From: Gemmatimonadota bacterium
GTDB taxonomy: Bacteria; JAAXHH01
Assembly: GCA_009838645.1 (NCBI GenBank)
Contig: VXRC01000047.1
Location: 1-64,000 of the forward strand
Reading direction: 5' to 3'
DNA: 64,000 nt
The notes under the pieces were generated by a model. The model was not told the DNA's origin. It saw nothing but the letters and a program-made list of their open reading frames with translations, and ran no database searches. Both the position numbers and the translations under genes were made by a program. This document shows, one piece after another, positions 1 to 64,000 of the stretch (position 1 is its first letter; the number at the start of each line of letters is the position of its first letter).

Positions 1-182
<182 letters not shown>

Positions 183-234
183 TGCTTCATGCTACGACGT
201 CGTTTCCTCATTCCTTGTAATTGCAACCCATTTC

Positions 235-352
235 TTCCGGTGGCGATAGCGGAGGGGAAACACCTCTTCCCATTCCGAACAGAGTAGTTAAGCCCTCTTG
301 CGCCGATGGTACTGCTTGGGTGACCTTGTGGGAGAGTAGGACGCTGCCGGGG
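235..352 (+). rRNA. rrf: 5S ribosomal RNA
   Basis: About 118 nt. The core CGCCGATGGTACTG (301-314) and the GGGAGAGTAGGACG segment are typical of bacterial 5S rRNA. The two ends pair over about ten positions with a few G-U pairs (TTCCGGTGGC at 235-244 with GCTGCCGGGG at 343-352), which sets the boundaries. It lies directly downstream of the 23S gene and upstream of an intrinsic terminator. Confidence 0.95.
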
Positions 353-361
353 GATGCTGAG

Positions 362-398
362 AAGGCGCTCGATTCATTTCGGGCGCCTTTTCTATTTT
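362..398 (+). terminator. Rho-independent terminator of the rRNA operon
   Basis: Perfect 7-bp stem AAGGCGC (362-368) / GCGCCTT (383-389) with a 14-nt loop, followed by a T-rich run to 398. It starts ten bases after the 5S gene, on the same strand, and ends rrn transcription before the convergent minus-strand locus. Confidence 0.85.
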
Positions 399-677
399 GG
401 GGTGCTTTTGTGCGTACGGAGGGATACGTTACTGAGGCCGGCGCGCGGGGGTCGCCTGTCTATGCCAGCGGCGTTGGCCTCCGACGACTTCTCATTCAGC
501 GGACGACTCGTCGGAGACCTTGTTTACGGACGCGCCAGTCGCCCGTTCCTCTTGTCGCCCGCAGCCCATGTCAATCCACTGAACAACAACTTAAAACGAA
601 CACTCCGATATCTTGGAATGGCAGTTCACCAGGTAGGTCCCGGCAGTCGACTTCACAAAGTACCTTTACGCTTTCTC
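399..677. other. Intergenic region between rrn terminator and convergent ABC gene
   Basis: No gene could be supported here. The only structure seen is a 9-bp inverted repeat, CTCCGACGA (479-487) / TCGTCGGAG (508-516), with a 20-nt spacer. It lies downstream of the minus-strand ATPase gene and could be a 3' hairpin of that operon, but no U-tract follows it on either strand. Confidence 0.5.
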
Positions 678-1352
678 CTACGCCGCGGCTTTCTGCACGA
701 TGCGCCCGTCGAAGAGGCGGATGATTCGGTGGGCGTGGTTGGCCAGCGTCTGGTCGTGGGTCACCATGATTATAGTCGTGCCCGCCTCGTTCAGGCCAAT
801 GAGCAATTCCATCACCTCGGTACCGTTTGCCGAGTCCAGGTTGCCGGTCGGCTCGTCGGCCAGAATCAACTTGGGATTGCCGATGACCGCCCGCGCCACG
901 GCCACGCGCTGCTGCTGGCCGCCTGAAAGCTGCTGCGGAAAGTGATTCCGCCGGTGGAGAATCTGCATATGTTCCATGGCCGCTTCCACGCGTTGCTTTC
1001 GCTCCGCCTTGGAAGTGCCCAGGTAGATCAGCGGCAGCTCGATGTTCTCGTACACGGTGAGTTCGTCGATCAGGTTGAAGCTCTGGAAGACGAAGCCGAT
1101 GTTGTTCTTGCGCAGGTTGGCGCGTTGCCGCTCGGAGTGGGCGGACACTTCCTCGCCAACGAAGTGGTACTCTCCGCCTGTGGGGTTGTCGAGGAGCCCG
1201 AGGATGTTGAGGAGAGTGGACTTGCCGCAACCCGACGGACCCATGATAGCCACGAACTCCCCTACGTCCACGGCCATGGTCACGTCGTTGAGCGCCGTCG
1301 TCTCCACTTCTTCCGTCGCGTAAAGCTTCTTGAGATGCTGTGTCCGAATCAT
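678..1352 (-). CDS. ABC transporter ATP-binding protein, MacB/LolD type
   Basis: A 224-residue cytoplasmic ATPase that would energise an FtsX-type permease. Walker A is GPSGCGKST (residues 38-46), the signature is LSGGQQQRVAVARA, and Walker B is LILADEPTGNLDS, the exact form usual in the MacB/LolD/FtsE group. I chose the ATG at 1352 because a TTGGAG ribosome site sits six bases upstream; an in-frame TTG at 1364 lies inside that site. It follows the HlyD adaptor gene on the same strand and is probably cotranscribed with it. The obvious permease partner is the 809-residue protein at 10447-12876. Base composition is GC-rich, unlike most of the natural-product locus. It is the last gene of the locus and faces the rRNA operon. 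Confidence 0.93.
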   Translation of the reverse strand: MIRTQHLKKLYATEEVETTALNDVTMAVDVGEFVAIMGPSGCGKSTLLNILGLLDNPTGGEYHFVGEEVSAHSERQRANLRKNNIGFVFQSFNLIDELTVYENIELPLIYLGTSKAERKQRVEAAMEHMQILHRRNHFPQQLSGGQQQRVAVARAVIGNPKLILADEPTGNLDSANGTEVMELLIGLNEAGTTIIMVTHDQTLANHAHRIIRLFDGRIVQKAAA

Positions 1353-1431
1353 GGTGTGCTCCAATTATGTATTATTGCGCCTGGCGCCGTCGCCTCCTGA
1401 TCGAGAACCTTCCGACATGTGTCCGTACCCG

Positions 1432-2766
1432 TTACTGCAATACAAGCCGTTCCATGTCGCCGAAGTTGTCGTACATGGACGTAATGACCTGCTCACCCTC
1501 TTCGAGACCTTCCAGCACCTCGAAGTACTGACTGTTCTGCCTTCCGAGCCGTATCGCGCGCCGCACGGCGGTCTCGCCGGCAGGATCGAGCACGTAGATC
1601 CACCGCCCGCCCGTCTTCTGGTAGAACCCGCCCCGGGGCACCTGAAGGGCGTCCGCCAGTTCGCCCAAGGCGATACGCACCTGTAGCGTCTGGCCCCGGC
1701 GCAGCCCCTCCGGCATCCCTTCGGGGAACACCATGTCCGCTTCGAACTGACCCTCGAGCACCTCGGGATACACCCGGCTCATCACCAGGTCGTAGGACCC
1801 TCCGGCGAAATCGAAGGAGCCGGCTTGTCCGGACCGGATGCGGGCGATGTAGTGCTCGTCGATCGCCGCTCTCACTTTGAAAGCGCCCTCTACATCGATC
1901 TGGCCGAGCCGCTCCCCGCCGGGTTTCGATTCGCCCACCTCGGCTATGAGCGAGGACAGAAGTCCCGCGATCGGCGCGCGGAGCGTCAGGTTCTCCTGGT
2001 TCTCCTTCACCATGTTCAGGTTAAGCTGCAGCCGATCGATCGATTCCTCCAGTTGCTGGATCTGCACCGCCTGGAAGAGCGAGTCCTGGCGCAGCGTCTC
2101 CACGGTGACGGAACGCTTACGCGTAAGATACTCGAGGTTGTCCCTGGCCTCGTCGTATTCCTGCTGTGAGACCAGGTCGGCCTCGAGTAAGGCGGCCTGC
2201 CGCTCGAACTCCCGTTCGGCCTTCCGCATTTCGAAATCGAGCTCCACCAGTTGCCCCCGCATCTCCAGGCGTCTTTGCTCCATCGTCACCCGCGTCTGCC
2301 GCAGGGCGTTCACCTCGCGGAAGAGCTCGGCTTCGCGCTGCATGACGTTGAGTTGCAGGTTGGCGTTAGATAGCCGCAGGATCGGGGTGCCCTGTTCCAC
2401 GTGCGTGCCCTGCTCGACGTAGACCTCCTCCACACGTCCGCCTTCCACGGCGTCCAGGTAGATCGTCGTGAGCGGCATCACCGCGCCCTGCTCGACGATG
2501 TACTCCAGGAAGGGACCGTAGGTGACCGGCGCCATGGTCAGCTTGCCGGCCTCGACGTTCAGCGACGACGGGTTGACGCTGAGCAGCGCATAGGCCCCGA
2601 AGGCGATTACCGCGGCCGCCAGGCCGCCGAGTGCGATCCGGCGCGGCGTGAAACGCTTCTTCTCGATCTGTCGGTCCGTAGTGCCTGGTTGCTCACGCTG
2701 TCTTTCATCCGTGAACATATCCACGAGACTCTTCGGATCTTTGTCGTCGTTACGTGAGCCAGTCAT
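1432..2766 (-). CDS. HlyD/MacA-family periplasmic adaptor
   Basis: A 444-residue membrane-fusion protein that would link an inner-membrane ABC permease to an outer-membrane exit duct. Residues 1-42 are cytoplasmic and polar. One membrane helix follows (about 43-63), then a biotinyl-lipoyl-like half domain, a long coiled-coil hairpin (about 140-265) rich in Glu/Arg/Gln, the second half domain, and a beta-barrel region to the end. The start has a strong ribosome site (AGGAGG at good spacing). Upstream lies a promoter with a TAGGG-type palindrome (2823-2867) shared with two other promoters of the locus. With the ATPase at 678-1352 and the permease at 10447-12876 it could form a MacAB-like tripartite exporter. 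The substrate is inferred to be the locus peptide or its toxic by-products. Confidence 0.9.
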   Translation of the reverse strand: MTGSRNDDKDPKSLVDMFTDERQREQPGTTDRQIEKKRFTPRRIALGGLAAAVIAFGAYALLSVNPSSLNVEAGKLTMAPVTYGPFLEYIVEQGAVMPLTTIYLDAVEGGRVEEVYVEQGTHVEQGTPILRLSNANLQLNVMQREAELFREVNALRQTRVTMEQRRLEMRGQLVELDFEMRKAEREFERQAALLEADLVSQQEYDEARDNLEYLTRKRSVTVETLRQDSLFQAVQIQQLEESIDRLQLNLNMVKENQENLTLRAPIAGLLSSLIAEVGESKPGGERLGQIDVEGAFKVRAAIDEHYIARIRSGQAGSFDFAGGSYDLVMSRVYPEVLEGQFEADMVFPEGMPEGLRRGQTLQVRIALGELADALQVPRGGFYQKTGGRWIYVLDPAGETAVRRAIRLGRQNSQYFEVLEGLEEGEQVITSMYDNFGDMERLVLQ

Positions 2767-2822
2767 AGATACCTCCTATGCATTTCCGTCCGGTGCTCTC
2801 CCAGCATAGTGTCCTTAACTGC

Positions 2823-2867
2823 ATAATACCCGTAACGTGGATTCGTTTCTATAAGGTGATTCCCTAC
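2823..2867 (-). promoter_or_regulatory. Operator A: TAAGG-N5-CCCTA palindrome plus -10 element for hlyD
   Basis: An imperfect palindrome TAAGG-TGATT-CCCTA at 2852-2866, flanked by CTA, is followed in minus-strand direction after about 20 bases by a -10 hexamer TATTAT (2823-2828). The hlyD start is about 57 bases farther on. The same block occurs at 17036-17050 and 17844-17858. TAGGG-N4-CCCTA is, as I recall, the reported site of NreC, a NarL/FixJ response regulator, and two such regulators are encoded in this locus. No good -35 hexamer is seen, which fits an activator-dependent promoter. Confidence 0.65.
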
Positions 2868-2958
2868 TTTCTTAAGATTAAACCCCTTATTTGCAGCGTA
2901 GATTCGTACACAATACACTCTGATTCGCGTAAGAATGCCTCGGGCTTGTAATCTCATC

Positions 2959-4158
2959 TCATTCCTTACAGCACAACGAAGAGAAGACCTTCAAATAACC
3001 ATCTGTTTGAATATCAAGAGAGTATGTGCTGACAACATGCTCTCTGGCAGCCTTCCCCATACGTCTTCTGAGTTCAGAATCTGACAAAATCCTGATAATC
3101 CTTTCAGCAATTTGATCTGTGTTTCCAACATCGGCATAGTAACCTCCAATGCCGTCCTCGAAAACCTCCTGCATGCCTTCTGTTCGTGTAGCCACTACCG
3201 GCGATTCACATGCCATTGCTTCCGCTATGCCCAACCCGAATCCCTCGCTGATACTGGTCATTACACATACAGAGGACAGAGAATAAAGGGCCGGCATATC
3301 CTCGCTTGAGGTTTCACCTAAAGCAAAAACCACGTGATCGTTCAGTCCCATGCGATCAGACATATTCAACAGATACTCATGATATGGACTGATCGTACCC
3401 ATTTCATGAAATACGCTTCCATTTCCTGTAATCAACAATGTCGCCTTGTCGTACGATCTATGTACCTTCTCGAATGCTTCGATGAGTATGTGGATACCTT
3501 TCATCGGATCGAGACGAACTGGACTGGTAATCAACTCCTCGGACACGTTTTTAAGAAAGCCGTACTTCATATTCTTGTGTGTCGGTTTAAAGAAATCGGT
3601 GTCCACTCCATTGTAGATGTTGATCATCTCGAGATCATACAACGCTCTGGCTTTCTCCTGCATGTATCTTGAGACACTGACGAAGGCATTCGCATTGCTG
3701 TTCAGAACTTCTTCAAAATCCGGACTTGACTTGTCCGGAATACCTGGAAGTACAGCAACAAGCGGTATCTGACACGTTTTTTTTATAATTCCTCCCACTA
3801 TGCCCGGAACCACGCCAAAGGTACAAATGAGATCAGCGGACTGTATCAACTGTGCCCAGTCTGAAGCCGAACGTTTGTAAAATGCCAAAGGGATGGAAAG
3901 GTCCTGAAGTGGATCGTCCCGGTCAGGTCTGGATGAAGGAACCTTGAAACGATAAACCTCGATGGGATGGGCATTGGGGCTTTTTAACAATTCTTTTTGA
4001 GGGGACTCACTGTTTTCACCAGAGATCGATAGTATCGATACTCTATGACCTCTGCGGGTGAAGCCCATTGCACAATCGTATATTTGCCTTTCCAGTCCAC
4101 CTACTTGAGGCCAGAATCCGTGACCTATTACGGCTATACGCATGGCTGTGTCCACCAT
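2959..4158 (-). CDS. GT4-family glycosyltransferase
   Basis: A 399-residue retaining GT-B glycosyltransferase. The N-terminal domain opens with IGHGFWPQVGGLERQI, the usual GT4 acceptor-side motif. The C-terminal donor domain has EGFGLGIAEAMACESPVV (the E-x7-E motif), then TEGMQEVFEDG. There is no signal peptide or membrane helix, so it is cytoplasmic and would use a nucleotide-sugar donor. It ends the run of AT-rich genes that begins at the S41 protease and lies 17 bases after the papain-fold/GT fusion, so it is probably in that operon. An ATG at 4143 is an alternative start. A sugar transferred to the peptide is the simplest reading of its position, but the acceptor is not shown by the sequence. 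Confidence 0.85.
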   Translation of the reverse strand: MVDTAMRIAVIGHGFWPQVGGLERQIYDCAMGFTRRGHRVSILSISGENSESPQKELLKSPNAHPIEVYRFKVPSSRPDRDDPLQDLSIPLAFYKRSASDWAQLIQSADLICTFGVVPGIVGGIIKKTCQIPLVAVLPGIPDKSSPDFEEVLNSNANAFVSVSRYMQEKARALYDLEMINIYNGVDTDFFKPTHKNMKYGFLKNVSEELITSPVRLDPMKGIHILIEAFEKVHRSYDKATLLITGNGSVFHEMGTISPYHEYLLNMSDRMGLNDHVVFALGETSSEDMPALYSLSSVCVMTSISEGFGLGIAEAMACESPVVATRTEGMQEVFEDGIGGYYADVGNTDQIAERIIRILSDSELRRRMGKAAREHVVSTYSLDIQTDGYLKVFSSLCCKE

Positions 4159-4175
4159 GGAAAATAAACCATCTG

Positions 4176-6500
4176 TTATGACAACAGGCCGTTATCCAGC
4201 ATGGCTTGTACGGATGGGAAAACACGATCCATTTCGATACCGTCGACGCACAAAGGACCGTTCTTATCTGGAATCCTGACTATGGAGTCCACGCCCGGGG
4301 CTACGCCTTCGTTAAACTCTCTGATCATTTCCAATGACCAGGACGTTCTGACCGATTGTCCAAAAACTGTTAGCGCGTTTATGAACTGAATGATTCGCGT
4401 CATCATGCAATCTTCTTTTTGTTTCGAATTCGTCCGGTCCATACACGGATTGGGATTCACTACCTGAGCAAGTCTGCGCCAACCGTGTTGCGCACTGACA
4501 AGGGTCTCATCGCAATATCCGGTTGCGACCATTCTGTTTACCGCATGCCGCCACCGAAGCGCGAATTGCCCGGTCAGCATCCAGATGTGGTGAATACAGG
4601 CGTCGTATATTTCCTGTGCCATCAATCGTTGCTGATTCATGCGTGAATCGGAAATGTTCTCTGCAAGTTTGAAGTAAGTCGCCAAGCCGTTGATTCCTGC
4701 TTTAACGGTCTCATTGTTTCTTTGAGTTTGTGCGATTTTCAGGTATTCCCAGGGGCTTTCGGGTTCCATGATGATTGGATAGAACAGATGTGGCATCAGT
4801 TGAAAACGTCTGAATCCCGAAATGTCTCCATCGCATTGCACGAGCCAGTCGTCATCATCCATCAGACCATGAATAGCAAGATAAGCAAGACCCAGTGTAA
4901 CAGCATAACCTTTGCCGAATCGGATATCGGGAAGGTTCAGATGGCACATCAATCGGTCCCAATCCAACCGTTGCCGTATCATCGACTCGGTGATCACCGT
5001 TACTCCACTGTCAACGATCTCCCGGGCGGTCCGCGGATGAACTCCATTATCCACGACAAAAACGTTGGATACACCAACGTGCAGTCGTAGAACCCGCAGA
5101 ATCTCCGATACGATAACGGCTCCGTCGCCTTTCAACTCTCTCAGTGGCATCAGCACTTTTACCTTACCACATTGGGTGTAACGGAGTATCTGTTTGACCC
5201 GATTGGACAGATCATCGCAAGACGGTTGATATACATCTTTCCGGACAAGCTGTCGAAGCGAGCGTTCCCGATGATGTTCTATGGAGTTGGCTACAAGTTT
5301 CATGCTATGGGTCGGCTGAGCTATGGTGAACGTGTGTCCGTGTTCAGTAGGTGATTCTGCCGAACACGCCGTGAACGGATCATCACAACACATATAGAGA
5401 GGCGATCTTTTTATGTCGCAGTACGAGTAGTAATCGGTTGACCCCTTACCAGGTTCCGAGTTGCAGCCTTCGATCAGGTTCCTGAGATTACTCAATACTC
5501 TGTATTCGCGCTCCGCAATGTCATGCAGGATATCACGGGCTTTTTTTACCAATGATACTTTCGGTTTCATGAGGCACTTTAGAAGGAGCCATCTCACATG
5601 GTTCGCCATTCTTGTTACTTCTGAATACGCTTCGAAGATGCGATAGTCCGAATCAATGTAACCATGCTCTTCCAAATACCCGATTCGCTCCGCCATGATT
5701 CTTTTATGTTCCCAAAGAACACGCAGAGGAATCGTGAGGGAATTCAGTGAACGACATTGATCCAATAAATCTGTCAGGTATGAATACACGGATACTCCCC
5801 AGATTCCAACCTCTTGAGGAACATACAGCATACGATACTTCTCAGCCGTATTTGCTGATTCCAAGTAATCCGAGAGCAATTCATACATTTGTCTGATATC
5901 GATATCGTACTTTCTACTGTGATCGGCTCTGTATAAGAAAACCTTGGGGCTTTCGTCTAACTGGTCTGCAGGATCGGTGTCATCGTTCAGTGCCTTATCA
6001 ATCACGGCTTCAAAGAGCTCACTGAACGTTATCGTTGATATATGATACTTCCATGACCTATTGTAACCGGAGATTTCAAACGTCCTGCTATTGTCGTCAT
6101 ATCCCGATACCAGTACTTCATGCAGATAATGGAATTGCTTGTATGGTGCCGTAGATGGTAAATGGAAATAATCAACGTCCAATTGCACGTGCCAATCTTC
6201 ATCGAGGCTCTGCATGACAAACTGTATGATGTCGTCGCGCCTCCGCGTGATCATGTTCTGTTCCAGGTTTTGGATCTCTAAGAATGGGCAAGAAACGAAA
6301 CATGAGTTTTTCTTCCCGCCTTTCGGTGAAAACGGGCTGACGTAGAATTTCAGGTCCCGATCGTTGTAATGATAGAGTTGGAGGAAATTACTACATATCC
6401 ACGGTGTAAACGCCATGTGCGGACGAATGACCGACAGCGGGTACATGTAGAACAGGTAAGACGTAACAGGAGGTTCTTGAACAGGGATTTGCTTTTTCAT
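4176..6500 (-). CDS. Fusion: papain-fold (BtrH-like) domain + GT-A glycosyltransferase
   Basis: 774 residues in two parts. Residues 1 to about 350 resemble the BtrH N-terminal/C39-like group of papain-fold proteins: a candidate nucleophile C36 in CSNFLQLY, and H127 in HEVLVSGYDD, the characteristic His segment. A helical stretch follows. Residues from about 460 look like a GT-A glycosyltransferase of the GT2/GT81 type: a VFVVDNG strand, FGKGYAVTLGLAYL, and the metal-binding QCDGDI. The family assignments are by eye and the second is weaker. I do not know of this exact fusion. It lies between the ABC exporter and the GT4 gene in one run of AT-rich genes. Possible jobs are acyl or peptidyl transfer by the first domain and sugar transfer by the second. 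Confidence 0.6.
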   Translation of the reverse strand: MKKQIPVQEPPVTSYLFYMYPLSVIRPHMAFTPWICSNFLQLYHYNDRDLKFYVSPFSPKGGKKNSCFVSCPFLEIQNLEQNMITRRRDDIIQFVMQSLDEDWHVQLDVDYFHLPSTAPYKQFHYLHEVLVSGYDDNSRTFEISGYNRSWKYHISTITFSELFEAVIDKALNDDTDPADQLDESPKVFLYRADHSRKYDIDIRQMYELLSDYLESANTAEKYRMLYVPQEVGIWGVSVYSYLTDLLDQCRSLNSLTIPLRVLWEHKRIMAERIGYLEEHGYIDSDYRIFEAYSEVTRMANHVRWLLLKCLMKPKVSLVKKARDILHDIAEREYRVLSNLRNLIEGCNSEPGKGSTDYYSYCDIKRSPLYMCCDDPFTACSAESPTEHGHTFTIAQPTHSMKLVANSIEHHRERSLRQLVRKDVYQPSCDDLSNRVKQILRYTQCGKVKVLMPLRELKGDGAVIVSEILRVLRLHVGVSNVFVVDNGVHPRTAREIVDSGVTVITESMIRQRLDWDRLMCHLNLPDIRFGKGYAVTLGLAYLAIHGLMDDDDWLVQCDGDISGFRRFQLMPHLFYPIIMEPESPWEYLKIAQTQRNNETVKAGINGLATYFKLAENISDSRMNQQRLMAQEIYDACIHHIWMLTGQFALRWRHAVNRMVATGYCDETLVSAQHGWRRLAQVVNPNPCMDRTNSKQKEDCMMTRIIQFINALTVFGQSVRTSWSLEMIREFNEGVAPGVDSIVRIPDKNGPLCVDGIEMDRVFPSVQAMLDNGLLS

Positions 6501-6553
6501 TTACTCATCCTGATTCCTTAAACGGCAGGGTTCATGCTTCTGATTGCAAATCT

Positions 6554-8215
6554 TTACGTGTGTACAAGATTCCCATTTTTAATCTCGAATGCGCGATCGG
6601 TTATTTCTGACACATCATCGTGCGATACACAGACGACGATTTTGTCTGTCAATTTTCGTTTTAGATAGTATTGAATCGATTGCTTAGATGGTCCGTCAAA
6701 GTGAGAAAAAGGTTCGTCAAGAACTACTATCGGGGAATCTTGAACCAGTACTCGTGCAAGTGCTATTTTCTGGCGTTGACCATCAGATACGTTCCTTCCG
6801 CCATCAGATACTACAAAATCCAGGTATGCGTATCCTTCCAGCTTATCTTCTTCAATACCTAGATCATTTAGTATGCGGACAATTTCATGGTCATTAATGG
6901 TATCGTCAAATAGCCGAATGTTCTCACGAATGGTGCCACTGAAGAGGTAGGTGTCTGAGGGCATTGCACTTATGCAATGCCGCCATTCCTGATTGTTAAA
7001 TCTTGCTATGTCGGTATCATCAATTAGTATTTTGCCTTCAGCAGGTTTTACCAACTTCAACAGCAATCTTAGAACTGTAGTTTTTCCCGTTCCATTGTTT
7101 CCATAGATAGTATTCCAACCAGTATTGAATATCGCGTTAACTTCCAAACAGGGGTTTTGGCCGTTGTAGCCAAAGACACAATTCCTGTACTCTACATGGT
7201 CGAATTTCAGCGAACCATTCGATTTTGATGATTGAGAGATCCCATCCTCCTCTTCATTCTCGTAGAATACGGAAATTCGTTGTAGTGAAGCTTTAGCCGC
7301 CAGATAGCTTTGGTATGATTGAGTTATGAAGTAAACCGGTGCGTTAAAACGATCTCTCAACGTGAGAAACGCAAACAAATATCCTACGCTCAGACTTCCC
7401 TCTACTACTAACAGTCCACCATAGCCGATAGTAATGATATACCCGATCGCCATAAGCAGCATGGTGACGGCATCGCCGCCTTGCATCCAACTGTCTCTGA
7501 TTATCGATGACCGTTTTAATGCTTGAAATCCCTTTTTTATCTTATCAAGCGACCATGCGTCGAGGTTGATTTGCCTGAGATGGATTATGTTCTGTATACC
7601 TGATGTCATCTGTTCAATACTCGTTGCGCGGTCTTCAGATACCTTCAAGTTGGAGTTTAGCGTAACGCTTCTGAACATGTACATGCGCAATCCAACGAAA
7701 GGCACAATCACGAAACTTGCTACTAACATTCTCCACTCCACGTAGCCAACAAACACTACAGCAGCAATGAATCCTAACAAACTAGTCATGGAATAGTACA
7801 AGATGGTCATGAGGAAGTTACGAATTTGTTCGGTATCCCCATCAACCCTTGCGAGAATGTCACCGGTTCCAAATTTCTGGTAAAAAGCATACCCAAGTTT
7901 GTACAGTTTTTCCGTGACGGCTTTTTTGGCGATTACTCCGACACGATTGGAAATTACGGAGGCCAGTACTCCCTGGCAAAATGACGCTGTCGCAATCAGA
8001 ACGGCTATTCCGGCAAAGTACAGACACTGTTCCTTTACAATTGACCAGTCTTGGGCGACAAGCCCCATATCAACTATTCTGGAGAAAATCAACGGTTTAA
8101 TGATGTTCAGTATCACCAGGACCGCTGCAACACAGCAAAAGCCTAACACGTGATAGACGTTTTCAATAAGCGCCCTGGGTATGAGTAGTGATTTCAACTC
8201 TTTGCTATGTACCAT
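6554..8215 (-). CDS. ABC exporter with fused membrane and ATPase domains
   Basis: A 553-residue half-transporter of the peptide/lipid exporter type, expected to work as a homodimer. Several membrane helices fill residues 1 to about 300, with helix pairs at about 20-75, 130-175 and 245-290. The ATPase domain has Walker A YGNNGTGKTTV, a degenerate signature VSDGQRQKIALARV in place of LSGGQ, and Walker B IVVLDEPFSHFD. It has no N-terminal C39 peptidase, so leader removal needs another protease: the S8 fusion, the papain-fold domain and the S41 enzyme are all candidates. Its start overlaps the end of the acyl-carrier-like gene by 11 bases, which argues for translational coupling. Confidence 0.88.
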   Translation of the reverse strand: MVHSKELKSLLIPRALIENVYHVLGFCCVAAVLVILNIIKPLIFSRIVDMGLVAQDWSIVKEQCLYFAGIAVLIATASFCQGVLASVISNRVGVIAKKAVTEKLYKLGYAFYQKFGTGDILARVDGDTEQIRNFLMTILYYSMTSLLGFIAAVVFVGYVEWRMLVASFVIVPFVGLRMYMFRSVTLNSNLKVSEDRATSIEQMTSGIQNIIHLRQINLDAWSLDKIKKGFQALKRSSIIRDSWMQGGDAVTMLLMAIGYIITIGYGGLLVVEGSLSVGYLFAFLTLRDRFNAPVYFITQSYQSYLAAKASLQRISVFYENEEEDGISQSSKSNGSLKFDHVEYRNCVFGYNGQNPCLEVNAIFNTGWNTIYGNNGTGKTTVLRLLLKLVKPAEGKILIDDTDIARFNNQEWRHCISAMPSDTYLFSGTIRENIRLFDDTINDHEIVRILNDLGIEEDKLEGYAYLDFVVSDGGRNVSDGQRQKIALARVLVQDSPIVVLDEPFSHFDGPSKQSIQYYLKRKLTDKIVVCVSHDDVSEITDRAFEIKNGNLVHT

Positions 8216-8489
8216 CAGACCCTCTTCGAGTACTGCGATTCAATTGCTCGAGAACGAGCTTGGCCATGTAATCAAAGCTTGTAAAAAACGCTTCGTTGAT
8301 ATCCTCATCATTTAACTCGATTTCGAATTCCGATTCGATAAGAAGAACGAATTCTATGGCCTGTATCGAATCACTTGCAAGATGATTGAGAACCACAGTT
8401 TCTCGATCTTCTTGTGCAACATTCAAGGTACCGCCAAGAAACGTATCGGTAAGCTCGTATAGATTTGTCTTAATCTCGTCTTTCGTCAT
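8205..8489 (-). CDS. Acyl-carrier-like protein of a peptide maturation system
   Basis: A 94-residue acidic helical protein with an acyl-carrier fold signature. LASDSIQAIEFVLLIESEF places D40-S41 where carrier proteins have their DSL phosphopantetheine site, followed by the usual helix and the acidic IELNDEDI segment. No NRPS, PKS or fatty-acid gene lies nearby. Small carrier-related proteins are a recognised part of Clostridium Cys-rich peptide clusters with the CcpM radical-SAM enzyme (TIGR04069, from memory). It overlaps the ABC exporter gene and follows the S8 fusion by 15 bases. Whether it is loaded with a phosphopantetheine arm, and what it carries, cannot be read from the sequence. Confidence 0.8.
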   Translation of the reverse strand: MTKDEIKTNLYELTDTFLGGTLNVAQEDRETVVLNHLASDSIQAIEFVLLIESEFEIELNDEDINEAFFTSFDYMAKLVLEQLNRSTRRGSDGT

Positions 8490-8504
8490 GATACCTATAC
8501 TTTC

Positions 8505-10403
8505 TCACGAGAATTCAGCCTCTATAGTGCGCAGAATCAAACCATCGTTTTTGTGATCCATGATATCTATGACTGGCTTGTTCAGGGCCTCTTCAAATCT
8601 CGTTCGACAGTCGTTTTTTTCATCTTCATCCAGAGTGAGGTGTTTAGCAACGGTTTGTCCGGTCTCGGTTTTTTTGAAAACACGTTTCCAAGGGGTCATA
8701 ACAAAGAATATGGGACTTGCCTTGCAGAATACACTAACGACCTTGCAGACGTTGCGTATATACCCAATCGAGTCCTGCGGATTGACTGCGCAGATAAAGC
8801 GATCAGGCATTGTCCCTAATAAAAAACTCAGTGTGTCGATCTCGTTCCCGATGATTAAGTCTCTGTTCCCGCGTGGAATGGTTGTACCCTGAGTGCCCGT
8901 CAGAATCGCGTGTGGGCGCTGAAACTCTGATACTCCTTTCAGATATGTACGTAAAAAAAACTGCCACTTTTCCTGTTCAATATGCGCCGCAGACTGATAG
9001 CCATAAGGGAAAGTCATGTTCGCACCAAAAAGTTCGCCCTGCGGCTCAGAAGACAAGTATGAAACTCTGTATCCTGCGTTTTCCATAATCCTCTTAACAC
9101 GAAGTTGTGTGGTGAACTTGCCTTGTCGGTTGCTTGTACCGATCACCCCCAATACAGGTACTTTAACTGGTGGTAGATATCTGAACTCCATAACATCATC
9201 GAACAGTTTCTGGGTAACGCCCGGGACATATACTTTACCGTTATAGAGGTGGTTACGCATATGTTCCTGCAATTCTGATTGTAAGCGAAAATCAAATGCA
9301 AAGATGTTTTTGTTCTCCAGCAGGCACTTATCTACAAGTGTACGACCAAATCTGATGTTCGATTCAAACATCTGATCCGAGTAGTATCCCAAGACCAGCG
9401 TGTCAAAACCTTCCATGGAATTCGAACTCGGACCCGTTGCTGGCGAAAGGGATTCTTCTTTTTTCGATATGGAAAGTTTCCTGAAATCAACATTCCTCGG
9501 ATAGTCCAGATACATCGTGACTGGAAACGAGGCATAGTCAGGTAATTCGACAAATGCCCGCATTTCTTTCTCGCTAGCAGGAAATACCCCGAGTCTGCCG
9601 ACCCATCTCTGATCTATTCTGCTACTAAAAACCCGTTTTCGTACGGCCACCAATTCACTGCTTCGTACTGCGGGGAAATCGATTTGCCTTGTCTGTCTTC
9701 CAAACTGTATTGGTTTGATATTGCGGTCCGCGTTATCGACCAGATGTCTTTTTAAAGTGGTCAGATCCATTTTACTATGCGATTCGAGGATTGCTGCGAC
9801 TATGCCAGTAAAATAGGCGCACGCAAGGCTGGTACCGCTTCGTATTCGGTACCCGCCATCGATAGTCGCCACACGTTGAATCGTACCTTTTGCGATAAAC
9901 TCGATGGGCGAATCTGGTATGTAACCGTGTTTTCTGAAATCAGGGACGTTACCCCAGGTGACACCGAAGGTTGATGGATAGCAGGCGGGGTAACAATCGT
10001 TATTGGAGTTGTGATGACCAGCAGCAACTATGACGATATTTCGATAGTGGGCTTCATCGCATACGCGCAATAACTCTTCAGAGGGTGAATTGGTAAGAAT
10101 GCCAAGTGAGAGATTAATGATGTCAATTGAGTTTTCGATACACCATGAGATAGCGGTACTTAGTGTTTTCTCTGATGAAACCAACTCATTCTGGAAGATT
10201 TTAACAGCTACATATTCTGCCTCACGGCAAAACTTGTAGATGATCGCTGCGGAGGCGGTTCCGTGTCCCAGGCGGTCCTCAAAGTCCATGACGGTGGAAA
10301 CGCGCCCACACTCGTCCTGTACGAAAGATACTCCGGAACAGCGGAGGTTCTCTAAACGCGGATGCTCCGCATCGATACCACTGTCCACCACTGCGATTCT
10401 CAT
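8505..10403 (-). CDS. S8 subtilase fused to P-loop peptide-maturation domain
   Basis: 632 residues counted from the ATG at 10403; an in-frame TTG at 10418 would add five. Residues 1 to about 230 are a subtilase with D7 in AVVDSGID, H47 in GHGTASA and S192 in SGTSLAC. The oxyanion asparagine of the usual AAGN is replaced by His (AAGHHNSNN). No signal peptide or propeptide is seen, so it should be cytoplasmic and suited to cutting a leader peptide before export. From about residue 330 a second domain begins, with a P-loop GTSNRQGKFTT (422-432). It resembles, by memory only, the TIGR04066/DUF1611-like 'peptide maturation system' proteins of Clostridium Cys-rich peptide clusters. Its genes on either side are the permease and the carrier-like protein. 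Confidence 0.75.
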   Translation of the reverse strand: MRIAVVDSGIDAEHPRLENLRCSGVSFVQDECGRVSTVMDFEDRLGHGTASAAIIYKFCREAEYVAVKIFQNELVSSEKTLSTAISWCIENSIDIINLSLGILTNSPSEELLRVCDEAHYRNIVIVAAGHHNSNNDCYPACYPSTFGVTWGNVPDFRKHGYIPDSPIEFIAKGTIQRVATIDGGYRIRSGTSLACAYFTGIVAAILESHSKMDLTTLKRHLVDNADRNIKPIQFGRQTRQIDFPAVRSSELVAVRKRVFSSRIDQRWVGRLGVFPASEKEMRAFVELPDYASFPVTMYLDYPRNVDFRKLSISKKEESLSPATGPSSNSMEGFDTLVLGYYSDQMFESNIRFGRTLVDKCLLENKNIFAFDFRLQSELQEHMRNHLYNGKVYVPGVTQKLFDDVMEFRYLPPVKVPVLGVIGTSNRQGKFTTQLRVKRIMENAGYRVSYLSSEPQGELFGANMTFPYGYQSAAHIEQEKWQFFLRTYLKGVSEFQRPHAILTGTQGTTIPRGNRDLIIGNEIDTLSFLLGTMPDRFICAVNPQDSIGYIRNVCKVVSVFCKASPIFFVMTPWKRVFKKTETGQTVAKHLTLDEDEKNDCRTRFEEALNKPVIDIMDHKNDGLILRTIEAEFS

Positions 10404-10446
10404 TCCGCAAACCCCCAAAGAGGCGGCGCACTACACGCCGCGAAGT

Positions 10447-12876
10447 CTATTCGTTCTTTAGTATGTCTACAGGGTTGGCAGAAGAAGCAGGCAGGACATG
10501 GTATAATGTCGTCAATACGACAATGACGAGCGTACTCACTCCTGCCGCCAGAAAAATGACAGGATCCAATTCGATTCTGTACGCGAAGTCCTGAATCCAC
10601 TGATTGAGGATTAAATAGGCAATCGTCCAGGCTGCTATGACCGAGACGGTGACAAGCAATACGAAGTCCCGTAGCAGCAACCAGGTCGCGTTCCGGAACG
10701 AGGCGCCCAAGACCTTTCGTACACCGATCTCCTTCATCCGACGGTTTACGACTATTCTGGTTATACTGAACAGTCCTATACAGGTGATGATAGTCGTCAT
10801 TAAGGAAAAAACACCAATTACCGTGCTCGTCCTGAATTCGGACTGATACAGATCGGTGAAACTGTCTTCGATAAACGAATATGTGAACGGCCGCTGCGGG
10901 ATCAGGTCCCGCCAGATCATGGCCACGTCGTTTATCGTTTGCGTTCGCGTCCCGGGATACAGCTGGACCGACAACATGGGAAGTTCCGTCGGCAGGAAGA
11001 AGAATCGGGGCGGAGTCTGACCGAGATACATCGCGAGAGGTTCAATTGGGTTGTGCAACGACGTCCAATGAAAATCGTCGATTACGCCGACGACCCGTCC
11101 GAATTCGCCTGAGAAAGGGAATCCCATCTGTTGACCGATCGGTTCCTGCCATCCCATTTGCCTGACCAAACTCCGGTTCACGACGAACTCCAGCGGATTA
11201 TCCGAACCGGAAGAAGAAAACGCACGTCCCTCCGACACGGGCAGGTTATACAGGCTCATGAAGTTATCGTCTACCGGCAACAAGTGTACCTGCGGTTGAT
11301 CCTGGCGATCCCTGAATCTCATATTCATGTGCATCCTGGTTGTACCGCCAAACTCCCATCCTGACGCGGCCGTTTCAGCAACACCGGCGAATTTTCCAAA
11401 CTCCTGCTTAGCCGTTCTGTAGTCGATATCAGTGCCGATAGGCAGCAGCATGATGTTCTGCTTCTCGAATCCAATATCTTTCGTTTCCATGAAACGGGCT
11501 TGTTCTACGATGAACGTCGCGCACGTTACCAGAAGTGTCCATATGGTCATTTGGACAGCGATGTAAGCATATTGAACGGATTTTCTGTAGTTTCCTTTGC
11601 CGGAAGTTCGAAGTAGAGAGAACGGTTTTTGAAACCATAGCTTCCATGACGACGCTAAGCCGATAACAGTGCTATGAGCTACAACCACGCAAATGGAGAC
11701 AACTCCGATAAGGATGTAATCCATCAGTGTAAACAACTCCGGTTTTAGCTCGATCAGATCCAAATCGTTCAAAAACGAAACAACTATGAACATTAAGGAG
11801 AAAGTACCAATCATTGCGCATAGATAGACGACAATGGATTCGATGATTACTGGAAGAACGAGCTGTATTCGGTCGGCGCCTAAAGCCGCCCGTACGCCCA
11901 TTTCCCTGAACCGGGACGTTAACTTGGCCGAGGATAAGTTGATCAAGTTGAAAGTCGACACTAACAGGACAAGTACCGCGATGGCAATCAACTGATTGAT
12001 ATCCTCGATATCGCCTTTGTTCCAGTTCACCCACCGGACCTGATCTTCTCCACCGATGTACGCCGAATACAGATGGACTTCGGAAAGAGGTTGCAGAACG
12101 AACGCTGTGACGTTTGTTCCCAAACCATTTTGGCCACGGTCTCTGACTAACGACAGCGCTTTGGATTCTATCTCGGATGTTTCCGAATCATTGCGAAGCA
12201 ACAGGTAGGTGTAGGTATTGCCGCTGTTCCATCCCTGTTCCAAACCTGTAGTAAGCGATTGAACGGTCAGATAAGAAATCAGTAGTTCGAACTTTATTGA
12301 TGAATTCCAGGGGGGAGTTTCTACAACTCCTTCTACCGTGTAAGTCTCATCATGCCATTGAATAGTCTTGCCGACAGGATTTTGTTCGCCGAAGATCCGT
12401 TGAGCCAGCGTCGAGGTTACAACCGCTGTAAAAGGCGACTTCAGCAAATCATCCGGCTTGCCCTGTACGAGTTTGAAATCGAACATGCTCAGTATTGATG
12501 GGTCCGCAAAGAACGACTCCGTGATTTCAAACAACTCGTTGTCGGCATGTATGAACATCTTTTCCGTAGTAATGGCGCTACGCAACCGGGCATAGTCAGT
12601 TACTTCGGGAAGCTCGTCTCTGAGCAACGGTCCGATCGGAGACATTACACCGCTTATGAAGTAAGGGTCTGATTCCTGCAATTGGACCTGGAGAATAGCT
12701 CGATGTATCTGATCCCTTTTCGTATGGAAGTCATCGAACTGCATGCTCTGGTATGCATACATTCCTATTATCAGGACCGAACCGAAACCGAGAGCAAGCC
12801 CCAGGATGTTTAATACCGAATATACTCTGTTATGATTTATCCAGCGTATTGAATGAGTTATGTGTTTATAGAACAT
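10447..12876 (-). CDS. FtsX/MacB-type ABC permease
   Basis: 809 residues in the double-FtsX layout common in Bacteroidota-like genomes. An N-terminal helix (NILGLALGFGSVLIIGMYAY) precedes a periplasmic MacB-PCD domain (about 45-280). A first set of helices lies around 285-400, a helix near 430, a second periplasmic domain (about 455-670), and a last helix trio from about 680. The motifs FREMGVRAALGADR and MKEIGVRKVLGASFRNA are the paired FtsX repeats. The gene has no adjacent ATPase. The MacB/LolD ATPase and HlyD adaptor at 678-2766 are the likely partners, under a promoter with the same operator. It lies inside the maturation operon between the radical-SAM gene and the S8 fusion. Confidence 0.9.
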   Translation of the reverse strand: MFYKHITHSIRWINHNRVYSVLNILGLALGFGSVLIIGMYAYQSMQFDDFHTKRDQIHRAILQVQLQESDPYFISGVMSPIGPLLRDELPEVTDYARLRSAITTEKMFIHADNELFEITESFFADPSILSMFDFKLVQGKPDDLLKSPFTAVVTSTLAQRIFGEQNPVGKTIQWHDETYTVEGVVETPPWNSSIKFELLISYLTVQSLTTGLEQGWNSGNTYTYLLLRNDSETSEIESKALSLVRDRGQNGLGTNVTAFVLQPLSEVHLYSAYIGGEDQVRWVNWNKGDIEDINQLIAIAVLVLLVSTFNLINLSSAKLTSRFREMGVRAALGADRIQLVLPVIIESIVVYLCAMIGTFSLMFIVVSFLNDLDLIELKPELFTLMDYILIGVVSICVVVAHSTVIGLASSWKLWFQKPFSLLRTSGKGNYRKSVQYAYIAVQMTIWTLLVTCATFIVEQARFMETKDIGFEKQNIMLLPIGTDIDYRTAKQEFGKFAGVAETAASGWEFGGTTRMHMNMRFRDRQDQPQVHLLPVDDNFMSLYNLPVSEGRAFSSSGSDNPLEFVVNRSLVRQMGWQEPIGQQMGFPFSGEFGRVVGVIDDFHWTSLHNPIEPLAMYLGQTPPRFFFLPTELPMLSVQLYPGTRTQTINDVAMIWRDLIPQRPFTYSFIEDSFTDLYQSEFRTSTVIGVFSLMTTIITCIGLFSITRIVVNRRMKEIGVRKVLGASFRNATWLLLRDFVLLVTVSVIAAWTIAYLILNQWIQDFAYRIELDPVIFLAAGVSTLVIVVLTTLYHVLPASSANPVDILKNE

Positions 12877-12998
12877 CAGAGGCCTCTTCTCTTTGATGTA
12901 TCTCTGTATACTCGGAACTCTTCTTTAGGATCGTCGCATGGATGTGCTTGACCCCGTAACATGGACCAAAGGCCGTTGAGTGACACGAAAAAGAGCAC

Positions 12999-14486
12999 TC
13001 ACAATTCCTCACATTCTTTAAGTGCAGGATCCACGGACGTTCCGATTTCGGCTAAGGACTGAATATCATCCGGACGGTCAATCGAATGGAGATATTGGTC
13101 ACGAAGCATCCACTTTAGAGAATACTTCCAGTCGGGACACGCTTCCGGTGGGTCTTTGTGAGGGCAGGTCATTTCACAAACGGGTAGTATTTTACAGTCT
13201 CGGCAAATGGGCCTTGTGAACTGATCCCAGTTCGTGAACAGGGTACGATTCTTGTCATGAATGTTGTATTCATCGGTAATATGGTGTGAACGAGTATTGG
13301 GATCATTCGCGTATTCCCAACATTGTTGAATGTAACCATCCGGATCTATGACCATGCTGTAGGGATGGGAAGCCGCACCACACAAGTGCATCGTGGCTTT
13401 AGGGACTTTGAATTCTTTCTTGGCTTTTGGAAGGTCGTTCGTCTCTGCAAACACATTGTAGTGTTTCCATTTCAATTCACGGAATTCTTCCACTACCCTT
13501 GCGAATTCTCTTCTGTGGTAATATTGCGACATACTATCATGGACGCCCGATCCTTCATACGGCACTTCTTTGAAAGCCAAATAAGGGCTGAATTCCTCAT
13601 GACGTTGCGGCCAGATTCCGCGACGTTCCAAGTCATCAAGAAGTTCCTCCAGATGAGGATACATGACCTTATCCGTGTTGATTCGTATTGTAGCGAAAAT
13701 CTCCGATTGGGGTTTGTTTGAGAGATTGTCTAATATGAGGTCGTAGCTACCCAGATCGTTATTGGCATCCGGGGCGACACCTGTTGGGACAATAGGCCTC
13801 AACATATTGTGCGTATCTCTATAACCATCTAATGTTACCTGTACTTGTTCCACGTGAGACCGCAACAGTATCTCCCAAACTTCACTGGTGAGATTTACGC
13901 CATTTGTAATGACACTTGAACTATAAAGCAGACCATATTGCTTAGATACTTCGATCAGTTTTTCTGAATATCGATCTATTATCTCTGGCCTCAACAACGG
14001 TTCACCGCCGAACCAGGTTACTTTGATACCTTCGAATTCCTCTACTAGTTTACTGGAGTTGATTTCGCGATGGAGAAACTCAATTACCCCATCTATTGTT
14101 TTGTCTTTCATAAACTTGTTCCATGGCTTCTCGCCTTCGAAGCAGTAGGAGCATCCCATATTGCATGAAAGAGTAGGAGTTATAGTTATGTAAAAGTTCG
14201 CCTTCTTGAAACTCCACTCGCGTTCTCTGATAATCCGTTGATGAATGTCTTCCTTTTCGTCTAAATCATGTCGTACAACTATCCCATTGTCCCATAAGGC
14301 AGAGATAAAATGTTGGTGTTCTTTCTGGTCAATCGAGGAAATTACACCAGCTTTTCTCCAATCGTATAACAATTGCGCTTCGGATGGTTCTAGCTCCAAG
14401 AGTGAGTTTGAACGCGTGTTGTATACCAGATGTACGTTCTTTTCCTGCACAGGAATGATCATATTGTAGAAACTTGTCTTTAACAT
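12999..14486 (-). CDS. Radical SAM/SPASM peptide maturase
   Basis: 495 residues. Residues 1 to about 90 form a PqqD/RRE-like peptide-binding region ending in a WDNGIVV strand. The radical-SAM cluster is C108-x3-C112-x2-C115 (CNMGCSYC) with GGEP at 160-163. The C-terminal SPASM domain is complete: C369-x14-G-x4-C389, then C428-x2-C431-x5-C437-x3-C441, then C450. These would hold two auxiliary [4Fe-4S] clusters, as in enzymes that install thioether or other crosslinks on RiPPs. By memory it is nearest to the CcpM (TIGR04068) group. The start was set at ATG 14486 because GAGGAG lies seven bases upstream; a longer reading from a TTG has no site. The precursor gene lies 138 bases upstream, with a hairpin between. 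Confidence 0.93.
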   Translation of the reverse strand: MLKTSFYNMIIPVQEKNVHLVYNTRSNSLLELEPSEAQLLYDWRKAGVISSIDQKEHQHFISALWDNGIVVRHDLDEKEDIHQRIIREREWSFKKANFYITITPTLSCNMGCSYCFEGEKPWNKFMKDKTIDGVIEFLHREINSSKLVEEFEGIKVTWFGGEPLLRPEIIDRYSEKLIEVSKQYGLLYSSSVITNGVNLTSEVWEILLRSHVEQVQVTLDGYRDTHNMLRPIVPTGVAPDANNDLGSYDLILDNLSNKPQSEIFATIRINTDKVMYPHLEELLDDLERRGIWPQRHEEFSPYLAFKEVPYEGSGVHDSMSQYYHRREFARVVEEFRELKWKHYNVFAETNDLPKAKKEFKVPKATMHLCGAASHPYSMVIDPDGYIQQCWEYANDPNTRSHHITDEYNIHDKNRTLFTNWDQFTRPICRDCKILPVCEMTCPHKDPPEACPDWKYSLKWMLRDQYLHSIDRPDDIQSLAEIGTSVDPALKECEEL

Positions 14487-14525
14487 GATTGATCTCCTCG
14501 TTCTACGGTTTTGGTAACTTTCTTT

Positions 14526-14553
14526 CCCCCGGTGGTTCCTCATCCACCGGGGG
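14526..14553 (-). promoter_or_regulatory. GC-rich stem-loop between precursor and maturase genes
   Basis: A perfect 10-bp stem, CCCCCGGTGG (14526-14535) and CCACCGGGGG (14544-14553), with an 8-nt loop. It lies after the precursor stop and about 40 bases before the radical-SAM start. No U-tract follows in the direction of transcription, so it is not a plain intrinsic terminator. RiPP operons often have such a hairpin here to make more precursor mRNA than enzyme mRNA, by 3' end protection or partial termination. That role is inferred. Confidence 0.7.
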
Positions 14554-14624
14554 ACTTGGCTGGACAGATGGTGGATTGCAGTATTCAAGTTTCGGTAGGA
14601 AACTACAGAACGCGTTGAACAAAA

Positions 14625-14801
14625 TCAGAACAGTATATCCCCGTCCGATGTATCACCGGAAAGTGGATTGCATGCACCAAGCGTGCATTGCAGGGGGAGA
14701 CACGGTCCAAGATCGCACATAGCGATGGCTTCCGGTTCTAATTCATCAACATCAGAGTCCTCTTCATTTACAACGACTTGGGGCTTGATCAGGACTTTCA
14801 T
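14625..14801 (-). CDS. RiPP precursor peptide with repeated Cys decapeptide
   Basis: 58 residues, ATG at 14801, with AAAGGAG eight bases upstream. The N-terminal part (1-28) looks like a leader: a hydrophobic-basic start MKVLIKPQVVV, then a strongly acidic stretch (13-24) and EAIAM. The core has four cysteines, C29, C34, C39 and C44, exactly five apart, as two decapeptides, CDLGPCLPLQ and CTLGACNPLS, consensus C-x-L-G-x-C-x-P-L-x. The tail GDTSDGDILF is acidic. The two repeats use different codons for shared residues, so this is not a recent DNA duplication. It lies directly before a radical-SAM/SPASM enzyme. Likely products are thioether-bridged (ranthipeptide or sactipeptide), perhaps glycosylated, since two glycosyltransferases follow. 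Crosslink type and cleavage site are unknown. Confidence 0.9.
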   Translation of the reverse strand: MKVLIKPQVVVNEEDSDVDELEPEAIAMCDLGPCLPLQCTLGACNPLSGDTSDGDILF

Positions 14802-14869
14802 GATAATCTCCTTTCGAGAAACTTGAATATGACGTACACCACCTATCCAGCCGCGCTGACCAGGAGTGA

Positions 14870-16909
14870 TTATTGGTGATCTTGACGGGATTTGACCTGC
14901 CTTTCTTGATAGGGTGAAAACGAGTTTTTTCCCAGAACAGTGGTGGCTACCTTGAGCAGCTTATCGTCTCGATGTGCGAGGTCATCGACGTTATCTATAT
15001 GAACCCAGTAATCAGGTGCGATTCCTGATGCTTCAACCGATTCTCCAGAGGCTTTCAGTCTTATCATCCACGTGTTGGTGGCTATTTGATAGCCATCGGG
15101 TAGGGTTATGTAGATCAAAGCGGAATCTGTACCTTGCGTTTTGGTGTTGGAGAGCATATGCGCTTTACCCGCATATCGCATCGTATCGATGAACTCTTCA
15201 CTAGCGCATGCAGTCCGATTGTTCGCCAGAATCATCATCGGTTGGTTGAAATGGAAGACTGGATGTGGATACACGATCATGCTTTCCGTTCTACCGTCAG
15301 CCGGGGTCACAAGATGGCCGGAAACCACAGGTTGGTCTATGAAGGTCGATACGAGGCGTATAACCACTCGTACATCCCCGCCTCCATTTGATCTCAAATC
15401 GAGCACGATACCCTTTGAGTTTTGAATCTGTTCCGAATGATTTAAAAACCTGATCCAAACGTCGGGAGTCCATCTTGCAACACGGAAATAAACGATATTG
15501 TTTTCTAAGATCCTGAACTCACCGTGCGCTGGTACAAAACCGGGAGGAATTAAGATTTTTCTGTCATAGCGAATGGTTACGTTTTTAATGGTTTCTGATT
15601 CAGTCTGAACGCGGATCGTCACTCGCTCGTGCTTTTCCCTTTTCAAAATGGTGTTCAGTGCTTTGCGTCTTCTTACTGTACCGGATCCTTTGTGAATCCC
15701 GCTTTCTTTCAGAATGGCTTCCTGTATTGGAACGTTGTCTATAGAAACGATACGGTTTCCCACTAAATCGGTTAAAAGCGTATCGAAGACAGCGGCGATG
15801 TATATGTCATTCTCGATTTCGTACAAAGCAAGCGGGCTGACTTTAACGCGAGGAGAGCTCATCGGACGGGTGACAATATCAAAATGAACGTCGTTGAAAT
15901 CCGAGACCAATTGACGGATGCTGTCTTCAAACGCTTCATTCTGCCCTAACGGGAGTTTGCGTATCTCCGCAAACCTGTCTAACACCTGCGACTTGTCGAC
16001 ATTGTGGCTATCATAGAATGGATAGAGGCTTAAAATCCGCGATATGATGTCTTCTTTGAGCATACGGATAGATTTAGGCTCCGTTTTTTGGTCGTAATCT
16101 GGGACAATATAGAAATTGGAACCTGCTGACTTATCTGTTGACCGCATGTACAGAGGGGCAGTTACGACAGGCAGATTATCGGAGATCGAGAAGATGTCCC
16201 GAGGGACCAACCGACTTGTTTTCTTTTTGACTATCGGATCGAACAAGGGATGGTTGTACTCAATTTTCGATTGCTTCCAGTTTGCTATTTTCAAGTCGCC
16301 AACAACGAATTCGAATTTTTCAGATCGCGGGAAAACCACAATCGTAATTTCGTCAATTTCATTTACTTGATTGTACTCAAAGACAGAAGAGGAGGAATTA
16401 CGTGTTCTTTCCCCGCCTATCCTTGTCAGCGTACCAATCGCGTCGATTTTAGGTATTTGATACCGTTCAAACGGAATCGAGTAGCTTTTCTTATACCACC
16501 CGTTATCGATTTTGGAGTGGATGTAAACTGAATATCGGGTGACCTGTTCAACATACATTCGTTGAAAAAGTATCGATTCCTGCATAGTACACTTAACAGG
16601 ACTTTCAAATGAATGTGTCCATGCGTAAAATGTTGCACCGGGAGATAAATCAGCCCTGATCTCCACTGGAAGGTTAGTAGAACCGAATAGGTGAAATCCT
16701 GAGGTGACAACTGAGTCATCGGGAAAATAAACAGGGAAATAGTATCCAGATTCGGGGACTATGCTATCCTTTAAATCTCTCGCTGAGAACAAGACCTCGG
16801 AAGTCTTAAAACTATCGGTTAAGACTCGCCAACCAGCCGAAGCAGTTTGTGGCATCAAAATCAATGCAATTAAAACGATTTTATTTAGATAAGTTTGGCT
16901 GGAGTTCAT
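14870..16909 (-). CDS. Secreted S41-family (tail-specific) peptidase
   Basis: 679 residues with a signal peptide (1-25, ending TASAG), so periplasmic or outer. Residues about 30-270 are a beta-rich region I do not recognise. The C-terminal half is an S41 peptidase: NDVHFD (H342) matches the catalytic His segment, DLRSNGGG (504-511) is the S41 landmark, and S570 in NRTACASEEF is the expected nucleophile with an adjacent Glu. The lysine of CtpA-type enzymes is not obvious, so a Ser-His-Glu arrangement is more likely. It is the first gene after operator B and lies 68 bases before the precursor gene. It may trim the exported peptide or protect the producer by degrading it; neither is shown. Confidence 0.85.
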   Translation of the reverse strand: MNSSQTYLNKIVLIALILMPQTASAGWRVLTDSFKTSEVLFSARDLKDSIVPESGYYFPVYFPDDSVVTSGFHLFGSTNLPVEIRADLSPGATFYAWTHSFESPVKCTMQESILFQRMYVEQVTRYSVYIHSKIDNGWYKKSYSIPFERYQIPKIDAIGTLTRIGGERTRNSSSSVFEYNQVNEIDEITIVVFPRSEKFEFVVGDLKIANWKQSKIEYNHPLFDPIVKKKTSRLVPRDIFSISDNLPVVTAPLYMRSTDKSAGSNFYIVPDYDQKTEPKSIRMLKEDIISRILSLYPFYDSHNVDKSQVLDRFAEIRKLPLGQNEAFEDSIRQLVSDFNDVHFDIVTRPMSSPRVKVSPLALYEIENDIYIAAVFDTLLTDLVGNRIVSIDNVPIQEAILKESGIHKGSGTVRRRKALNTILKREKHERVTIRVQTESETIKNVTIRYDRKILIPPGFVPAHGEFRILENNIVYFRVARWTPDVWIRFLNHSEQIQNSKGIVLDLRSNGGGDVRVVIRLVSTFIDQPVVSGHLVTPADGRTESMIVYPHPVFHFNQPMMILANNRTACASEEFIDTMRYAGKAHMLSNTKTQGTDSALIYITLPDGYQIATNTWMIRLKASGESVEASGIAPDYWVHIDNVDDLAHRDDKLLKVATTVLGKNSFSPYQERQVKSRQDHQ

Positions 16910-17007
16910 TTTTGCATTCCCTCAACTTGCTGTTTCCTTACATCACCAATGGAGATTTGTGGAGTTTTCAAAGCGAACCGGGTTACGAATGATGCCTTCT
17001 ACAACTG

Positions 17008-17050
17008 AAGATACGGATGGCGGGGCCCGATCCTATAGGGTGTTACCCTA
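17008..17050 (-). promoter_or_regulatory. Operator B: TAGGG-N5-CCCTA palindrome plus -10 for the S41/precursor operon
   Basis: TAGGG-TGTTA-CCCTA at 17036-17050, in fact a perfect TAGGGT-N3-ACCCTA, flanked by CTA as at the other two sites. In minus-strand direction a -10-like TATCTT (17008-17013) follows about 19 bases after the shared TATAG edge. The S41 start is about 100 bases beyond. This is the most symmetrical of the three sites and heads the transcription unit holding the precursor and maturase. Confidence 0.68.
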
Positions 17051-17118
17051 CCTTCTTCAGAACCTTACCCCCCAAATCAAAAAACCTGTGACATTCTTTT
17101 TTAAGATGCATGTCCCTG

Positions 17119-17751
17119 TTAATCTGTATCGATCAGACCAATTTTGATCGCTACGCGGATCAGTTCGGGTAGACTGTGCACGTCAAATTTCGACATCAGG
17201 TTAATACGATGGTTTTCGACGGTCTTTACGCTGATATGCAACTTACCTGCAATCTGGCGATTGGTGTGTCCTTTTGAGATAAACTTCAGGATCTCACTCT
17301 CTCGGCGAGTAAGTTTCGGCGTGGTTCCGAGAGTAGGTTGCTTGAATGCATTCTCGTCTTGCACCTTGATGTGAGGACGGTAAGTGCCCCCACGGCAAAC
17401 GGCATGGATGGCTCCTACCAACTCCATACTGGTTGATTTCTTGAGTACGTAGCCTTTGGCTCCGCTTTCCTGGGATTTCCGGACCAGCACAGGGTCGGAA
17501 TGCATTGAAAGCATAACCACCCGAATCTCCGGAAATGACGCACTGATATGTCCCGTCGCTTCGATACCGTTGATTCCAGGCATGTCGATGTCCATCACCA
17601 CAACGTCCGGGCGAAGTCGCTTCACGGTATCTATGGCGTCTTGGCCATCCGCTACCTCTGCGACTACTTGAATATCAAATTCCTTCGCAAGCAAATAACG
17701 TAGTCCCTGTCGAATCAAATGATGATCATCGGCAATAACTACTTTTATCAT
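17119..17751 (-). CDS. NarL/FixJ-family response regulator 1
   Basis: 210 residues. Receiver domain with IADDHH acidic pocket, phospho-acceptor D54 in VVVMDIDMPGINGIE, and K in VLKKST. The C-terminal LuxR/GerE helix-turn-helix spans about 145-205 (LTRRESEILKFISKGHTNRQIA, then ISVKTVENHR). The ribosome site GAGGTC precedes the ATG. It is separated from response regulator 2 by 231 bases containing operator C, so it can be transcribed alone and may control itself. Its binding domain is a good candidate to read the TAGGG palindromes. It and regulator 2 are clear paralogues serving, apparently, one kinase. Confidence 0.92.
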   Translation of the reverse strand: MIKVVIADDHHLIRQGLRYLLAKEFDIQVVAEVADGQDAIDTVKRLRPDVVVMDIDMPGINGIEATGHISASFPEIRVVMLSMHSDPVLVRKSQESGAKGYVLKKSTSMELVGAIHAVCRGGTYRPHIKVQDENAFKQPTLGTTPKLTRRESEILKFISKGHTNRQIAGKLHISVKTVENHRINLMSKFDVHSLPELIRVAIKIGLIDTD

Positions 17752-17812
17752 AATGACGACCTCGAGTGATTTTTAAGGTCAATTGTCAAATGTGTCACAC
17801 GGTGTTCAATTG

Positions 17813-17858
17813 ATAATAAACGTCGAAAATGGAAGATGTTCTATAGGGTGATTCCCTA
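17813..17858 (-). promoter_or_regulatory. Operator C: TAGGG-N5-CCCTA palindrome plus -10 for response regulator 1
   Basis: TAGGG-TGATT-CCCTA at 17844-17858 with the same CTA flank as sites A and B. In minus-strand direction the -10 hexamer TATTAT (17813-17818) follows 22 bases after the TATAG edge. The response-regulator start codon is about 62 bases farther on. Position and -10 sequence match operator A almost exactly. A weaker CCC-N7-GGG element at 17875-17888 lies just upstream and may be an accessory half-site. Confidence 0.68.
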
Positions 17859-17982
17859 CATTAAACAAGGAACTACCCTGATTATGGGATTGAAAAAGGC
17901 TACTTCTGGGGGGTGCGGCTGACTTTCGGGGAAGGCAGGCTTAAACAGGCTGGTTGAACAACATGCGGGTTACATTTCGTGG

Positions 17983-18636
17983 CTACTCGTCCAGGTAGAC
18001 AAGACGGTTCTTTACGGCCTTGAGGATAAGTTCCGGCAGGTTACGGACTTCCAACTTTTTCATAAGGGTTGCACGATGTTTCTCGACAGTCTTGGTACTG
18101 ATGTTCAAAATCTGTGCCGCGGCTTGGTTGGTATGTCCCTCGACGATCAGCTGAAGAGTCTCCCTCTCACGGGAGGATAGCCGGCTCAGTATGTTCAAAG
18201 CTTCCGACGCCGATTCCGTTTGAAAACTATTGGACAACGCGGTTTGAGCGATGGCTGGCGACAGGTAGATTTCACCCTTGCTGGCGGACCGTATGGCGAT
18301 TATGAGTTCTTCGACGACGGAGTTTTTAAGGAGATATCCTCTGGCCCCGTTTCGAAGCACTTCGTGCACCACGACTTCATCCGAGTGCATGGACAGGATA
18401 ACGACGTTTGTGTTTACGTCCAACGATTTGACCCGGCGCATGGTTTCGATACCGTTCAATAGAGGCATGGCAACATCCACGATTGCCACGTCCGGTCTTT
18501 TCTGTTGGATCAGTTTAAGTGTTTCATAACCATCTGCGGCTTCGCCGACGATTTCGATATCCTCGTACTTTTCGAGTAAGGATATGATGCTTTGGCGAAC
18601 CAGATGGTGATCGTCGGCAATGACGATACTTATCAT
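17983..18636 (-). CDS. NarL/FixJ-family response regulator 2
   Basis: 217 residues with a receiver domain (IADDHH; phospho-acceptor D54 in AIVDVAMPLLNGIE; LLKNS lysine) and a LuxR-type helix-turn-helix near 150-210 (LSSRERETLQLIVEGHTNQAAA, then ISTKTVEKHR). Its ATG overlaps the stop of the histidine-kinase gene by four bases, so the two are translationally coupled and this is the direct partner of the kinase. It is a paralogue of response regulator 1. Either or both may bind the TAGGG palindromes. The 231 bases downstream hold operator C and a T-rich stretch. Confidence 0.92.
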   Translation of the reverse strand: MISIVIADDHHLVRQSIISLLEKYEDIEIVGEAADGYETLKLIQQKRPDVAIVDVAMPLLNGIETMRRVKSLDVNTNVVILSMHSDEVVVHEVLRNGARGYLLKNSVVEELIIAIRSASKGEIYLSPAIAQTALSNSFQTESASEALNILSRLSSRERETLQLIVEGHTNQAAAQILNISTKTVEKHRATLMKKLEVRNLPELILKAVKNRLVYLDE

Positions 18637-21305
18637 AGCGCCTCCGAGGGAATCGAAGCAACCAATCGGGTACCGTTTCCCCGTTGTGAATGAATTCTCA
18701 TTCGGCCTTTTAAAGACTCAAGGCGTTCCTGTATGTCGAGCAACCCTATGCCCGCTTCTTCTCGGTCCGAATCCGTTGTATGAGGATCAAAGCCCCGCCC
18801 GTTATCTGTAATCGATAATACAATGGCCTGTTCGTTACGTTCCAGCTTAACGCTAACCTGTGTGGCCTGGCCATGTTTCGCGCAGTTGGTAAGTCCCTCC
18901 TGCAGGATGCGATACAGACAGATATCGATCGGATTGGGGATATTCGAAACTTCAACGCCGTTGTAATCAACAGAGATTCGGGTATGGTGGGCAAAGCTCT
19001 TACAGAGTTCTTCCAGCGCCGAATTCAGCCCGACTGTGTCGAGGGAAGGTGGACGAAGACCATGTGCAATCGTCCGAAGTTTGTCCATAGTTTCGTCTGT
19101 AAGCGATATGGCGTCGTGAAGTCGTTCGCAGGCGGGGTCGTTGATTCCGGACAACTCATTGCGAGTCAGTTCCAGGTTAATCTTCAATGCCGTAAGCACT
19201 TGTCCGGTGTCGTCATGTAGATCCCGGGCCAATTGGCGTCTTTCGGATTCCTGTATATCGATCAGGCGTCGGGAAAGTCTTGTCATCCGTTGAGCCTGCA
19301 AACTAAGTGAAGTCGCCATTTCGATGTTAGTCAACGCCAACTCTAATTCGGCGGCGAGGACCAGTAATTGCTCTTTTTCTTCGCCAGCGAACGGTTCTTC
19401 CGTTACCTTGGCTCCCAGTGCGATACATCCCTGTGTGCCGGACTCGTCACGGAGTAGGATGATGAGTTCGAAGCCTAGACCTTCGAGTTTTTGTGTATAG
19501 GAAAGTAGATCTCCGTATTCGATTACAGGTCTTTCTGGCGACATCGTTTTCAATATCTCTTCAATTCTTTCGGTTACACCTTGAAAGAATGATGAGTCTG
19601 CTGTATGTCTCCGCTCTGAAACCTCGTTGGTCCCATACCAGGATACCGAAAGCGATTCTCGATGTTCGTCATATAGAAAGATCGCCGCGTATGAGATTTC
19701 CAATGCCCCGAGCAACTCTCGTCCGGTATTGCCCAGAAGAGCGTTTCGGTCCTGGAAATGCTGCAACGTGCGCCTGAGCCTGAACAGTCGTTGTCGATTC
19801 TCCAATTCATCACGAAAAAGATAGCGATCCACAAAACGGATGAATGAGTCCTTCGCCACGCTCCAGCCGCCAACGAGAATCAAGATAAATCCAGCCGTAC
19901 TGCTTGCCACCAGGAGTTCAGACGCATTTACACCATTTGACCAGAAGGATATTGTTTCATAGAGTATGATGAGCATCCCGAGACTCAGGATAAGATTAAC
20001 GCCATGATTGTCGATCATGTAACGAAGGCTTTTCCCCATTACGAAACTGAGACCGAAGACCCGATGGGCCAGGATCGTGTAAGCAAAAGCAACAGGCAAC
20101 ACGCATAGTAGACCTACGAGGACTATACTATCAAGCAACCATACGAACAACGGCGTCACAGGGTCCTGTAGTGGAAAAAGGTATGACGAGTCTAACAACG
20201 TAACAGGTTGAAGGATTGTCCACAAAGGGGCAAGAATAAAGGCCGAGACAAACCCAAGTTTTATGAATTGCAGGCGTGTTTGTTGCTGCCGTCGTGCAAC
20301 GGAGTGTTGGGCTATCAGCAAAGTACCTGCAGTTGATATGAAGAGAATAGGCAACACAGACGCTGGAACAATATCGACCAGTTCCACCACGGCTCGCACG
20401 ATGATCTCATCGCTCCAGCCGTATGTCATACTTATAAAGTAAATCAATTGAAGCGTCATCCAAGTGAAGAGGGGTACAAGTAAGTACCATGCCTTTCCGC
20501 GCAACCAGGATCCAATCGTCGTTTCGACGGGGAAGACAGTCAAGATCAGATACATGAACATGAATTCCAGAAACGACGCTGTTGTGGTGATGAAAATGCT
20601 GAGTGACAGAATCCAGTTTGGCCATCCTGCTACCATAGGATGGAGTTCAGGTGTAAAGGTAATAGCCTTGGTTAGAAAGAGTAACGCACAGTAGAAAGCA
20701 ATGTGATGCCCCTGTCGTCGAAATCCCATCCATGTTCCAAAACATAACAGCACTATCGGAAAGAGCAGGAATGGGCCCTGATTGAACCAAGTCGTTGCTC
20801 CAATGCTCATCGTTATTTGCTGTTGATTAACCTCGAAGGCGTAAGATAGGTCGTCTGCTGCCTCGAGTACCAGCCTACCGGAGTTTTCTTCGTCATCGTG
20901 AAGCCAGACGAGATCAATGATATCACCGGGATTACTCTGAAAACGCGTTTGAAACCAAGCGACGGGACGCAAGTTCAGATCAATGCCATTTATGGATGTG
21001 ATTAAGTCGCCCGAAACCAATCCAGCTTGTTCTGCAGGGCTGCCGACATCTAATTGCGAAACGCGGATACCCCCATCCTTATGAACCTGAGTGACGTGAA
21101 ACCAAGTGCCTTCCTTATGACTGCTGACCGCTCTATTCGTCAGCCCTTCCGCGGGTGTCAATTCATTTCCAGAGAATCGGATACCGGGCGACCAGTGTTC
21201 GATTGCCGTGAATCGAATCAGAGTCCATGTAACCATGCCTATTTGGCCACACAACACCATGATCAGCACACAAAGTAAGAGGTATCGGCAGATCAATGTC
21301 TTCAA
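18633..21305 (-). CDS. Membrane PDZ-sensor histidine kinase, NarX-type HisKA_3
   Basis: About 890 residues. Order: an N-terminal membrane helix; a PDZ-like domain (about 70-150, with SPAEQAGLVSGDLITSINGI), probably periplasmic; about eight membrane helices; a GAF-like region (about 530-660); a HisKA_3 dimerisation segment with the phospho-His in ARDLHDDTGQ; and HATPase_c with QEGLTNCAKH, DNGRGFD and GIGLLDIQERL. PDZ domains bind C-terminal peptide tails, so the sensor may detect a peptide or misfolded protein. I prefer the TTG at 21305, which has GGGAGAG upstream; a TTG at 21329 is an alternative without a site. A -10-like TATACT at 21404-21409 on this strand may be its promoter. It is coupled to response regulator 2. 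Confidence 0.88.
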   Translation of the reverse strand: MKTLICRYLLLCVLIMVLCGQIGMVTWTLIRFTAIEHWSPGIRFSGNELTPAEGLTNRAVSSHKEGTWFHVTQVHKDGGIRVSQLDVGSPAEQAGLVSGDLITSINGIDLNLRPVAWFQTRFQSNPGDIIDLVWLHDDEENSGRLVLEAADDLSYAFEVNQQQITMSIGATTWFNQGPFLLFPIVLLCFGTWMGFRRQGHHIAFYCALLFLTKAITFTPELHPMVAGWPNWILSLSIFITTTASFLEFMFMYLILTVFPVETTIGSWLRGKAWYLLVPLFTWMTLQLIYFISMTYGWSDEIIVRAVVELVDIVPASVLPILFISTAGTLLIAQHSVARRQQQTRLQFIKLGFVSAFILAPLWTILQPVTLLDSSYLFPLQDPVTPLFVWLLDSIVLVGLLCVLPVAFAYTILAHRVFGLSFVMGKSLRYMIDNHGVNLILSLGMLIILYETISFWSNGVNASELLVASSTAGFILILVGGWSVAKDSFIRFVDRYLFRDELENRQRLFRLRRTLQHFQDRNALLGNTGRELLGALEISYAAIFLYDEHRESLSVSWYGTNEVSERRHTADSSFFQGVTERIEEILKTMSPERPVIEYGDLLSYTQKLEGLGFELIILLRDESGTQGCIALGAKVTEEPFAGEEKEQLLVLAAELELALTNIEMATSLSLQAQRMTRLSRRLIDIQESERRQLARDLHDDTGQVLTALKINLELTRNELSGINDPACERLHDAISLTDETMDKLRTIAHGLRPPSLDTVGLNSALEELCKSFAHHTRISVDYNGVEVSNIPNPIDICLYRILQEGLTNCAKHGQATQVSVKLERNEQAIVLSITDNGRGFDPHTTDSDREEAGIGLLDIQERLESLKGRMRIHSQRGNGTRLVASIPSEAL

Positions 21306-21403
21306 CCTGGGCTCTCCCAGATTATGCAAGATTACTACGTTAAACCCCGATTTGAATACTGTTAATCGGAACGCAATTAAGAAGCTATTTCACCTGCACC
21401 TAT

Positions 21404-21409
21404 AGTATA
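21404..21409 (-). promoter_or_regulatory. Possible -10 element of the kinase/regulator operon
   Basis: TATACT on the minus strand, about 95 bases before the kinase start codon, in an AT-rich stretch. No convincing -35 lies at 16-18 bases, and none of the TAGGG palindromes is present, so the sensor pair seems to be expressed independently of the regulon it controls. Weak evidence. Confidence 0.3.
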
Positions 21410-21629
21410 AAGGAAGTTTTTAAACACAAATCATGGTGTAATAGTGCGGTTAGGCGAATAATTCGTCAATAGTAGCACTGAGGGAAAACACCTGGAAACA
21501 AAGATAAAAACCGTAACCTTTCATAGACAAGCATATCCGCTCCTTTCCCTAACGAATTGCGTCCTGGTCGCGCCCCGACCGGTCGTTTCAAGACCGAATT
21601 AAGCAATCTAGGTTGAACATCGTCGAATC

Positions 21630-21658
21630 CTGCCATATTTCAATGCGCACGGTATAAT
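21630..21658 (+). promoter_or_regulatory. Possible distal promoter of the EF-G paralogue
   Basis: CTGCCA (21630-21635), a 17-base spacer, then a consensus TATAAT (21653-21658). It would give a leader of about 190 bases. Between it and the gene lie a GCCAGG/CCTGGC hairpin (21700-21716) and a second promoter candidate. Confidence 0.45.
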
Positions 21659-21732
21659 TACATACATAGTTTACCAGCGAGTTTCCGTCAACACCGGGTG
21701 CCAGGGTCAGCCTGGCGGACCGCCCGAAAACC

Positions 21733-21762
21733 TTGACACCTGAAGCCGGTTCGAAACATATT
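21733..21762 (+). promoter_or_regulatory. Possible proximal promoter of the EF-G paralogue
   Basis: A consensus -35 TTGACA (21733-21738), an 18-base spacer and CATATT (21757-21762, four of six matches). It would give a leader of about 90 bases. The remaining 21410-21629 is AT-rich intergenic DNA in which I see no gene. Confidence 0.45.
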
Positions 21763-21856
21763 AGAGTTTTCCCGGAAAGTTGACTGTCGTACTGACGATC
21801 TTACTGAAATAAAGCGTAATACTCGGAAAGCGCAGTCCCGAAGAGGAGGGGTGTTC

Positions 21857-23938
21857 GTGAAGGAATATAACATCGAAAAAATAAGAAACATTTGCCTCGC
21901 GGGCCACGGGGGGAGCGGCAAGACCTCCCTGGCCGAAGCCATGCTCTTCAACGCTGGCGCGACGAATCGGCTCGGTAGCGTGGACGACGGCAACACGGTG
22001 TCGGACTACCGCGAGGAAGAGATCGAACACCGCATTTCCATGAACCTGACGCCGCTGTACTGCGAGTGGAACGACCACGACCTCCATATTCTCGACACTC
22101 CGGGCTATTCCGATTTCACCAGCGAAGTGCACTGCGCGATGCGCGTCACGGACAACGTGGCCATCGTGGTCAAGGCTATCGAAGGCATCGAGGTGGAGAC
22201 GGAGCGCGCCTGGGAGTATGCGGACCAGTACGGCCTGCCCCGCATGGTGGTGGTCAATCTCCTGGACAAGGAACACGCCGACTTCTACGACGCGCTGGGC
22301 CGCCTGCAGGAACGCTTCGGCACGCAGGCCATTCCCGTCCAGATTCCGATCGGAGAAGCCGATGGATTCTCGGGAGTCGTCGACCTGGTCGCCATGAAGG
22401 CGGTGACGTTCGAGGGCGGCGACGGCAAGGGCAAGCGCTCCGAGATCCCCGGAGACCTCGCCGACCAGGCGGAGGAACACAGGGAAAAACTGGTAGAAAC
22501 CGTGGCGGAATCCGACGACGAACTGCTCGAGGTTTACTTCGAAGAAGGCGCGTTGACCGATGAGCAGCTTCTGGAAGGGTTGCGCAAGGGGGTGAAGGAC
22601 GGGGCCATCTATCCCGTATTGGCGACGTGCGCCTCTGCAAACATCGGCGTCTCCGGCGTGATGGACGCGGCGGCCGCGTACATGGTTTCTCCGGCGGACC
22701 GCCCGGCGGTGACGGCCACCCCTTCGGGCGGAGACGAGGAAGTCGCGCTGGACCCGGATCCCTCCGGCCCGCTGGCCGCGCTGGTGTTCAAGACGGTCTC
22801 CGAGGCCCATATCGGGGAACTGACCTATTTCCGGGTTTTTTCCGGAGAAATCAAGCACGGTGGCGACGTCTACAACTCGACGAAGAACACGTCGGAAAGG
22901 TTCGGCCAGATCTACCACACGAACGGCCACACCCGCAATGAACTGAACGTCATCCGTGCCGGCGAGATCGGGGCTACCGTGAAACTGAAGGACACCCACA
23001 CCGGCGATTCCCTGAGCACGAGGCAGAAGTCCTTCGGCCTGGAATGGGTGGAGTTCGCCGAGCCCGTGGCAAACGTGGCCGTCCTGCCGAAGAGCAAGGA
23101 CGACGAGGAGAAGATCAGTACCGGCCTCTCCCGGCTCCACGAGGAGGATCCCTCCTTTACCTTCCGGTACAATTCCGAGATCAAGCAACTGATCCTGGCG
23201 GGTGCCGGCGAAATGCACCTGGACCTCATCGTCGAGCGGCTGAGCCGCCGTTTCGGTGTGGAAGTCGAGATGGTGCAGCCGCGCATCCCCTACCGGGAGG
23301 CGATCAAGGGCAAGTCCGAGGCCCAGGGCCGGTTCAAGCGGCAGAGCGGGGGCCGCGGCCAGTTCGGCGACGTCTGGCTGCGCGTGGAACCCAGGCAGCG
23401 GGGCGACGGATACGAATTCGACAACGGCATCGTCGGCGGCGCCGTCCCGAGCCGGTTCATTCCGGCCGTGGACAAGGGTATCCAGGAAGCCATGGTGGAA
23501 GGCGTGATGGCCAAGTATCCCGTGGTCGACCTGAAGGCCACGCTGTACGACGGTTCCTTCCACACGGTCGATTCGTCCGAAATGGCCTTCAAGGTCGCCG
23601 CGTCCATGGGGTTCAAGAAGGCTTTCATGGAAGCCCGGCCAGTGTTGCTCGAACCGATCTACGAAGTGGACGTGGTCGTCCCCGAGGATTACATGGGCGA
23701 CGTGATGGGCGATCTTTCCAGCCGGCGCGGCCGCATCCTGGGTATGTCACCCCGGGGGAGCAACCAGGTGGTGCGGGCCGAAGTGCCCCTGGCGGAACTG
23801 TACCGCTACTCCACCGTGCTGCGGTCCATCACGCACGGGCGCGGCAGCCACGCGCGGAAATTCGTCCGCTACGAGGAAATGCCCCGGGAAATCGAAACCA
23901 AGGTCATCGAAGAGTCCAAGGCCCTGGAAGAGGAATAG
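21857..23938 (+). CDS. Elongation factor G-like GTPase (EF-G paralogue)
   Basis: 693 residues. G1 is GHGGSGKTSL instead of the GHIDAGKTT of canonical EF-G, G3 is DTPGYSDF, and G4 is VVNLLDKEH, so the usual NKxD is altered. A domain-II segment, two EF-G domains (with GRGQFGDVWLR at about 498) and a C-terminal YRYSTVLRSITHGRGSH segment follow. These features place it with the EF-G-like paralogues found beside the true fusA in many bacteria, whose roles are not well settled. I set the start at GTG 21857, eight bases after GAGGAGGGG; the GTG at 21851 touches that site. It is monocistronic or leads the transporter genes. It marks the return to GC-rich sequence after the natural-product island. Confidence 0.9.
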   Translation: MKEYNIEKIRNICLAGHGGSGKTSLAEAMLFNAGATNRLGSVDDGNTVSDYREEEIEHRISMNLTPLYCEWNDHDLHILDTPGYSDFTSEVHCAMRVTDNVAIVVKAIEGIEVETERAWEYADQYGLPRMVVVNLLDKEHADFYDALGRLQERFGTQAIPVQIPIGEADGFSGVVDLVAMKAVTFEGGDGKGKRSEIPGDLADQAEEHREKLVETVAESDDELLEVYFEEGALTDEQLLEGLRKGVKDGAIYPVLATCASANIGVSGVMDAAAAYMVSPADRPAVTATPSGGDEEVALDPDPSGPLAALVFKTVSEAHIGELTYFRVFSGEIKHGGDVYNSTKNTSERFGQIYHTNGHTRNELNVIRAGEIGATVKLKDTHTGDSLSTRQKSFGLEWVEFAEPVANVAVLPKSKDDEEKISTGLSRLHEEDPSFTFRYNSEIKQLILAGAGEMHLDLIVERLSRRFGVEVEMVQPRIPYREAIKGKSEAQGRFKRQSGGRGQFGDVWLRVEPRQRGDGYEFDNGIVGGAVPSRFIPAVDKGIQEAMVEGVMAKYPVVDLKATLYDGSFHTVDSSEMAFKVAASMGFKKAFMEARPVLLEPIYEVDVVVPEDYMGDVMGDLSSRRGRILGMSPRGSNQVVRAEVPLAELYRYSTVLRSITHGRGSHARKFVRYEEMPREIETKVIEESKALEEE

Positions 23939-24007
23939 CGGCGGGAAAGGCGCTGTGGGCCGCCGAACCAGCGAGCCGCCGGCCCAGCGACCCGAAAGCG
24001 TGAAATT

Positions 24008-24988
24008 ATGGATCCTTTACTTAAGGTCGACAACCTTTCGACTCACTTCCTCACCCGCGGCGGGGCGGTGCGGGCCGTGGACGACGTCAGTTTCGAAGTG
24101 GCCGAAGGGGAAACGGTGGGTATCGTTGGCGAAAGCGGGTGCGGCAAGAGCGCCACGGTGCTTTCCATCATGCGGCTCATTCCGAGCCCTCCGGGCCGCA
24201 TCGTCAGCGGCAACATCCTGTTCCGTCCCGGCGCCGACGAACCGGCGGTGGACCTGCGCACCATTTCCGAACGCGAAATGCAGGAGATCCGGGGCAATAT
24301 CGTCTCCATGGTGTTCCAGGACCCCATGACGTCGCTCAACCCGGTGCTGACCATCGGGTGGCAGCTTCGGGAACCCCTCCAGCTCCATCTCGGCCTCGAC
24401 AAGAAGCAGGCCACCGACCGCAGCATCGAACTGCTGCAGATGGTCAACATCCCGAGTCCGGAGCAGCGCCTGAACGACTACCCCCACCAGTTCAGCGGGG
24501 GGATGCGGCAGCGCGTCATGATCGCCATGGCCATCGCGTGTAACCCGAAACTGCTCATCGCCGACGAGCCGACCACGGCGCTGGACGTCACGATACAGGC
24601 CCAGATCCTGGAACTGATGATGAAGCTCCAGGAAGAACTGAACATGTCCGTCGTCATCATCACCCACGACCTCGGCGTCGTGGGCGAGGTGTGCGACCGG
24701 GTGATCGTCATGTACGCCGGCCGGATCATCGAATCGGGTCCGGTGGACACGCTGCTCGACGATCCGAAGCACCCCTATACCCACGGCCTGCTGCAGTCCG
24801 TGCCCAAGCTGGGTCCCACGGTGAAGGAACGCATGGAACCCATCGACGGGGTGCCGCCGAACCTGATCCAGCTGCCACCTGGCTGCCGCTTCGCGCCCCG
24901 GTGTCCGAGCCGTTTCGACCGGTGCGAGGAAGATCCGGCGCTGAAGGACGTGGCCTCGGAGCACGACTGCGCCTGCTGGCTGTATTGA
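24008..24988 (+). CDS. Oligopeptide/dipeptide ABC transporter ATPase (DppD/OppD type)
   Basis: 326 residues. Walker [11 protein letters not shown], signature [16 protein letters not shown], Walker [13 protein letters not shown], and the H-loop ITHDLGVV. The C-terminal Cys-rich extension [17 protein letters not shown] is the oligopeptide/dipeptide ATPase tail, which carries an Fe-S site in some members. It is paired with the OppF-type gene 87 bases downstream. No permease or solute-binding protein gene lies nearby, so the membrane parts must be encoded elsewhere. The gap to the next gene contains a 13-bp tandem duplication (25014-25039). Confidence 0.93.
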
Positions 24989-25075
24989 GTTGGACCGCTG
25001 ACACCGTTGCTGGCCGCTGACATGGACCGCTGACATGGACCGCCATGACGGGCGGCCGACATCCTGGAGGATGCG

Positions 25076-26044
25076 TTGAACGAGCCTTTGCTGCAACTGG
25101 ACAACGTAGTCAAGCACTTCGAACTGGAAGAAGGGCTGGGCCGCAAGGAGGAAGGCGGCACCGTCCGGGCCCTGGACGGCGTTTCCTTTTCCATCAACCG
25201 GGGCGAGACCTTCGGACTGGTGGGGGAAAGCGGCTGTGGCAAGTCCACACTGGGACTAACCGTGCTGCAGCTGTACCGCCCCACGGCTGGGAAGGTCTTC
25301 TTTGAAGGCAACGACCTGGCGGACATGTCGGAGAATGACCTGAAACCCGTCCGCAGGCAGCTCCAGATGATCTTCCAGGACCCCTACGCCTCGCTGGACC
25401 CGCGCATGACGGTGGGGAACATCGTCCAGGAACCCCTCGACATCCATCGCGTGGGCAACCGGCAGGAACGCAGGACGAGGCTGGTCAGTCTCCTCGAGAT
25501 GGTGGGACTGGGCGAGGCTTACGTGGACCGCTATCCCCACGAGTTCAGCGGCGGCCAGCGGCAGCGGATCGGCATCGCCCGGGCCATCGCGCTGAACCCG
25601 AGCCTGATCATCTGCGACGAGCCGGTTTCCGCCCTGGACGTGTCCATCCAGGTCCAGATCCTGAACCTGCTCCAGGACCTGCAGAGCGAGCTGAACCTGA
25701 CCTACCTGTTCATCGCCCACAACCTGGCCGTCGTCGCCCACATCAGCGACCGCATCGGGGTCATGTACCTCGGCAAGCTCATCGAGGCCGGGCGGACTGA
25801 CGAGGTGACGGACAACCCCCAGCACCCCTACACGCAGAGCCTGCTTTCCGCCGTTCCGGAGATCAGCAAACGGCGCCAGAAGCAGCGCATTCAGCTCACG
25901 GGCGACGTCCCCAGTCCGGTCAACCCGCCCTCCGGCTGTCGTTTTCATCCCCGCTGCCCTATCGCCAAGGCCGACTGCGCCGAGCACGAACCGGAATTCA
26001 AACAGAACGACAGCGGCCACTGGGTGGCCTGTCATTACGCCTGA
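25076..26044 (+). CDS. Oligopeptide/dipeptide ABC transporter ATPase (DppF/OppF type)
   Basis: 322 residues, TTG start with CTGGAGG upstream. Walker [11 protein letters not shown], signature [16 protein letters not shown], Walker [14 protein letters not shown]-loop IAHNLAVV, and the tail [18 protein letters not shown]. It forms the second half of the heterodimeric ATPase with the upstream gene, powering peptide uptake. The 3' flank is a run of short TGAGGCGCC-type repeats. Confidence 0.93.
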
Positions 26045-26205
26045 GGCGCCGCCTGCCTAAGGCGCTTGGTCCGAACTTCTGAGGCGCCTGGTGACTGAAG
26101 CGCCCGGCCGGAACTTCTGAGGCGCCTGGTGCGCTATACCTGAGGCGCCGCCGCCAGCCTGAGGCGTCGCGCCCTCGCAGACCTGAGGCGTCGCGCCCGC
26201 ATAAC
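26042..26205 (+). repeat. Degenerate tandem repeats of TGAGGCGCC after the OppF-type gene
   Basis: At least seven copies of a core TGAGGCGCC (with TAAGGCGC, TGAAGCGCC and TGAGGCGTC variants) in 164 bases, beginning at the stop codon of the upstream gene. Longer shared units such as GGAACTTCTGAGGCGCC recur. Spacing is irregular, 16-24 bases, so this is not a CRISPR array. It looks like repeated slippage or duplication of the segment around the stop codon, a pattern seen at several places in this window. Confidence 0.75.
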
Positions 26206-26215
26206 TAATCCGAAC

Positions 26216-27391
26216 ATGTCCTCTTCCTCTCCTTTCGGCGAGCCTTCCCGACCGCGGTACGACGTCATCACATTCGGCGAAACGATGATCCGGTTCTCGC
26301 CCGTGGACGGCGAGATGCTGGAACAGGCCGATTACCTGCGGGCCGACGCGGCAGGCACCGAATCCAACATGGCGGCGGCTCTGGCCAGGATGGGCGCCAA
26401 CGTGGCCTGGGTTTCCGTCCTCCCCGACCATCCAGCCGGACGGTGGATCGCCTCCAGGCTGGCGCTGCACGGGGTGGACACCTCCCACGTGGCGTGGCAA
26501 GGCGACCCCGACGAGCCGTCGGATGGGCGTCCCAAGCGGGACGACCGGACCGGGCAAGCCGAACAGACGGACGACCGGGGCGGTTCGGTCAGGCAGCTCG
26601 TTCGGCCCGGCACGGTCAGGCAGCCCGTTCGGCCCGGCGTATTCTTTCTCGAGCCTGGATCGCCGCCAAGAGGCAGCCGGGTCGTCTACGACCGCGCCGG
26701 GTCCGCGGCAACCGGCATGACGCCCGAGGTGGTGGAACAGGCGCTCCGTTCCGGCGCCCGGATCGTGCATACGTCCGGCATCACGGCTTCCCTGAGTACC
26801 GAGTGCCGTGATACGGTCGCCCGGGTCCTGGGCAACCGGGCGGAGGGCGGATACCGGACCTCATTCGACGTCAACTACCGGGCCAAGTTGTGGTCGCCCG
26901 AGGAGGCCCGCGCCGCCCTGGAATCACTGCTGGTCCAGGTCGACATCCTCGTATCGACGTCCGACGACGCGGCACTGATCTTCGGCTTGGACGGGATGCC
27001 GGAGGAAACCGTCGAAGCACTCCACGGGCGGTTCGGGAACGAGATCGTGGTGCTGACGCTGGCCGAGGGCGGGGCCGTGGGCTGGTCCGCGGAGACAGGT
27101 TTTCTCTACACGAAGCCCTACGTGGTGGAACCGGTCGACCGGCTCGGTGCCGGCGACGCCTTCGATGCCGGCCTGCTGTACGGCCTGCTGCGCGAAGATC
27201 TCCCAGCCGGACTGTCTTACGGTACCGCGCTGTCCGCACTGTGCCTGTCGGAACGGGGGGACATGACATGGTCCACGCTGGAGGAAGTGAAACGGATGGC
27301 CCGGCCGGTCCATGTCAGCCGATCCGCAACGTCCGCCCGGTCTGAGCCGTCCACCCCATCCGCACCGTCCAACCGGTCCACAGAATCATGA
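26216..27391 (+). CDS. PfkB-family carbohydrate kinase (KDG kinase-like)
   Basis: 391 residues. The N-terminal FGETMIRFSP and TESNMAAALARMGA segments, the PfkB signature near residues 305-318 (DRLGAGDAFDAGLLYG, with the catalytic Asp in GAGD), and overall layout point to a 2-keto-3-deoxygluconate or related sugar kinase. It is 60-80 residues longer than usual. An insert at about 100-143 contains a 27-bp tandem duplication (26587-26640; VRQLVRPGT/VRQPVRPGV), and a Ser/Thr/Pro-rich tail ends the protein. The 3' end overlaps the next gene by four bases. No clear ribosome site precedes the ATG, so the start is uncertain. Confidence 0.85.
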   Translation: MSSSSPFGEPSRPRYDVITFGETMIRFSPVDGEMLEQADYLRADAAGTESNMAAALARMGANVAWVSVLPDHPAGRWIASRLALHGVDTSHVAWQGDPDEPSDGRPKRDDRTGQAEQTDDRGGSVRQLVRPGTVRQPVRPGVFFLEPGSPPRGSRVVYDRAGSAATGMTPEVVEQALRSGARIVHTSGITASLSTECRDTVARVLGNRAEGGYRTSFDVNYRAKLWSPEEARAALESLLVQVDILVSTSDDAALIFGLDGMPEETVEALHGRFGNEIVVLTLAEGGAVGWSAETGFLYTKPYVVEPVDRLGAGDAFDAGLLYGLLREDLPAGLSYGTALSALCLSERGDMTWSTLEEVKRMARPVHVSRSATSARSEPSTPSAPSNRSTES

Positions 27392-28554
27392 AGACGAAGG
27401 CCATGGTCACCGTCGGAATACTGACATGTCGGGCACCCGACGAGCAGGGCCGGCCCTTCGGTCCTCCCACGGGGTTTTTCGAGGAGTGCTGCGAGGCGGC
27501 GGCGGCGCTGGATATGCGCGCGGTCGTGTTCGACGCGACCGACGTGGATGCCGCGCAAGGAACGGTGTCTCCGGCCACGGTCGTGGACGGCCGGTGGGTC
27601 GAATGCGGCCCCGAACCCTGGCCGGCGGTCATCTACGACCGGGCGCCCGTGATCGATCCCGCCGGTGCTCGAGCAGCGGATCGCACGCGGAACCTGTTCG
27701 ACAGGTCGGGCATACCCTTCGTGAATCCGGGATCCTTCGTCGGGTTGGCGGTGGACAAACTGGAGATGCACCGACGCCTGGCGGATGCCGGCCTCGCATT
27801 ACCCCATACAGGGATCCTCGATGCGTACGCGCTGCGGGCGTTCCTGGCGCGGTACAATCACGTATACGTCAAGCCCAGGGTCGGGTCCCTGGGAACGGGC
27901 GTCATGGAAATCGTCCGGGCCGCGGGGGGACGCCAGGTCATCAGGACGCTGGACGCAACCTATGAGACGCGAGGCGCCGGACCGGCCATGGACCGGATCA
28001 TGGCGCTGACCGCCGGAGCACGCGCGGAACACATGGGCTGCCTGGTACAACAGGGGATATCGGCCGAGCCCGCGGGCAAAAGGCGTTTTCCGAGGTTCGA
28101 CCTGCGGCTGCTCATGCAGAAGAACGGGCAGGCCCGGTGGAAACTGACCGGCCTGGCAGCCCGCGTCGGCCAGACCAGCGGCCCCACGACCAACCTGAGT
28201 AATGGCGCCCGCTCGGAGGAGGCCGAGCCCGTCCTCGACGCGCTGTACGGACGGCCGCGCAGGAAGGAGATCCTGCGCCGTGCCGAGCAGGCGTCATTCG
28301 CGGCCTGCCGCCTGCTGGACGCGGAACTCGGACCCATCGGAGAGGTGGGCCTCGACATCGTGCCGGACGTGGCCGGCCTGCCGTGGATCATCGAGATCAA
28401 CGCCCGCCCCGGCCGGAACGTGTTCAGGCGCATCGCCCGCAGCGCGGACGTCCCCGCCCCGTCCCGCCAACGGTACGGCGCGATACGCCGCAGGTCGGTG
28501 GCCCGTCCCTTCGAGTACGCGAAGGCTTTGGCTGAAATCGGGATATCCGCATGA
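27388..28554 (+). CDS. YheC/YheD-like ATP-grasp protein
   Basis: 388 residues. N-terminal GILTCR and the PAVIYDR segment, then FVNPGSFVGLAVDKLEMHRRL, YVKPRVGSLGTGVMEI and a C-terminal EVGLDIVPD...PWIIEINARPG form the YheC/D-type ATP-grasp pattern; the last motif supplies metal and ATP ligands. In Bacillus such proteins are spore-coat associated, but homologues occur in non-spore-formers with unknown substrates. ATP-grasp enzymes usually join a carboxylate to an amine. It overlaps the sugar kinase before it and FolC after it by four bases each, so the three are tightly coupled. Confidence 0.8.
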   Translation: MKTKAMVTVGILTCRAPDEQGRPFGPPTGFFEECCEAAAALDMRAVVFDATDVDAAQGTVSPATVVDGRWVECGPEPWPAVIYDRAPVIDPAGARAADRTRNLFDRSGIPFVNPGSFVGLAVDKLEMHRRLADAGLALPHTGILDAYALRAFLARYNHVYVKPRVGSLGTGVMEIVRAAGGRQVIRTLDATYETRGAGPAMDRIMALTAGARAEHMGCLVQQGISAEPAGKRRFPRFDLRLLMQKNGQARWKLTGLAARVGQTSGPTTNLSNGARSEEAEPVLDALYGRPRRKEILRRAEQASFAACRLLDAELGPIGEVGLDIVPDVAGLPWIIEINARPGRNVFRRIARSADVPAPSRQRYGAIRRRSVARPFEYAKALAEIGISA

Positions 28555-29894
28555 ACTATAAAGAGGCGCTGGACTATCTGTACGGATTCGTGGACTTCGA
28601 ACAGCGGCCGGGCGCCGCCCCGGTCCGCATGGACCTGTCGGGCATAAGCGCCCTGACGGAAGCCCTGGGTCATCCCGAACGGCAGTGGAAATCCGTGCAC
28701 GTGGCCGGGACCAAGGGGAAGGGATCAACCGCCGCCATGATCGCGGCCATCGTCCGCGAATGCGGTTACCGCGTGGGCCTGTACACCTCGCCCCACCTCG
28801 TCTCCCTGCGCGAACGCATACAGGTCGACGGCGAGCCCATATCCGAACCGGAATTCGCCGAACTCACGGAACGCGCCCGGCCCGCCATCGAAGGAAACGG
28901 CCCGCGGTGGAAAGACATGGGGTCCTTTTTTGATGTACTCACCGCCCTGGCCTTTGTGTATTTTAGGGAACGCCGGGTGGACCTGGCCGTGGTCGAATGC
29001 GGACTGGGCGGACGGCTGGATTCGACCAACGTAATCCGGCCCCGGGTCTGCGCGATTACGCCCATCGGCCTGGACCATACGGACCGGCTCGGCGGGACGA
29101 TCGCGGAAATAGCCCGCGAGAAAGCCGGGATCGTGAAAGAGGGCGTCTGCACCGTTTCGGCCGCCCAGCTTCCAGAAGCGTCCGAAGCGATCCGGGAAGC
29201 CTGCGAGCGCCATGGGAGTGCCTTGGTGCAGGTGGGCGACGACGTGCGTTACGCGCTCAAGGAAGCGGCGATCGGCCGGCAGGTGATCGACATTGAGGCC
29301 GTGGACCGGACGTACGAAGACCTCATACTGCCGCTTTCCGGGACGTACCAGGCCGCCAACGCGGCCATAGCGGTGGGGGTGGCGCAGGCCCTGTCCGAGC
29401 GGGGCATGAAGATCACGGACCGAGGTGTGCGCCGCGGCCTGGCCTCGGTGCGGCTGCCCGGACGCATGCAGGTCCTGCAGGACAGGCCCTGGGTGGTGCT
29501 GGACGGCGCCCACAACGTGCTGGCGGCCGAAAGCCTGACGGACAGCCTGCGCGGCCTGTTTCCAGTCCGTCGGACCATCGTCGTGCTTTCCGCGCACCGG
29601 GACAAGAACGTAGGTGACCTGTGCGCGGTCATCGCGCGGTACGCCGACGAGATTATCGTTCCCGAGCGGCGCGTGCTGCGGAAAAGGCAGGCGAATCCCG
29701 GGGACGTGGCGGAAGCCTGCAGGCGTGCCGGAACGCCGGCGCGAACGACGCCGTCGGTGGCGGCGGCCCTCTCCGAATCGATGGACAGGGCGGGACCGGA
29801 CGACCTGGTCCTGGTGACGGGATGCTTCGCGCTGGTGGGAGAAGCACTGGAAGTACTGAACGAACTGGAACCTGAAGAAACGGCAAGTCGTTGA
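28551..29894 (+). CDS. folC: Dihydrofolate/folylpolyglutamate synthase
   Basis: 447 residues. Adds glutamate to dihydropteroate or folates with ATP. The P-loop is VAGTKGKGSTAAM, followed by GLYTSPHLVSLRERIQ. The Mur-ligase central motif VVECGLGGRLDSTNV and the C-terminal VLDGAHN are all present. Length is normal. It overlaps the preceding ATP-grasp gene by four bases. Confidence 0.95.
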   Translation: MNYKEALDYLYGFVDFEQRPGAAPVRMDLSGISALTEALGHPERQWKSVHVAGTKGKGSTAAMIAAIVRECGYRVGLYTSPHLVSLRERIQVDGEPISEPEFAELTERARPAIEGNGPRWKDMGSFFDVLTALAFVYFRERRVDLAVVECGLGGRLDSTNVIRPRVCAITPIGLDHTDRLGGTIAEIAREKAGIVKEGVCTVSAAQLPEASEAIREACERHGSALVQVGDDVRYALKEAAIGRQVIDIEAVDRTYEDLILPLSGTYQAANAAIAVGVAQALSERGMKITDRGVRRGLASVRLPGRMQVLQDRPWVVLDGAHNVLAAESLTDSLRGLFPVRRTIVVLSAHRDKNVGDLCAVIARYADEIIVPERRVLRKRQANPGDVAEACRRAGTPARTTPSVAAALSESMDRAGPDDLVLVTGCFALVGEALEVLNELEPEETASR

Positions 29895-29964
29895 AAAACA
29901 AACGCGGAACCGTTGAAGAGATACGAGAAGCAATTTAAGCGGAAAATACTGGAGGACGGAAGGA

Positions 29965-31488
29965 ATGAGCAAGTTCATTCAGACAAGGGAAACCGCATGG
30001 GTCCGGCCGGGAACATGGCTGGCGTCTTGCATCCTCTGTCTTTCATTTATCGGGACAGGGCCGGCCGTTGCGCAGACGACCACCGATCCGCCGGCCGGGA
30101 CGGAAGCAACGGGCGCTGACGCAGATCCGGGAGCGACAGCGGCCCCGCCCACCCCGCAGGACGCGCAGCCGGACACTACGCTGACGCTTGAGCAACGCCA
30201 GCAGGCCGCGCTGCAGCAGTTTCTGACCACCGTCGCCATCACGAAGAATAACCTCGGCGCGGTGTACTTCGAGCAGGGACAGTACGACAGCGCCCAGGTG
30301 CATCTCGAACACGCCCTGGAGATTGCGCCGGGTTTCGCCGCCGCCTACCTCACGATGGGGCTGGTACACCACGCCAGGGGGGATACGGCCGCGGCGCTGG
30401 ATGCGTTCATGAATACCGTCGAGGGCGATACGCTCAGTGTCGCGCGCATGACCACCGTTCCGCCCGATACCGTCTATGCCTGGGCCCGAAGCCAGTACGA
30501 CCGGATGATGGTGGGGATACCGAACCTGGCCGCGGCCCATACCGACATGGCGATCGCGTACAACCAGGGCGGGTACCTCAACGAAGCGGTCCACCACTAC
30601 CGGCAGGCCATTGAAAACGATTCCTCCTACGTTGACGCCTATACGAATCTCGGCAAGGTCTATTCAGACACCGAGGAATACGAACAGTCGGCCGAGGCCT
30701 ACGAGAAAGTGCTCTCCCTGTCTCCCCCGGAGGACCAGCTGCCCAGGATCCATCTCAATCTCGGTGTCGCCTACATGGGGCTGGAGCGCATCGACGACGC
30801 GATAACGGAATGGAAGCAGGCCGCCGCGCTCGCACCGGATTACATGGACGCCTACATGAACCTCGGGACCGCCTACCAGAACAAGGACATGCCGGACAGC
30901 ACGCGGGCCGTCTGGGAAAGAGCCCTGGAGGTCGGAGGACAGTCGGTCGTGCCCCGCGTGGCGCTTGCCCGCCTGTCCTTTGCGGAAGGCCGTCTTGACG
31001 ACGCCCTGCGTTACTACGGGGAGATTCTTGATCTGGGCGCGGAAGATCCGCGCATTTCCGCGGAAATCGCCCTGGTACACGAGCGGAGGGAAGACTTCGA
31101 CCAGGCGATCACAAACTATGAACAGGCCCTCGAGCTCGTGCCTGAAAACGCGCAACTGAAAGCCGCATTGAACCGGGTCAGGCGGATCGTGGAGGAGCGG
31201 GAGAAGGCCATCGAATCCAACAAGATCCGCGTCCGCCAGATCGTCGTCGCCACGCGGGAGGCCGCGGACGCCGTGATGGTACGGTTGACGGCCGGCGCCG
31301 ATTTTGCCGAACTGGCGCGGGAGACCTCCATCGATTCGAGCCGGGACAGCGGGGGCGACCTCGGGTTCTTCGGTCCGGGCGAAATGATCCCGGAATTCGA
31401 GCAGGCCTCGATGGGCCTGGAGGTCGGCGAGCTCAGCGGGGTCGTTCAGACGCCCATGGGCTTTCACATCATCAAGCGGATCGAGTAA
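29965..31488 (+). CDS. Secreted TPR protein with C-terminal parvulin (PpiC) domain
   Basis: 507 residues with a signal peptide ending near AVAQT. Residues about 75-400 hold at least seven tetratricopeptide repeats (for example TKNNLGAVYFEQGQYDSAQVHLEHALEI, cited here only by position 93-120). The last 95 residues are a PpiC-type peptidyl-prolyl isomerase: VRQIVVATREAADAV, DFAELARETSID, GGDLGFFGPGEMIPEFE, and GFHIIKRIE. A periplasmic chaperone or envelope-assembly role is likely. It starts with a good GGAGG-type site and ends one base before the thioredoxin reductase start. Confidence 0.88.
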   Translation: MSKFIQTRETAWVRPGTWLASCILCLSFIGTGPAVAQTTTDPPAGTEATGADADPGATAAPPTPQDAQPDTTLTLEQRQQAALQQFLTTVAITKNNLGAVYFEQGQYDSAQVHLEHALEIAPGFAAAYLTMGLVHHARGDTAAALDAFMNTVEGDTLSVARMTTVPPDTVYAWARSQYDRMMVGIPNLAAAHTDMAIAYNQGGYLNEAVHHYRQAIENDSSYVDAYTNLGKVYSDTEEYEQSAEAYEKVLSLSPPEDQLPRIHLNLGVAYMGLERIDDAITEWKQAAALAPDYMDAYMNLGTAYQNKDMPDSTRAVWERALEVGGQSVVPRVALARLSFAEGRLDDALRYYGEILDLGAEDPRISAEIALVHERREDFDQAITNYEQALELVPENAQLKAALNRVRRIVEEREKAIESNKIRVRQIVVATREAADAVMVRLTAGADFAELARETSIDSSRDSGGDLGFFGPGEMIPEFEQASMGLEVGELSGVVQTPMGFHIIKRIE

Positions 31489-32412
31489 ATGGAGCAGGTC
31501 GTCATCATCGGCGGGGGACCGGCGGGTTATACGGCGGCCCTTTACGCGGCCCGGGCGAACCTTTCCCCCGTCGTGTTGACGGGCAGCACGGTCGGCGGGC
31601 AGCTGTCGCTCACCAGCGAGATCGAGAACTTCCCGGGATTCCCCGAGAGCCTGGGCGGCATGGACCTCATGGACCGCATGAGGCAGCAGGCCGAACGTTT
31701 CGGCGCCGAGATGAAGTACGAGGAAGTCACCTCCGTGGCGTTCGAACCGGGAGCGCACCGGATCACGACGGACCGCAGCGAGTACACGGCGAAGGCCGTA
31801 GTAATCAGTACCGGTTCCTCGCCACGCCTGCTCGGTGTGCCGGGCGAGGAAAGGTTCTTCGGGAGGGGCGTCTCCACCTGCGCGACCTGCGACGGCGCCT
31901 TCTACCGGGACCGGAAAGTCGCCGTGGTGGGCGGCGGCGACAGCGCCATGGAGGAAGGGCTCTTCCTGACGCGGTTCGCGAGCCACGTCCGGATCATACA
32001 CCGCCGCCACGAACTGAGGGCGAGCAGGATCATGCAGGAACGGGCCCTGAAACATCCGAAGATCGCGTTCCAGTGGGGGTCCGTGGTCGACGAGGTGCTG
32101 GGTGACGAGACCACCGGCGTGACCGGTGTGCGCGTGCGGGAACTGGAATCGGACCAGGTCCGTGAACTGGACGCCGAGGGCCTCTTCATCGCCATCGGGC
32201 ACACGCCCAATACCGGTCTCTTCAGGGACAAGCTCGAAGTGGACGAGCAGGGCTACATCCTGACGGACCGGCGGCAGCACACCAGCGTGCCCGGCGTGTT
32301 CGCGGGCGGGGACGTGCAGGACCACGTATACCGCCAGGCGGTCACCGCGGCGGGCACGGGATGCGCCGCCGCCATGGAAGCCGAGAAATACATCGCTGAA
32401 AACGCGGGCTAG
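31489..32412 (+). CDS. trxB: Thioredoxin reductase
   Basis: 307 residues, cytoplasmic FAD/NADPH enzyme that reduces thioredoxin. FAD-binding GGGPAGYTAALYAARA, the redox pair CATC in STCATCDGAFY, NADPH-binding GGGDSAMEEGLFL, and the C-terminal GVFAGGDVQD are all intact and the length is standard. It follows the TPR-parvulin gene directly. The 66 bases after it are made of degenerate GGCCAGGTCAGGAC-like repeats before the convergent cysE gene. Confidence 0.96.
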   Translation: MEQVVIIGGGPAGYTAALYAARANLSPVVLTGSTVGGQLSLTSEIENFPGFPESLGGMDLMDRMRQQAERFGAEMKYEEVTSVAFEPGAHRITTDRSEYTAKAVVISTGSSPRLLGVPGEERFFGRGVSTCATCDGAFYRDRKVAVVGGGDSAMEEGLFLTRFASHVRIIHRRHELRASRIMQERALKHPKIAFQWGSVVDEVLGDETTGVTGVRVRELESDQVRELDAEGLFIAIGHTPNTGLFRDKLEVDEQGYILTDRRQHTSVPGVFAGGDVQDHVYRQAVTAAGTGCAAAMEAEKYIAENAG

Positions 32413-32478
32413 GCCGGTTGGTCAGGGCAGGCAGCCGTTCAGGTCAGGACGGCCAGGTTAATCAGGACAGGCGGCCAG

Positions 32479-33462
32479 TCAGGCCGTTCGGACGTCGTGC
32501 TTCACCACGTCCAGGTTCGGGTCGCCGATGGTAACCTTGGAATGGGGCGGCACCGGTTCCGTCAGCCAGACGTTCGCCCCGATGACGGAATCGTGGCCGA
32601 TGGTCGTTCCGCCGCCCAGGATCGTCGCCCCGGAGTAGATGACCACGTCGTCCTCGATGGTGGGGTGGCGCTTGCCGCCCTTGATGAGACGTCCGCCCTC
32701 ATCCTTCCTGAAACTCAGCGCGCCGAGCGTCACACCCTGGTAGAGTTTCACATTGTTGCCGATCAGCGCCGTTTCCCCGATGACGACGCCCGTTCCGTGG
32801 TCGATGAAGAAACGGGTGCCGATGGTCGCGCCGGGATGAATATCGATGCCCGTGCGGCTGTGGGCGTGCTCGGACATGATCCGCGGGATGAGCGGCGTAT
32901 TCCTCAGGTACAGTTCATGGGCGATCCGGTAGGTGGAGATGGCTTCCACGCACGGGTAGCTGAGGATGATCTCGTCATGGCTCTTCGCCGCGGGATCACC
33001 GTCGTAGGCGGCTTCCACGTCGCTCATGAGCAGCTTCCGGATTCCGGGAACGGCCTCCAGCAGTTCGAGCGCGATCCGGTCGGCGATCTCCTCGCAGGCC
33101 ACGGGATCCTTTCCCTTGCACTGCGCGTCGTGCATGAGGCTCCGGGTCACTTCCTCCCGCAGGCGGATGTAGATGGTGTCCACCAGTCCGTCCACGTAGA
33201 AAGCCACGTTCTTCGTCACGAGAGGCTCGGCGCCGAAGTAGCCGGGAAAGCAGAGCGCCAGCAGGTCCTTCAGGATGCCGTAGACCCGTTCCCTGGAAGG
33301 CAGGTTCTTGCCGTCGATACGGTTCAGGCCGCCGATTGTGTCGTAGGATTGTACGATCCGGGAGGAAAGGGCGCCGATCTGGTCGCGTGTTTCGGACATG
33401 GTCATGTTGAAGTTCGGTACCAGCTTCTCGTCCGTGGTCTTATTGCGCCGTGATTGTTCCAT
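32479..33462 (-). CDS. cysE: Serine O-acetyltransferase
   Basis: 327 residues from ATG 33462, which has GGAG upstream; a longer reading to 33567 lacks a site. It acetylates L-serine with acetyl-CoA for cysteine synthesis. An alpha-helical N-terminal part (about 1-170) leads into left-handed beta-helix repeats: HPGATIGTRFFIDHGTGVVIGETALIGNNVKLYQGV is at about 225-260, with the catalytic His in the HSRTGIDIHPGA and DHGTG segments. It is of the longer SatA/EpsC-like type. It is divergent from the S55 gene and convergent with trxB. Confidence 0.92.
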   Translation of the reverse strand: MEQSRRNKTTDEKLVPNFNMTMSETRDQIGALSSRIVQSYDTIGGLNRIDGKNLPSRERVYGILKDLLALCFPGYFGAEPLVTKNVAFYVDGLVDTIYIRLREEVTRSLMHDAQCKGKDPVACEEIADRIALELLEAVPGIRKLLMSDVEAAYDGDPAAKSHDEIILSYPCVEAISTYRIAHELYLRNTPLIPRIMSEHAHSRTGIDIHPGATIGTRFFIDHGTGVVIGETALIGNNVKLYQGVTLGALSFRKDEGGRLIKGGKRHPTIEDDVVIYSGATILGGGTTIGHDSVIGANVWLTEPVPPHSKVTIGDPNLDVVKHDVRTA

Positions 33463-33636
33463 GGTGCTCCATACGGGGTTTCGCCTGCCGTTTTCCGATG
33501 GTGTCGAGGTATGCGCGGGGCCTGCTCTCCGTACCCTTGCGCGGCTGTCTGAATCTCGCAGATCCATCGCGGTAAGTCAAGCGGTTTCTGTCATTAACGG
33601 CTGCGCCGCGATCGTCCAGAAACCGCTACAAACCAG

Positions 33637-33666
33637 TTGCCAGGGGAAGCGGTGCGACCTTATATT
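33637..33666 (+). promoter_or_regulatory. Promoter of the S55/propeller genes
   Basis: TTGCCA (33637-33642), 18-base spacer, TATATT (33661-33666); each hexamer has five of six consensus bases. Transcription should start near 33673, so the start codon must lie downstream, supporting ATG 33718. Confidence 0.6.
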
Positions 33667-33717
33667 GCAGTAGTCTGGCGTCATATTCCGATCCCCTGCT
33701 CACCGCGCAGCGGCCCT

Positions 33718-35781
33718 ATGTATATCATTCAATCGATGGTCGTGCTTTTATACTTCGCAGGCCTGCTTTCACCCGCCTTGCGGGCCGGGGCCCAGTCCGC
33801 CTCGCCTGCCATTGACCGGTCCGCCACGCTGGCCATGGCTCAGTCCGCCTCGCCGGCCGAAGCCCGGCCCGCAGGTCAGCATATCGGGATCATGGATATC
33901 GACGACGTGCAACCGGGCATGCGGGGATACGGCCTCACGGTCTTTCAGGATGCCCGGATCGATACCTTCGACGTCGAAGTGATCGGCGTCATCAAGAACC
34001 AGTTCTACACGGATCACGACATCATCATGGTGGGGGTCTCGGGGCCCTATGTCGACGAAGCGGGCGTCATCGCGGGGATGAGCGGCAGCCCCGTGTACAT
34101 CGATGGTAAACTCGTCGGCGCGCTGGCGTACCGTTTCGGAGCGTTTCCGATGAAGCCCATCGGCGGCGTCACGCCGATAGGCCATATGCTGGACATTCGC
34201 GAGGCCGTGGAAACGGAAACGAAGCCGGGAAGTAACGCACCGGGTGGGACACCGGGCGGAATGGGCGGTGGCCGGCACGATCTCGGTCCATTCGGTCTTG
34301 ATCCTTCAGGTCTCGATTCGTCCGATTTCGGTCCGTCCAATACCGGCCCGTCCGGTCTCAGCCCGTCCGAACTCGGTCCGTCCGGTCTCAAGCCCATTGC
34401 CGTGCCCATGGTGTTTTCGGGATTCCACCCGAGCACCGTGTCCCTTTTTGAAAACGATCTGCGCAGTCGTGGACTCGTTCCGGTGGCGGGCGGCAGTGTG
34501 GCCGGAAGGGTGACTGGCGGCAGTGTGGCCGGCGCTTCCGGCAGCGGAGAAACCGATAGTCTGGCCGGCGCTTCCAGTGAGATACCGGACAACGTAGCCA
34601 GCAATGACGCGGACCCGGAACAGGAAGGCCCGGCATCGACCGGCGGAAAGTCCCCCCTGGAACCCGGTTCCGCCGTGAGCGCGCAGCTCATCCGGGGCGA
34701 TTACAATATGGCGGGCACGGGTACGGTCACCTGGCGCGAGGAAGACGCCATATTGGCCTTCGGGCATCCCTTCCTGTGGACGGGCGCCCTGAATGTCCCG
34801 ATGAACCGGGCGGAGATCATCACGGTTATCCCGGACCAGACCGGTTCCACCAAGATCAGCAGCGTGGCGGACGAAGTCGGTTCGGTCCTGTGGGACCATA
34901 CGAACGGGATATACGGCCAACTCGGCGATACGGCGCGCATGATCCCGGTAGAACTCTCCTATGACGATGCCATTCGCGCGCCCCGGACCTACCGTTTCGA
35001 CGTGATGATGGCGAACGGCTGGACTCCGCTGCTGGTGAACATGGCCGTGTCGAATACGATCCTCGCGAACGGCCGCATGGCCGGTGAGCGAACGATTACG
35101 ATCGGCGGCCGGATTGTATTGCGAGGCCATCCTGACATCGTCTTCGACGACCAGTTTTCCGGCCAGGCGTCCATTTCGGCGCTGGCCAGGGATGTGAACG
35201 GCGTGCTAAATTTCGTCCTCGACAACCGGTTCATCACGCCGATGATCGAGTCCCTCAGGATCGATATCCATTCGTCGGACAAACGCAGTACGGCCGTCAT
35301 CGAAGACGTGTGGTTCGGTTCGGAAACCGTCGAGCCGGGCGACACGCTCGAGGTCAGGGTATACCTCCGGCCCTACCGGGGCGACCGCCAGGTCAGGCGA
35401 ATGGACGTGACGATCCCCAAGACCATATCGGCCGGACCGGTACAGGTACTGGTCGGTTCCGCCCGGGCCGTCACCCGCCACGATCTGAACGCCGTTCCCC
35501 AGCGATACAGGCCCACGGACGGCCCCCGGCTGATCGAACTGCTCAACAACCGCCGGACCGGAAACCGGGTATACCTGAAGATGTTCCAGGGCGGCGCGGG
35601 CGGCATGGTGAAGGGAAGGGAAATGCCCGGCCTGCCCCCGTCGGTCCTCGCCGTCATGGATTCGGAGCGTACCAAAGGCAGTTTCGTACCGATCCGCGAG
35701 AAGGTGGTGGCCGAAGAAACGATCCGCACGGACTACGTCGTCGCCGGGCAGAACTGGAGCCGGCTGACCGTTAAGCGATAG
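33718..35781 (+). CDS. SpoIVB-like S55 peptidase-domain protein
   Basis: 687 residues with a signal peptide (1-27, ending AGAQS). The S55 domain comprises IDDVQPGMRGYGLTVF, a VIGVIKNQF strand, and GVIAGMSGSPVYIDGKLVGA, in which the GMSGSP serine is the expected nucleophile. The core resumes at EEDAILAFGHPFLWTG, a conserved S55 segment. Between them sits a low-complexity insert (about 170-310) of degenerate five-residue units such as GPSGL, SPSEL and AGASG. The C-terminal third is beta-rich and unrecognised. In Bacillus SpoIVB cleaves a sporulation protein; homologues in Gram-negative bacteria have unknown targets. It is followed nine bases later by the propeller gene. Confidence 0.82.
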   Translation: MYIIQSMVVLLYFAGLLSPALRAGAQSASPAIDRSATLAMAQSASPAEARPAGQHIGIMDIDDVQPGMRGYGLTVFQDARIDTFDVEVIGVIKNQFYTDHDIIMVGVSGPYVDEAGVIAGMSGSPVYIDGKLVGALAYRFGAFPMKPIGGVTPIGHMLDIREAVETETKPGSNAPGGTPGGMGGGRHDLGPFGLDPSGLDSSDFGPSNTGPSGLSPSELGPSGLKPIAVPMVFSGFHPSTVSLFENDLRSRGLVPVAGGSVAGRVTGGSVAGASGSGETDSLAGASSEIPDNVASNDADPEQEGPASTGGKSPLEPGSAVSAQLIRGDYNMAGTGTVTWREEDAILAFGHPFLWTGALNVPMNRAEIITVIPDQTGSTKISSVADEVGSVLWDHTNGIYGQLGDTARMIPVELSYDDAIRAPRTYRFDVMMANGWTPLLVNMAVSNTILANGRMAGERTITIGGRIVLRGHPDIVFDDQFSGQASISALARDVNGVLNFVLDNRFITPMIESLRIDIHSSDKRSTAVIEDVWFGSETVEPGDTLEVRVYLRPYRGDRQVRRMDVTIPKTISAGPVQVLVGSARAVTRHDLNAVPQRYRPTDGPRLIELLNNRRTGNRVYLKMFQGGAGGMVKGREMPGLPPSVLAVMDSERTKGSFVPIREKVVAEETIRTDYVVAGQNWSRLTVKR

Positions 35782-35790
35782 GAGCGATCC

Positions 35791-38085
35791 TTGAGAAAGA
35801 TACCGGGGTGGCGAGTGCTGTGCATGGCCGTGGTGTTTCTGCCGGCGGCATTCGGCGTCCACGCGTCGACGCCGGTCATCTGGAAACAGGCCGGCCACGG
35901 GGATTTTATAAGAGGTGAAACCCGGGGCGTTTCCATTACAGGCAAGGGCCGCCTGACCCTGTCACCGGTGCTGGATCTCGTTTTCGAGAGCGACGAGCCG
36001 CTGATCTGGAGTCTCGCGGCCGATTCCAGGGGAAACCTGTACGCGGGTACGGGAAACGACGGCAAGCTGTACCGGATCGAACCTTCGGGCCGGTCCGAGG
36101 TGTTTTTCGATGCGGACGAGCTGGAGAACCGCAGCGTCGTGATCGATCGGAATGACCGGGTCTACGCCGCCACTTTTCCCGATGGCCGTATCCACCGGAT
36201 CGACCCGGACGGGACGCACGCGGTGTTTTTCGATCCCGCGCAGGATGGCGGCATGAATGGCCCGGACGGCGACACGGGCGGCGGCAATGGAGATGGCCCG
36301 AGCGGCGGCACGAACTACATCTGGTCGCTGGCGCTGGACGCCGGGGGCAGGCTTTACGCGGGAACCGGTGAGCAGGGAAGGGTGTATCGAATCGACGACG
36401 ACGGCGGAGTACACCTGCTGGCCGAGCTGGAGGAGGCCCATGTGATGGCCCTGGCCGTGGATGGATCGGGCCGGCTCATTGCCGGGACCGAGCCGGGTGG
36501 AAGAGTCTACCGGATTTCGTCCGACGGCGCCATCTCGGTCCTTCATGATTCTCCCTACGGTGAAGTGAATACCCTTCTGGTGGGCGAAGAAGGCGCGATT
36601 TTCGCCAGCGCGCTGAGCGGGCCGCGTCGCGGTGCACGCGGCGGCCGGGCCGGATCGGCGGGCGCTTCGATGCCTCCGCCTTCCACTGGCGCGCCCGATG
36701 ATCCGGGCGGAGGTCCGATGCTCAACGCGGTTCAAGTGACCGCCGCGGCGGAGACCGCCGATCGCCCGTCCGTCGGTAATTTCGCCACGGGAGGCAGCGT
36801 CGTCTTCAGGATCGATCCGGACGGCCGGGTGGAGGAGTGGTGGCGGTCCCAGACGGACGTAGGCCTGTCGCTGGCGATTCGCGGGGATAACGAACTGCTC
36901 ATCGGTACCGGGTCGAGCGGCCGGCTATACAGTGTCCGGGAACGGGGCATCGGCACGCTGCTGAACGAACTGCAGGAGTCGCAGATCACGGCGCTGTCAC
37001 CGGACGCTTCGGACGGCGTAGTCGTGGCGACGAGCAATCGCGGCAACCTGTACCGCCTGCGTTCCACGCCGATGCGGGAAGGCGAGTACGAGTCCGATGT
37101 CCGTGATACCCGGGGCATGGCGCGGTGGGGCCGTATCCGGTGGGAGAGCGAACAGCCCCCCGGAACTTCGGTCCGCTTGTTCGCGCGGTCCGGCAATACG
37201 GATTCGCCGGACCAGACCTGGAGCGAATGGACCGGACCCTATACCGATCCGGAAGGGGAAGCCCTGGCTTGCCCACCCGCTCGCTACCTGCAGTGGAAGG
37301 CGGTCCTGGGCACGCAGAACGACGAAACCCCCACCGTCTCGTCCGTTTCGGCCTCGTACCTGACGCGGAACAATCCGCCCAGGGTGCATGCGGTCACGGT
37401 GTATGAGCCGGGGGTCTACCTGCGGGACGCCGCGCCGGGTCAGGTCGGGCAGTCCGCACAAACCGATCTCCCCCCGGGCATCGCCGCGCAGGTCGGCGGC
37501 CGGGGCAACGGTCGCGGCCAGAGCGCATCGTCCGGGACGCCCGCCTACCGGAAGGGCATGCGGGCGGTCGCGGTCCGGGCCAGCGATCCCGACGGGGACG
37601 GGCTGTCTTACGAGATCTATTTCCGGGGCGTAGCGGAAGAAATGTGGAAACTCCTGGAGTCGGAGCGGCGCACTCCTTCCTTTTCGTGGGATTCCGAGAC
37701 CTTTCCGGACGGCGAATACGTCCTTCGCGTCGTGGCCAGCGACGCCCCCTCGAATCCTCCGGACCAGGCCCTGGAAGCGGAATACTTGAGCGAACCCTTC
37801 CTGGTGGACAATACCGGCCCGCAGGTCACCCGGATCGACGTGTCGGGCGGCTTACTGTCCTTCATGGTCCGGGACGGCGCCAGTCCCCTGTACCGGGTCG
37901 AATACGCGATTGACGGAGGCGACTGGCGGGTGGTCCATCCCGAAGACGGCGTAACGGATTCGGAGACGGAGGCCTTCGAGATTACCCTGGACGGTCTTGA
38001 GTCTGGAGAACATACCCTCGCCATTCGCGCCAGGGACACGGCCAATAACACGGGAACGGGGAAACGGGTCGTTACCATTCCCTGA
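35791..38085 (+). CDS. Secreted beta-propeller protein
   Basis: 764 residues, TTG start with TAGGAG upstream and a signal peptide ending near GVHAS. Blade-like repeats cover about 45-430: LYAGTGNDGKLYRIEPSG, VYAATFPDGRIHRIDPDG, LYAGTGEQGRVYRIDDDG and similar, as in SMP-30/NHL or YncE-like propellers. A Gly/Pro-rich insert lies near 270-310. The C-terminal part (about 430-764) has fibronectin-like strands ending in DGLESGEHTLAIRARDTANN. The function is unknown. Its tight linkage to the S55 gene suggests a shared envelope role. Confidence 0.78.
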   Translation: MRKIPGWRVLCMAVVFLPAAFGVHASTPVIWKQAGHGDFIRGETRGVSITGKGRLTLSPVLDLVFESDEPLIWSLAADSRGNLYAGTGNDGKLYRIEPSGRSEVFFDADELENRSVVIDRNDRVYAATFPDGRIHRIDPDGTHAVFFDPAQDGGMNGPDGDTGGGNGDGPSGGTNYIWSLALDAGGRLYAGTGEQGRVYRIDDDGGVHLLAELEEAHVMALAVDGSGRLIAGTEPGGRVYRISSDGAISVLHDSPYGEVNTLLVGEEGAIFASALSGPRRGARGGRAGSAGASMPPPSTGAPDDPGGGPMLNAVQVTAAAETADRPSVGNFATGGSVVFRIDPDGRVEEWWRSQTDVGLSLAIRGDNELLIGTGSSGRLYSVRERGIGTLLNELQESQITALSPDASDGVVVATSNRGNLYRLRSTPMREGEYESDVRDTRGMARWGRIRWESEQPPGTSVRLFARSGNTDSPDQTWSEWTGPYTDPEGEALACPPARYLQWKAVLGTQNDETPTVSSVSASYLTRNNPPRVHAVTVYEPGVYLRDAAPGQVGQSAQTDLPPGIAAQVGGRGNGRGQSASSGTPAYRKGMRAVAVRASDPDGDGLSYEIYFRGVAEEMWKLLESERRTPSFSWDSETFPDGEYVLRVVASDAPSNPPDQALEAEYLSEPFLVDNTGPQVTRIDVSGGLLSFMVRDGASPLYRVEYAIDGGDWRVVHPEDGVTDSETEAFEITLDGLESGEHTLAIRARDTANNTGTGKRVVTIP

Positions 38086-38095
38086 GGAGGCGAAG

Positions 38096-38845
38096 GTGTC
38101 GGGTCATTCCAAGTGGAGCACGATCAAGCGGAAGAAAGAGCAGAAAGACGCCGCCCGCGGGAAGATCTTCACCCGGGTCATCAAGGAGATCACCATTGCC
38201 GCGCGGCAGGGCGGCGGATCGGTCACAAGTAACCCGCGGCTCCGGACGGCCGTACTCGCCGCAAAGGCGGAAAACGTGCCCCAGGCCAACATCGACCGGG
38301 CCATCGCGCGCGGCACGGGCGAGCTGGACGGCGTGCATTACGAGGAACTGGTCTACGAGGGCTACGGGCCGGCGGGGGTGGCGTTGCTGGTGGAAGCGGT
38401 GACGGACAACAAGAACCGCACGACGTCCGAGATGCGCCATGCCTTCACCAAGAACGGCGGGAACATGGGTGAGGCGGGCTGCGTGGCCTGGATGTTCGAC
38501 CAGAAGGGCACGATCGTGGTGGACAAGGACGGCGTCGACGAGGACGAGGTCATGATGGTCGCCCTCGACGCCGGCGCGGAAGACATCCAGGACGAGGGAG
38601 ATACCCTGGACGTGCTGACGGCAGTTTCCGATTTCGAGGCGGTCCGGGTCCAGCTCGAGGAGAGCGGCTTCGCCCCCCTGCGGGCGGAAATCGGCCGCAT
38701 CCCGCAGTCGACCGTGGCCGTCGCGGGTCAGGATGCGCAACAGCTTCTCCGGTTGATGGAGGTCCTCGAGGACCACGACGACGTCCAGCATGTATACGCC
38801 AATTTCGACGTGGACGACAAGGTGCTGGAGGAAATGAACGGGTAG
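38096..38845 (+). CDS. yebC: YebC/PmpR-family protein
   Basis: 249 residues. The typical N-terminus SGHSKWSTIKRKKEQKDAAR follows a GTG start with GAGGAGG seven bases upstream; an earlier in-frame ATG inside the previous gene has no site. The family is DNA-binding or, by recent work, acts on the ribosome at difficult proline runs. It is the first gene of a yebC-ruvCAB run, an order seen in many bacteria. Confidence 0.95.
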   Translation: MSGHSKWSTIKRKKEQKDAARGKIFTRVIKEITIAARQGGGSVTSNPRLRTAVLAAKAENVPQANIDRAIARGTGELDGVHYEELVYEGYGPAGVALLVEAVTDNKNRTTSEMRHAFTKNGGNMGEAGCVAWMFDQKGTIVVDKDGVDEDEVMMVALDAGAEDIQDEGDTLDVLTAVSDFEAVRVQLEESGFAPLRAEIGRIPQSTVAVAGQDAQQLLRLMEVLEDHDDVQHVYANFDVDDKVLEEMNG

Positions 38846-38854
38846 CGGGTATCC

Positions 38855-39373
38855 ATGATCATCCTCGGAATCGATCCGGGCAGCGTGATTACGGGATACG
38901 GCGTGATCGAGGCCCGGGGCAGGCAGTACCGGTTGCTGGACCAGGGCGTGTTGCGTCCGGGTTCGCGCAAGGCCCTCGCGGACCGGCTCAAGGTCATCTA
39001 CGACGGCCTGTGCGAGGTCATCGACCGGAACCACCCGGAACTGGTGGCCGTCGAGTCCACCTTCGGCGGCCGTTTCCCCAGGGCGGCCCTCGTACTGGGC
39101 CATGCCCGGGGCGTCGCCCTCCTGGCCGCGGCGAACCGGGGACTGCAGGTCTGGGAATACGCCCCGCGCGAAGTGAAATCGGCCATCGTCCGCGCGGGAG
39201 GCGCATCGAAGCAGCAGGTACAGTACATGGTCAGCGCGATGCTGAACCTCGACCGCGGCCCCGGCCGGGAACACCTGCCGGAGGACGCGTCGGATGCGCT
39301 GGCCGTCGCCATCTGCCACTATCACAGGGTAACCGGAGGGAACAAGGCGGTTGATCGCATTCATCGAAGGTGA
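38855..39373 (+). CDS. ruvC: Holliday junction endonuclease RuvC
   Basis: 172 residues. Acidic active-site residues are visible in LGIDPGSVITGYG (first Asp), VAVESTFGGRFP (Glu) and the C-terminal PEDASDALAVAICH (two Asp). Cuts Holliday junctions with RuvAB. Its end overlaps the ruvA start by 23 bases. Confidence 0.95.
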   Translation: MIILGIDPGSVITGYGVIEARGRQYRLLDQGVLRPGSRKALADRLKVIYDGLCEVIDRNHPELVAVESTFGGRFPRAALVLGHARGVALLAAANRGLQVWEYAPREVKSAIVRAGGASKQQVQYMVSAMLNLDRGPGREHLPEDASDALAVAICHYHRVTGGNKAVDRIHRR

Positions 39374-39959
39374 ACTGGTCGACAAGCAGCCCGACGCCAT
39401 AACGGTGTCCGTCGGCGGGATCGGCCTGCAAATGTTCGTCCCCCTTTCCACGCTTGAGGCACTGGGTCCCGCGCGTTCGCAGGTCCGCGTGGAAACGGTG
39501 CTGCATGCGCGGGAGGACGGCATGCAGCTCTACGGTTTCGCGACCGCGGAGGAGAAGCGCCTATTCGAGGTGCTGATCACCCTGCCCGGCATCGGTCCCG
39601 GCGTGGCCCTGAACATCCTCTCCGGCGCGACGGTCTCCGAGTTCACCGCGGCCATCATCAACGAAGACATCGGGAAACTGGTCTCGCTGCCCAAGATCGG
39701 CCGGAAGACCGCGCAGCGGCTGATCATGGAACTGCGCGACAAGCTGGCCGCCATGGATACCGGCGGAACGCAGCCGCTGCCCGTGGCTCCGGCGGGAGAG
39801 GCCCCCGAAGTGGACGACGCCATCACGGGCCTGGTTTCCCTGGGCCTCGATCATCCCGAAGCGCGCAGGCAGGTCATCCGCGTGCTGTCCGAAAGCGCGG
39901 AGACGCCCGTCGCGGAGGAAATCATCCGAACGGTGCTTAAAAATCAGAAAAGGCAATAG
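39351..39959 (+). CDS. ruvA: Holliday junction branch-migration protein RuvA
   Basis: 202 residues from a TTG start. OB-fold N-terminus IAFIEGELVDKQPDAITV, two helix-hairpin-helix motifs (ITLPGIGPGVALNILSG and LPKIGRKTAQRLIMELRDK), and a C-terminal three-helix domain that binds RuvB (about 155-202). It is followed immediately by ruvB. Confidence 0.95.
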   Translation: MIAFIEGELVDKQPDAITVSVGGIGLQMFVPLSTLEALGPARSQVRVETVLHAREDGMQLYGFATAEEKRLFEVLITLPGIGPGVALNILSGATVSEFTAAIINEDIGKLVSLPKIGRKTAQRLIMELRDKLAAMDTGGTQPLPVAPAGEAPEVDDAITGLVSLGLDHPEARRQVIRVLSESAETPVAEEIIRTVLKNQKRQ

Positions 39960-41009
39960 ATGGACGAACGGGACTTCCCGCTTACCGACCCCGACCGGCT
40001 CGATGAGGATGCCGAGTTCGACCGCGCGCTGCGGCCGGGCCGTTTCGATGAATTCCCCGGGCAGGAAAAGGCCAAGGCGGAGCTGCAACTCTACATCGAG
40101 GCCGCGAAGACCCGTGGCGAGAACCACATCGACCACGTGCTGCTCCACGGGCCGCCCGGACTGGGCAAGACCACGCTGGCCACCATTCTCGCCAACGAGA
40201 TGGGCGTGGAGATCCGTCAGACCGCCGGGCCGGTGCTGGACAAGCCGGCCGACCTGGCGGGCCTGCTGACCAACCTGCAGCCGGGAGACGTGTTCTTCAT
40301 CGACGAGATCCATCGCCTGAACCACGTGGTGGAAGAGCACATGTACGCTGCGATGGAGGATTTCAAGATCGACATCCTCGTGGACCGCGGACCGAACGCC
40401 CGTTCCCTCGCCCTCAACCTGGACCATTTCACCCTGGTGGGCGCGACGACACGCACGGGCCTGCTCACGGCGCCGCTCCTGGCGCGATTCGGGATCCCCA
40501 TCCGCCTCGATTTCTACACGCCGGACGAGCTTTACCTGATCGTTGCGCGGGCGGCGGAAATCATTGGCGTGGAGACCGACGAGTCCGGTGCGATGGAGAT
40601 CGCCCTGCGGTCCAGGGGAACCCCCCGGATCGCCAACCGGTACCTGAAGCGGGTGCGGGACTACGCCCAGGTCAAGCGTGACGGCCGCATCACCGGAGAG
40701 ACCGCGAAGGCCGCCTTCGAGATGCTGGGCGTGGACCACATGGGGCTGGACGACATGAACCGGCTGATCCTCACGACCATCATCGAAAAGTACGAGGGCG
40801 GTCCCGTGGGCCTGAACACGTTGGCCGTGGCCGTGGGCGAGGAGAGCGGTACGCTCGAGGAGGTGTACGAGCCCTTCCTCATCGTCCAGGGACTGATCAA
40901 GCGCACCCCCCGGGGCAGGGTGGCCACCGAGCTGGCGTACAACCACCTGGGATTCGCCGGACCGCCCGCGCCGCCCAGGCCGCAGGCCGGACTGTTCGAC
41001 AATCCGTGA
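39960..41009 (+). CDS. ruvB: Holliday junction branch-migration ATPase RuvB
   Basis: 349 residues. AAA+ motor with Walker [13 protein letters not shown], Walker [10 protein letters not shown], sensor [17 protein letters not shown] and a C-terminal winged helix (about 265-335). All motifs are canonical. Its end overlaps the queA start by four bases. Confidence 0.96.
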
Positions 41010-42253
41010 ATCTTTCCGAATTCGACTATTCCCTGCCGGAAGACCTGATCGCCCAATACCCCGCCGAACCCCGCGACACGTCGAGGCTGATGGTGGTGCA
41101 CCGCGACGGCGGCGAGATCGAACACCGGACCTTCCGGGATATCGTCGACTACCTGGCCCCGGCCGACACGCTGGTGCTCAACCGGACGCGGGTGATGGCG
41201 GCCAGGCTCCGTGGTGTGCGGCTGGAAACCGGCGGCAGGGTTGAAGTCGTACTGATTCGCCCGTTCCGCCCGTTCCGCCCGTTCCCCGAAACCGAGCCCG
41301 CCGGCGCATCCGCACCCGCCGGCGCATCCACTCAAGCCCGCACATCCTCTCCAGCCCGCGTATCTGCGCAAGCGCGCGAAAACCGGCCGGCCCACAGTAT
41401 CGGACTCGACCACTGGGAAGCGCTGCTGAAACCGGGCGCACGGCTCGCGAAAGGGACGCGCCTGGAACTGGAGGGCGGCGTCCTGACCGCTACCGTGGAG
41501 GACGCCCCGGGGAAGGAGATTCGTCGCATCCGTTTCGAAGGGGACGCGGACGTGGTCCGGGTCATCGAGCAGGTGGGCCGCACGCCGCTGCCGCCCTACA
41601 TACGGCGCGCGCCGGACGCGGAGGACGCGAAGGACCGGGACCGCTACCAGACGGTTTACGCGGAGGAATACGGCGCCGTGGCCGCGCCTACGGCCGGACT
41701 GCATTTCACGGCGCCCCTGCTGGATCGCATCCGTTGGCGGGGCACGGCAGTGGTGCCGGTCCTGCTCCACGTCGGGCCGGGAACGTTCCAGCCGATCCGC
41801 GCCGCCGCCGTGGAGGACCACGAGATGGACGCGGAATACTACCGGGTGGAAGCGCGCCAGGCGGAAACGATCCAGCGCAGGCGGTCCAAGGGGCGGGTGT
41901 TCGCCGTGGGGACCACGACCGTGCGCGTCCTGGAGACAATTGCGGCGGGAAGCGGCAGCGCGGGAAGATCCGGGGGCGAGTCTAGGCCAGGCGGACCGGG
42001 CGGCGCAACCGAAGGGGCCGATTCCATACTCGAACCTTGCCGGTACGAAGGCCTTACCCGGTGTTTTATCTATCCTCCCTACGAGTTCAAGCTGGTCGAC
42101 GCGCTGCTGACGAATTTCCACCTTCCGAAATCGACGCTCCTGTTGCTGGTCAGCGCCTTTGCCGGCAGGGAGTTGATTCTTTCCGCGTACGAGGAAGCGG
42201 TCCGGGAGAAATACCGGTTCTACAGTTATGGCGACGCCATGCTGATCGTCTGA
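41006..42253 (+). CDS. queA: tRNA preQ1 ribosyltransferase-isomerase QueA, with insert
   Basis: 415 residues; E. coli QueA has 356. It transfers ribose from SAM to preQ1 in tRNA. Conserved segments include [56 protein letters not shown] and the C-terminal [21 protein letters not shown]. The extra length is mostly an insert at about 82-132, RPFRPFRPF then Ala/Pro/Ser-rich units, from 9-bp and longer tandem repeats, plus a Gly/Ser-rich insert at about 314-335. The reading frame is kept, so the enzyme is probably active. Confidence 0.93.
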
Positions 42254-42311
42254 GTTAATTCAAACAATTAAACATCAAAACTCTTTACTTTAACGTTTAT
42301 GCTCATATTTT

Positions 42312-42351
42312 ACTCATCGGAAACAGATGGCCATTTGATTATCCGATGAGT
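42312..42351. repeat. Perfect 10-bp inverted repeat in an AT-rich gap
   Basis: ACTCATCGGA (42312-42321) and TCCGATGAGT (42342-42351) with a 20-nt spacer that itself contains the palindrome ATGGCCAT. It lies in the 168-bp AT-rich gap between queA and the small membrane-protein gene. There is no U-tract, so an operator or mRNA hairpin is as likely as a terminator. Confidence 0.6.
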
Positions 42352-42421
42352 GCCGTACCCTATTGTTCGCGGCTGTCAAATCCGGCGCCGTTTCAGGCGG
42401 CCTTAACCAACGAGGGCGGAC

Positions 42422-42805
42422 ATGACCCTTGACGAGATCGGCGCGGCGGCCGCGTCCCGCGAGTATGTCGGCCTTATCGATCCCCTGGCAGATGCCATCA
42501 TCCTGGTTTGCGCCTTGCTGGCCATCTTCTTAACCTGGCGCGCCTGGAACCGGCGGCCCCCTATTGGCGCGGTTCCGACCACGCCCTGGCCTGGAGATAG
42601 TGCGGATTCCGCCCGAGACCAGGGCAATCCGGCCCGGGACCGGGGTCCGGTCCGTTTCCGCAAGATCCGTCGCGTCGAGGACGCCGTAAAATGGGCCCGC
42701 GCCATGCTGTGGCGTGCCTTTGTATTGGCGTTTTTCGTCGGGGCGATCCTCACGGCCGGAACCTCCGGAAGCCTGCTGGCCTGGTGGTATCTGGGCGGCC
42801 CCTGA
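42422..42805 (+). CDS. Small two-helix membrane protein, unknown
   Basis: 127 residues. Two hydrophobic helices (about 24-42, ADAIILVCALLAIFLTWRAW, and 96-122) flank a polar loop with the duplicated-looking GDSADSARDQGNPARDRGP. No family was recognised. No strong ribosome site precedes the ATG. It stands alone between queA and ispD. Downstream (42806-43011) is intergenic DNA with an AT-rich patch that may hold the ispD promoter. Confidence 0.5.
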   Translation: MTLDEIGAAAASREYVGLIDPLADAIILVCALLAIFLTWRAWNRRPPIGAVPTTPWPGDSADSARDQGNPARDRGPVRFRKIRRVEDAVKWARAMLWRAFVLAFFVGAILTAGTSGSLLAWWYLGGP

Positions 42806-43011
42806 TCCGGGGATGGAAGATCCTCGCGCCGGATTTTGAATCGATCCCCAAAATAACATTCAAATTCCTTCACGCGATCGCTTTAATTAGTATTCATTAG
42901 AGCAGGATCGTCGCAGAGCGCGTGAACGATCGTTTTTGCGGCTCGCAAATTGCACGCGTCCCCCGGCACCCGCGCCCGACGCTCGATTCGGCTCGGAAGG
43001 AGGCATTGCCG

Positions 43012-43710
43012 TTGAATTCGGTCATGGGCATCATACCCGCCGCCGGAACCGGCCTGCGCATGCGGTCGGTCGAGGAGAAACCGTATATCGCGATCGGCGG
43101 AAGGTCGATCCTGACCCATACCCTCGCCGTCTTCGAGGCGTGCCCGGCCGTGGATGGATACGTGCTGGTGGTTGAGCCCTCCCGGCAGACTTCGTGCATG
43201 GCACACCTCGCCGAGGCGGGCGGTGCCTATCCGAAGCTGGCCGGTGTGGTCGCCGGCGGAAGCACGCGCCAGGACTCGGTGTACCGCGGCCTGATGGCCC
43301 TTGACGAGGGCACCGGGTCCGTGCTGATTCACGACGCGGCGCGGCCCTGCGTCGAACAGGACGCGCTCGAAGCGTCCGTCCTCGGGGGCGCCAGGCACGG
43401 CGCCGTGATCTCGGCCACTCCGGCCACGGATACGATGAAGATTATCCGCGACGGCGTGGTCGAGGCGACACCGGACCGGTCGGCGCTCTGGCGGGCGCAG
43501 ACCCCGCAGACCTTCGCATACCGGATCCTGCGGTCGGCCCATGAACGGGCCCGCGAAGAAGGCTACGTGGGTACCGACGACGCCGAACTGGTGGAACGGG
43601 CCGGATACGTGGTGCGGGTGCTGGAGGGCAGTCCGGACAACATCAAGGTGACCACGGCGGAAGACCTGGAAATCGCCGAGCGCATATTACGGCGGCAGGG
43701 GCGGATCTGA
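43012..43710 (+). CDS. ispD: 2-C-methyl-D-erythritol 4-phosphate cytidylyltransferase
   Basis: About 232 residues from TTG 43012, eight bases after GGAAGGAGG; a TTG at 43006 is too close and an ATG at 42922 has no site. It makes CDP-ME in the MEP isoprenoid pathway. IIPAAGTGLRMR is the nucleotide-binding loop, followed by VVAGGSTRQDSVYRGL, LIHDAARPCV, and ALWRAQTPQTFAY. The downstream ispF encodes a later enzyme of the pathway. Confidence 0.95.
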   Translation: MNSVMGIIPAAGTGLRMRSVEEKPYIAIGGRSILTHTLAVFEACPAVDGYVLVVEPSRQTSCMAHLAEAGGAYPKLAGVVAGGSTRQDSVYRGLMALDEGTGSVLIHDAARPCVEQDALEASVLGGARHGAVISATPATDTMKIIRDGVVEATPDRSALWRAQTPQTFAYRILRSAHERAREEGYVGTDDAELVERAGYVVRVLEGSPDNIKVTTAEDLEIAERILRRQGRI

Positions 43711-43749
43711 CGGTGCGGCAACCGAAAACAGACGAACGGGGTATTGGAC

Positions 43750-44241
43750 ATGGATGACATTCGCGTGGGTACCGGTTACGACGTCCACGCCTTCGCGGAA
43801 GGCAGGCCCCTCGTGCTGGGCGGCGTGACCATTCCCCATGAACGCGGGCTGCAGGGCCACTCGGACGCGGACGTGCTGTCGCACGCCATTGGCGACGCTA
43901 TGCTGGGCGCGGCCGGGCTGGGCGATATAGGGACTCACTTCCCGGATACCGACGCCCGTTATCGCGGGATTTCCAGCCTCGTGCTGCTCCAACGGATTAT
44001 TGACGCACTGGGCGAATCCGGTTATACTGTAACGAATGTGGACGCCACCGTCGTCGCGGAACGTCCGAAACTGTCGCCTTTCGTGCCGCGGATGCGCGAC
44101 CGGATCGGCGAAGCCCTCGGACTCCCGGAAGACCGCGTGTCGATCAAGGCCACAACTTCAGAAAGACTCGGATTCACGGGACGGGAAGAAGGCATCGCGG
44201 CCCTCGCCGTGGTACTGATCCGTTCCGCTGACGGCGGGTGA
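43750..44241 (+). CDS. ispF: 2-C-methyl-D-erythritol 2,4-cyclodiphosphate synthase
   Basis: 163 residues. Metal ligands are in GTGYDVHAF and GLQGHSDADVLSHAIGDA; DIGTHFPDTD and ATTSERLGFTGREEGIAA complete the family signature. It lies 39 bases after ispD. The stop codon falls inside a 22-bp tandem duplication. Confidence 0.95.
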   Translation: MDDIRVGTGYDVHAFAEGRPLVLGGVTIPHERGLQGHSDADVLSHAIGDAMLGAAGLGDIGTHFPDTDARYRGISSLVLLQRIIDALGESGYTVTNVDATVVAERPKLSPFVPRMRDRIGEALGLPEDRVSIKATTSERLGFTGREEGIAALAVVLIRSADGG

Positions 44242-44278
44242 TTTGCGTTTTACGAGTGACGGCGGGTGATTTGCGTTT
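44229..44278 (+). repeat. 22-bp direct duplication spanning the ispF stop codon
   Basis: TGACGGCGGGTGATTTGCGT plus TT occurs at 44229-44250 and 44257-44278. The first copy contains the ispF stop codon and the second ends at the parA start, so the intergenic region is essentially a copy of the gene end. Confidence 0.9.
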
Positions 44279-45082
44279 ATGGGCAAGGTCATTTCGATAG
44301 CGAATCAGAAGGGCGGGGTGGGCAAGACGACGACGTCCGTCAACCTGTCCGCCTGCCTGGGCGTCGCGGAGAAGAAGACGCTGCTGGTCGACCTGGATCC
44401 GCAGTCGAACGCCACGTCGGGACTCGGCCTGCAGGACCGGACGCTGGACGTAACGATTTACGAAGTCCTGCTGGACGAGCGCGACATCGGGGAAGCCGTC
44501 CAGCAGACCGAGATCCCCGCGCTCCACGCCGTCCCGGCCCATCGACGGCTGGTCGGCGCCGAAATCGAGTTGGTATCGGCCATCGCCCGGGAACGGAAAC
44601 TGGAAGAGGCGATCAAGCCCATACGCGACGAGTACGAGTACATCCTGATCGATTGCCCGCCCTCCCTGAGCCTGCTCACCCTGAACGCCCTCACGGCGGC
44701 CGACTCGGTGTTGATTCCCATACAGTGCGAGTATTACGCCCTCGAGGGGCTCGGGCAGTTGCTCAATTCGATCCGGAAGATCCAGAAGCACCTGAACCGC
44801 AACCTGAAGATCGAAGGCATCCTCCTGACGATGTACGACAGGCGCCTCAACCTCTCGAGACAGATCGAGGTGGAAGCCAAGCAGTATTTCGCGGACAAGG
44901 TCTACCAGACCACCATCCCGAGAAACGTCCGGTTGAGCGAAGCGCCGAGTTTCGGGAGTCCGATTATCCTCTACGATATTCTCTCGTCTGGCGCGGAAAG
45001 CTATATGAATCTGGCCAGGGAGGTGATGGCCAATGGCAGCCAGGAAAGCGCTGGGACGGGGGCTGGAAGCGCTGATCCCTGA
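44279..45082 (+). CDS. parA: Chromosome partitioning ATPase ParA/Soj
   Basis: 267 residues. Deviant Walker A KGGVGKTTTSVNL, switch I LLVDLDPQSNATSGLG, switch II ILIDCPPSLSLLTLNAL. Dynamic ATPase that positions ParB-parS complexes on the nucleoid. It overlaps parB by 50 bases. No parS site (TGTTTCACGTGAAACA) was seen in the window. Confidence 0.95.
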   Translation: MGKVISIANQKGGVGKTTTSVNLSACLGVAEKKTLLVDLDPQSNATSGLGLQDRTLDVTIYEVLLDERDIGEAVQQTEIPALHAVPAHRRLVGAEIELVSAIARERKLEEAIKPIRDEYEYILIDCPPSLSLLTLNALTAADSVLIPIQCEYYALEGLGQLLNSIRKIQKHLNRNLKIEGILLTMYDRRLNLSRQIEVEAKQYFADKVYQTTIPRNVRLSEAPSFGSPIILYDILSSGAESYMNLAREVMANGSQESAGTGAGSADP

Positions 45083-45893
45083 CCTTCCGGACGACCAGGA
45101 AGGACGGCAAAGCGTGCTCCAGGTGCCGATAGACCGGATATCGGCCAATCCCTACCAACCGAGGCAGTCCTTCGACCAGGCCAGGCTCGACGAACTGGCC
45201 CGGTCCATCCTCGAAAAGGGTGTAATCCAGCCGGTGACCGTCCGCCGGAAGAACGGGCAGGAAGAATACGAACTGATCGCCGGGGAACGGAGGCTGCGGG
45301 CCGCCAGGCAAACGGGCTACCAGACCATACCGGCCATCGTCATGGCGGTTTCATCTCCCGAAGAAATGATGGAACTGTCGCTGATCGAGAACATCCAGCG
45401 GGACGACCTGAACCCGATCCACGAAGCCCGGGCGTACCTTCGGCTGCAGGAAGAATGCCACCTCACCCAGGAGGAAGTCGCCACACGCGTGGGGAAGAAC
45501 AGGACGACGGTGGCCAACACGCTCCGGCTGCTGAAACTGCCGGCCGAGGTCCAGAAGTGCCTCCTGGCCGACGAAATCACCATGGGCCACGCGCGGGCGC
45601 TGCTCGGCCTGGAAAACCGTACGGAACAGGCCGAGTTGTGCAAGCAGGTCGTAAAGAAGGGCCTGTCCGTCCGCAAGGTGGAAGAACTGGTCAAGAAACG
45701 CTTCGAGGAGAAGCGGGAAAGCACACCGGCGCGCAAGCCCCACGACGTCGCGGCCGCCGAGTCCATCATGCAGCGCATACTCGGCACGAAGGTGAACATC
45801 AATCGCAGGCAGCACAAGGGGAAGATCGAAATCGAGTTCTATTCCACGGACGACCTGAACCGCATCCTCGAACTGCTGAAAGTCCGACTGTGA
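45033..45893 (+). CDS. parB: Chromosome partitioning protein ParB
   Basis: 286 residues. The N-terminus KALGRGLEALIPDLP is the ParA-interacting peptide. The CTPase/ParB core includes NPYQPRQSFD, ELIAGERRLRAARQTG and SLIENIQRDDLNPIHEA; the helix-turn-helix LTQEEVATRVGKNRTTVANTLRLL binds parS. A C-terminal dimerisation segment ends the protein. Confidence 0.95.
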   Translation: MAARKALGRGLEALIPDLPDDQEGRQSVLQVPIDRISANPYQPRQSFDQARLDELARSILEKGVIQPVTVRRKNGQEEYELIAGERRLRAARQTGYQTIPAIVMAVSSPEEMMELSLIENIQRDDLNPIHEARAYLRLQEECHLTQEEVATRVGKNRTTVANTLRLLKLPAEVQKCLLADEITMGHARALLGLENRTEQAELCKQVVKKGLSVRKVEELVKKRFEEKRESTPARKPHDVAAAESIMQRILGTKVNINRRQHKGKIEIEFYSTDDLNRILELLKVRL

Positions 45894-45954
45894 GACGCGC
45901 CTGACCCCATACACGCCACACGCCTGTTCAGCCCCGTTATTTTGCCGATATCCG

Positions 45955-45982
45955 TTGACTTTCAGTGCCGGCGACCTATATT
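45955..45982 (+). promoter_or_regulatory. Promoter of the M23/bactofilin (and perhaps atp) genes
   Basis: TTGACT (45955-45960), 16-base spacer, TATATT (45977-45982). Transcription should start near 45989. No other clear promoter is seen before the ATP synthase genes, so they may be read through from here. Confidence 0.6.
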
Positions 45983-46057
45983 TATCCTGTTGCGCCGAAT
46001 CCGTCGAGAGGCGTGACGGAACAAGGAGGTACGCACGTATCCGGGGCGGTGTCGGCC

Positions 46058-46993
46058 ATGTTCAGAGTGCACTGGATGACATTGGTTTTCGTCTCCGACC
46101 GATCGGGCCGGGCGCACGAACTGCGCATGCCGCGGTTCCTGTTCGGCGCGCTCGTCGTGGTGATCGGCCTGTGCGTACTCGCGCCGGTGGCTGTCCTGGT
46201 CCTTCCAGCGGGTATAGCCGACGTTACTTTCGGCTATTCCTTGAAGGAACAGATGAGGTCGGTTGAGGACAAGTCCACGGAACTCGCCCGGCAACTGGAA
46301 GAAGTGAAAGAGACCGTCCGAACCATTCGCAGGCTGGCGGGCGTAGAGTCGATCGATTCGGGATACCTGGCCGGCGTGGACGATGAAACCGGCCATCGGC
46401 CGGCCTGGTCCACTTTGGCCGCCCACCGGGACGGGCTGCCCTTCCTGGCGGATGACGGCCTTCCGGCGGGGGCTGCGGCCAGCCTGGTCAGCCTGGCCGG
46501 CCAGGGCGCCCTTTCTACGACGGCCGGCGCGGCCGACGCGGAAAGCGAAAGCGCGGCGCTGTTCCGGTACGTGCCGTCCATATGGCCCGTGGCGGGCTGG
46601 GTGACCCGGGAGTTTCAGTCCGGGGAAGACTCGATCGTCGCGACGCATTTCGGCCTGGACGTCGCCGCCCGCGAAAGTACGCCGGTCGTGTCCACGGCCG
46701 ACGGGATCGTGACGTTCGCGGACTGGGACCAGAACCTGGGCTGGCTGGTCAAGATCGATCACGGATATGATATGTCGACGTATTACGGTCACAATTCCAG
46801 GCTGCGCGTCGACCGCGGCCAGGCGGTCCGCAGAGGACAGATCATCGCCCTGGTCGGGAACACGGGCCGAAGCACGGCGCCGCATCTGCATTACGAGGTC
46901 TGGAAAGACGACGTTCCCGTAGATCCCCGCGGCTACCTGCCCGAGGTCATCCACTGGGACGATCTGCTGTTGAGCTTGCGAACGCAACGCTGA
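46058..46993 (+). CDS. M23-family cell-wall metallopeptidase
   Basis: 312 residues from ATG 46058; a GTG at 46049 is possible. An earlier in-frame start lies upstream of the predicted transcription start. A strong AAGGAGG at 46023-46029 is oddly far from either start. One membrane helix (about 26-50), a coiled-coil stalk (KEQMRSVEDKSTELARQLEE), then the M23 domain: THFGLDVAA with Zn ligands His and Asp, STYYGHNS, and HLHYEV. It cuts peptidoglycan crosslinks in the periplasm. It is paired with a bactofilin gene, as in the LmdC-BacA pair of Hyphomonas. Confidence 0.9.
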   Translation: MFRVHWMTLVFVSDRSGRAHELRMPRFLFGALVVVIGLCVLAPVAVLVLPAGIADVTFGYSLKEQMRSVEDKSTELARQLEEVKETVRTIRRLAGVESIDSGYLAGVDDETGHRPAWSTLAAHRDGLPFLADDGLPAGAAASLVSLAGQGALSTTAGAADAESESAALFRYVPSIWPVAGWVTREFQSGEDSIVATHFGLDVAARESTPVVSTADGIVTFADWDQNLGWLVKIDHGYDMSTYYGHNSRLRVDRGQAVRRGQIIALVGNTGRSTAPHLHYEVWKDDVPVDPRGYLPEVIHWDDLLLSLRTQR

Positions 46994-46996
46994 CGC

Positions 46997-47500
46997 GTGC
47001 GGATCTTCAGGCGCGGGGCGATTCAGGAGCGCGGTATGACGATCATTGCCAAAGGCGCTGAAATGAACGGCTCGATGGACATAGAGGGCAATGTCCGGGT
47101 AGACGGCACCGTGCACGGCGACGTGAGAGCCACCGAAGGGGTCGAGGTCGGCAAGACCGGCCGGATCGTAGGATCGACCATAGAATCCAAGACCGCGGTC
47201 ATTCATGGTTACGTGGAAAGCCACCTTATCGTATCGCAGCACATTCTCCTGGGCGGCAAATCCACCCTGGTCGGCGACCTGAAGACCAAGACCCTCGTCA
47301 TCGAGGAAGGAGCGGTATTCCACGGGAATTCGGCCATGGCGGAAGAACTCGCCGGATCGGACCAGGTGAGCCAGCCGAACAAGGCTAACCAGACGAAGCA
47401 GACGAAGCAGACGAATCAGGCGGACCGCGCGGACGGCGCGGACGGCGGAGACGCCGCCGCATCCGGTACGACCGGGACTCGAAATACCTACGAGCGTTAA
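46997..47500 (+). CDS. Bactofilin (polymer-forming cytoskeletal protein)
   Basis: 167 residues, GTG start. A beta-helix of about 110 residues (IAKGAEMNGSMDIEGNVRVDG to VFHG) forms the bactofilin core. A short N-terminal tail carries RIFRRG. The C-terminal tail (about 125-167) is low complexity, NQTKQTKQTNQADRADGADG, from short tandem repeats. Bactofilins form nucleotide-free filaments that localise wall enzymes; the upstream M23 peptidase is the likely client. Confidence 0.93.
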   Translation: MRIFRRGAIQERGMTIIAKGAEMNGSMDIEGNVRVDGTVHGDVRATEGVEVGKTGRIVGSTIESKTAVIHGYVESHLIVSQHILLGGKSTLVGDLKTKTLVIEEGAVFHGNSAMAEELAGSDQVSQPNKANQTKQTKQTNQADRADGADGGDAAASGTTGTRNTYER

Positions 47501-47510
47501 CTGATGGTCT

Positions 47511-47780
47511 ATGGCACGGGACACGCAGGGCAAATGGCAGTACATGAGGGAAGCCGGGGAGCTCGCCGTAATCGGCCTGACTCTGGTGTTCGCCACCGCG
47601 ATCGGGTACTTCCTGGGTCACCAGGTCGAACGGGTCTGGCCTGAGTGGAAGCCCTGGGGCGGCGTCGTCGGCGCCATGCTCGGGGTCGTGGCCGGGTTCC
47701 TGGAGATGGCGAGGACGCTGAAACGGCTGAACAGGAAGATCGAAGCGGCGGAACGGGAGAGAGATGGCGCAAACCACTGA
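47511..47780 (+). CDS. atpZ: AtpZ/AtpI-like small membrane protein
   Basis: 89 residues with two helices (about 18-36 and 47-66) and a basic C-terminal helix. The GYFLGHQVE and GGVVGAMLGVVAGFLEM segments match the AtpZ family of ATP synthase assembly or ion-channel proteins. It overlaps the next gene by 17 bases and opens the atp operon. Confidence 0.85.
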   Translation: MARDTQGKWQYMREAGELAVIGLTLVFATAIGYFLGHQVERVWPEWKPWGGVVGAMLGVVAGFLEMARTLKRLNRKIEAAERERDGANH

Positions 47781-48225
47781 ACATGACGGCGAGCCGCTGA
47801 GGCGGTTCCTGCCCCGCGTCTACCGGATCTGCGCCGTGCTGACCATCGTCGGCACCATCGCGGCGCGGGTGGCGGGCGCGGACCTGCTTGCCGTCAATTT
47901 CTTCGTCGGGTCGCTGATCGGGCTGACCATGCTCTACGTCACGGCCTGGCTGGTCCGCCGTTTCGTGACGCCCGGCGAGCAGATCAAGCGGAACCGCAAC
48001 AAGCTGTTCCTGCTGCTGATGGCCAAGCTGCCGCTGCTGGGGATCGTACTTTATTTCGTGACGTCGGGGAACTGGTTCCACCCCATCGGGTTGCTGACGG
48101 GCGTGTCCCTGATTCCCTTCACGCTGACCCTGTGCGGACTCGTCCTGGTCATGAGACAGGGTTCATCGGATAATCGGGCAGACTGGACCGCCGTGTTGAG
48201 CAAGCCGAAGCGGTCTTTCCGGTAA
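47764..48225 (+). CDS. atpI: ATP synthase subunit I-like protein
   Basis: 153 residues with four hydrophobic helices and RRFVTPGEQIKRNRNKLFLLLMAKLPLL (only its position, 59-86, is given here as the family landmark). AtpI proteins help assemble the c-ring. It overlaps atpZ and is 12 bases before atpB. Confidence 0.8.
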   Translation: MAQTTEHDGEPLRRFLPRVYRICAVLTIVGTIAARVAGADLLAVNFFVGSLIGLTMLYVTAWLVRRFVTPGEQIKRNRNKLFLLLMAKLPLLGIVLYFVTSGNWFHPIGLLTGVSLIPFTLTLCGLVLVMRQGSSDNRADWTAVLSKPKRSFR

Positions 48226-48237
48226 GGAGGTTGTCCT

Positions 48238-49050
48238 TTGACTGGTCCGTGGTCGAGTGTCCTCTCTCTGGAGATGGCGACCGAGGGAGGAAGCGGTGAA
48301 GCGCACTACTCGATTCTACATGGTATATTTTACCTGCTGGGCCCGCTGGCCGATTGGATCCCCCAACCCGTCAGGCAGCCGGATCTCCTGCTGAATACCC
48401 TGCTCGTCTTCGTCATTGTCCTCGTTCTCGTAACCATCGCGGTAAGAACGTTCAAGCGCATACCCGAAGGCTCGGTCCAGACGCTATTCGAAATGGCCGT
48501 CGAAGGACTGACCGGCTTCTTCCTCAATATCGTCGGGGAGCGCGGCAGGAAGTACATTCCCTTTTTCGCCTCCTTCTTCATCTACATCTGGTTCATGAAC
48601 ATGCTGGGCGTCATACCCGGTATGCAGTCGCCCACCGCCGATCTGAACACCACCCTCGGATTCGCCCTGATCTCCATCGTCTCGGCCCATCTCATCGGCC
48701 TGCGCGAGATCGGACTCAAGGCCTATCTCTGGCATTTCTGGGGCGAACCCAAGTGGATGGGCGTGCTCATGTGCCCGCTTCATATCGTTGGCGAGTTCGC
48801 CAAGGTCATCTCCCTGTCGATCCGCCTCTTCGGAAACGTGTTCGGAGAAGAGATGATCGTACTGGTGCTTCTGGGCTTGTCCCCGGTCTTCCTTATTGGC
48901 GCCCTCGAGGTGCCCTTCGTGCCGATGCAGGTTCCGATGTTGATGTTCGGCGTATTTTCGGGGACGGTCCAGGCGATGATCTTCTCGGTGCTGAGCGCCG
49001 TGTACGTGGCCCAGTTCCTGGATCACGACCACGGGGAGGAAGACCACTGA
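48238..49050 (+). CDS. atpB: ATP synthase F0 subunit a
   Basis: 270 residues, TTG start with AAGGAGG upstream. Membrane channel half of F0. The essential Arg is in SLSIRLFGNVFGEEM, and the GLREIGLKAYLWHFW region and terminal helix AMIFSVLSAVYVAQFLDHDH are typical. The stop codon lies in an 18-bp tandem duplication. Confidence 0.95.
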   Translation: MTGPWSSVLSLEMATEGGSGEAHYSILHGIFYLLGPLADWIPQPVRQPDLLLNTLLVFVIVLVLVTIAVRTFKRIPEGSVQTLFEMAVEGLTGFFLNIVGERGRKYIPFFASFFIYIWFMNMLGVIPGMQSPTADLNTTLGFALISIVSAHLIGLREIGLKAYLWHFWGEPKWMGVLMCPLHIVGEFAKVISLSIRLFGNVFGEEMIVLVLLGLSPVFLIGALEVPFVPMQVPMLMFGVFSGTVQAMIFSVLSAVYVAQFLDHDHGEEDH

Positions 49051-49070
49051 TAGGGAGGAAGACCACTGAT
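49034..49070 (+). repeat. 18-bp direct duplication spanning the atpB stop codon
   Basis: GGGAGGAAGACCACTGAT at 49034-49051 and 49053-49070. As at ispF, the first copy contains the stop codon and the second copy forms the start of the intergenic region. Confidence 0.9.
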
Positions 49071-49144
49071 TCTGACATCACGGATTCTGTTATTGATGTT
49101 TGATTTGTTGTAGTTCAATCTCCATTCCGAAAGGAGCTCGCTTC

Positions 49145-49417
49145 ATGCTGTACTACATGGGTTTAGGACTTGGCGTGGCGCTGGCCGTTTCCGTAGCGGC
49201 CATCGGCTCGGGTGTCGGTCAGGGGATCGCGACCGGTCTGGCCTGTCAGGGCATTTCCCGTCAACCCGAATCCGCCGGCCGTATCCAGCTGGTGTTGATC
49301 ATCGGCCTGGCGTTCATGGAATCGCTGGCGATCTACGGCCTGCTGGTGTTCTTCATGCTCCAGGGCCAGTTGCCGTCCTTCGAACAGGTCATGGAACTGA
49401 GCCGCCTCGCCCAGTAG
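49145..49417 (+). CDS. atpE: ATP synthase F0 subunit c
   Basis: 90 residues; ATG 49145 with AAGGAGC upstream, so a longer reading is rejected. Two helices joined by the polar loop RQPESAGR. The ion-carrying residue is E59 in [14 protein letters not shown]. Gln26 in GVGQG, Ser60 after the Glu, and Tyr64 match residues that bind Na+ in Ilyobacter tartaricus (Q32, E65, S66, Y70 from memory); H+ types commonly have Ala after the Glu. T67 of Ilyobacter is Leu here. Ion preference is therefore open but Na+ is plausible. Confidence 0.93.
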
Positions 49418-49484
49418 CAGTCAAGCGGCTTGCGGCGCGCGCCTGTTAAGGAGCGTGCCGCCGGCGTTCGAAGGAGCATAGCGC

Positions 49485-49991
49485 GTGTTAGATATCCTGC
49501 ACGATCTTGGCATTGACCTGAGCACCCTGATCATCCAGATGATCGGGTTCGCCGTCCTGTTCTTCGTCCTGAGGAAGTATGTCTTCGGCATGATCGCCCA
49601 GGCCATCGAAGACAGGAAACGGGATATCCGCGACCGCATGGAGGGACTGGACGCGGACCGGGCGGAATTGGACCGTCTGCACGAGGAAGCCAGGCGGCGG
49701 CTCGAGGACATCGAGACCGAGGCCCGCGAGAAGATGCAGGCCGCGGTCGACCAGGCCAACGCGGAACGGGGCCGGATCCTCGAGCATACCCAGCAGGAAG
49801 CGGAGCGCGAGCTCGAGAAGGCGCGCAACACGATCCGGCGCGAGAAGGAATACGCCGTGGCCGAACTGCGCGCGCAGGTGGGCGATCTGGCGGTGGAAAT
49901 CGCGGGCAGGATCCTGAACAGCACCCTGGACGCGACGGAACACCGGAAGGTCGTGGACGAGTTCATCGCTCAGATGCCTTCAAAGGAATAA
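49485..49991 (+). CDS. atpF: ATP synthase F0 subunit b
   Basis: 168 residues, GTG start. One N-terminal helix (LIIQMIGFAVLFFVLRKYVF) and a long charged coiled coil forming the peripheral stalk. It ends seven bases before atpH. Confidence 0.93.
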   Translation: MLDILHDLGIDLSTLIIQMIGFAVLFFVLRKYVFGMIAQAIEDRKRDIRDRMEGLDADRAELDRLHEEARRRLEDIETEAREKMQAAVDQANAERGRILEHTQQEAERELEKARNTIRREKEYAVAELRAQVGDLAVEIAGRILNSTLDATEHRKVVDEFIAQMPSKE

Positions 49992-49998
49992 GGGACCG

Positions 49999-50541
49999 AT
50001 GGCCAGCAAGTCAGACATCGCATACCGCTACGCCGGGGCGTGGCTGGAAGCCGCGGCGGAAACAGATACCCTGGACGCGGTGCGCGGGGAAATCACGGCT
50101 TTCGAGCAGTTGTGCCGGGACTCGCAACCCTTCGTGGACTTCATCACGGACAAGGTCATACCCGCCGACGTAAAGCAACGCATGCTGGGTGAGATATTCG
50201 AAGGAAAAGTCCAGGACATCACACTCAATTTCCTCTATCTGCTGGCTTCCAGGCGGCGGGCGCGCAACCTGCCGGAGATCCTGGACGCCTGCCGCACCAT
50301 CCTGGACGAATGGGACGGCATCGTAAACGCGGACGTCGTGAGCGCGGTGGCGCTGACCGACGGGCAGGAAGACGACTTGAAAAACAGGCTGGAAGCGCAG
50401 ACAGGGCAGCGCGTTCGTATGCGGACCACGGTAAACGAAGACCTGATCGGAGGATTCGTGGTGCGCGTGGGCGACCAGGTGTTCGACAGCAGCCTGGCGA
50501 CCCAGCTCCAGCGGGTCCGGCAGGCGCTCGTTCGAAAATGA
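49999..50541 (+). CDS. atpH: ATP synthase F1 subunit delta
   Basis: 180 residues. N-terminal helical domain (IAYRYAGAWLEAAAETD) and C-terminal domain ending in GGFVVRVGDQVFDSSLATQL, the delta landmark. Connects the b stalk to the alpha/beta head. Confidence 0.93.
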   Translation: MASKSDIAYRYAGAWLEAAAETDTLDAVRGEITAFEQLCRDSQPFVDFITDKVIPADVKQRMLGEIFEGKVQDITLNFLYLLASRRRARNLPEILDACRTILDEWDGIVNADVVSAVALTDGQEDDLKNRLEAQTGQRVRMRTTVNEDLIGGFVVRVGDQVFDSSLATQLQRVRQALVRK

Positions 50542-50559
50542 CCTTCGATGGAGAAGACA

Positions 50560-52092
50560 ATGGCGTTTGATGAAATAGCAATTCGTGCGGACGAGGTCTC
50601 CGAACTCCTCAAGCAGCAGGTGCTCGACTTCAAGCGAGAGGTCGACATCTACGAAACGGGTACCGCGCTCCAGGTGGGCGACGGGATTGCCCGCGTGCAG
50701 GGCCTCTCCAACGTGATGGCGAACGAACTGGTCGAGTTCCCCAACGACGTGGTGGGCATGGTGCTCAATCTTGAAGAAGATAACGTCGGGTGCATCCTCT
50801 TCGGGGACGACCAGCTGATCAAGGAGGGCGATCCGGTCAAGCGGACGGGGCGGATCGTCGAGTGCGCCGTGGGCGACGGCCTGCTGGGCCGCGTGGTGGA
50901 TTCCCTGGGCCGGCCGATAGATGGGAAGGGACCGGTCGTAGACGCGGACTCTCGCCCGATCGAGGCGAAGGCCCCCGGCGTGGTGCAGCGCCAGCCCGTG
51001 AACGAACCCATGTATACCGGCCTGAAGGTGATCGACAGCATGTTCCCCATCGGAAGGGGGCAGCGCGAGTTGATCATCGGCGACCGGCAGACGGGCAAGA
51101 CGGCCGTGGCCCTGGACGCCATCATCAATCAGAAGGGCCAGGACGTGGTCTGCATCTACGTCGCCGTCGGCCAGAAGGGTTCCACGATCGCCAAGACGGT
51201 GGCGACCCTTGAAGAACACGGCGCCATGGAGTACACCACCGTGGTCGTGGCCTCGGCCAGCACGCCGGCGCCGATGCAGTTCCTGGCGCCCTACGGCGGC
51301 GCGACCATGGGCGAGCACTACCGCGACAACGGCAAGCACGCCCTCGTCATCTACGACGATCTGACCAAGCACGCGGTGGCCTACCGGCAGTTGTCGCTGA
51401 ACCTGCGGCGGCCGCCGGGCCGCGAAGCCTATCCGGGGGACGTGTTCTACCTCCACTCCCGGCTCCTGGAGCGGGCGGCCAAGATGAGCGACGAATACGG
51501 TTCCGGATCGCTGACCGCGCTGCCCGTCATCGAGACCCAGTTCGGCGACGTGTCGACCTACATTCCGACCAACGTGATTTCCATCACCGACGGTCAGATC
51601 TTCCTGGAATCCAACCTGTTCTTCGCCGGTCAACGGCCGGCGGTGAACGTGGGCTTGTCGGTTTCCCGCGTGGGAGGCGCCGCGCAGATCAAGGCGATGA
51701 AATCGCGCCAGGTCGCCGGGTTGCTGAGAACGTCGCTGGCCCGGTACCGCGAACTGGAGGCCTTCGCCCGGTTCGGCACGTCGGGCCTGGACCAGACCAC
51801 GCAGCGGGAGCTTCATCTGGGCGAGCGGCTGGTCGAACTGCTCAAGCAGCCCCAGTACCGGCCCATGGCGGTCGAGGAACAGATCCTCTCGCTCTACGTG
51901 GGCGTCAACGGGATGTTGAACGACCTCGAGGTGGGCGAGGTGCAGCCCTTCGTGGCGGCCTTCCTCCAGCACATGGAGACGCATCATTCGGACGTGGGCC
52001 GCGAGATCCGGGAGACCAGGGAACTGAGCGAAGACACCGAGCAGCGCATCCGGAGCGCGGTCGAGGAATTCAGCAAGACGTACAACGTGTAG
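50560..52092 (+). CDS. atpA: ATP synthase F1 subunit alpha
   Basis: 510 residues from ATG 50560, preceded by GGAG; an ATG at 50548 is too close to the previous gene and overlaps that site. Walker [16 protein letters not shown], then [26 protein letters not shown] and the arginine-finger region near [15 protein letters not shown]. All regulatory nucleotide-site motifs look normal. Confidence 0.97.
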
Positions 52093-52102
52093 AAAGGGCA
52101 AC

Positions 52103-54396
<2,294 letters not shown>

Positions 54397-54399
54397 ATC

Positions 54400-54801
54400 A
54401 TGGCAGGCGAATTCCCCCTGGTCATCGTAACGCCTTCCAGTATGGCCTATGAAGGCGAGGCGCGCAGCGTGCTGGCCCCGGGCACGGACGGCTATTTCGA
54501 GGTGCTGATCGGCCACGTGCCCATGCTCACCTCGCTGCGGCCCGGTGTCCTGACCATCCGAAACGACGAGGGCCGTACGCAGTATACCGTGTCCGGCGGA
54601 TTCGTCGAAGTGCTTCGGGCCCAGGTGACGGTCCTGGCCGAGACCTTCGAAGAGGTCGGCGCCATCGACGTCGATAGGGCGAAGCAGGCCGAGGAACGAG
54701 CGCGCCAGCGCCTGGGATCGGACGAAGAAGGCGTCGACGTCGAACGGGCCAGGGCTTCGCTGGACCGGGCGCTCAACCGCATCAAGGCGACTCAGCAGTA
54801 G
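54400..54801 (+). CDS. atpC: ATP synthase F1 subunit epsilon
   Basis: 133 residues. N-terminal beta barrel (VITPSSMAYEGEARSVLAPG, then GHVPMLTSLRPGVLTI and GGFVEV) and a C-terminal helical hairpin that can inhibit ATP hydrolysis. Last gene of the atp operon. Confidence 0.95.
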   Translation: MAGEFPLVIVTPSSMAYEGEARSVLAPGTDGYFEVLIGHVPMLTSLRPGVLTIRNDEGRTQYTVSGGFVEVLRAQVTVLAETFEEVGAIDVDRAKQAEERARQRLGSDEEGVDVERARASLDRALNRIKATQQ

Positions 54802-54846
54802 TCCTCCCGCTGCAAGGAGGCGACCCGGCATCAGCCCTCACGCTGC

Positions 54847-55854
54847 GTGGCCTACAATCCCATGAACCCTATAGGCAGTGGTGTCGAACTGGACCTCGTC
54901 CCGGTCGCCTGCGCGATGTGCGGAAGCTCGGAAACGAAACCGCGGGCGGTCTTCGAGGGATACGACTACGAGTACCGCTCCTGCGACAACCGGTTCCGGT
55001 TCGTCGCGTGCTCGGACTGCGGGCACGTGTACCTGTCGCCGCGAGTCCGGATGCGGGACATCGATCGTATCTATCCGAGGAACTACACGCTTCGCGTCAC
55101 GGAAACCCAGTATCCGCCGTTCGCTCCGTTCAGGTGGCTGAAACTCAACGTACTCGACCGGGGATGGAACCGAAAAGTGATCGCGCATCTCCGGGCCGGT
55201 TCCCGGGTGCTCGATATCGGCGCGGGGTTCGGCGGGAACCTGACCTACCTGGCGAAACTTGCGCCTTTTCCACTCAAACTCTTCGCCAACGACCTCAAAT
55301 TCGAACCGGAAGCCCGTTCATTTCTTTCCGACCGCGGCGTGACGTTAATCGAAGGACCTGTCGAGGAGGTACAGTGCGAGGAGCGGTTCGATGCCATCAT
55401 CTGCCAACATGCCATCGAACACGTGACCGATCCCGGACGGCTGGTCCGATGGATTTCGGATCATCTCGCGCCGGGAGGCGTTTTATATCTGGAAACACCC
55501 GATCTGAACGCGCTGTCCCGTTTCATCTTCAAGAACCAGTGGCAGGCCCTGAGTACCCCTCGGCACTTCCACTTGTTTTCCCGAAAGGACCTCGCGGCCT
55601 GCGTCCGCGAATGCGACCTGGAGATCGCGTTCCACGGCGCCATCGTCGAAGCGAGTCATTGGCCGGGTAGCCTCCGCATCAAGCTGGGCATGGAACCCCA
55701 CGCTCCCCGCTCGACCGGATTGCTGTACCGCATCATCAGTTACGACAACTTTCTCATCAAGTCGGTGTGCTGCATGATCGATCTGATGGCCATATGGCTG
55801 GGACTGTCCACGGTGACCCAGGCACTGATCGCCCGGAAACCGGCGGCAGCATGA
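54847..55854 (+). CDS. Class I SAM methyltransferase with N-terminal zinc ribbon
   Basis: 335 residues. An N-terminal zinc-ribbon-like part has CAMC and CSDCGHVYLSP. Then the methyltransferase fold: VLDIGAGFGGNLTYLAKL (SAM-binding motif I), DAIICQHAIEHVTDPGRLV and ALSTPRHFHLFSRKDL. This layout is common in sugar or glycan modification clusters. The GTG start at 54847 lacks a clear site; ATG 54862 is possible. It is convergent with the aldolase gene. Confidence 0.85.
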   Translation: MAYNPMNPIGSGVELDLVPVACAMCGSSETKPRAVFEGYDYEYRSCDNRFRFVACSDCGHVYLSPRVRMRDIDRIYPRNYTLRVTETQYPPFAPFRWLKLNVLDRGWNRKVIAHLRAGSRVLDIGAGFGGNLTYLAKLAPFPLKLFANDLKFEPEARSFLSDRGVTLIEGPVEEVQCEERFDAIICQHAIEHVTDPGRLVRWISDHLAPGGVLYLETPDLNALSRFIFKNQWQALSTPRHFHLFSRKDLAACVRECDLEIAFHGAIVEASHWPGSLRIKLGMEPHAPRSTGLLYRIISYDNFLIKSVCCMIDLMAIWLGLSTVTQALIARKPAAA

Positions 55855-55870
55855 CGGGCGCGAGGTGGCG

Positions 55871-55900
55871 GTGCCGCGGAACCGCGTGCCGCGGAACCGC
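55871..55900 (+). repeat. 15-bp tandem duplication between convergent genes
   Basis: GTGCCGCGGAACCGC repeated head to tail (55871-55885, 55886-55900), between the ends of the methyltransferase and aldolase genes. Confidence 0.85.
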
Positions 55901-55912
55901 GTCGTCCGGCGC

Positions 55913-56689
55913 CTAGTTCCGCAGAAACGCCATCGCTTCGACCGCCCGCCGGAACCCGTCCTTCAACACCTGCTCGTCGCCTCCCACGAGCAGCAGACGC
56001 ACGCCTTCTTGCACCTGGCGACGGACGTTCTCCTCGTCATCCATGGAACCGAGCAGGGGATGGCCCACGGGCTTTCCCGTTCGCTGACCGGCTTTCCGCA
56101 CGCGGCGGAGCGCGTCGATATACTTCGGATGGTCGAACCGGAAGGGAATTCCCAGGGAAATACACAGGTCCACGGGACCCACGATACAGCCGTCCACGCC
56201 CTCCACGGCCATGATGCCGTCGATGTTCCCTACCGATTCGGCCGACTCGATGATCGGTACGTACATCACCATGTCGTCAATTTCAGCGGTATATTCCTTT
56301 TCGAACAGTCCATAACCCGCGGCGCGGTGAGGACCCCATCCCCTTGTGCCGCGCGGCGGATAGCGGCAGGCATCGGCCCCCAGCTTCACCTCCTCCGGCG
56401 TATTTACGAAGGGGACGACGATGCCCATGGCGCCCATGTCGAGGTACAGCTTGATCAGGTCCGGGTCCGTGCGGGTGATCCGGACGATCGGCGTGGCCGG
56501 CGTGCAACACGCCGCCTGGATCTGGGCCTGCACGGCCACCGGCGTCTGCGGCGCGTGCTCCGTGTCGATCAGGATCCAGTCGAACCCGGCCAGGCCGGCC
56601 AGTTCCGCAATGGCGGGAGATCCGAATCGAAGCTGAATCCCGAAAGCGGGATTCCCTTCGTCCAGCAGTGTCCTGAGGCGGCTGTTCAT
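55913..56689 (-). CDS. HpcH/HpaI-family aldolase
   Basis: 258 residues, class II pyruvate aldolase type. FDWILIDTEHAPQT carries the base and metal-region motifs, with VRITRTDPDLIKLYLDMGAMGIVVPFVNTPEE (residues about 71-102) and GTRGWGPHRAAGYG. It would cleave or form 4-hydroxy-2-oxo acids; the natural substrate is unknown. It overlaps the dioxygenase gene by four bases, so the two may act in one catabolic or modification route. Confidence 0.88.
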   Translation of the reverse strand: MNSRLRTLLDEGNPAFGIQLRFGSPAIAELAGLAGFDWILIDTEHAPQTPVAVQAQIQAACCTPATPIVRITRTDPDLIKLYLDMGAMGIVVPFVNTPEEVKLGADACRYPPRGTRGWGPHRAAGYGLFEKEYTAEIDDMVMYVPIIESAESVGNIDGIMAVEGVDGCIVGPVDLCISLGIPFRFDHPKYIDALRRVRKAGQRTGKPVGHPLLGSMDDEENVRRQVQEGVRLLLVGGDEQVLKDGFRRAVEAMAFLRN

Positions 56690-57489
56690 TGTGATTCGCC
56701 GCCCACGACGTCCTGGAAGAAACCTAGCTCGAGGAGGCGGTCAAGCCAGCGTTGCCTCTTCGGACTGCCATCGGCGTTTGCGATCCAGTACGGGTCGACG
56801 AGGGGATCGCCGGGCCGGTGGTACGTGGTGGTCGCCTTGCCGTTGCTCGCCCCCTGCTTCCGGGTTGCCTCGAGTTCCTCCGGTGTACCGGGATTGTTGT
56901 AGTATACACAGGTGCACATGCGCCGGTCGTTGGACCCTCCGTAGCTGGCGTGCCACAACCTCAGATCGAATCCGACCACGTCCCCCGGTTCCGATGCGCA
57001 GACGTGGGACGGCACATCCTCGATGGGCAGGCCGAATTCGGGCATGCCCCGTTTCAATTCGTCGTGGTAGGGATTTCGGTGGGAACCCGGAATGACGCGC
57101 AGCGCCCCGGTCTCCGGTCCGACGGGTTGCAGGTAGTAGGCGAACTTGATGCCGTACTGGTGGATGCTGTGAGTATCCGGATGCCATCTCGTATCGCCCA
57201 CGTACCGGTTCGCGTCGGACGCGACCCCCAGCGTATCGGCGCCATAGAGTTGCTCGGCGATACCGCACAGTCGTCCGTCCTCCAGCAGGCTCGCGAAGAA
57301 GGGCGTGGATCTGCCCATCATCGTGACCCAGTGGCGGACCTTGCCGTCGAAGGGCAGGTGACGGTAGGCGGCTTTCAGGCCGTGGTCGAACTCCTTGTTG
57401 ATCACGGCCAGTTCGTCCGGCGTGAAGACCTGGCGCAATACGACGAAACCGAAGGTCTTGTAGTGCCGGTACTGTTGTTCGGTCAACAT
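56686..57489 (-). CDS. Phytanoyl-CoA dioxygenase (PhyH) family protein
   Basis: 267 residues, Fe(II)/2-oxoglutarate dioxygenase fold. The metal triad is H-x-D in RWHPDTHSIHQYG and the distal His in DLRLWHASYGGSNDR; the following Arg would bind 2-oxoglutarate. TGALRVIPGSHRNPYH is the family landmark. Such genes are numerous in Poribacteria and Latescibacteria-like genomes. Coupled to the aldolase gene. Confidence 0.9.
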   Translation of the reverse strand: MLTEQQYRHYKTFGFVVLRQVFTPDELAVINKEFDHGLKAAYRHLPFDGKVRHWVTMMGRSTPFFASLLEDGRLCGIAEQLYGADTLGVASDANRYVGDTRWHPDTHSIHQYGIKFAYYLQPVGPETGALRVIPGSHRNPYHDELKRGMPEFGLPIEDVPSHVCASEPGDVVGFDLRLWHASYGGSNDRRMCTCVYYNNPGTPEELEATRKQGASNGKATTTYHRPGDPLVDPYWIANADGSPKRQRWLDRLLELGFFQDVVGGESQ

Positions 57490-57522
57490 GACGCGGCTCC
57501 TTCATCTCCAGGTTGCGGATTC

Positions 57523-58236
57523 CTATAAACGGCGCAATATACGCTGCAGGCGCAGCCACCAGACGATCCAGACCGCTTCGTTGATCACGCCCTGGGAAAG
57601 CTTCGAGGTACCCGAACGCCGGTCTACGAAGATGATGGGAATTTCACGCATGCGGTATCCCTTGCGCCAGCACCGGAAGTTCATCTCGATCTGGAAGGCG
57701 TACCCGTCGGACCGAACGCTGTCCAGGTCGATATGTTCGAGTACTTCCCGCCGGAAGCACTTGAATCCCGACGTGGTGTCCCGGATGGTCATGCCCGTGA
57801 TCACGCGGGTATAGATGTTGGCGATATAGCTGAGCAATAGCCGGGACATGGGCCAGTTCACCACGTTGATGCCGCTGATGTACCGGGAACCGATCACCAC
57901 GTCGCAGGACGCGATCTCCTCGATGAACTCGGGGATCGTGGCGGGGTCGTGGGAGAAGTCCGCATCCATCTCGAATACGCAGTCCACGTCCTGCTGGATG
58001 GCGTGCTTGAAACCCGCCACGTAGGCGGAGCCCAACCCCAGCTTCTCGGGTCGATGCAAGACGCTGATTCTCTCGTTCTCCGCGGCCATTCTATCGGCCA
58101 GCTTTCCCGTCCCGTCCGGCGAGTTGTCATCCACCACGAGCACCCGGACATCCGGATCCAGTGCCATCAATTCGGGCAGAAGCCGCCGCATGTTCTCGAG
58201 TTCGTTGTAGGTGGGGACGATGATCAGGGATTTCAT
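57523..58236 (-). CDS. Polyprenol-phosphate mannosyltransferase-like GT2 enzyme
   Basis: 237 residues. GT-A fold: VPTYNELENMRRLLPEL, VVDDNSPDGTG, MDADFSHDP, and the FVDRRSGTSKLS segment typical of dolichol- or polyprenol-phosphate mannose synthases (Dpm1). No membrane helix, like the soluble Dpm1 type. It lies beside a YfhO protein, and such pairs are thought to supply and use lipid-linked sugars. Confidence 0.9.
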   Translation of the reverse strand: MKSLIIVPTYNELENMRRLLPELMALDPDVRVLVVDDNSPDGTGKLADRMAAENERISVLHRPEKLGLGSAYVAGFKHAIQQDVDCVFEMDADFSHDPATIPEFIEEIASCDVVIGSRYISGINVVNWPMSRLLLSYIANIYTRVITGMTIRDTTSGFKCFRREVLEHIDLDSVRSDGYAFQIEMNFRCWRKGYRMREIPIIFVDRRSGTSKLSQGVINEAVWIVWWLRLQRILRRL

Positions 58237-58251
58237 GGTTTCCGGTCGGTT

Positions 58252-60717
58252 TCAGGCCCGGTTCTTCAGGTTTTTTCTGATGCGCATGGCACCCGCGGCG
58301 ATCAACCCGGCCAGCACCAGCGCGCTGGCGATCCGGCTCACCAGGTGGCCCGCCGTGAAGCTCGCCGGTTCGAACGTCATGACCACCTCGTGGCGCCCCT
58401 CCGGGACGGCCACGGAGCGAAGCACGTAGTTGGTTTGGAGTATTTCGGCAGGATGACCGTCCATTGTGGCCCGCCACCCGGCTGGATAGTAGATCTCGCT
58501 CAATACCAGCAGACAACGCGCGGCCGCATCCACGGTCATCTCGATGCGGTGCGGCGTGTGAAGCGTGATCTCCACCGATGAATTACCCAGCGGACCGAGT
58601 TGGTCCCCGACGGCATTTTCCAGTATCGCGTATTCGCCGGGACGGAACCCGGGATCTCTCATCGCTTCGAAGATGGCGTCCTTCTCGGCGATGACGCGCA
58701 CGCTGTCCACCAGGAAGGCCCTCGGCAGTGCGGTCTCGTTCCGGTAGAGGTAACTGCCTTCGGACTCGACCAAGGAAGTAAGTCCTTCGGCCTGAAGGGG
58801 TTGCCGGGAAACCAGGTACCTGGTATTCAGCATGTTCAGCACCGGAAAAGAACTGAACCCGACCTCGTCCATGAGTTCCTGGTAGACCCCCAGTTTCGCC
58901 GCGTGGTAGCCTCCGATGCTGGAGATGCCGAAGTAGCCGAACTCATTCGAAGAGAATTCGGAGAGCGGCAGGATGCGATAGGGGCCGGGATCGTCTTTCA
59001 GTGCCTTCACGACTTCGGTTTCCCGTGCGGCATAGTAGGCTTCGATCCGCGCGGGATCATCCTCGGGGTTCACGACCCGAGAGGCTACGAGCAAAAGATC
59101 GACGACGACCAGGGCGCCCAACCCCGCGGCCAACAGCCTGGGACTCGTCTTGCGGGTGGCATAGATCAATGCGGACGCCGCGCAAAGCAAAAGCACCATG
59201 ATCCACAAGTCGCCCATGAGCCGATAGAAACGCATTGCATTGACTCCGGCATGGTAATCGGCGTTGGTCACCATGGCGCTGCGTGCCCCGTGCGCTGCGT
59301 CGGCCTCTGTGTAGACGCCAGTCATGAAGGACTGGAAGGAGGATTCGAACACGGTCAGCGCCAGGACGAGCAGCAGTGCCCCACCCGCGACGACACACAG
59401 CCTTTTCGCGAAACTCCCAAGCGTGTCTTTGCCTGCCCGCATACGCTCGAGCAGTGCATGCACGCCGTAACCGGCGAGGAGCGCTACGGCGAACTGCGAC
59501 AGGACAAGGATCATGACGGGCGCGCGGAACTTGCCGAAGAAGGGTACGAAATGGAGCATGACGTAGGATACGGGCGGCAGGTGCCGTCCAAAGGACACCA
59601 GGAGGGCCAGGACCGCCGCGATGACCAGGAACAGGGTCATGCGCGATCTGTTCAGCACGATGCCCGCCACGGCCAGGACCACGACGACGATGCCCAGGTA
59701 GTTCGGGAAATCGGTAAACGGCATGTCGCCCCAGTAAAGGGGACCGCCGAAACCGGCAAAGGATGGGATGATGAAGGTCAGGATTTCAACCGGCGGGAAC
59801 GACCAGCTCGTGGCGAAGGGCACGTTCACATCGCTGCCCCCCACGGAAAGGCCGCGGGCGGAGTGCTGCGCGTATTCCTGCATGGGCAAGACCAGCACGG
59901 CCGCGACGGCAACGGCCAGTACGACGCCGCCGGCAAACAGCGCGGATTTCCTGACTATACGGCCTGCGGACGTTTTGTCTCGCAGGTCGTTCACCACCGC
60001 GTAAACGGCGTACAGGCCGATTAACATGGCCGTGTAGAAGGCAATCTGCGGATGGAAGGAACTCAGCTGAGAGCCCAGGGCCGCACCGAGCAACAACATG
60101 TCGAAGGGCCGTCCGCGGTCAAAGACGCGGTACGCGGCCAGGAATACCAGCGGTACGTGCATGAAGCAGATGAACCGGTTGGCATGTTCAGTGGCCATCA
60201 TGTGGGTGGAAAAGACGAAGGCCGTCGCCGCGACGAAAGATGCCGGCCCGGAGAGCGACAAAGCGCGCGCAAGAAAGAACATGGACACTGCGCCGAGAAG
60301 CAGGTGGAAGAAGAATCGTCCGTGCAGCGCGTCGATGAGCCGGTCCGGCAGGACGGCGTTGACCAGGGCTTCGAAACTGTACTGCAGATGGTGATATGTG
60401 CCGCTGGCCTGGAAGGGCATGCCGCCGAAGATGTGGGGGTACCAGAGCGGCGTTTCGTCGAACGCTTCTTCGAAATCCTGCGCGAAACGGTCAAATGGTA
60501 TGGCCTGTCCGATGAAATCGGGCCGGATGTCCACCTTCCCCTCGAGGATGTAGCCGCGATACACGAAGACGGCAAGCGCCGCGATGATCAGGCACAGCAG
60601 GAGATTCCCTAGATAAGGTTGGAGCTTTCGGGCTTTCGGGCTTCCTGGCCGACCGGTGGTCACGCTCGTTCTACGCTGCCCTGAAGTTGTAGCAGTGGAT
60701 TTGCGTTTCGCCATCAC
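58252..60717 (-). CDS. YfhO-family membrane protein
   Basis: 821 residues with about 12 membrane helices in the first two thirds, starting at about 36-51, and a soluble beta-rich region near 640-780 before a final helix. In Gram-positive bacteria YfhO/CsbB pairs glycosylate lipoteichoic acid from lipid-linked sugars, and the family resembles GT-C enzymes. The acidic loop near EDFEEAFDETPLWYPH could hold the catalytic site. Role in surface glycosylation inferred. Confidence 0.85.
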   Translation of the reverse strand: MMAKRKSTATTSGQRRTSVTTGRPGSPKARKLQPYLGNLLLCLIIAALAVFVYRGYILEGKVDIRPDFIGQAIPFDRFAQDFEEAFDETPLWYPHIFGGMPFQASGTYHHLQYSFEALVNAVLPDRLIDALHGRFFFHLLLGAVSMFFLARALSLSGPASFVAATAFVFSTHMMATEHANRFICFMHVPLVFLAAYRVFDRGRPFDMLLLGAALGSQLSSFHPQIAFYTAMLIGLYAVYAVVNDLRDKTSAGRIVRKSALFAGGVVLAVAVAAVLVLPMQEYAQHSARGLSVGGSDVNVPFATSWSFPPVEILTFIIPSFAGFGGPLYWGDMPFTDFPNYLGIVVVVLAVAGIVLNRSRMTLFLVIAAVLALLVSFGRHLPPVSYVMLHFVPFFGKFRAPVMILVLSQFAVALLAGYGVHALLERMRAGKDTLGSFAKRLCVVAGGALLLVLALTVFESSFQSFMTGVYTEADAAHGARSAMVTNADYHAGVNAMRFYRLMGDLWIMVLLLCAASALIYATRKTSPRLLAAGLGALVVVDLLLVASRVVNPEDDPARIEAYYAARETEVVKALKDDPGPYRILPLSEFSSNEFGYFGISSIGGYHAAKLGVYQELMDEVGFSSFPVLNMLNTRYLVSRQPLQAEGLTSLVESEGSYLYRNETALPRAFLVDSVRVIAEKDAIFEAMRDPGFRPGEYAILENAVGDQLGPLGNSSVEITLHTPHRIEMTVDAAARCLLVLSEIYYPAGWRATMDGHPAEILQTNYVLRSVAVPEGRHEVVMTFEPASFTAGHLVSRIASALVLAGLIAAGAMRIRKNLKNRA

Positions 60718-60741
60718 GATGCTCTATCGGTGGTATATGTG

Positions 60742-61662
60742 TTACGAATGGTTACGAAGGTAATGGTACGGCACCGCAAAGTCTACTATGTGCCTGCTTC
60801 TTATTTGCTTTAGTGGTCGTGTGGAGTATGCGGTCGTGTCCTTAAAGATTACAAACATCATACTATTGTAGGACATAACGCGACTGGCAAAGCTATCCAG
60901 GTGGATCAGGAACTCCATCGAACGTTGCCCAAACAGGACTCGTAACAAAGGCAATGAGCGGTTGTAAAGATTCCACAAAGGCTTGAAACGACTATGGTTA
61001 CGTGGCATCGCTTCTACAATTAACCCCAAAGGCTTTAAAAACGGGTTGTTCATTTTTGTTCGGGTAATATCAAACCCGCGAGACTCAAGGTAATCAAGTG
61101 AACTTAAGCTAAATGATCGTAAATGGGCATGTGGTTGGGTGCGATGTTTCTCTACATGTTTTTGGGACTCATGAGGGAGCGTAATGATCACCGCTTTTCT
61201 ACTTACACGAACCAATTGCTCCACGGCCGTTTCGAAATCCTGAACGTGTTCCAGCACTTCACTACACAACACGATGTCAAAGGAATCTGTCTCAAAAGGC
61301 AGGTCCTGAACGTCTATGGCTTGAGAATCTACATTGTATATCTCATCCGCTCGATCGCATGCTTCTTGAGACAAATCGCAACTTTTTACGCCTGCGCCAA
61401 AAAGATGTCGTACCATCGCGCCTTTATAGCCTTCCGCGCCGCCCACATCAATGAGGCTTTCGAAGGTAAAGTGAGACAGCATATGCATAATGTGATATGT
61501 AATTATATATCGATGCAGCAGGCTTTTTTCACAATGCCCCATGCGGAAGCCATAGATTGGCTGATGGGCAAAATAGACGCCCTGACTATCGGTCTGCCTG
61601 AATCTAACGTCGAGCCAGTCCCGGGTTTTCTGTGTGTAATCATTCATAAAGCAGGTTTTCAT
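60742..61662 (-). CDS. Class I SAM methyltransferase
   Basis: 306 residues. SAM site LIDVGGAEGYKGAMVRHLFG, acidic end DVQDLPFETDSFDIVLCSEVLEHV, and a C-terminal part without clear motifs. Base composition is lower in GC than its neighbours, so it may have been acquired separately. It is in the glycan gene run and probably modifies a sugar or lipid intermediate; the substrate is unknown. Confidence 0.83.
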   Translation of the reverse strand: MKTCFMNDYTQKTRDWLDVRFRQTDSQGVYFAHQPIYGFRMGHCEKSLLHRYIITYHIMHMLSHFTFESLIDVGGAEGYKGAMVRHLFGAGVKSCDLSQEACDRADEIYNVDSQAIDVQDLPFETDSFDIVLCSEVLEHVQDFETAVEQLVRVSRKAVIITLPHESQKHVEKHRTQPHAHLRSFSLSSLDYLESRGFDITRTKMNNPFLKPLGLIVEAMPRNHSRFKPLWNLYNRSLPLLRVLFGQRSMEFLIHLDSFASRVMSYNSMMFVIFKDTTAYSTRPLKQIRSRHIVDFAVPYHYLRNHS

Positions 61663-61665
61663 CCT

Positions 61666-62601
61666 TCAGTTGACCGGGATCTTGAATCCTTCATGTATTC
61701 CACGATGAAGCGATTGAAGACGGGACCATTTCCGATGCACGAGCAGGGGAAGGGCCGGCCGAAGATAGCGATACAGAAAAAGATAGGGCAGGAACGCAAA
61801 CAGATACAGCAGAAGCGGCACGTTTTTTCTCGCGAAGAGTATCCGGCTTCGTACCATATGATGCATATAGAACGGACTATTGAAACCGGCCGTTTGCGAC
61901 CCCTTGTGGTGGACAACGGCCTCTGACACCAAAAGCAGCCTGTAACCGGCTTTCCGCGCCTTCAGTCCCCAGTCGAAGTCTTCGAAATAACAGAAATAGT
62001 CCTCGTCCATCAGTCCGACCTCTTCCAGGACGGCGCGTTTTACGAGAAGCGCCGTTCCCGTAACATAGGGCATTTCGCCGCGATGATCGTACTGGCCACG
62101 GTCCTCTTCGCCATGTCCGATCAGGAATCCCTGGGCCAGCCACGGGATGGTGCGGGTACCGGCCGAGTCGAGAACACCGTCCTTTCCGTACTGGAGAATC
62201 TTCGGCCCGGCCATGCCGGTATCGCCGGAGCGTTCGCCGGAGCGTTCGCCGGAGCGTTCCGCGGTTGCGACAAGCAACGAAAGCGCGTCGGGTTCCACGA
62301 CCGTGTCGTTGTTCAACAGGAACACGTAGTCGGTGTCTGTTGATAGAGCATGGCGCATCCCCTGGTTGCTGCCGCGGACGAATCCCCTGTTTTCCGCGTT
62401 GCGGATCAGCGTCAAAGGCAGGTGTTCACGTCCCCACCGCTCGATGGCCTCGGGCGAGCCGTCGGTCGAACCATTATCCACGACCACGATCGAGAAGGAA
62501 GGGTAGTTCATTCGCGCCAGGGAATCCAGGCACTCCAGGGTATCCGCTTCCCGGTTCCAGTTGAGTATGACGATGGTGACGTGGGGTTCGGAAGGATTCA
62601 T
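61666..62601 (-). CDS. GT2-family glycosyltransferase
   Basis: 311 residues, WcaA/rhamnosyltransferase-like. VTIVILNWNREADTLECL, VVDNGSTDGSPEAI, and FLLNNDTVVEPDAL (the DxD-like NND) define the GT-A domain, with MDEDYFCYFEDFDWGLKARKAGY following. Near residue 120 an in-frame 12-bp tandem repeat gives RSGERSGERSG. It ends three bases before the methyltransferase start. Confidence 0.9.
   Translation of the reverse strand: MNPSEPHVTIVILNWNREADTLECLDSLARMNYPSFSIVVVDNGSTDGSPEAIERWGREHLPLTLIRNAENRGFVRGSNQGMRHALSTDTDYVFLLNNDTVVEPDALSLLVATAERSGERSGERSGDTGMAGPKILQYGKDGVLDSAGTRTIPWLAQGFLIGHGEEDRGQYDHRGEMPYVTGTALLVKRAVLEEVGLMDEDYFCYFEDFDWGLKARKAGYRLLLVSEAVVHHKGSQTAGFNSPFYMHHMVRSRILFARKNVPLLLYLFAFLPYLFLYRYLRPALPLLVHRKWSRLQSLHRGIHEGFKIPVN
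62223..62258 (-). repeat. Three 12-bp tandem repeats inside the GT2 gene
   Basis: CGCCGGAGCGTT three times in a row on the plus strand, in frame, adding R-S-G-E units to the protein without breaking it. Confidence 0.9.
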
Positions 62602-62610
62602 ATTTAAGGT

Positions 62611-64000
62611 TCATTCCGTTGATCGGAGCGGAACGCCCATCTTCCTCACCAGGCCCCGAACGTACGCCTTCTCCGGTTTCTCCAGCAGGGAAAACGCGTA
62701 GAAGAGATAGGCGGCGGCGCCCAGGATGACCAGGGCGCCGCCCAGTGTGACCAGGGCGCCGCCGACCTCGACCCGATCGAGGGTCCAACGCGCCGCGCCG
62801 AAGAAGACCGACGAAAGGACGATGAGCATGACATACGGTTTCCAGGGGAGGAGCGCGCTTACGGGTTGCTTCAGCAGCCGGGCGTAGCGGGCCAGGTAGT
62901 AGATCCATCCGGCGGCGGTCCCGCACAGGGTGGCCAGGGCCGCGCCCCACAGGCCGAAGGCTTTGATGAACACCAGGTTGCCCGCGACGTTGACGATCAG
63001 CATGGCGGCCGCGGCCTGGACGATGATCGCGTTCCGGTCGAGGGCCCGGGCGAGCACGTCCGGGCTGTTGAAGCGGAGCAGGAGGAGCAGGGCGTAGATG
63101 CCCAGGACCCGGTGGCCCTCGAAGTAGGCGTCCGGGAGGATGAGCCGGTACAGCACGTCGGAGAAGAGAAAGACGAAGATCCCCGCGGGGACGATGGCGA
63201 TCATGCCGTACCTGGAGCACTTGCGCCATAGGGCGGCCATGGACGGATGATCACCGTTTTCGGCGTAACCCACGTAGGTGGAAAAGAACACCGAACCGAA
63301 CACGCTCATCAGGATGCCGGCAATGGGCAGTTCGATGGCCGAAACGCTGTAGATCGCGAAGCTGGAGGCGCCCAGGAAAGCGCTGATCATGATTTTGTCC
63401 AGGCTCCCGTTGATGAAGGGGATGAATCCCGCGACGCCCAGCCCGAAGGCGTAGCGGTACTGGGCCCGGGTCTCGATGCCCCGCAGCCGGAAGGACAGCA
63501 GCTTCCTGTTGTGCAGGACGATTCCGTATAGCAGGGACTGGATCCCTTCCAGGACGACGATCAGCAGGATGAGCGGGTAGATGGCCGCGATCAGGCCCGA
63601 GAACAGCGCACCGGCGATGGCCAGGATGCGCAGGAGGTACTGAAACACGCGCAGGCCGCTGGCGGCGGCCGTGTGACCGCTTCCGACCAGGGCGTTGTGG
63701 GCGGTCATGTTGACGAAGAGGAACAGGGCGATCAGGAGATAGGCGCCGATCTCCCGGAGATAGGGACCCAGTTCCGTGTGGATGAGCACATAGGGGTCGA
63801 TCACGCCTTCGAAGAGCAGGATGAGAACCAGGAAGATCAGCGAGCAACTGGCCAGGGTGTTCCCCACGTACCTGCGGGCGTCCGGGCCGTATTTGCCCGA
63901 TATGAAGAAGAAGACGCTCTCGATCAGTCCGGCGGCGAACAGGTAGGCGATTCCGGCCGCCAGAATGCCGTAGCGGTAGGGCGCCAGGTATTCCGGGTCG
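62611..64000 (-). CDS. Wzx/MATE-like polysaccharide flippase (5' end beyond window)
   Basis: At least 463 residues; the reading frame stays open to the window edge, so the true start is outside and an internal GTG at 63867 is not the start. About 12 membrane helices, with patterns such as FLFVNMTAHNALVGSGHT and YALLLLLRFNSPDVLARAL typical of the O-antigen/teichoic acid flippase superfamily. It would move lipid-linked sugars across the inner membrane and fits the glycosyltransferase and methyltransferase genes that follow. Confidence 0.85.
   Translation of the reverse strand, partial: DPEYLAPYRYGILAAGIAYLFAAGLIESVFFFISGKYGPDARRYVGNTLASCSLIFLVLILLFEGVIDPYVLIHTELGPYLREIGAYLLIALFLFVNMTAHNALVGSGHTAAASGLRVFQYLLRILAIAGALFSGLIAAIYPLILLIVVLEGIQSLLYGIVLHNRKLLSFRLRGIETRAQYRYAFGLGVAGFIPFINGSLDKIMISAFLGASSFAIYSVSAIELPIAGILMSVFGSVFFSTYVGYAENGDHPSMAALWRKCSRYGMIAIVPAGIFVFLFSDVLYRLILPDAYFEGHRVLGIYALLLLLRFNSPDVLARALDRNAIIVQAAAAMLIVNVAGNLVFIKAFGLWGAALATLCGTAAGWIYYLARYARLLKQPVSALLPWKPYVMLIVLSSVFFGAARWTLDRVEVGGALVTLGGALVILGAAAYLFYAFSLLEKPEKAYVRGLVRKMGVPLRSTE

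Follow-up and report, generated by a model that had tools for sequence, protein, structure and literature searches.

A run of minus-strand genes between positions 2959 and 16909 of the 64,000-nucleotide stretch of DNA analysed here (the window) raises the question of what these genes make together. It also raises the question of whether they define a wholly undescribed class of RiPP, as had been proposed in a first-pass annotation. The host belongs to Latescibacterota, an uncultured bacterial phylum. Judged from sequence comparisons, the cluster probably serves the biosynthesis of a ribosomal, radical-SAM-modified peptide, and would combine a divergent relative of the FlmE/OhkG lineage with the helper set of SacP23/CcpM systems.

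Extent and inheritance of the cluster

Open frames were confirmed for all genes named in the first-pass annotation, at the positions given there and mostly with profile support, and the borders of the interval proved correct (Table 1). Generic domain profiles alone pass their curated cut-offs; all matches to specific RiPP, QhpE, and BtrH families lie below theirs. The cluster is present in 4 of 12 species within one Latescibacterota genus, and homologues were compared between the window and the three relatives G003, G008, and G011 (n = 4). The genes for the radical-SAM enzyme, the subtilase-P-loop fusion, and the BtrH-like protein occur in the identical four genomes and no others (4 of the phylum's 16; for the fusion protein, the search covered 14 genomes of the phylum), always in a single run. 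For each gene pair among the 12 genus members, Fisher's exact test gives 1/495, a value that ignores relatedness. The claim of one minus-strand RiPP cluster is thus upheld by frames, profiles, and the co-occurrence of the core genes as one co-inherited run in four Latescibacterota genomes.

In a relative without the cluster, the site is empty and just the adjoining regulator and pump genes are retained. The MFP/MacB genes had been described as a Gram-negative-type pump added to the system; they belong to a locus just outside the interval that occurs genus-wide without the cluster, and were rejected as an addition to it. Kinase and regulator genes were set aside in the same way, as they too occur without the cluster, in a genus locus adjoining fusA of which the window copy is divergent. 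A MacB/FtsX-type permease lies within all four clusters, although its position differs in G003 and G011 (identity 78% in G008, about 27% in G003 and G011).

Table 1. Features of the cluster and its flanks, in window coordinates.
Feature	Position	Strand	Evidence
MFP adaptor and MacB-type ATPase (flanking)	678..2766	-	Genus-wide pump locus
GT4 glycosyltransferase	2959..4158	-	PF00534, 130 bits (cut-off 26.4, passed)
BtrH-like papain-fold domain (residues about 1-345) and domain with GT-A-like motifs (about 418-774)	4176..6500	-	PF14399 sub-threshold; motifs
ABC exporter, TMD+NBD, without peptidase domain	6554..8215	-	PF00664, PF00005
Acyl-carrier-like protein, 94 aa, [DE]-S-[IM] phosphopantetheine motif	8205..8489	-	PF00550, 22.5 bits; Ser invariant
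S8 subtilase (QhpE-like, residues about 1-230) and TIGR04066/DUF1611-like P-loop domain (about 335-632)	8505..10403	-	PF00082, NF049966, TIGR04066, PF07755
MacB/FtsX-type permease within the cluster	10447..12876	-	PF12704, PF02687
Radical SAM/SPASM peptide maturase, 495 aa	12999..14486	-	NF052473 FlmE/OhkG, 382 bits; invariant SPASM cysteines
Precursor peptide, 58 aa, MKVLIKPQVVVNEEDSDVDELEPEAIAMCDLGPCLPLQCTLGACNPLSGDTSDGDILF	14625..14801	-	Homologues in three relatives, SD site, codon pattern
Exported S41-family protein, N-terminal signal-like segment	14870..16909	-	PF03572, 69 bits
Two response regulators and histidine kinase (flanking two-component genes)	17119..21329	-	Genus locus

Precursor peptide and maturase

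The precursor gene is real, because a Shine-Dalgarno ribosome site (AAAGGAGA) precedes it in all four genomes and because codon changes between the window and G008 differ between leader (7 synonymous, 2 replacement) and core (4 synonymous, 8 replacement). In the window, the peptide consists of an MKVLIKP leader, four Cys spaced by five residues, and a C-terminal GDILF. The leader, the number of Cys, and an [IV]LF end are invariant across the homologues of the three relatives. The core is hypervariable save for Cys, whose number is the one constant of the four cores, and none of these cores contains Arg. The four ends (GDILF, DDVLF, DEILF, and DDILF) share the motif [GD][DE][IV]LF, and such ends are found in no other ORF of the four loci. 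Searches with the precursor gave no NCBIfam match at E values up to 5, no sign of a CLI_3235-type peptide, and chance matches alone on plasmids. A hairpin between precursor and maturase genes was considered as an attenuator and dropped; it has no T-run, and outside the window it is not strong in the relatives.

The maturase matches radical SAM PF04055 (49 bits) and, over its cut-off, SPASM TIGR04085 (46 bits). That the enzyme has all auxiliary-cluster cysteines was confirmed: CxxxCxxC (108/112/115), C369 and C389 in Cx14Gx4C, C428/431/437/441 in CX2CX5CX3C, and C450 are invariant in four homologues. Its start had been placed at 14588, and alignment of the homologues moved it to the ATG at 14486. 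The best profile is FlmE/OhkG NF052473 in all three maturases scanned, at 382 bits in the window and 374 and 404 bits in relatives, under a cut-off of 500. Lower scores were obtained in the window with TIGR04463 (216 bits), Clo7bot (179), and PapB (118), while CcpM TIGR04068 gives 68.7 bits in the window and 71.3 and 73.9 in relatives, also under a cut-off of 500. On sequence grounds, a wholly undescribed RiPP class is therefore too strong a claim, since the nearest maturase family is FlmE/OhkG (374-404 bits versus 69-74 for CcpM) and the tails are of the published DD(I/V)LF type.

Beyond the genus, a genome-wide scan with the maturase alignment (two narrow peptides) yielded two close relatives and, besides these, a single weak match that is unrelated. 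Viral contigs gave none, and among 399 genomes of the phylum to which a Rickettsiales record belongs there was no strong match. Plasmids carry distant maturases (24-29% identity) in other gene contexts.

Helper proteins and glycosyltransferases

The fusion of a subtilase with a P-loop protein is upheld by PF00082 (69 bits) and by matches to TIGR04066 (52.9 bits) and PF07755 (26.9 bits). TIGR04066 matches occur at 44-55 bits in exactly the four cluster genomes, below the cut-off of 200, and no homologue of the P-loop domain was found on plasmids. The subtilase scores 134 bits (window), 138, and 122 against QhpE NF049966 (cut-off 165, not reached), and its catalytic D7/H47/S192 and the GTSNRQGKFT motif are invariant in homologues. 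For the neighbouring acyl-carrier-like protein, PF00550 gives 22.5 bits in the window, over the cut-off of 20.8, but 13.2 in G003; the attachment-site Ser is invariant in four. It also matches PRK12449 ACP (35 bits, window), whereas TIGR04069 reaches 15.3 bits in the window, under its cut-off of 70, and is not detected in relatives at E 0.05. The ABC exporter gene, whose assignment is borne out by both of its domain profiles, shares 11 bases with the carrier gene, and has homologues of 93, 45, and 44% identity in the relatives.

The 4176-6500 protein had been described as a papain-fold/GT-A fusion. Its papain half amounts to a sub-threshold BtrH_N match (PF14399, 23.6 bits in the window, 23.7, 27.2 in G003, and 26.9; cut-off 29.7) with an invariant Cys36/His127; the first-pass annotation had spotted the fold and missed the implication of a BtrH-like acyltransferase beside a carrier. 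The domain stands alone, unfused, in G003 and G011, and a full-length homologue of 26% identity adjoins NRPS genes in Paenibacillus. For the C-terminal half, the GT-A assignment comes from motifs only (VDNG, GKGYA, and CDGD): it has no Pfam or PDB sequence match, 13 bits with PRK13915, and no homologue on plasmids. Structure models of this protein and of the subtilase fusion, built from four-sequence alignments, had mean pLDDT values of 34 and 49, respectively, and were discarded as too poor.

A glycosyltransferase is encoded in all four clusters, with families that differ. The GT4 enzyme, whose call is supported by its profile score, is found in the G008 cluster also, and in G003 and G011 a GT1/MGT-type enzyme is present instead. 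Such variation in glycosyltransferase type would suit a plain SacP23/CcpM-type sactipeptide system making a plain thioether peptide, with the acyltransferase-like, glycosyltransferase, and S41 genes as immunity genes or passengers. SacP23 and Roseburia share the helper set, and the G003 and G011 clusters carry both a macrolide-type glycosyltransferase and a pentapeptide-repeat protein, either of which can serve in self-protection. This alternative is nevertheless somewhat unlikely. The maturase is distant from CcpM, scoring 69-74 bits there and 374-404 with FlmE/OhkG. Among the cluster proteins compared between the two cluster types, conservation is highest for the BtrH-like protein (62-66%, versus 47-49% for the maturase), unlike a passenger.

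Proposed pathway and alternative readings

Gene content, co-inheritance, precursor anatomy, and family relationships are established, and the active-site residues of the subtilase, the carrier, and the BtrH-like domain are invariant in homologues. For a radical-SAM-modified peptide of FlmE/OhkG-like lineage, we infer the following steps. By analogy with PapB and QhpD, and with Clo7bot/TIGR04463 relatives, which are thought to form Cys thioethers too, the maturase would quite probably bind the MKVLIKP leader and build thioethers between the sulphurs of the four core Cys and residues close by. Tentatively, an acyl-charged carrier may then supply the BtrH-like, Cys-dependent acyltransferase, which would place the acyl group on the peptide or on its sugar; the chances that the glycosyltransferase adds a sugar appear evenly balanced. 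There is good reason to expect that leader removal is a cytoplasmic step carried out by the QhpE-like subtilase in coupling with its fused P-loop domain, and export of the product by the ABC protein is very probable. The C-terminal [IV]LF tail would be a follower, removed later. Of the crosslinked and possibly glycosylated product foreseen at the outset, crosslinking has good support from homology, and glycosylation is plausible, with an enzyme in all four clusters, of varying family.

The set of protease, radical-SAM enzyme, and exporter resembles Qhp, the cluster is flanked by two-component genes, and the window's own cluster is without a clear immunity gene, as might be expected of a cofactor, signal, or structural peptide rather than an antimicrobial. 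We consider such a function unlikely, as kinase genes exist without the cluster, and a hypervariable core in four species, patchy presence (4 of 12), and an empty site in a relative fit antagonism better. It is less credible still that the radical-SAM enzyme makes carbon-carbon or other crosslinks, or epimerises, with the four Cys becoming disulphides or binding metal: SPASM maturases perform many reactions, and other crosslinker profiles (DynA, YhhB) do match, more weakly, but the better-scoring TIGR04463, Clo7bot, CefB, and PapB target Cys-rich or Cys-containing peptides, and Cys count is the sole constant of the cores.

In this cluster, two orphan RiPP lines meet in an uncultured phylum: DD(I/V)LF precursors with FlmE/OhkG maturases on one side, and on the other the ACP/TIGR04066/subtilase helpers known from SacP23-type clusters. 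By joining subtilase and TIGR04066 in one protein, the fusion gives a 'Rosetta stone' hint of joint action also where the two are encoded separately, and the BtrH-like gene near the carrier offers a concrete, testable idea of the role of the ACP-like protein. A more speculative proposal, which we regard as doubtful, is that an acylation module is made up of the carrier, the BtrH-like enzyme, and the P-loop domain, and that the resulting RiPP has thioether bridges together with acyl and sugar groups. If true, this module would explain the ACP-like and TIGR04066 proteins in SacP23/CcpM clusters, the P-loop domain would work jointly with its fused leader protease, and radical-SAM peptides bearing acyl and sugar groups would be indicated.

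Comparison with known systems

In the flm/ohk systems, 'DD(I/V)LF' orphan RiPP precursors are linked to FlmE/OhkG maturases, and published members have a peptide arginase and core arginines (PMC12703449; NF052473). The present cluster shares the nearest radical-SAM family (in the three homologues scanned), a similar precursor size, and the D-D-(I/V)-L-F tail, exact in DDVLF and DDILF. It differs in two of four tails that are off by one residue (GDILF in the window, DEILF in G003), in a Cys core without Arg, in maturase scores of 374-404 against the cut-off of 500, and in the arginase, for which no PF12640 match was found among the Pfam-scanned cluster proteins.

With Clo7bot, CefB, and TIGR04463, the maturase shares its superfamily over nearly full length. 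Clo7bot peptides share an MKxxxKP start with the precursor leader, and CefA-like peptides have Cys every fifth residue, as in the window. However, scores are far under the cut-offs, and the plasmid gene sets are without annotated carrier, BtrH-like, or P-loop genes. In butirosin acyl transfer (BtrH/BtrI), a carrier protein acts with the papain-fold enzyme BtrH on an aminoglycoside. Here, a carrier is likewise encoded close to a papain-fold protein that resembles BtrH_N and has a conserved Cys/His pair (PF14399 match under the Pfam cut-off), whereas a peptide or sugar-peptide would serve as substrate.

The Qhp system offers a similar order of events, with QhpD forming Cys-Asp/Glu thioethers, QhpE acting as cytoplasmic leader protease, and QhpF as ABC exporter (PMC7876137); Cys-Asp/Glu thioethers are also found in the PapB product (PMC9413430). 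QhpE is the best match of the subtilase. In contrast, QhpC is an enzyme subunit and not a natural-product peptide, the QhpD profile matches weakly (50 bits), and no flavoprotein monooxygenase QhpG was seen in the cluster.

Radical SAM, TIGR04066, TIGR04069, subtilase, and ABC genes are found together in the SacP23 cluster of Paenibacillus polymyxa, which gave antimicrobial activity when cloned (PMC10731318), and in a Roseburia cluster (PMC4573289); the subtilase is therefore part of the known set too. The likeness to CcpM 'Cys-rich peptide' systems that had been suggested holds for this helper set: a Cys-rich precursor, a radical SAM/SPASM enzyme, and TIGR04066-like, ACP-like, subtilase, and ABC proteins share one cluster, with subtilase and exporter together as in SacP23-type loci. 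CcpM membership was rejected, with TIGR04068, TIGR04066, and TIGR04069 under their cut-offs and a precursor that is not of CLI_3235 type. Here, moreover, subtilase and P-loop domain are fused, and a further difference from the known core set is the S41 protein, all four copies of which have Cys where the nucleophile is expected (TACASE/TTCASE alignment). BtrH-like and glycosyltransferase genes are unreported in the SacP23 and Roseburia clusters. The core toolkit is already known, and the acyl-transfer and sugar-adding parts make the Latescibacterota cluster a new variant of it.

Distribution and genomic setting

The RiPP cluster is real and conserved within one Latescibacterota genus. Searches of 16 genomes of the phylum for the maturase, the TIGR04066 profile and the BtrH-like domain (14 of the 16 for the subtilase fusion) each gave full-strength matches in four genomes, always the same ones and no others; in each of these the peptide genes form a single run. 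A further weak match, to the subtilase alone, was found in one of them (G011). The chance of two genes agreeing fully at 4 of the 12 genus members is 1/495 for independent genomes, which these are not quite. Clusters are of two types: type I in the window and its relative G008 (maturase, fusion and ABC proteins 79-93% identical) and type II in the relatives G003 and G011 (85-93%). Identity between the types is 44-50%, but reaches 62-66% for the BtrH-like protein.

The peptide genes sit in a variable slot of a regulator-pump locus: a relative without the cluster (G002) keeps fusA, the kinase, two regulators, an ABC pair, an FtsX permease and the MFP gene as consecutive genes, and peptide genes are absent from this row. 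The MFP gene is present in 10 of the 12 genus genomes, and the kinase locus is also found without the cluster. The interval proposed by the first-pass annotation coincides with this variable cluster.

Genes of the cluster and its borders in order of transcription, with S41-family copies from related loci
Feature	Position	Strand	Remark
Histidine kinase and two response regulators	21329-17119	minus	
S41-family protein	16909-14870	minus	Cys at nucleophile position
Precursor	14801-14625	minus	
Radical SAM/SPASM maturase	14486-12999	minus	
MacB/FtsX-type permease	12876-10447	minus	
Subtilase-P-loop fusion	10403-8505	minus	
Carrier protein	8489-8205	minus	
ABC exporter	8215-6554	minus	
BtrH-like/GT-A-like fusion	6500-4176	minus	
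GT4	4158-2959	minus	
MFP adaptor and MacB-type ATPase	2766-678	minus	
S41-family protein, relative	L012:555-2570		Cys at nucleophile position
S41-family protein, relative	L013:4751-6853		Cys at nucleophile position
S41-family protein, relative	L014:5770-7866		Cys at nucleophile position

The window lies at the beginning of its contig, in a genome of 3.8 Mb; bases 1-352 carry a 3'-terminal piece of a 23S rRNA gene and then 5S, which indicates an assembly break at an rRNA operon. The closest named cluster-bearing relative is a 'Candidatus Latescibacterota' MAG, and another carries the label 'Gemmatimonadetes' SB0665_bin_8.

In the window, the kinase and the regulators (18633-21329, 17119-18636) show only 60-73% identity to genus orthologues. 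Most other orthologues are 84-95% alike, with or without the cluster, an exception being one regulator on G008 contig C22 (66-69%). The window copy seems to have diverged or to have arrived with the type I cluster. The FtsX permease that lies within the G003 cluster (L013:11406-13964) is 99% identical to a G011 permease located after the cluster (L016:1971-4415), and the permease within the G011 cluster differs from it; gene conversion, rearrangement or an assembly effect are candidate causes.

Precursor, maturase and S41 protein

All four precursor homologues begin with MKVLIKP, end with [IV]LF and share four Cys, with the rest of the core variable; each has a Shine-Dalgarno site, AAAGGAGA, 5-6 bases upstream of the ATG. 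Between the window and G008, codon changes in the leader are 7 synonymous and 2 replacement, and in the core 4 and 8. Type I precursors space their Cys X4/X4/X4; the type II spacings (X3/X6/X4 and X3/X4/X3) rule out 'Cys every fifth' as a fixed feature. Among the loci checked, no further ORF of at least 30 aa had a [DE][IVL]LF ending. In the window only, the gap between precursor and maturase contains a perfect 11-bp inverted repeat, TCCCCCGGTGG..CCACCGGGGGA (14524-14554), without a T-run, which possibly stabilises the precursor transcript.

The maturase start at 14486 was set by alignment to relatives, and the radical-SAM and SPASM cysteines are complete and do not vary. Its best profile is NF052473 (FlmE/OhkG); the three maturases tested score 382, 374 and 404 bits against a cut-off of 500. 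The next-scoring families (TIGR04463, Clo7bot, CefB, PapB) are Cys-directed, so the enzyme would be expected to make thioethers. PapB links Cys to Asp/Glu through thioethers at loose spacing (PMC9413430). On a Methylomagnum plasmid (L021:6870-8909), the 679-aa 'Cys-every-fifth' precursor CefA, whose N-terminal region is lectin-like and whose long repeat tail has Cys at every fifth residue, adjoins two radical-SAM enzymes.

Alignment to solved S41 structures places Cys at the protease Ser nucleophile in all four copies of the S41-family protein, which has a signal-like N-terminal segment. Among solved structures it comes closest to IRBP/retinol-binding protein 3 and to other S41-like proteins, and in a hand alignment the lysine that is catalytic in Ctp-type enzymes seems to be missing. 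Trimming of the hydrophobic C-terminal tail is an attractive putative role.

Proposed acylation and possible glycosylation

BtrH acylates an amine with a group taken from a carrier protein, and acylation by the carrier and BtrH-like proteins may be proposed on this basis. The carrier attachment Ser is kept in all four copies. The protein preceding the glycosyltransferase matches BtrH_N below threshold, and its Cys36 and His127 are invariant; it also has a trace match (18 bits) to the DarH acyltransferase profile and a full-length 26% homologue adjoining NRPS genes in Paenibacillus. It is fused in the window to a putative GT-A, assigned by motifs only, and stands alone in type II clusters. There GT4 was not found, a GT1/MGT-type enzyme precedes the ABC gene, and a gene for a pentapeptide-repeat protein comes after the maturase. 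A glycosyltransferase of varying type is present in all four clusters, which fits sugar tailoring or self-protection.

Relation to known systems

Subtilase and TIGR04066-like domain form a single protein here, with an intact D/H/S triad, an invariant P-loop-like motif (GTSNRQGKFT) and a last domain matching DUF1611 (26.9 bits) and, weakly, PDB 2g0t. The subtilase frame opens directly on the catalytic domain, with neither signal nor pro-region. Its closest family is QhpE, a protease that acts in the cytoplasm and takes the leader off a radical-SAM-crosslinked protein ahead of ABC export (PMC7876137); both features support a reading in which the leader would be removed before export. A second, stand-alone S8 subtilase in G011 lies beside an ABC ATPase fragment (L015:290-1249, on the 3.2-kb contig C101), maybe another RiPP locus.

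Automated annotation has probably picked up such clusters already, without analysis, since sponge-associated Latescibacterota have antiSMASH entries for ranthipeptide and RRE clusters (PMC12993501). Of interest here is the acyl-carrier/BtrH-like/P-loop trio. The first-pass annotation saw a resemblance to the CcpM systems; membership in them is not borne out by score (69-74 bits for the maturases), and the annotation's proposal of an undescribed class does not wholly hold. By profile the cluster is nearest to FlmE/OhkG, below the NF052473 cut-off; from the names in common, we infer these to be the maturases of the flm (Flagellimonas) and ohk (Ohtaekwangia) clusters, whose precursors end in DD(I/V)LF, a possible follower, and were termed a new orphan RiPP family (PMC12703449). 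The SacP23 cluster comprises a precursor, ABC transporter, TIGR04068, TIGR04066, TIGR04069 and subtilase, and was active when moved whole into B. subtilis (PMC10731318). Together with a Roseburia cluster that has a similar helper set (PMC4573289), it shows these helpers to be an already known kit.
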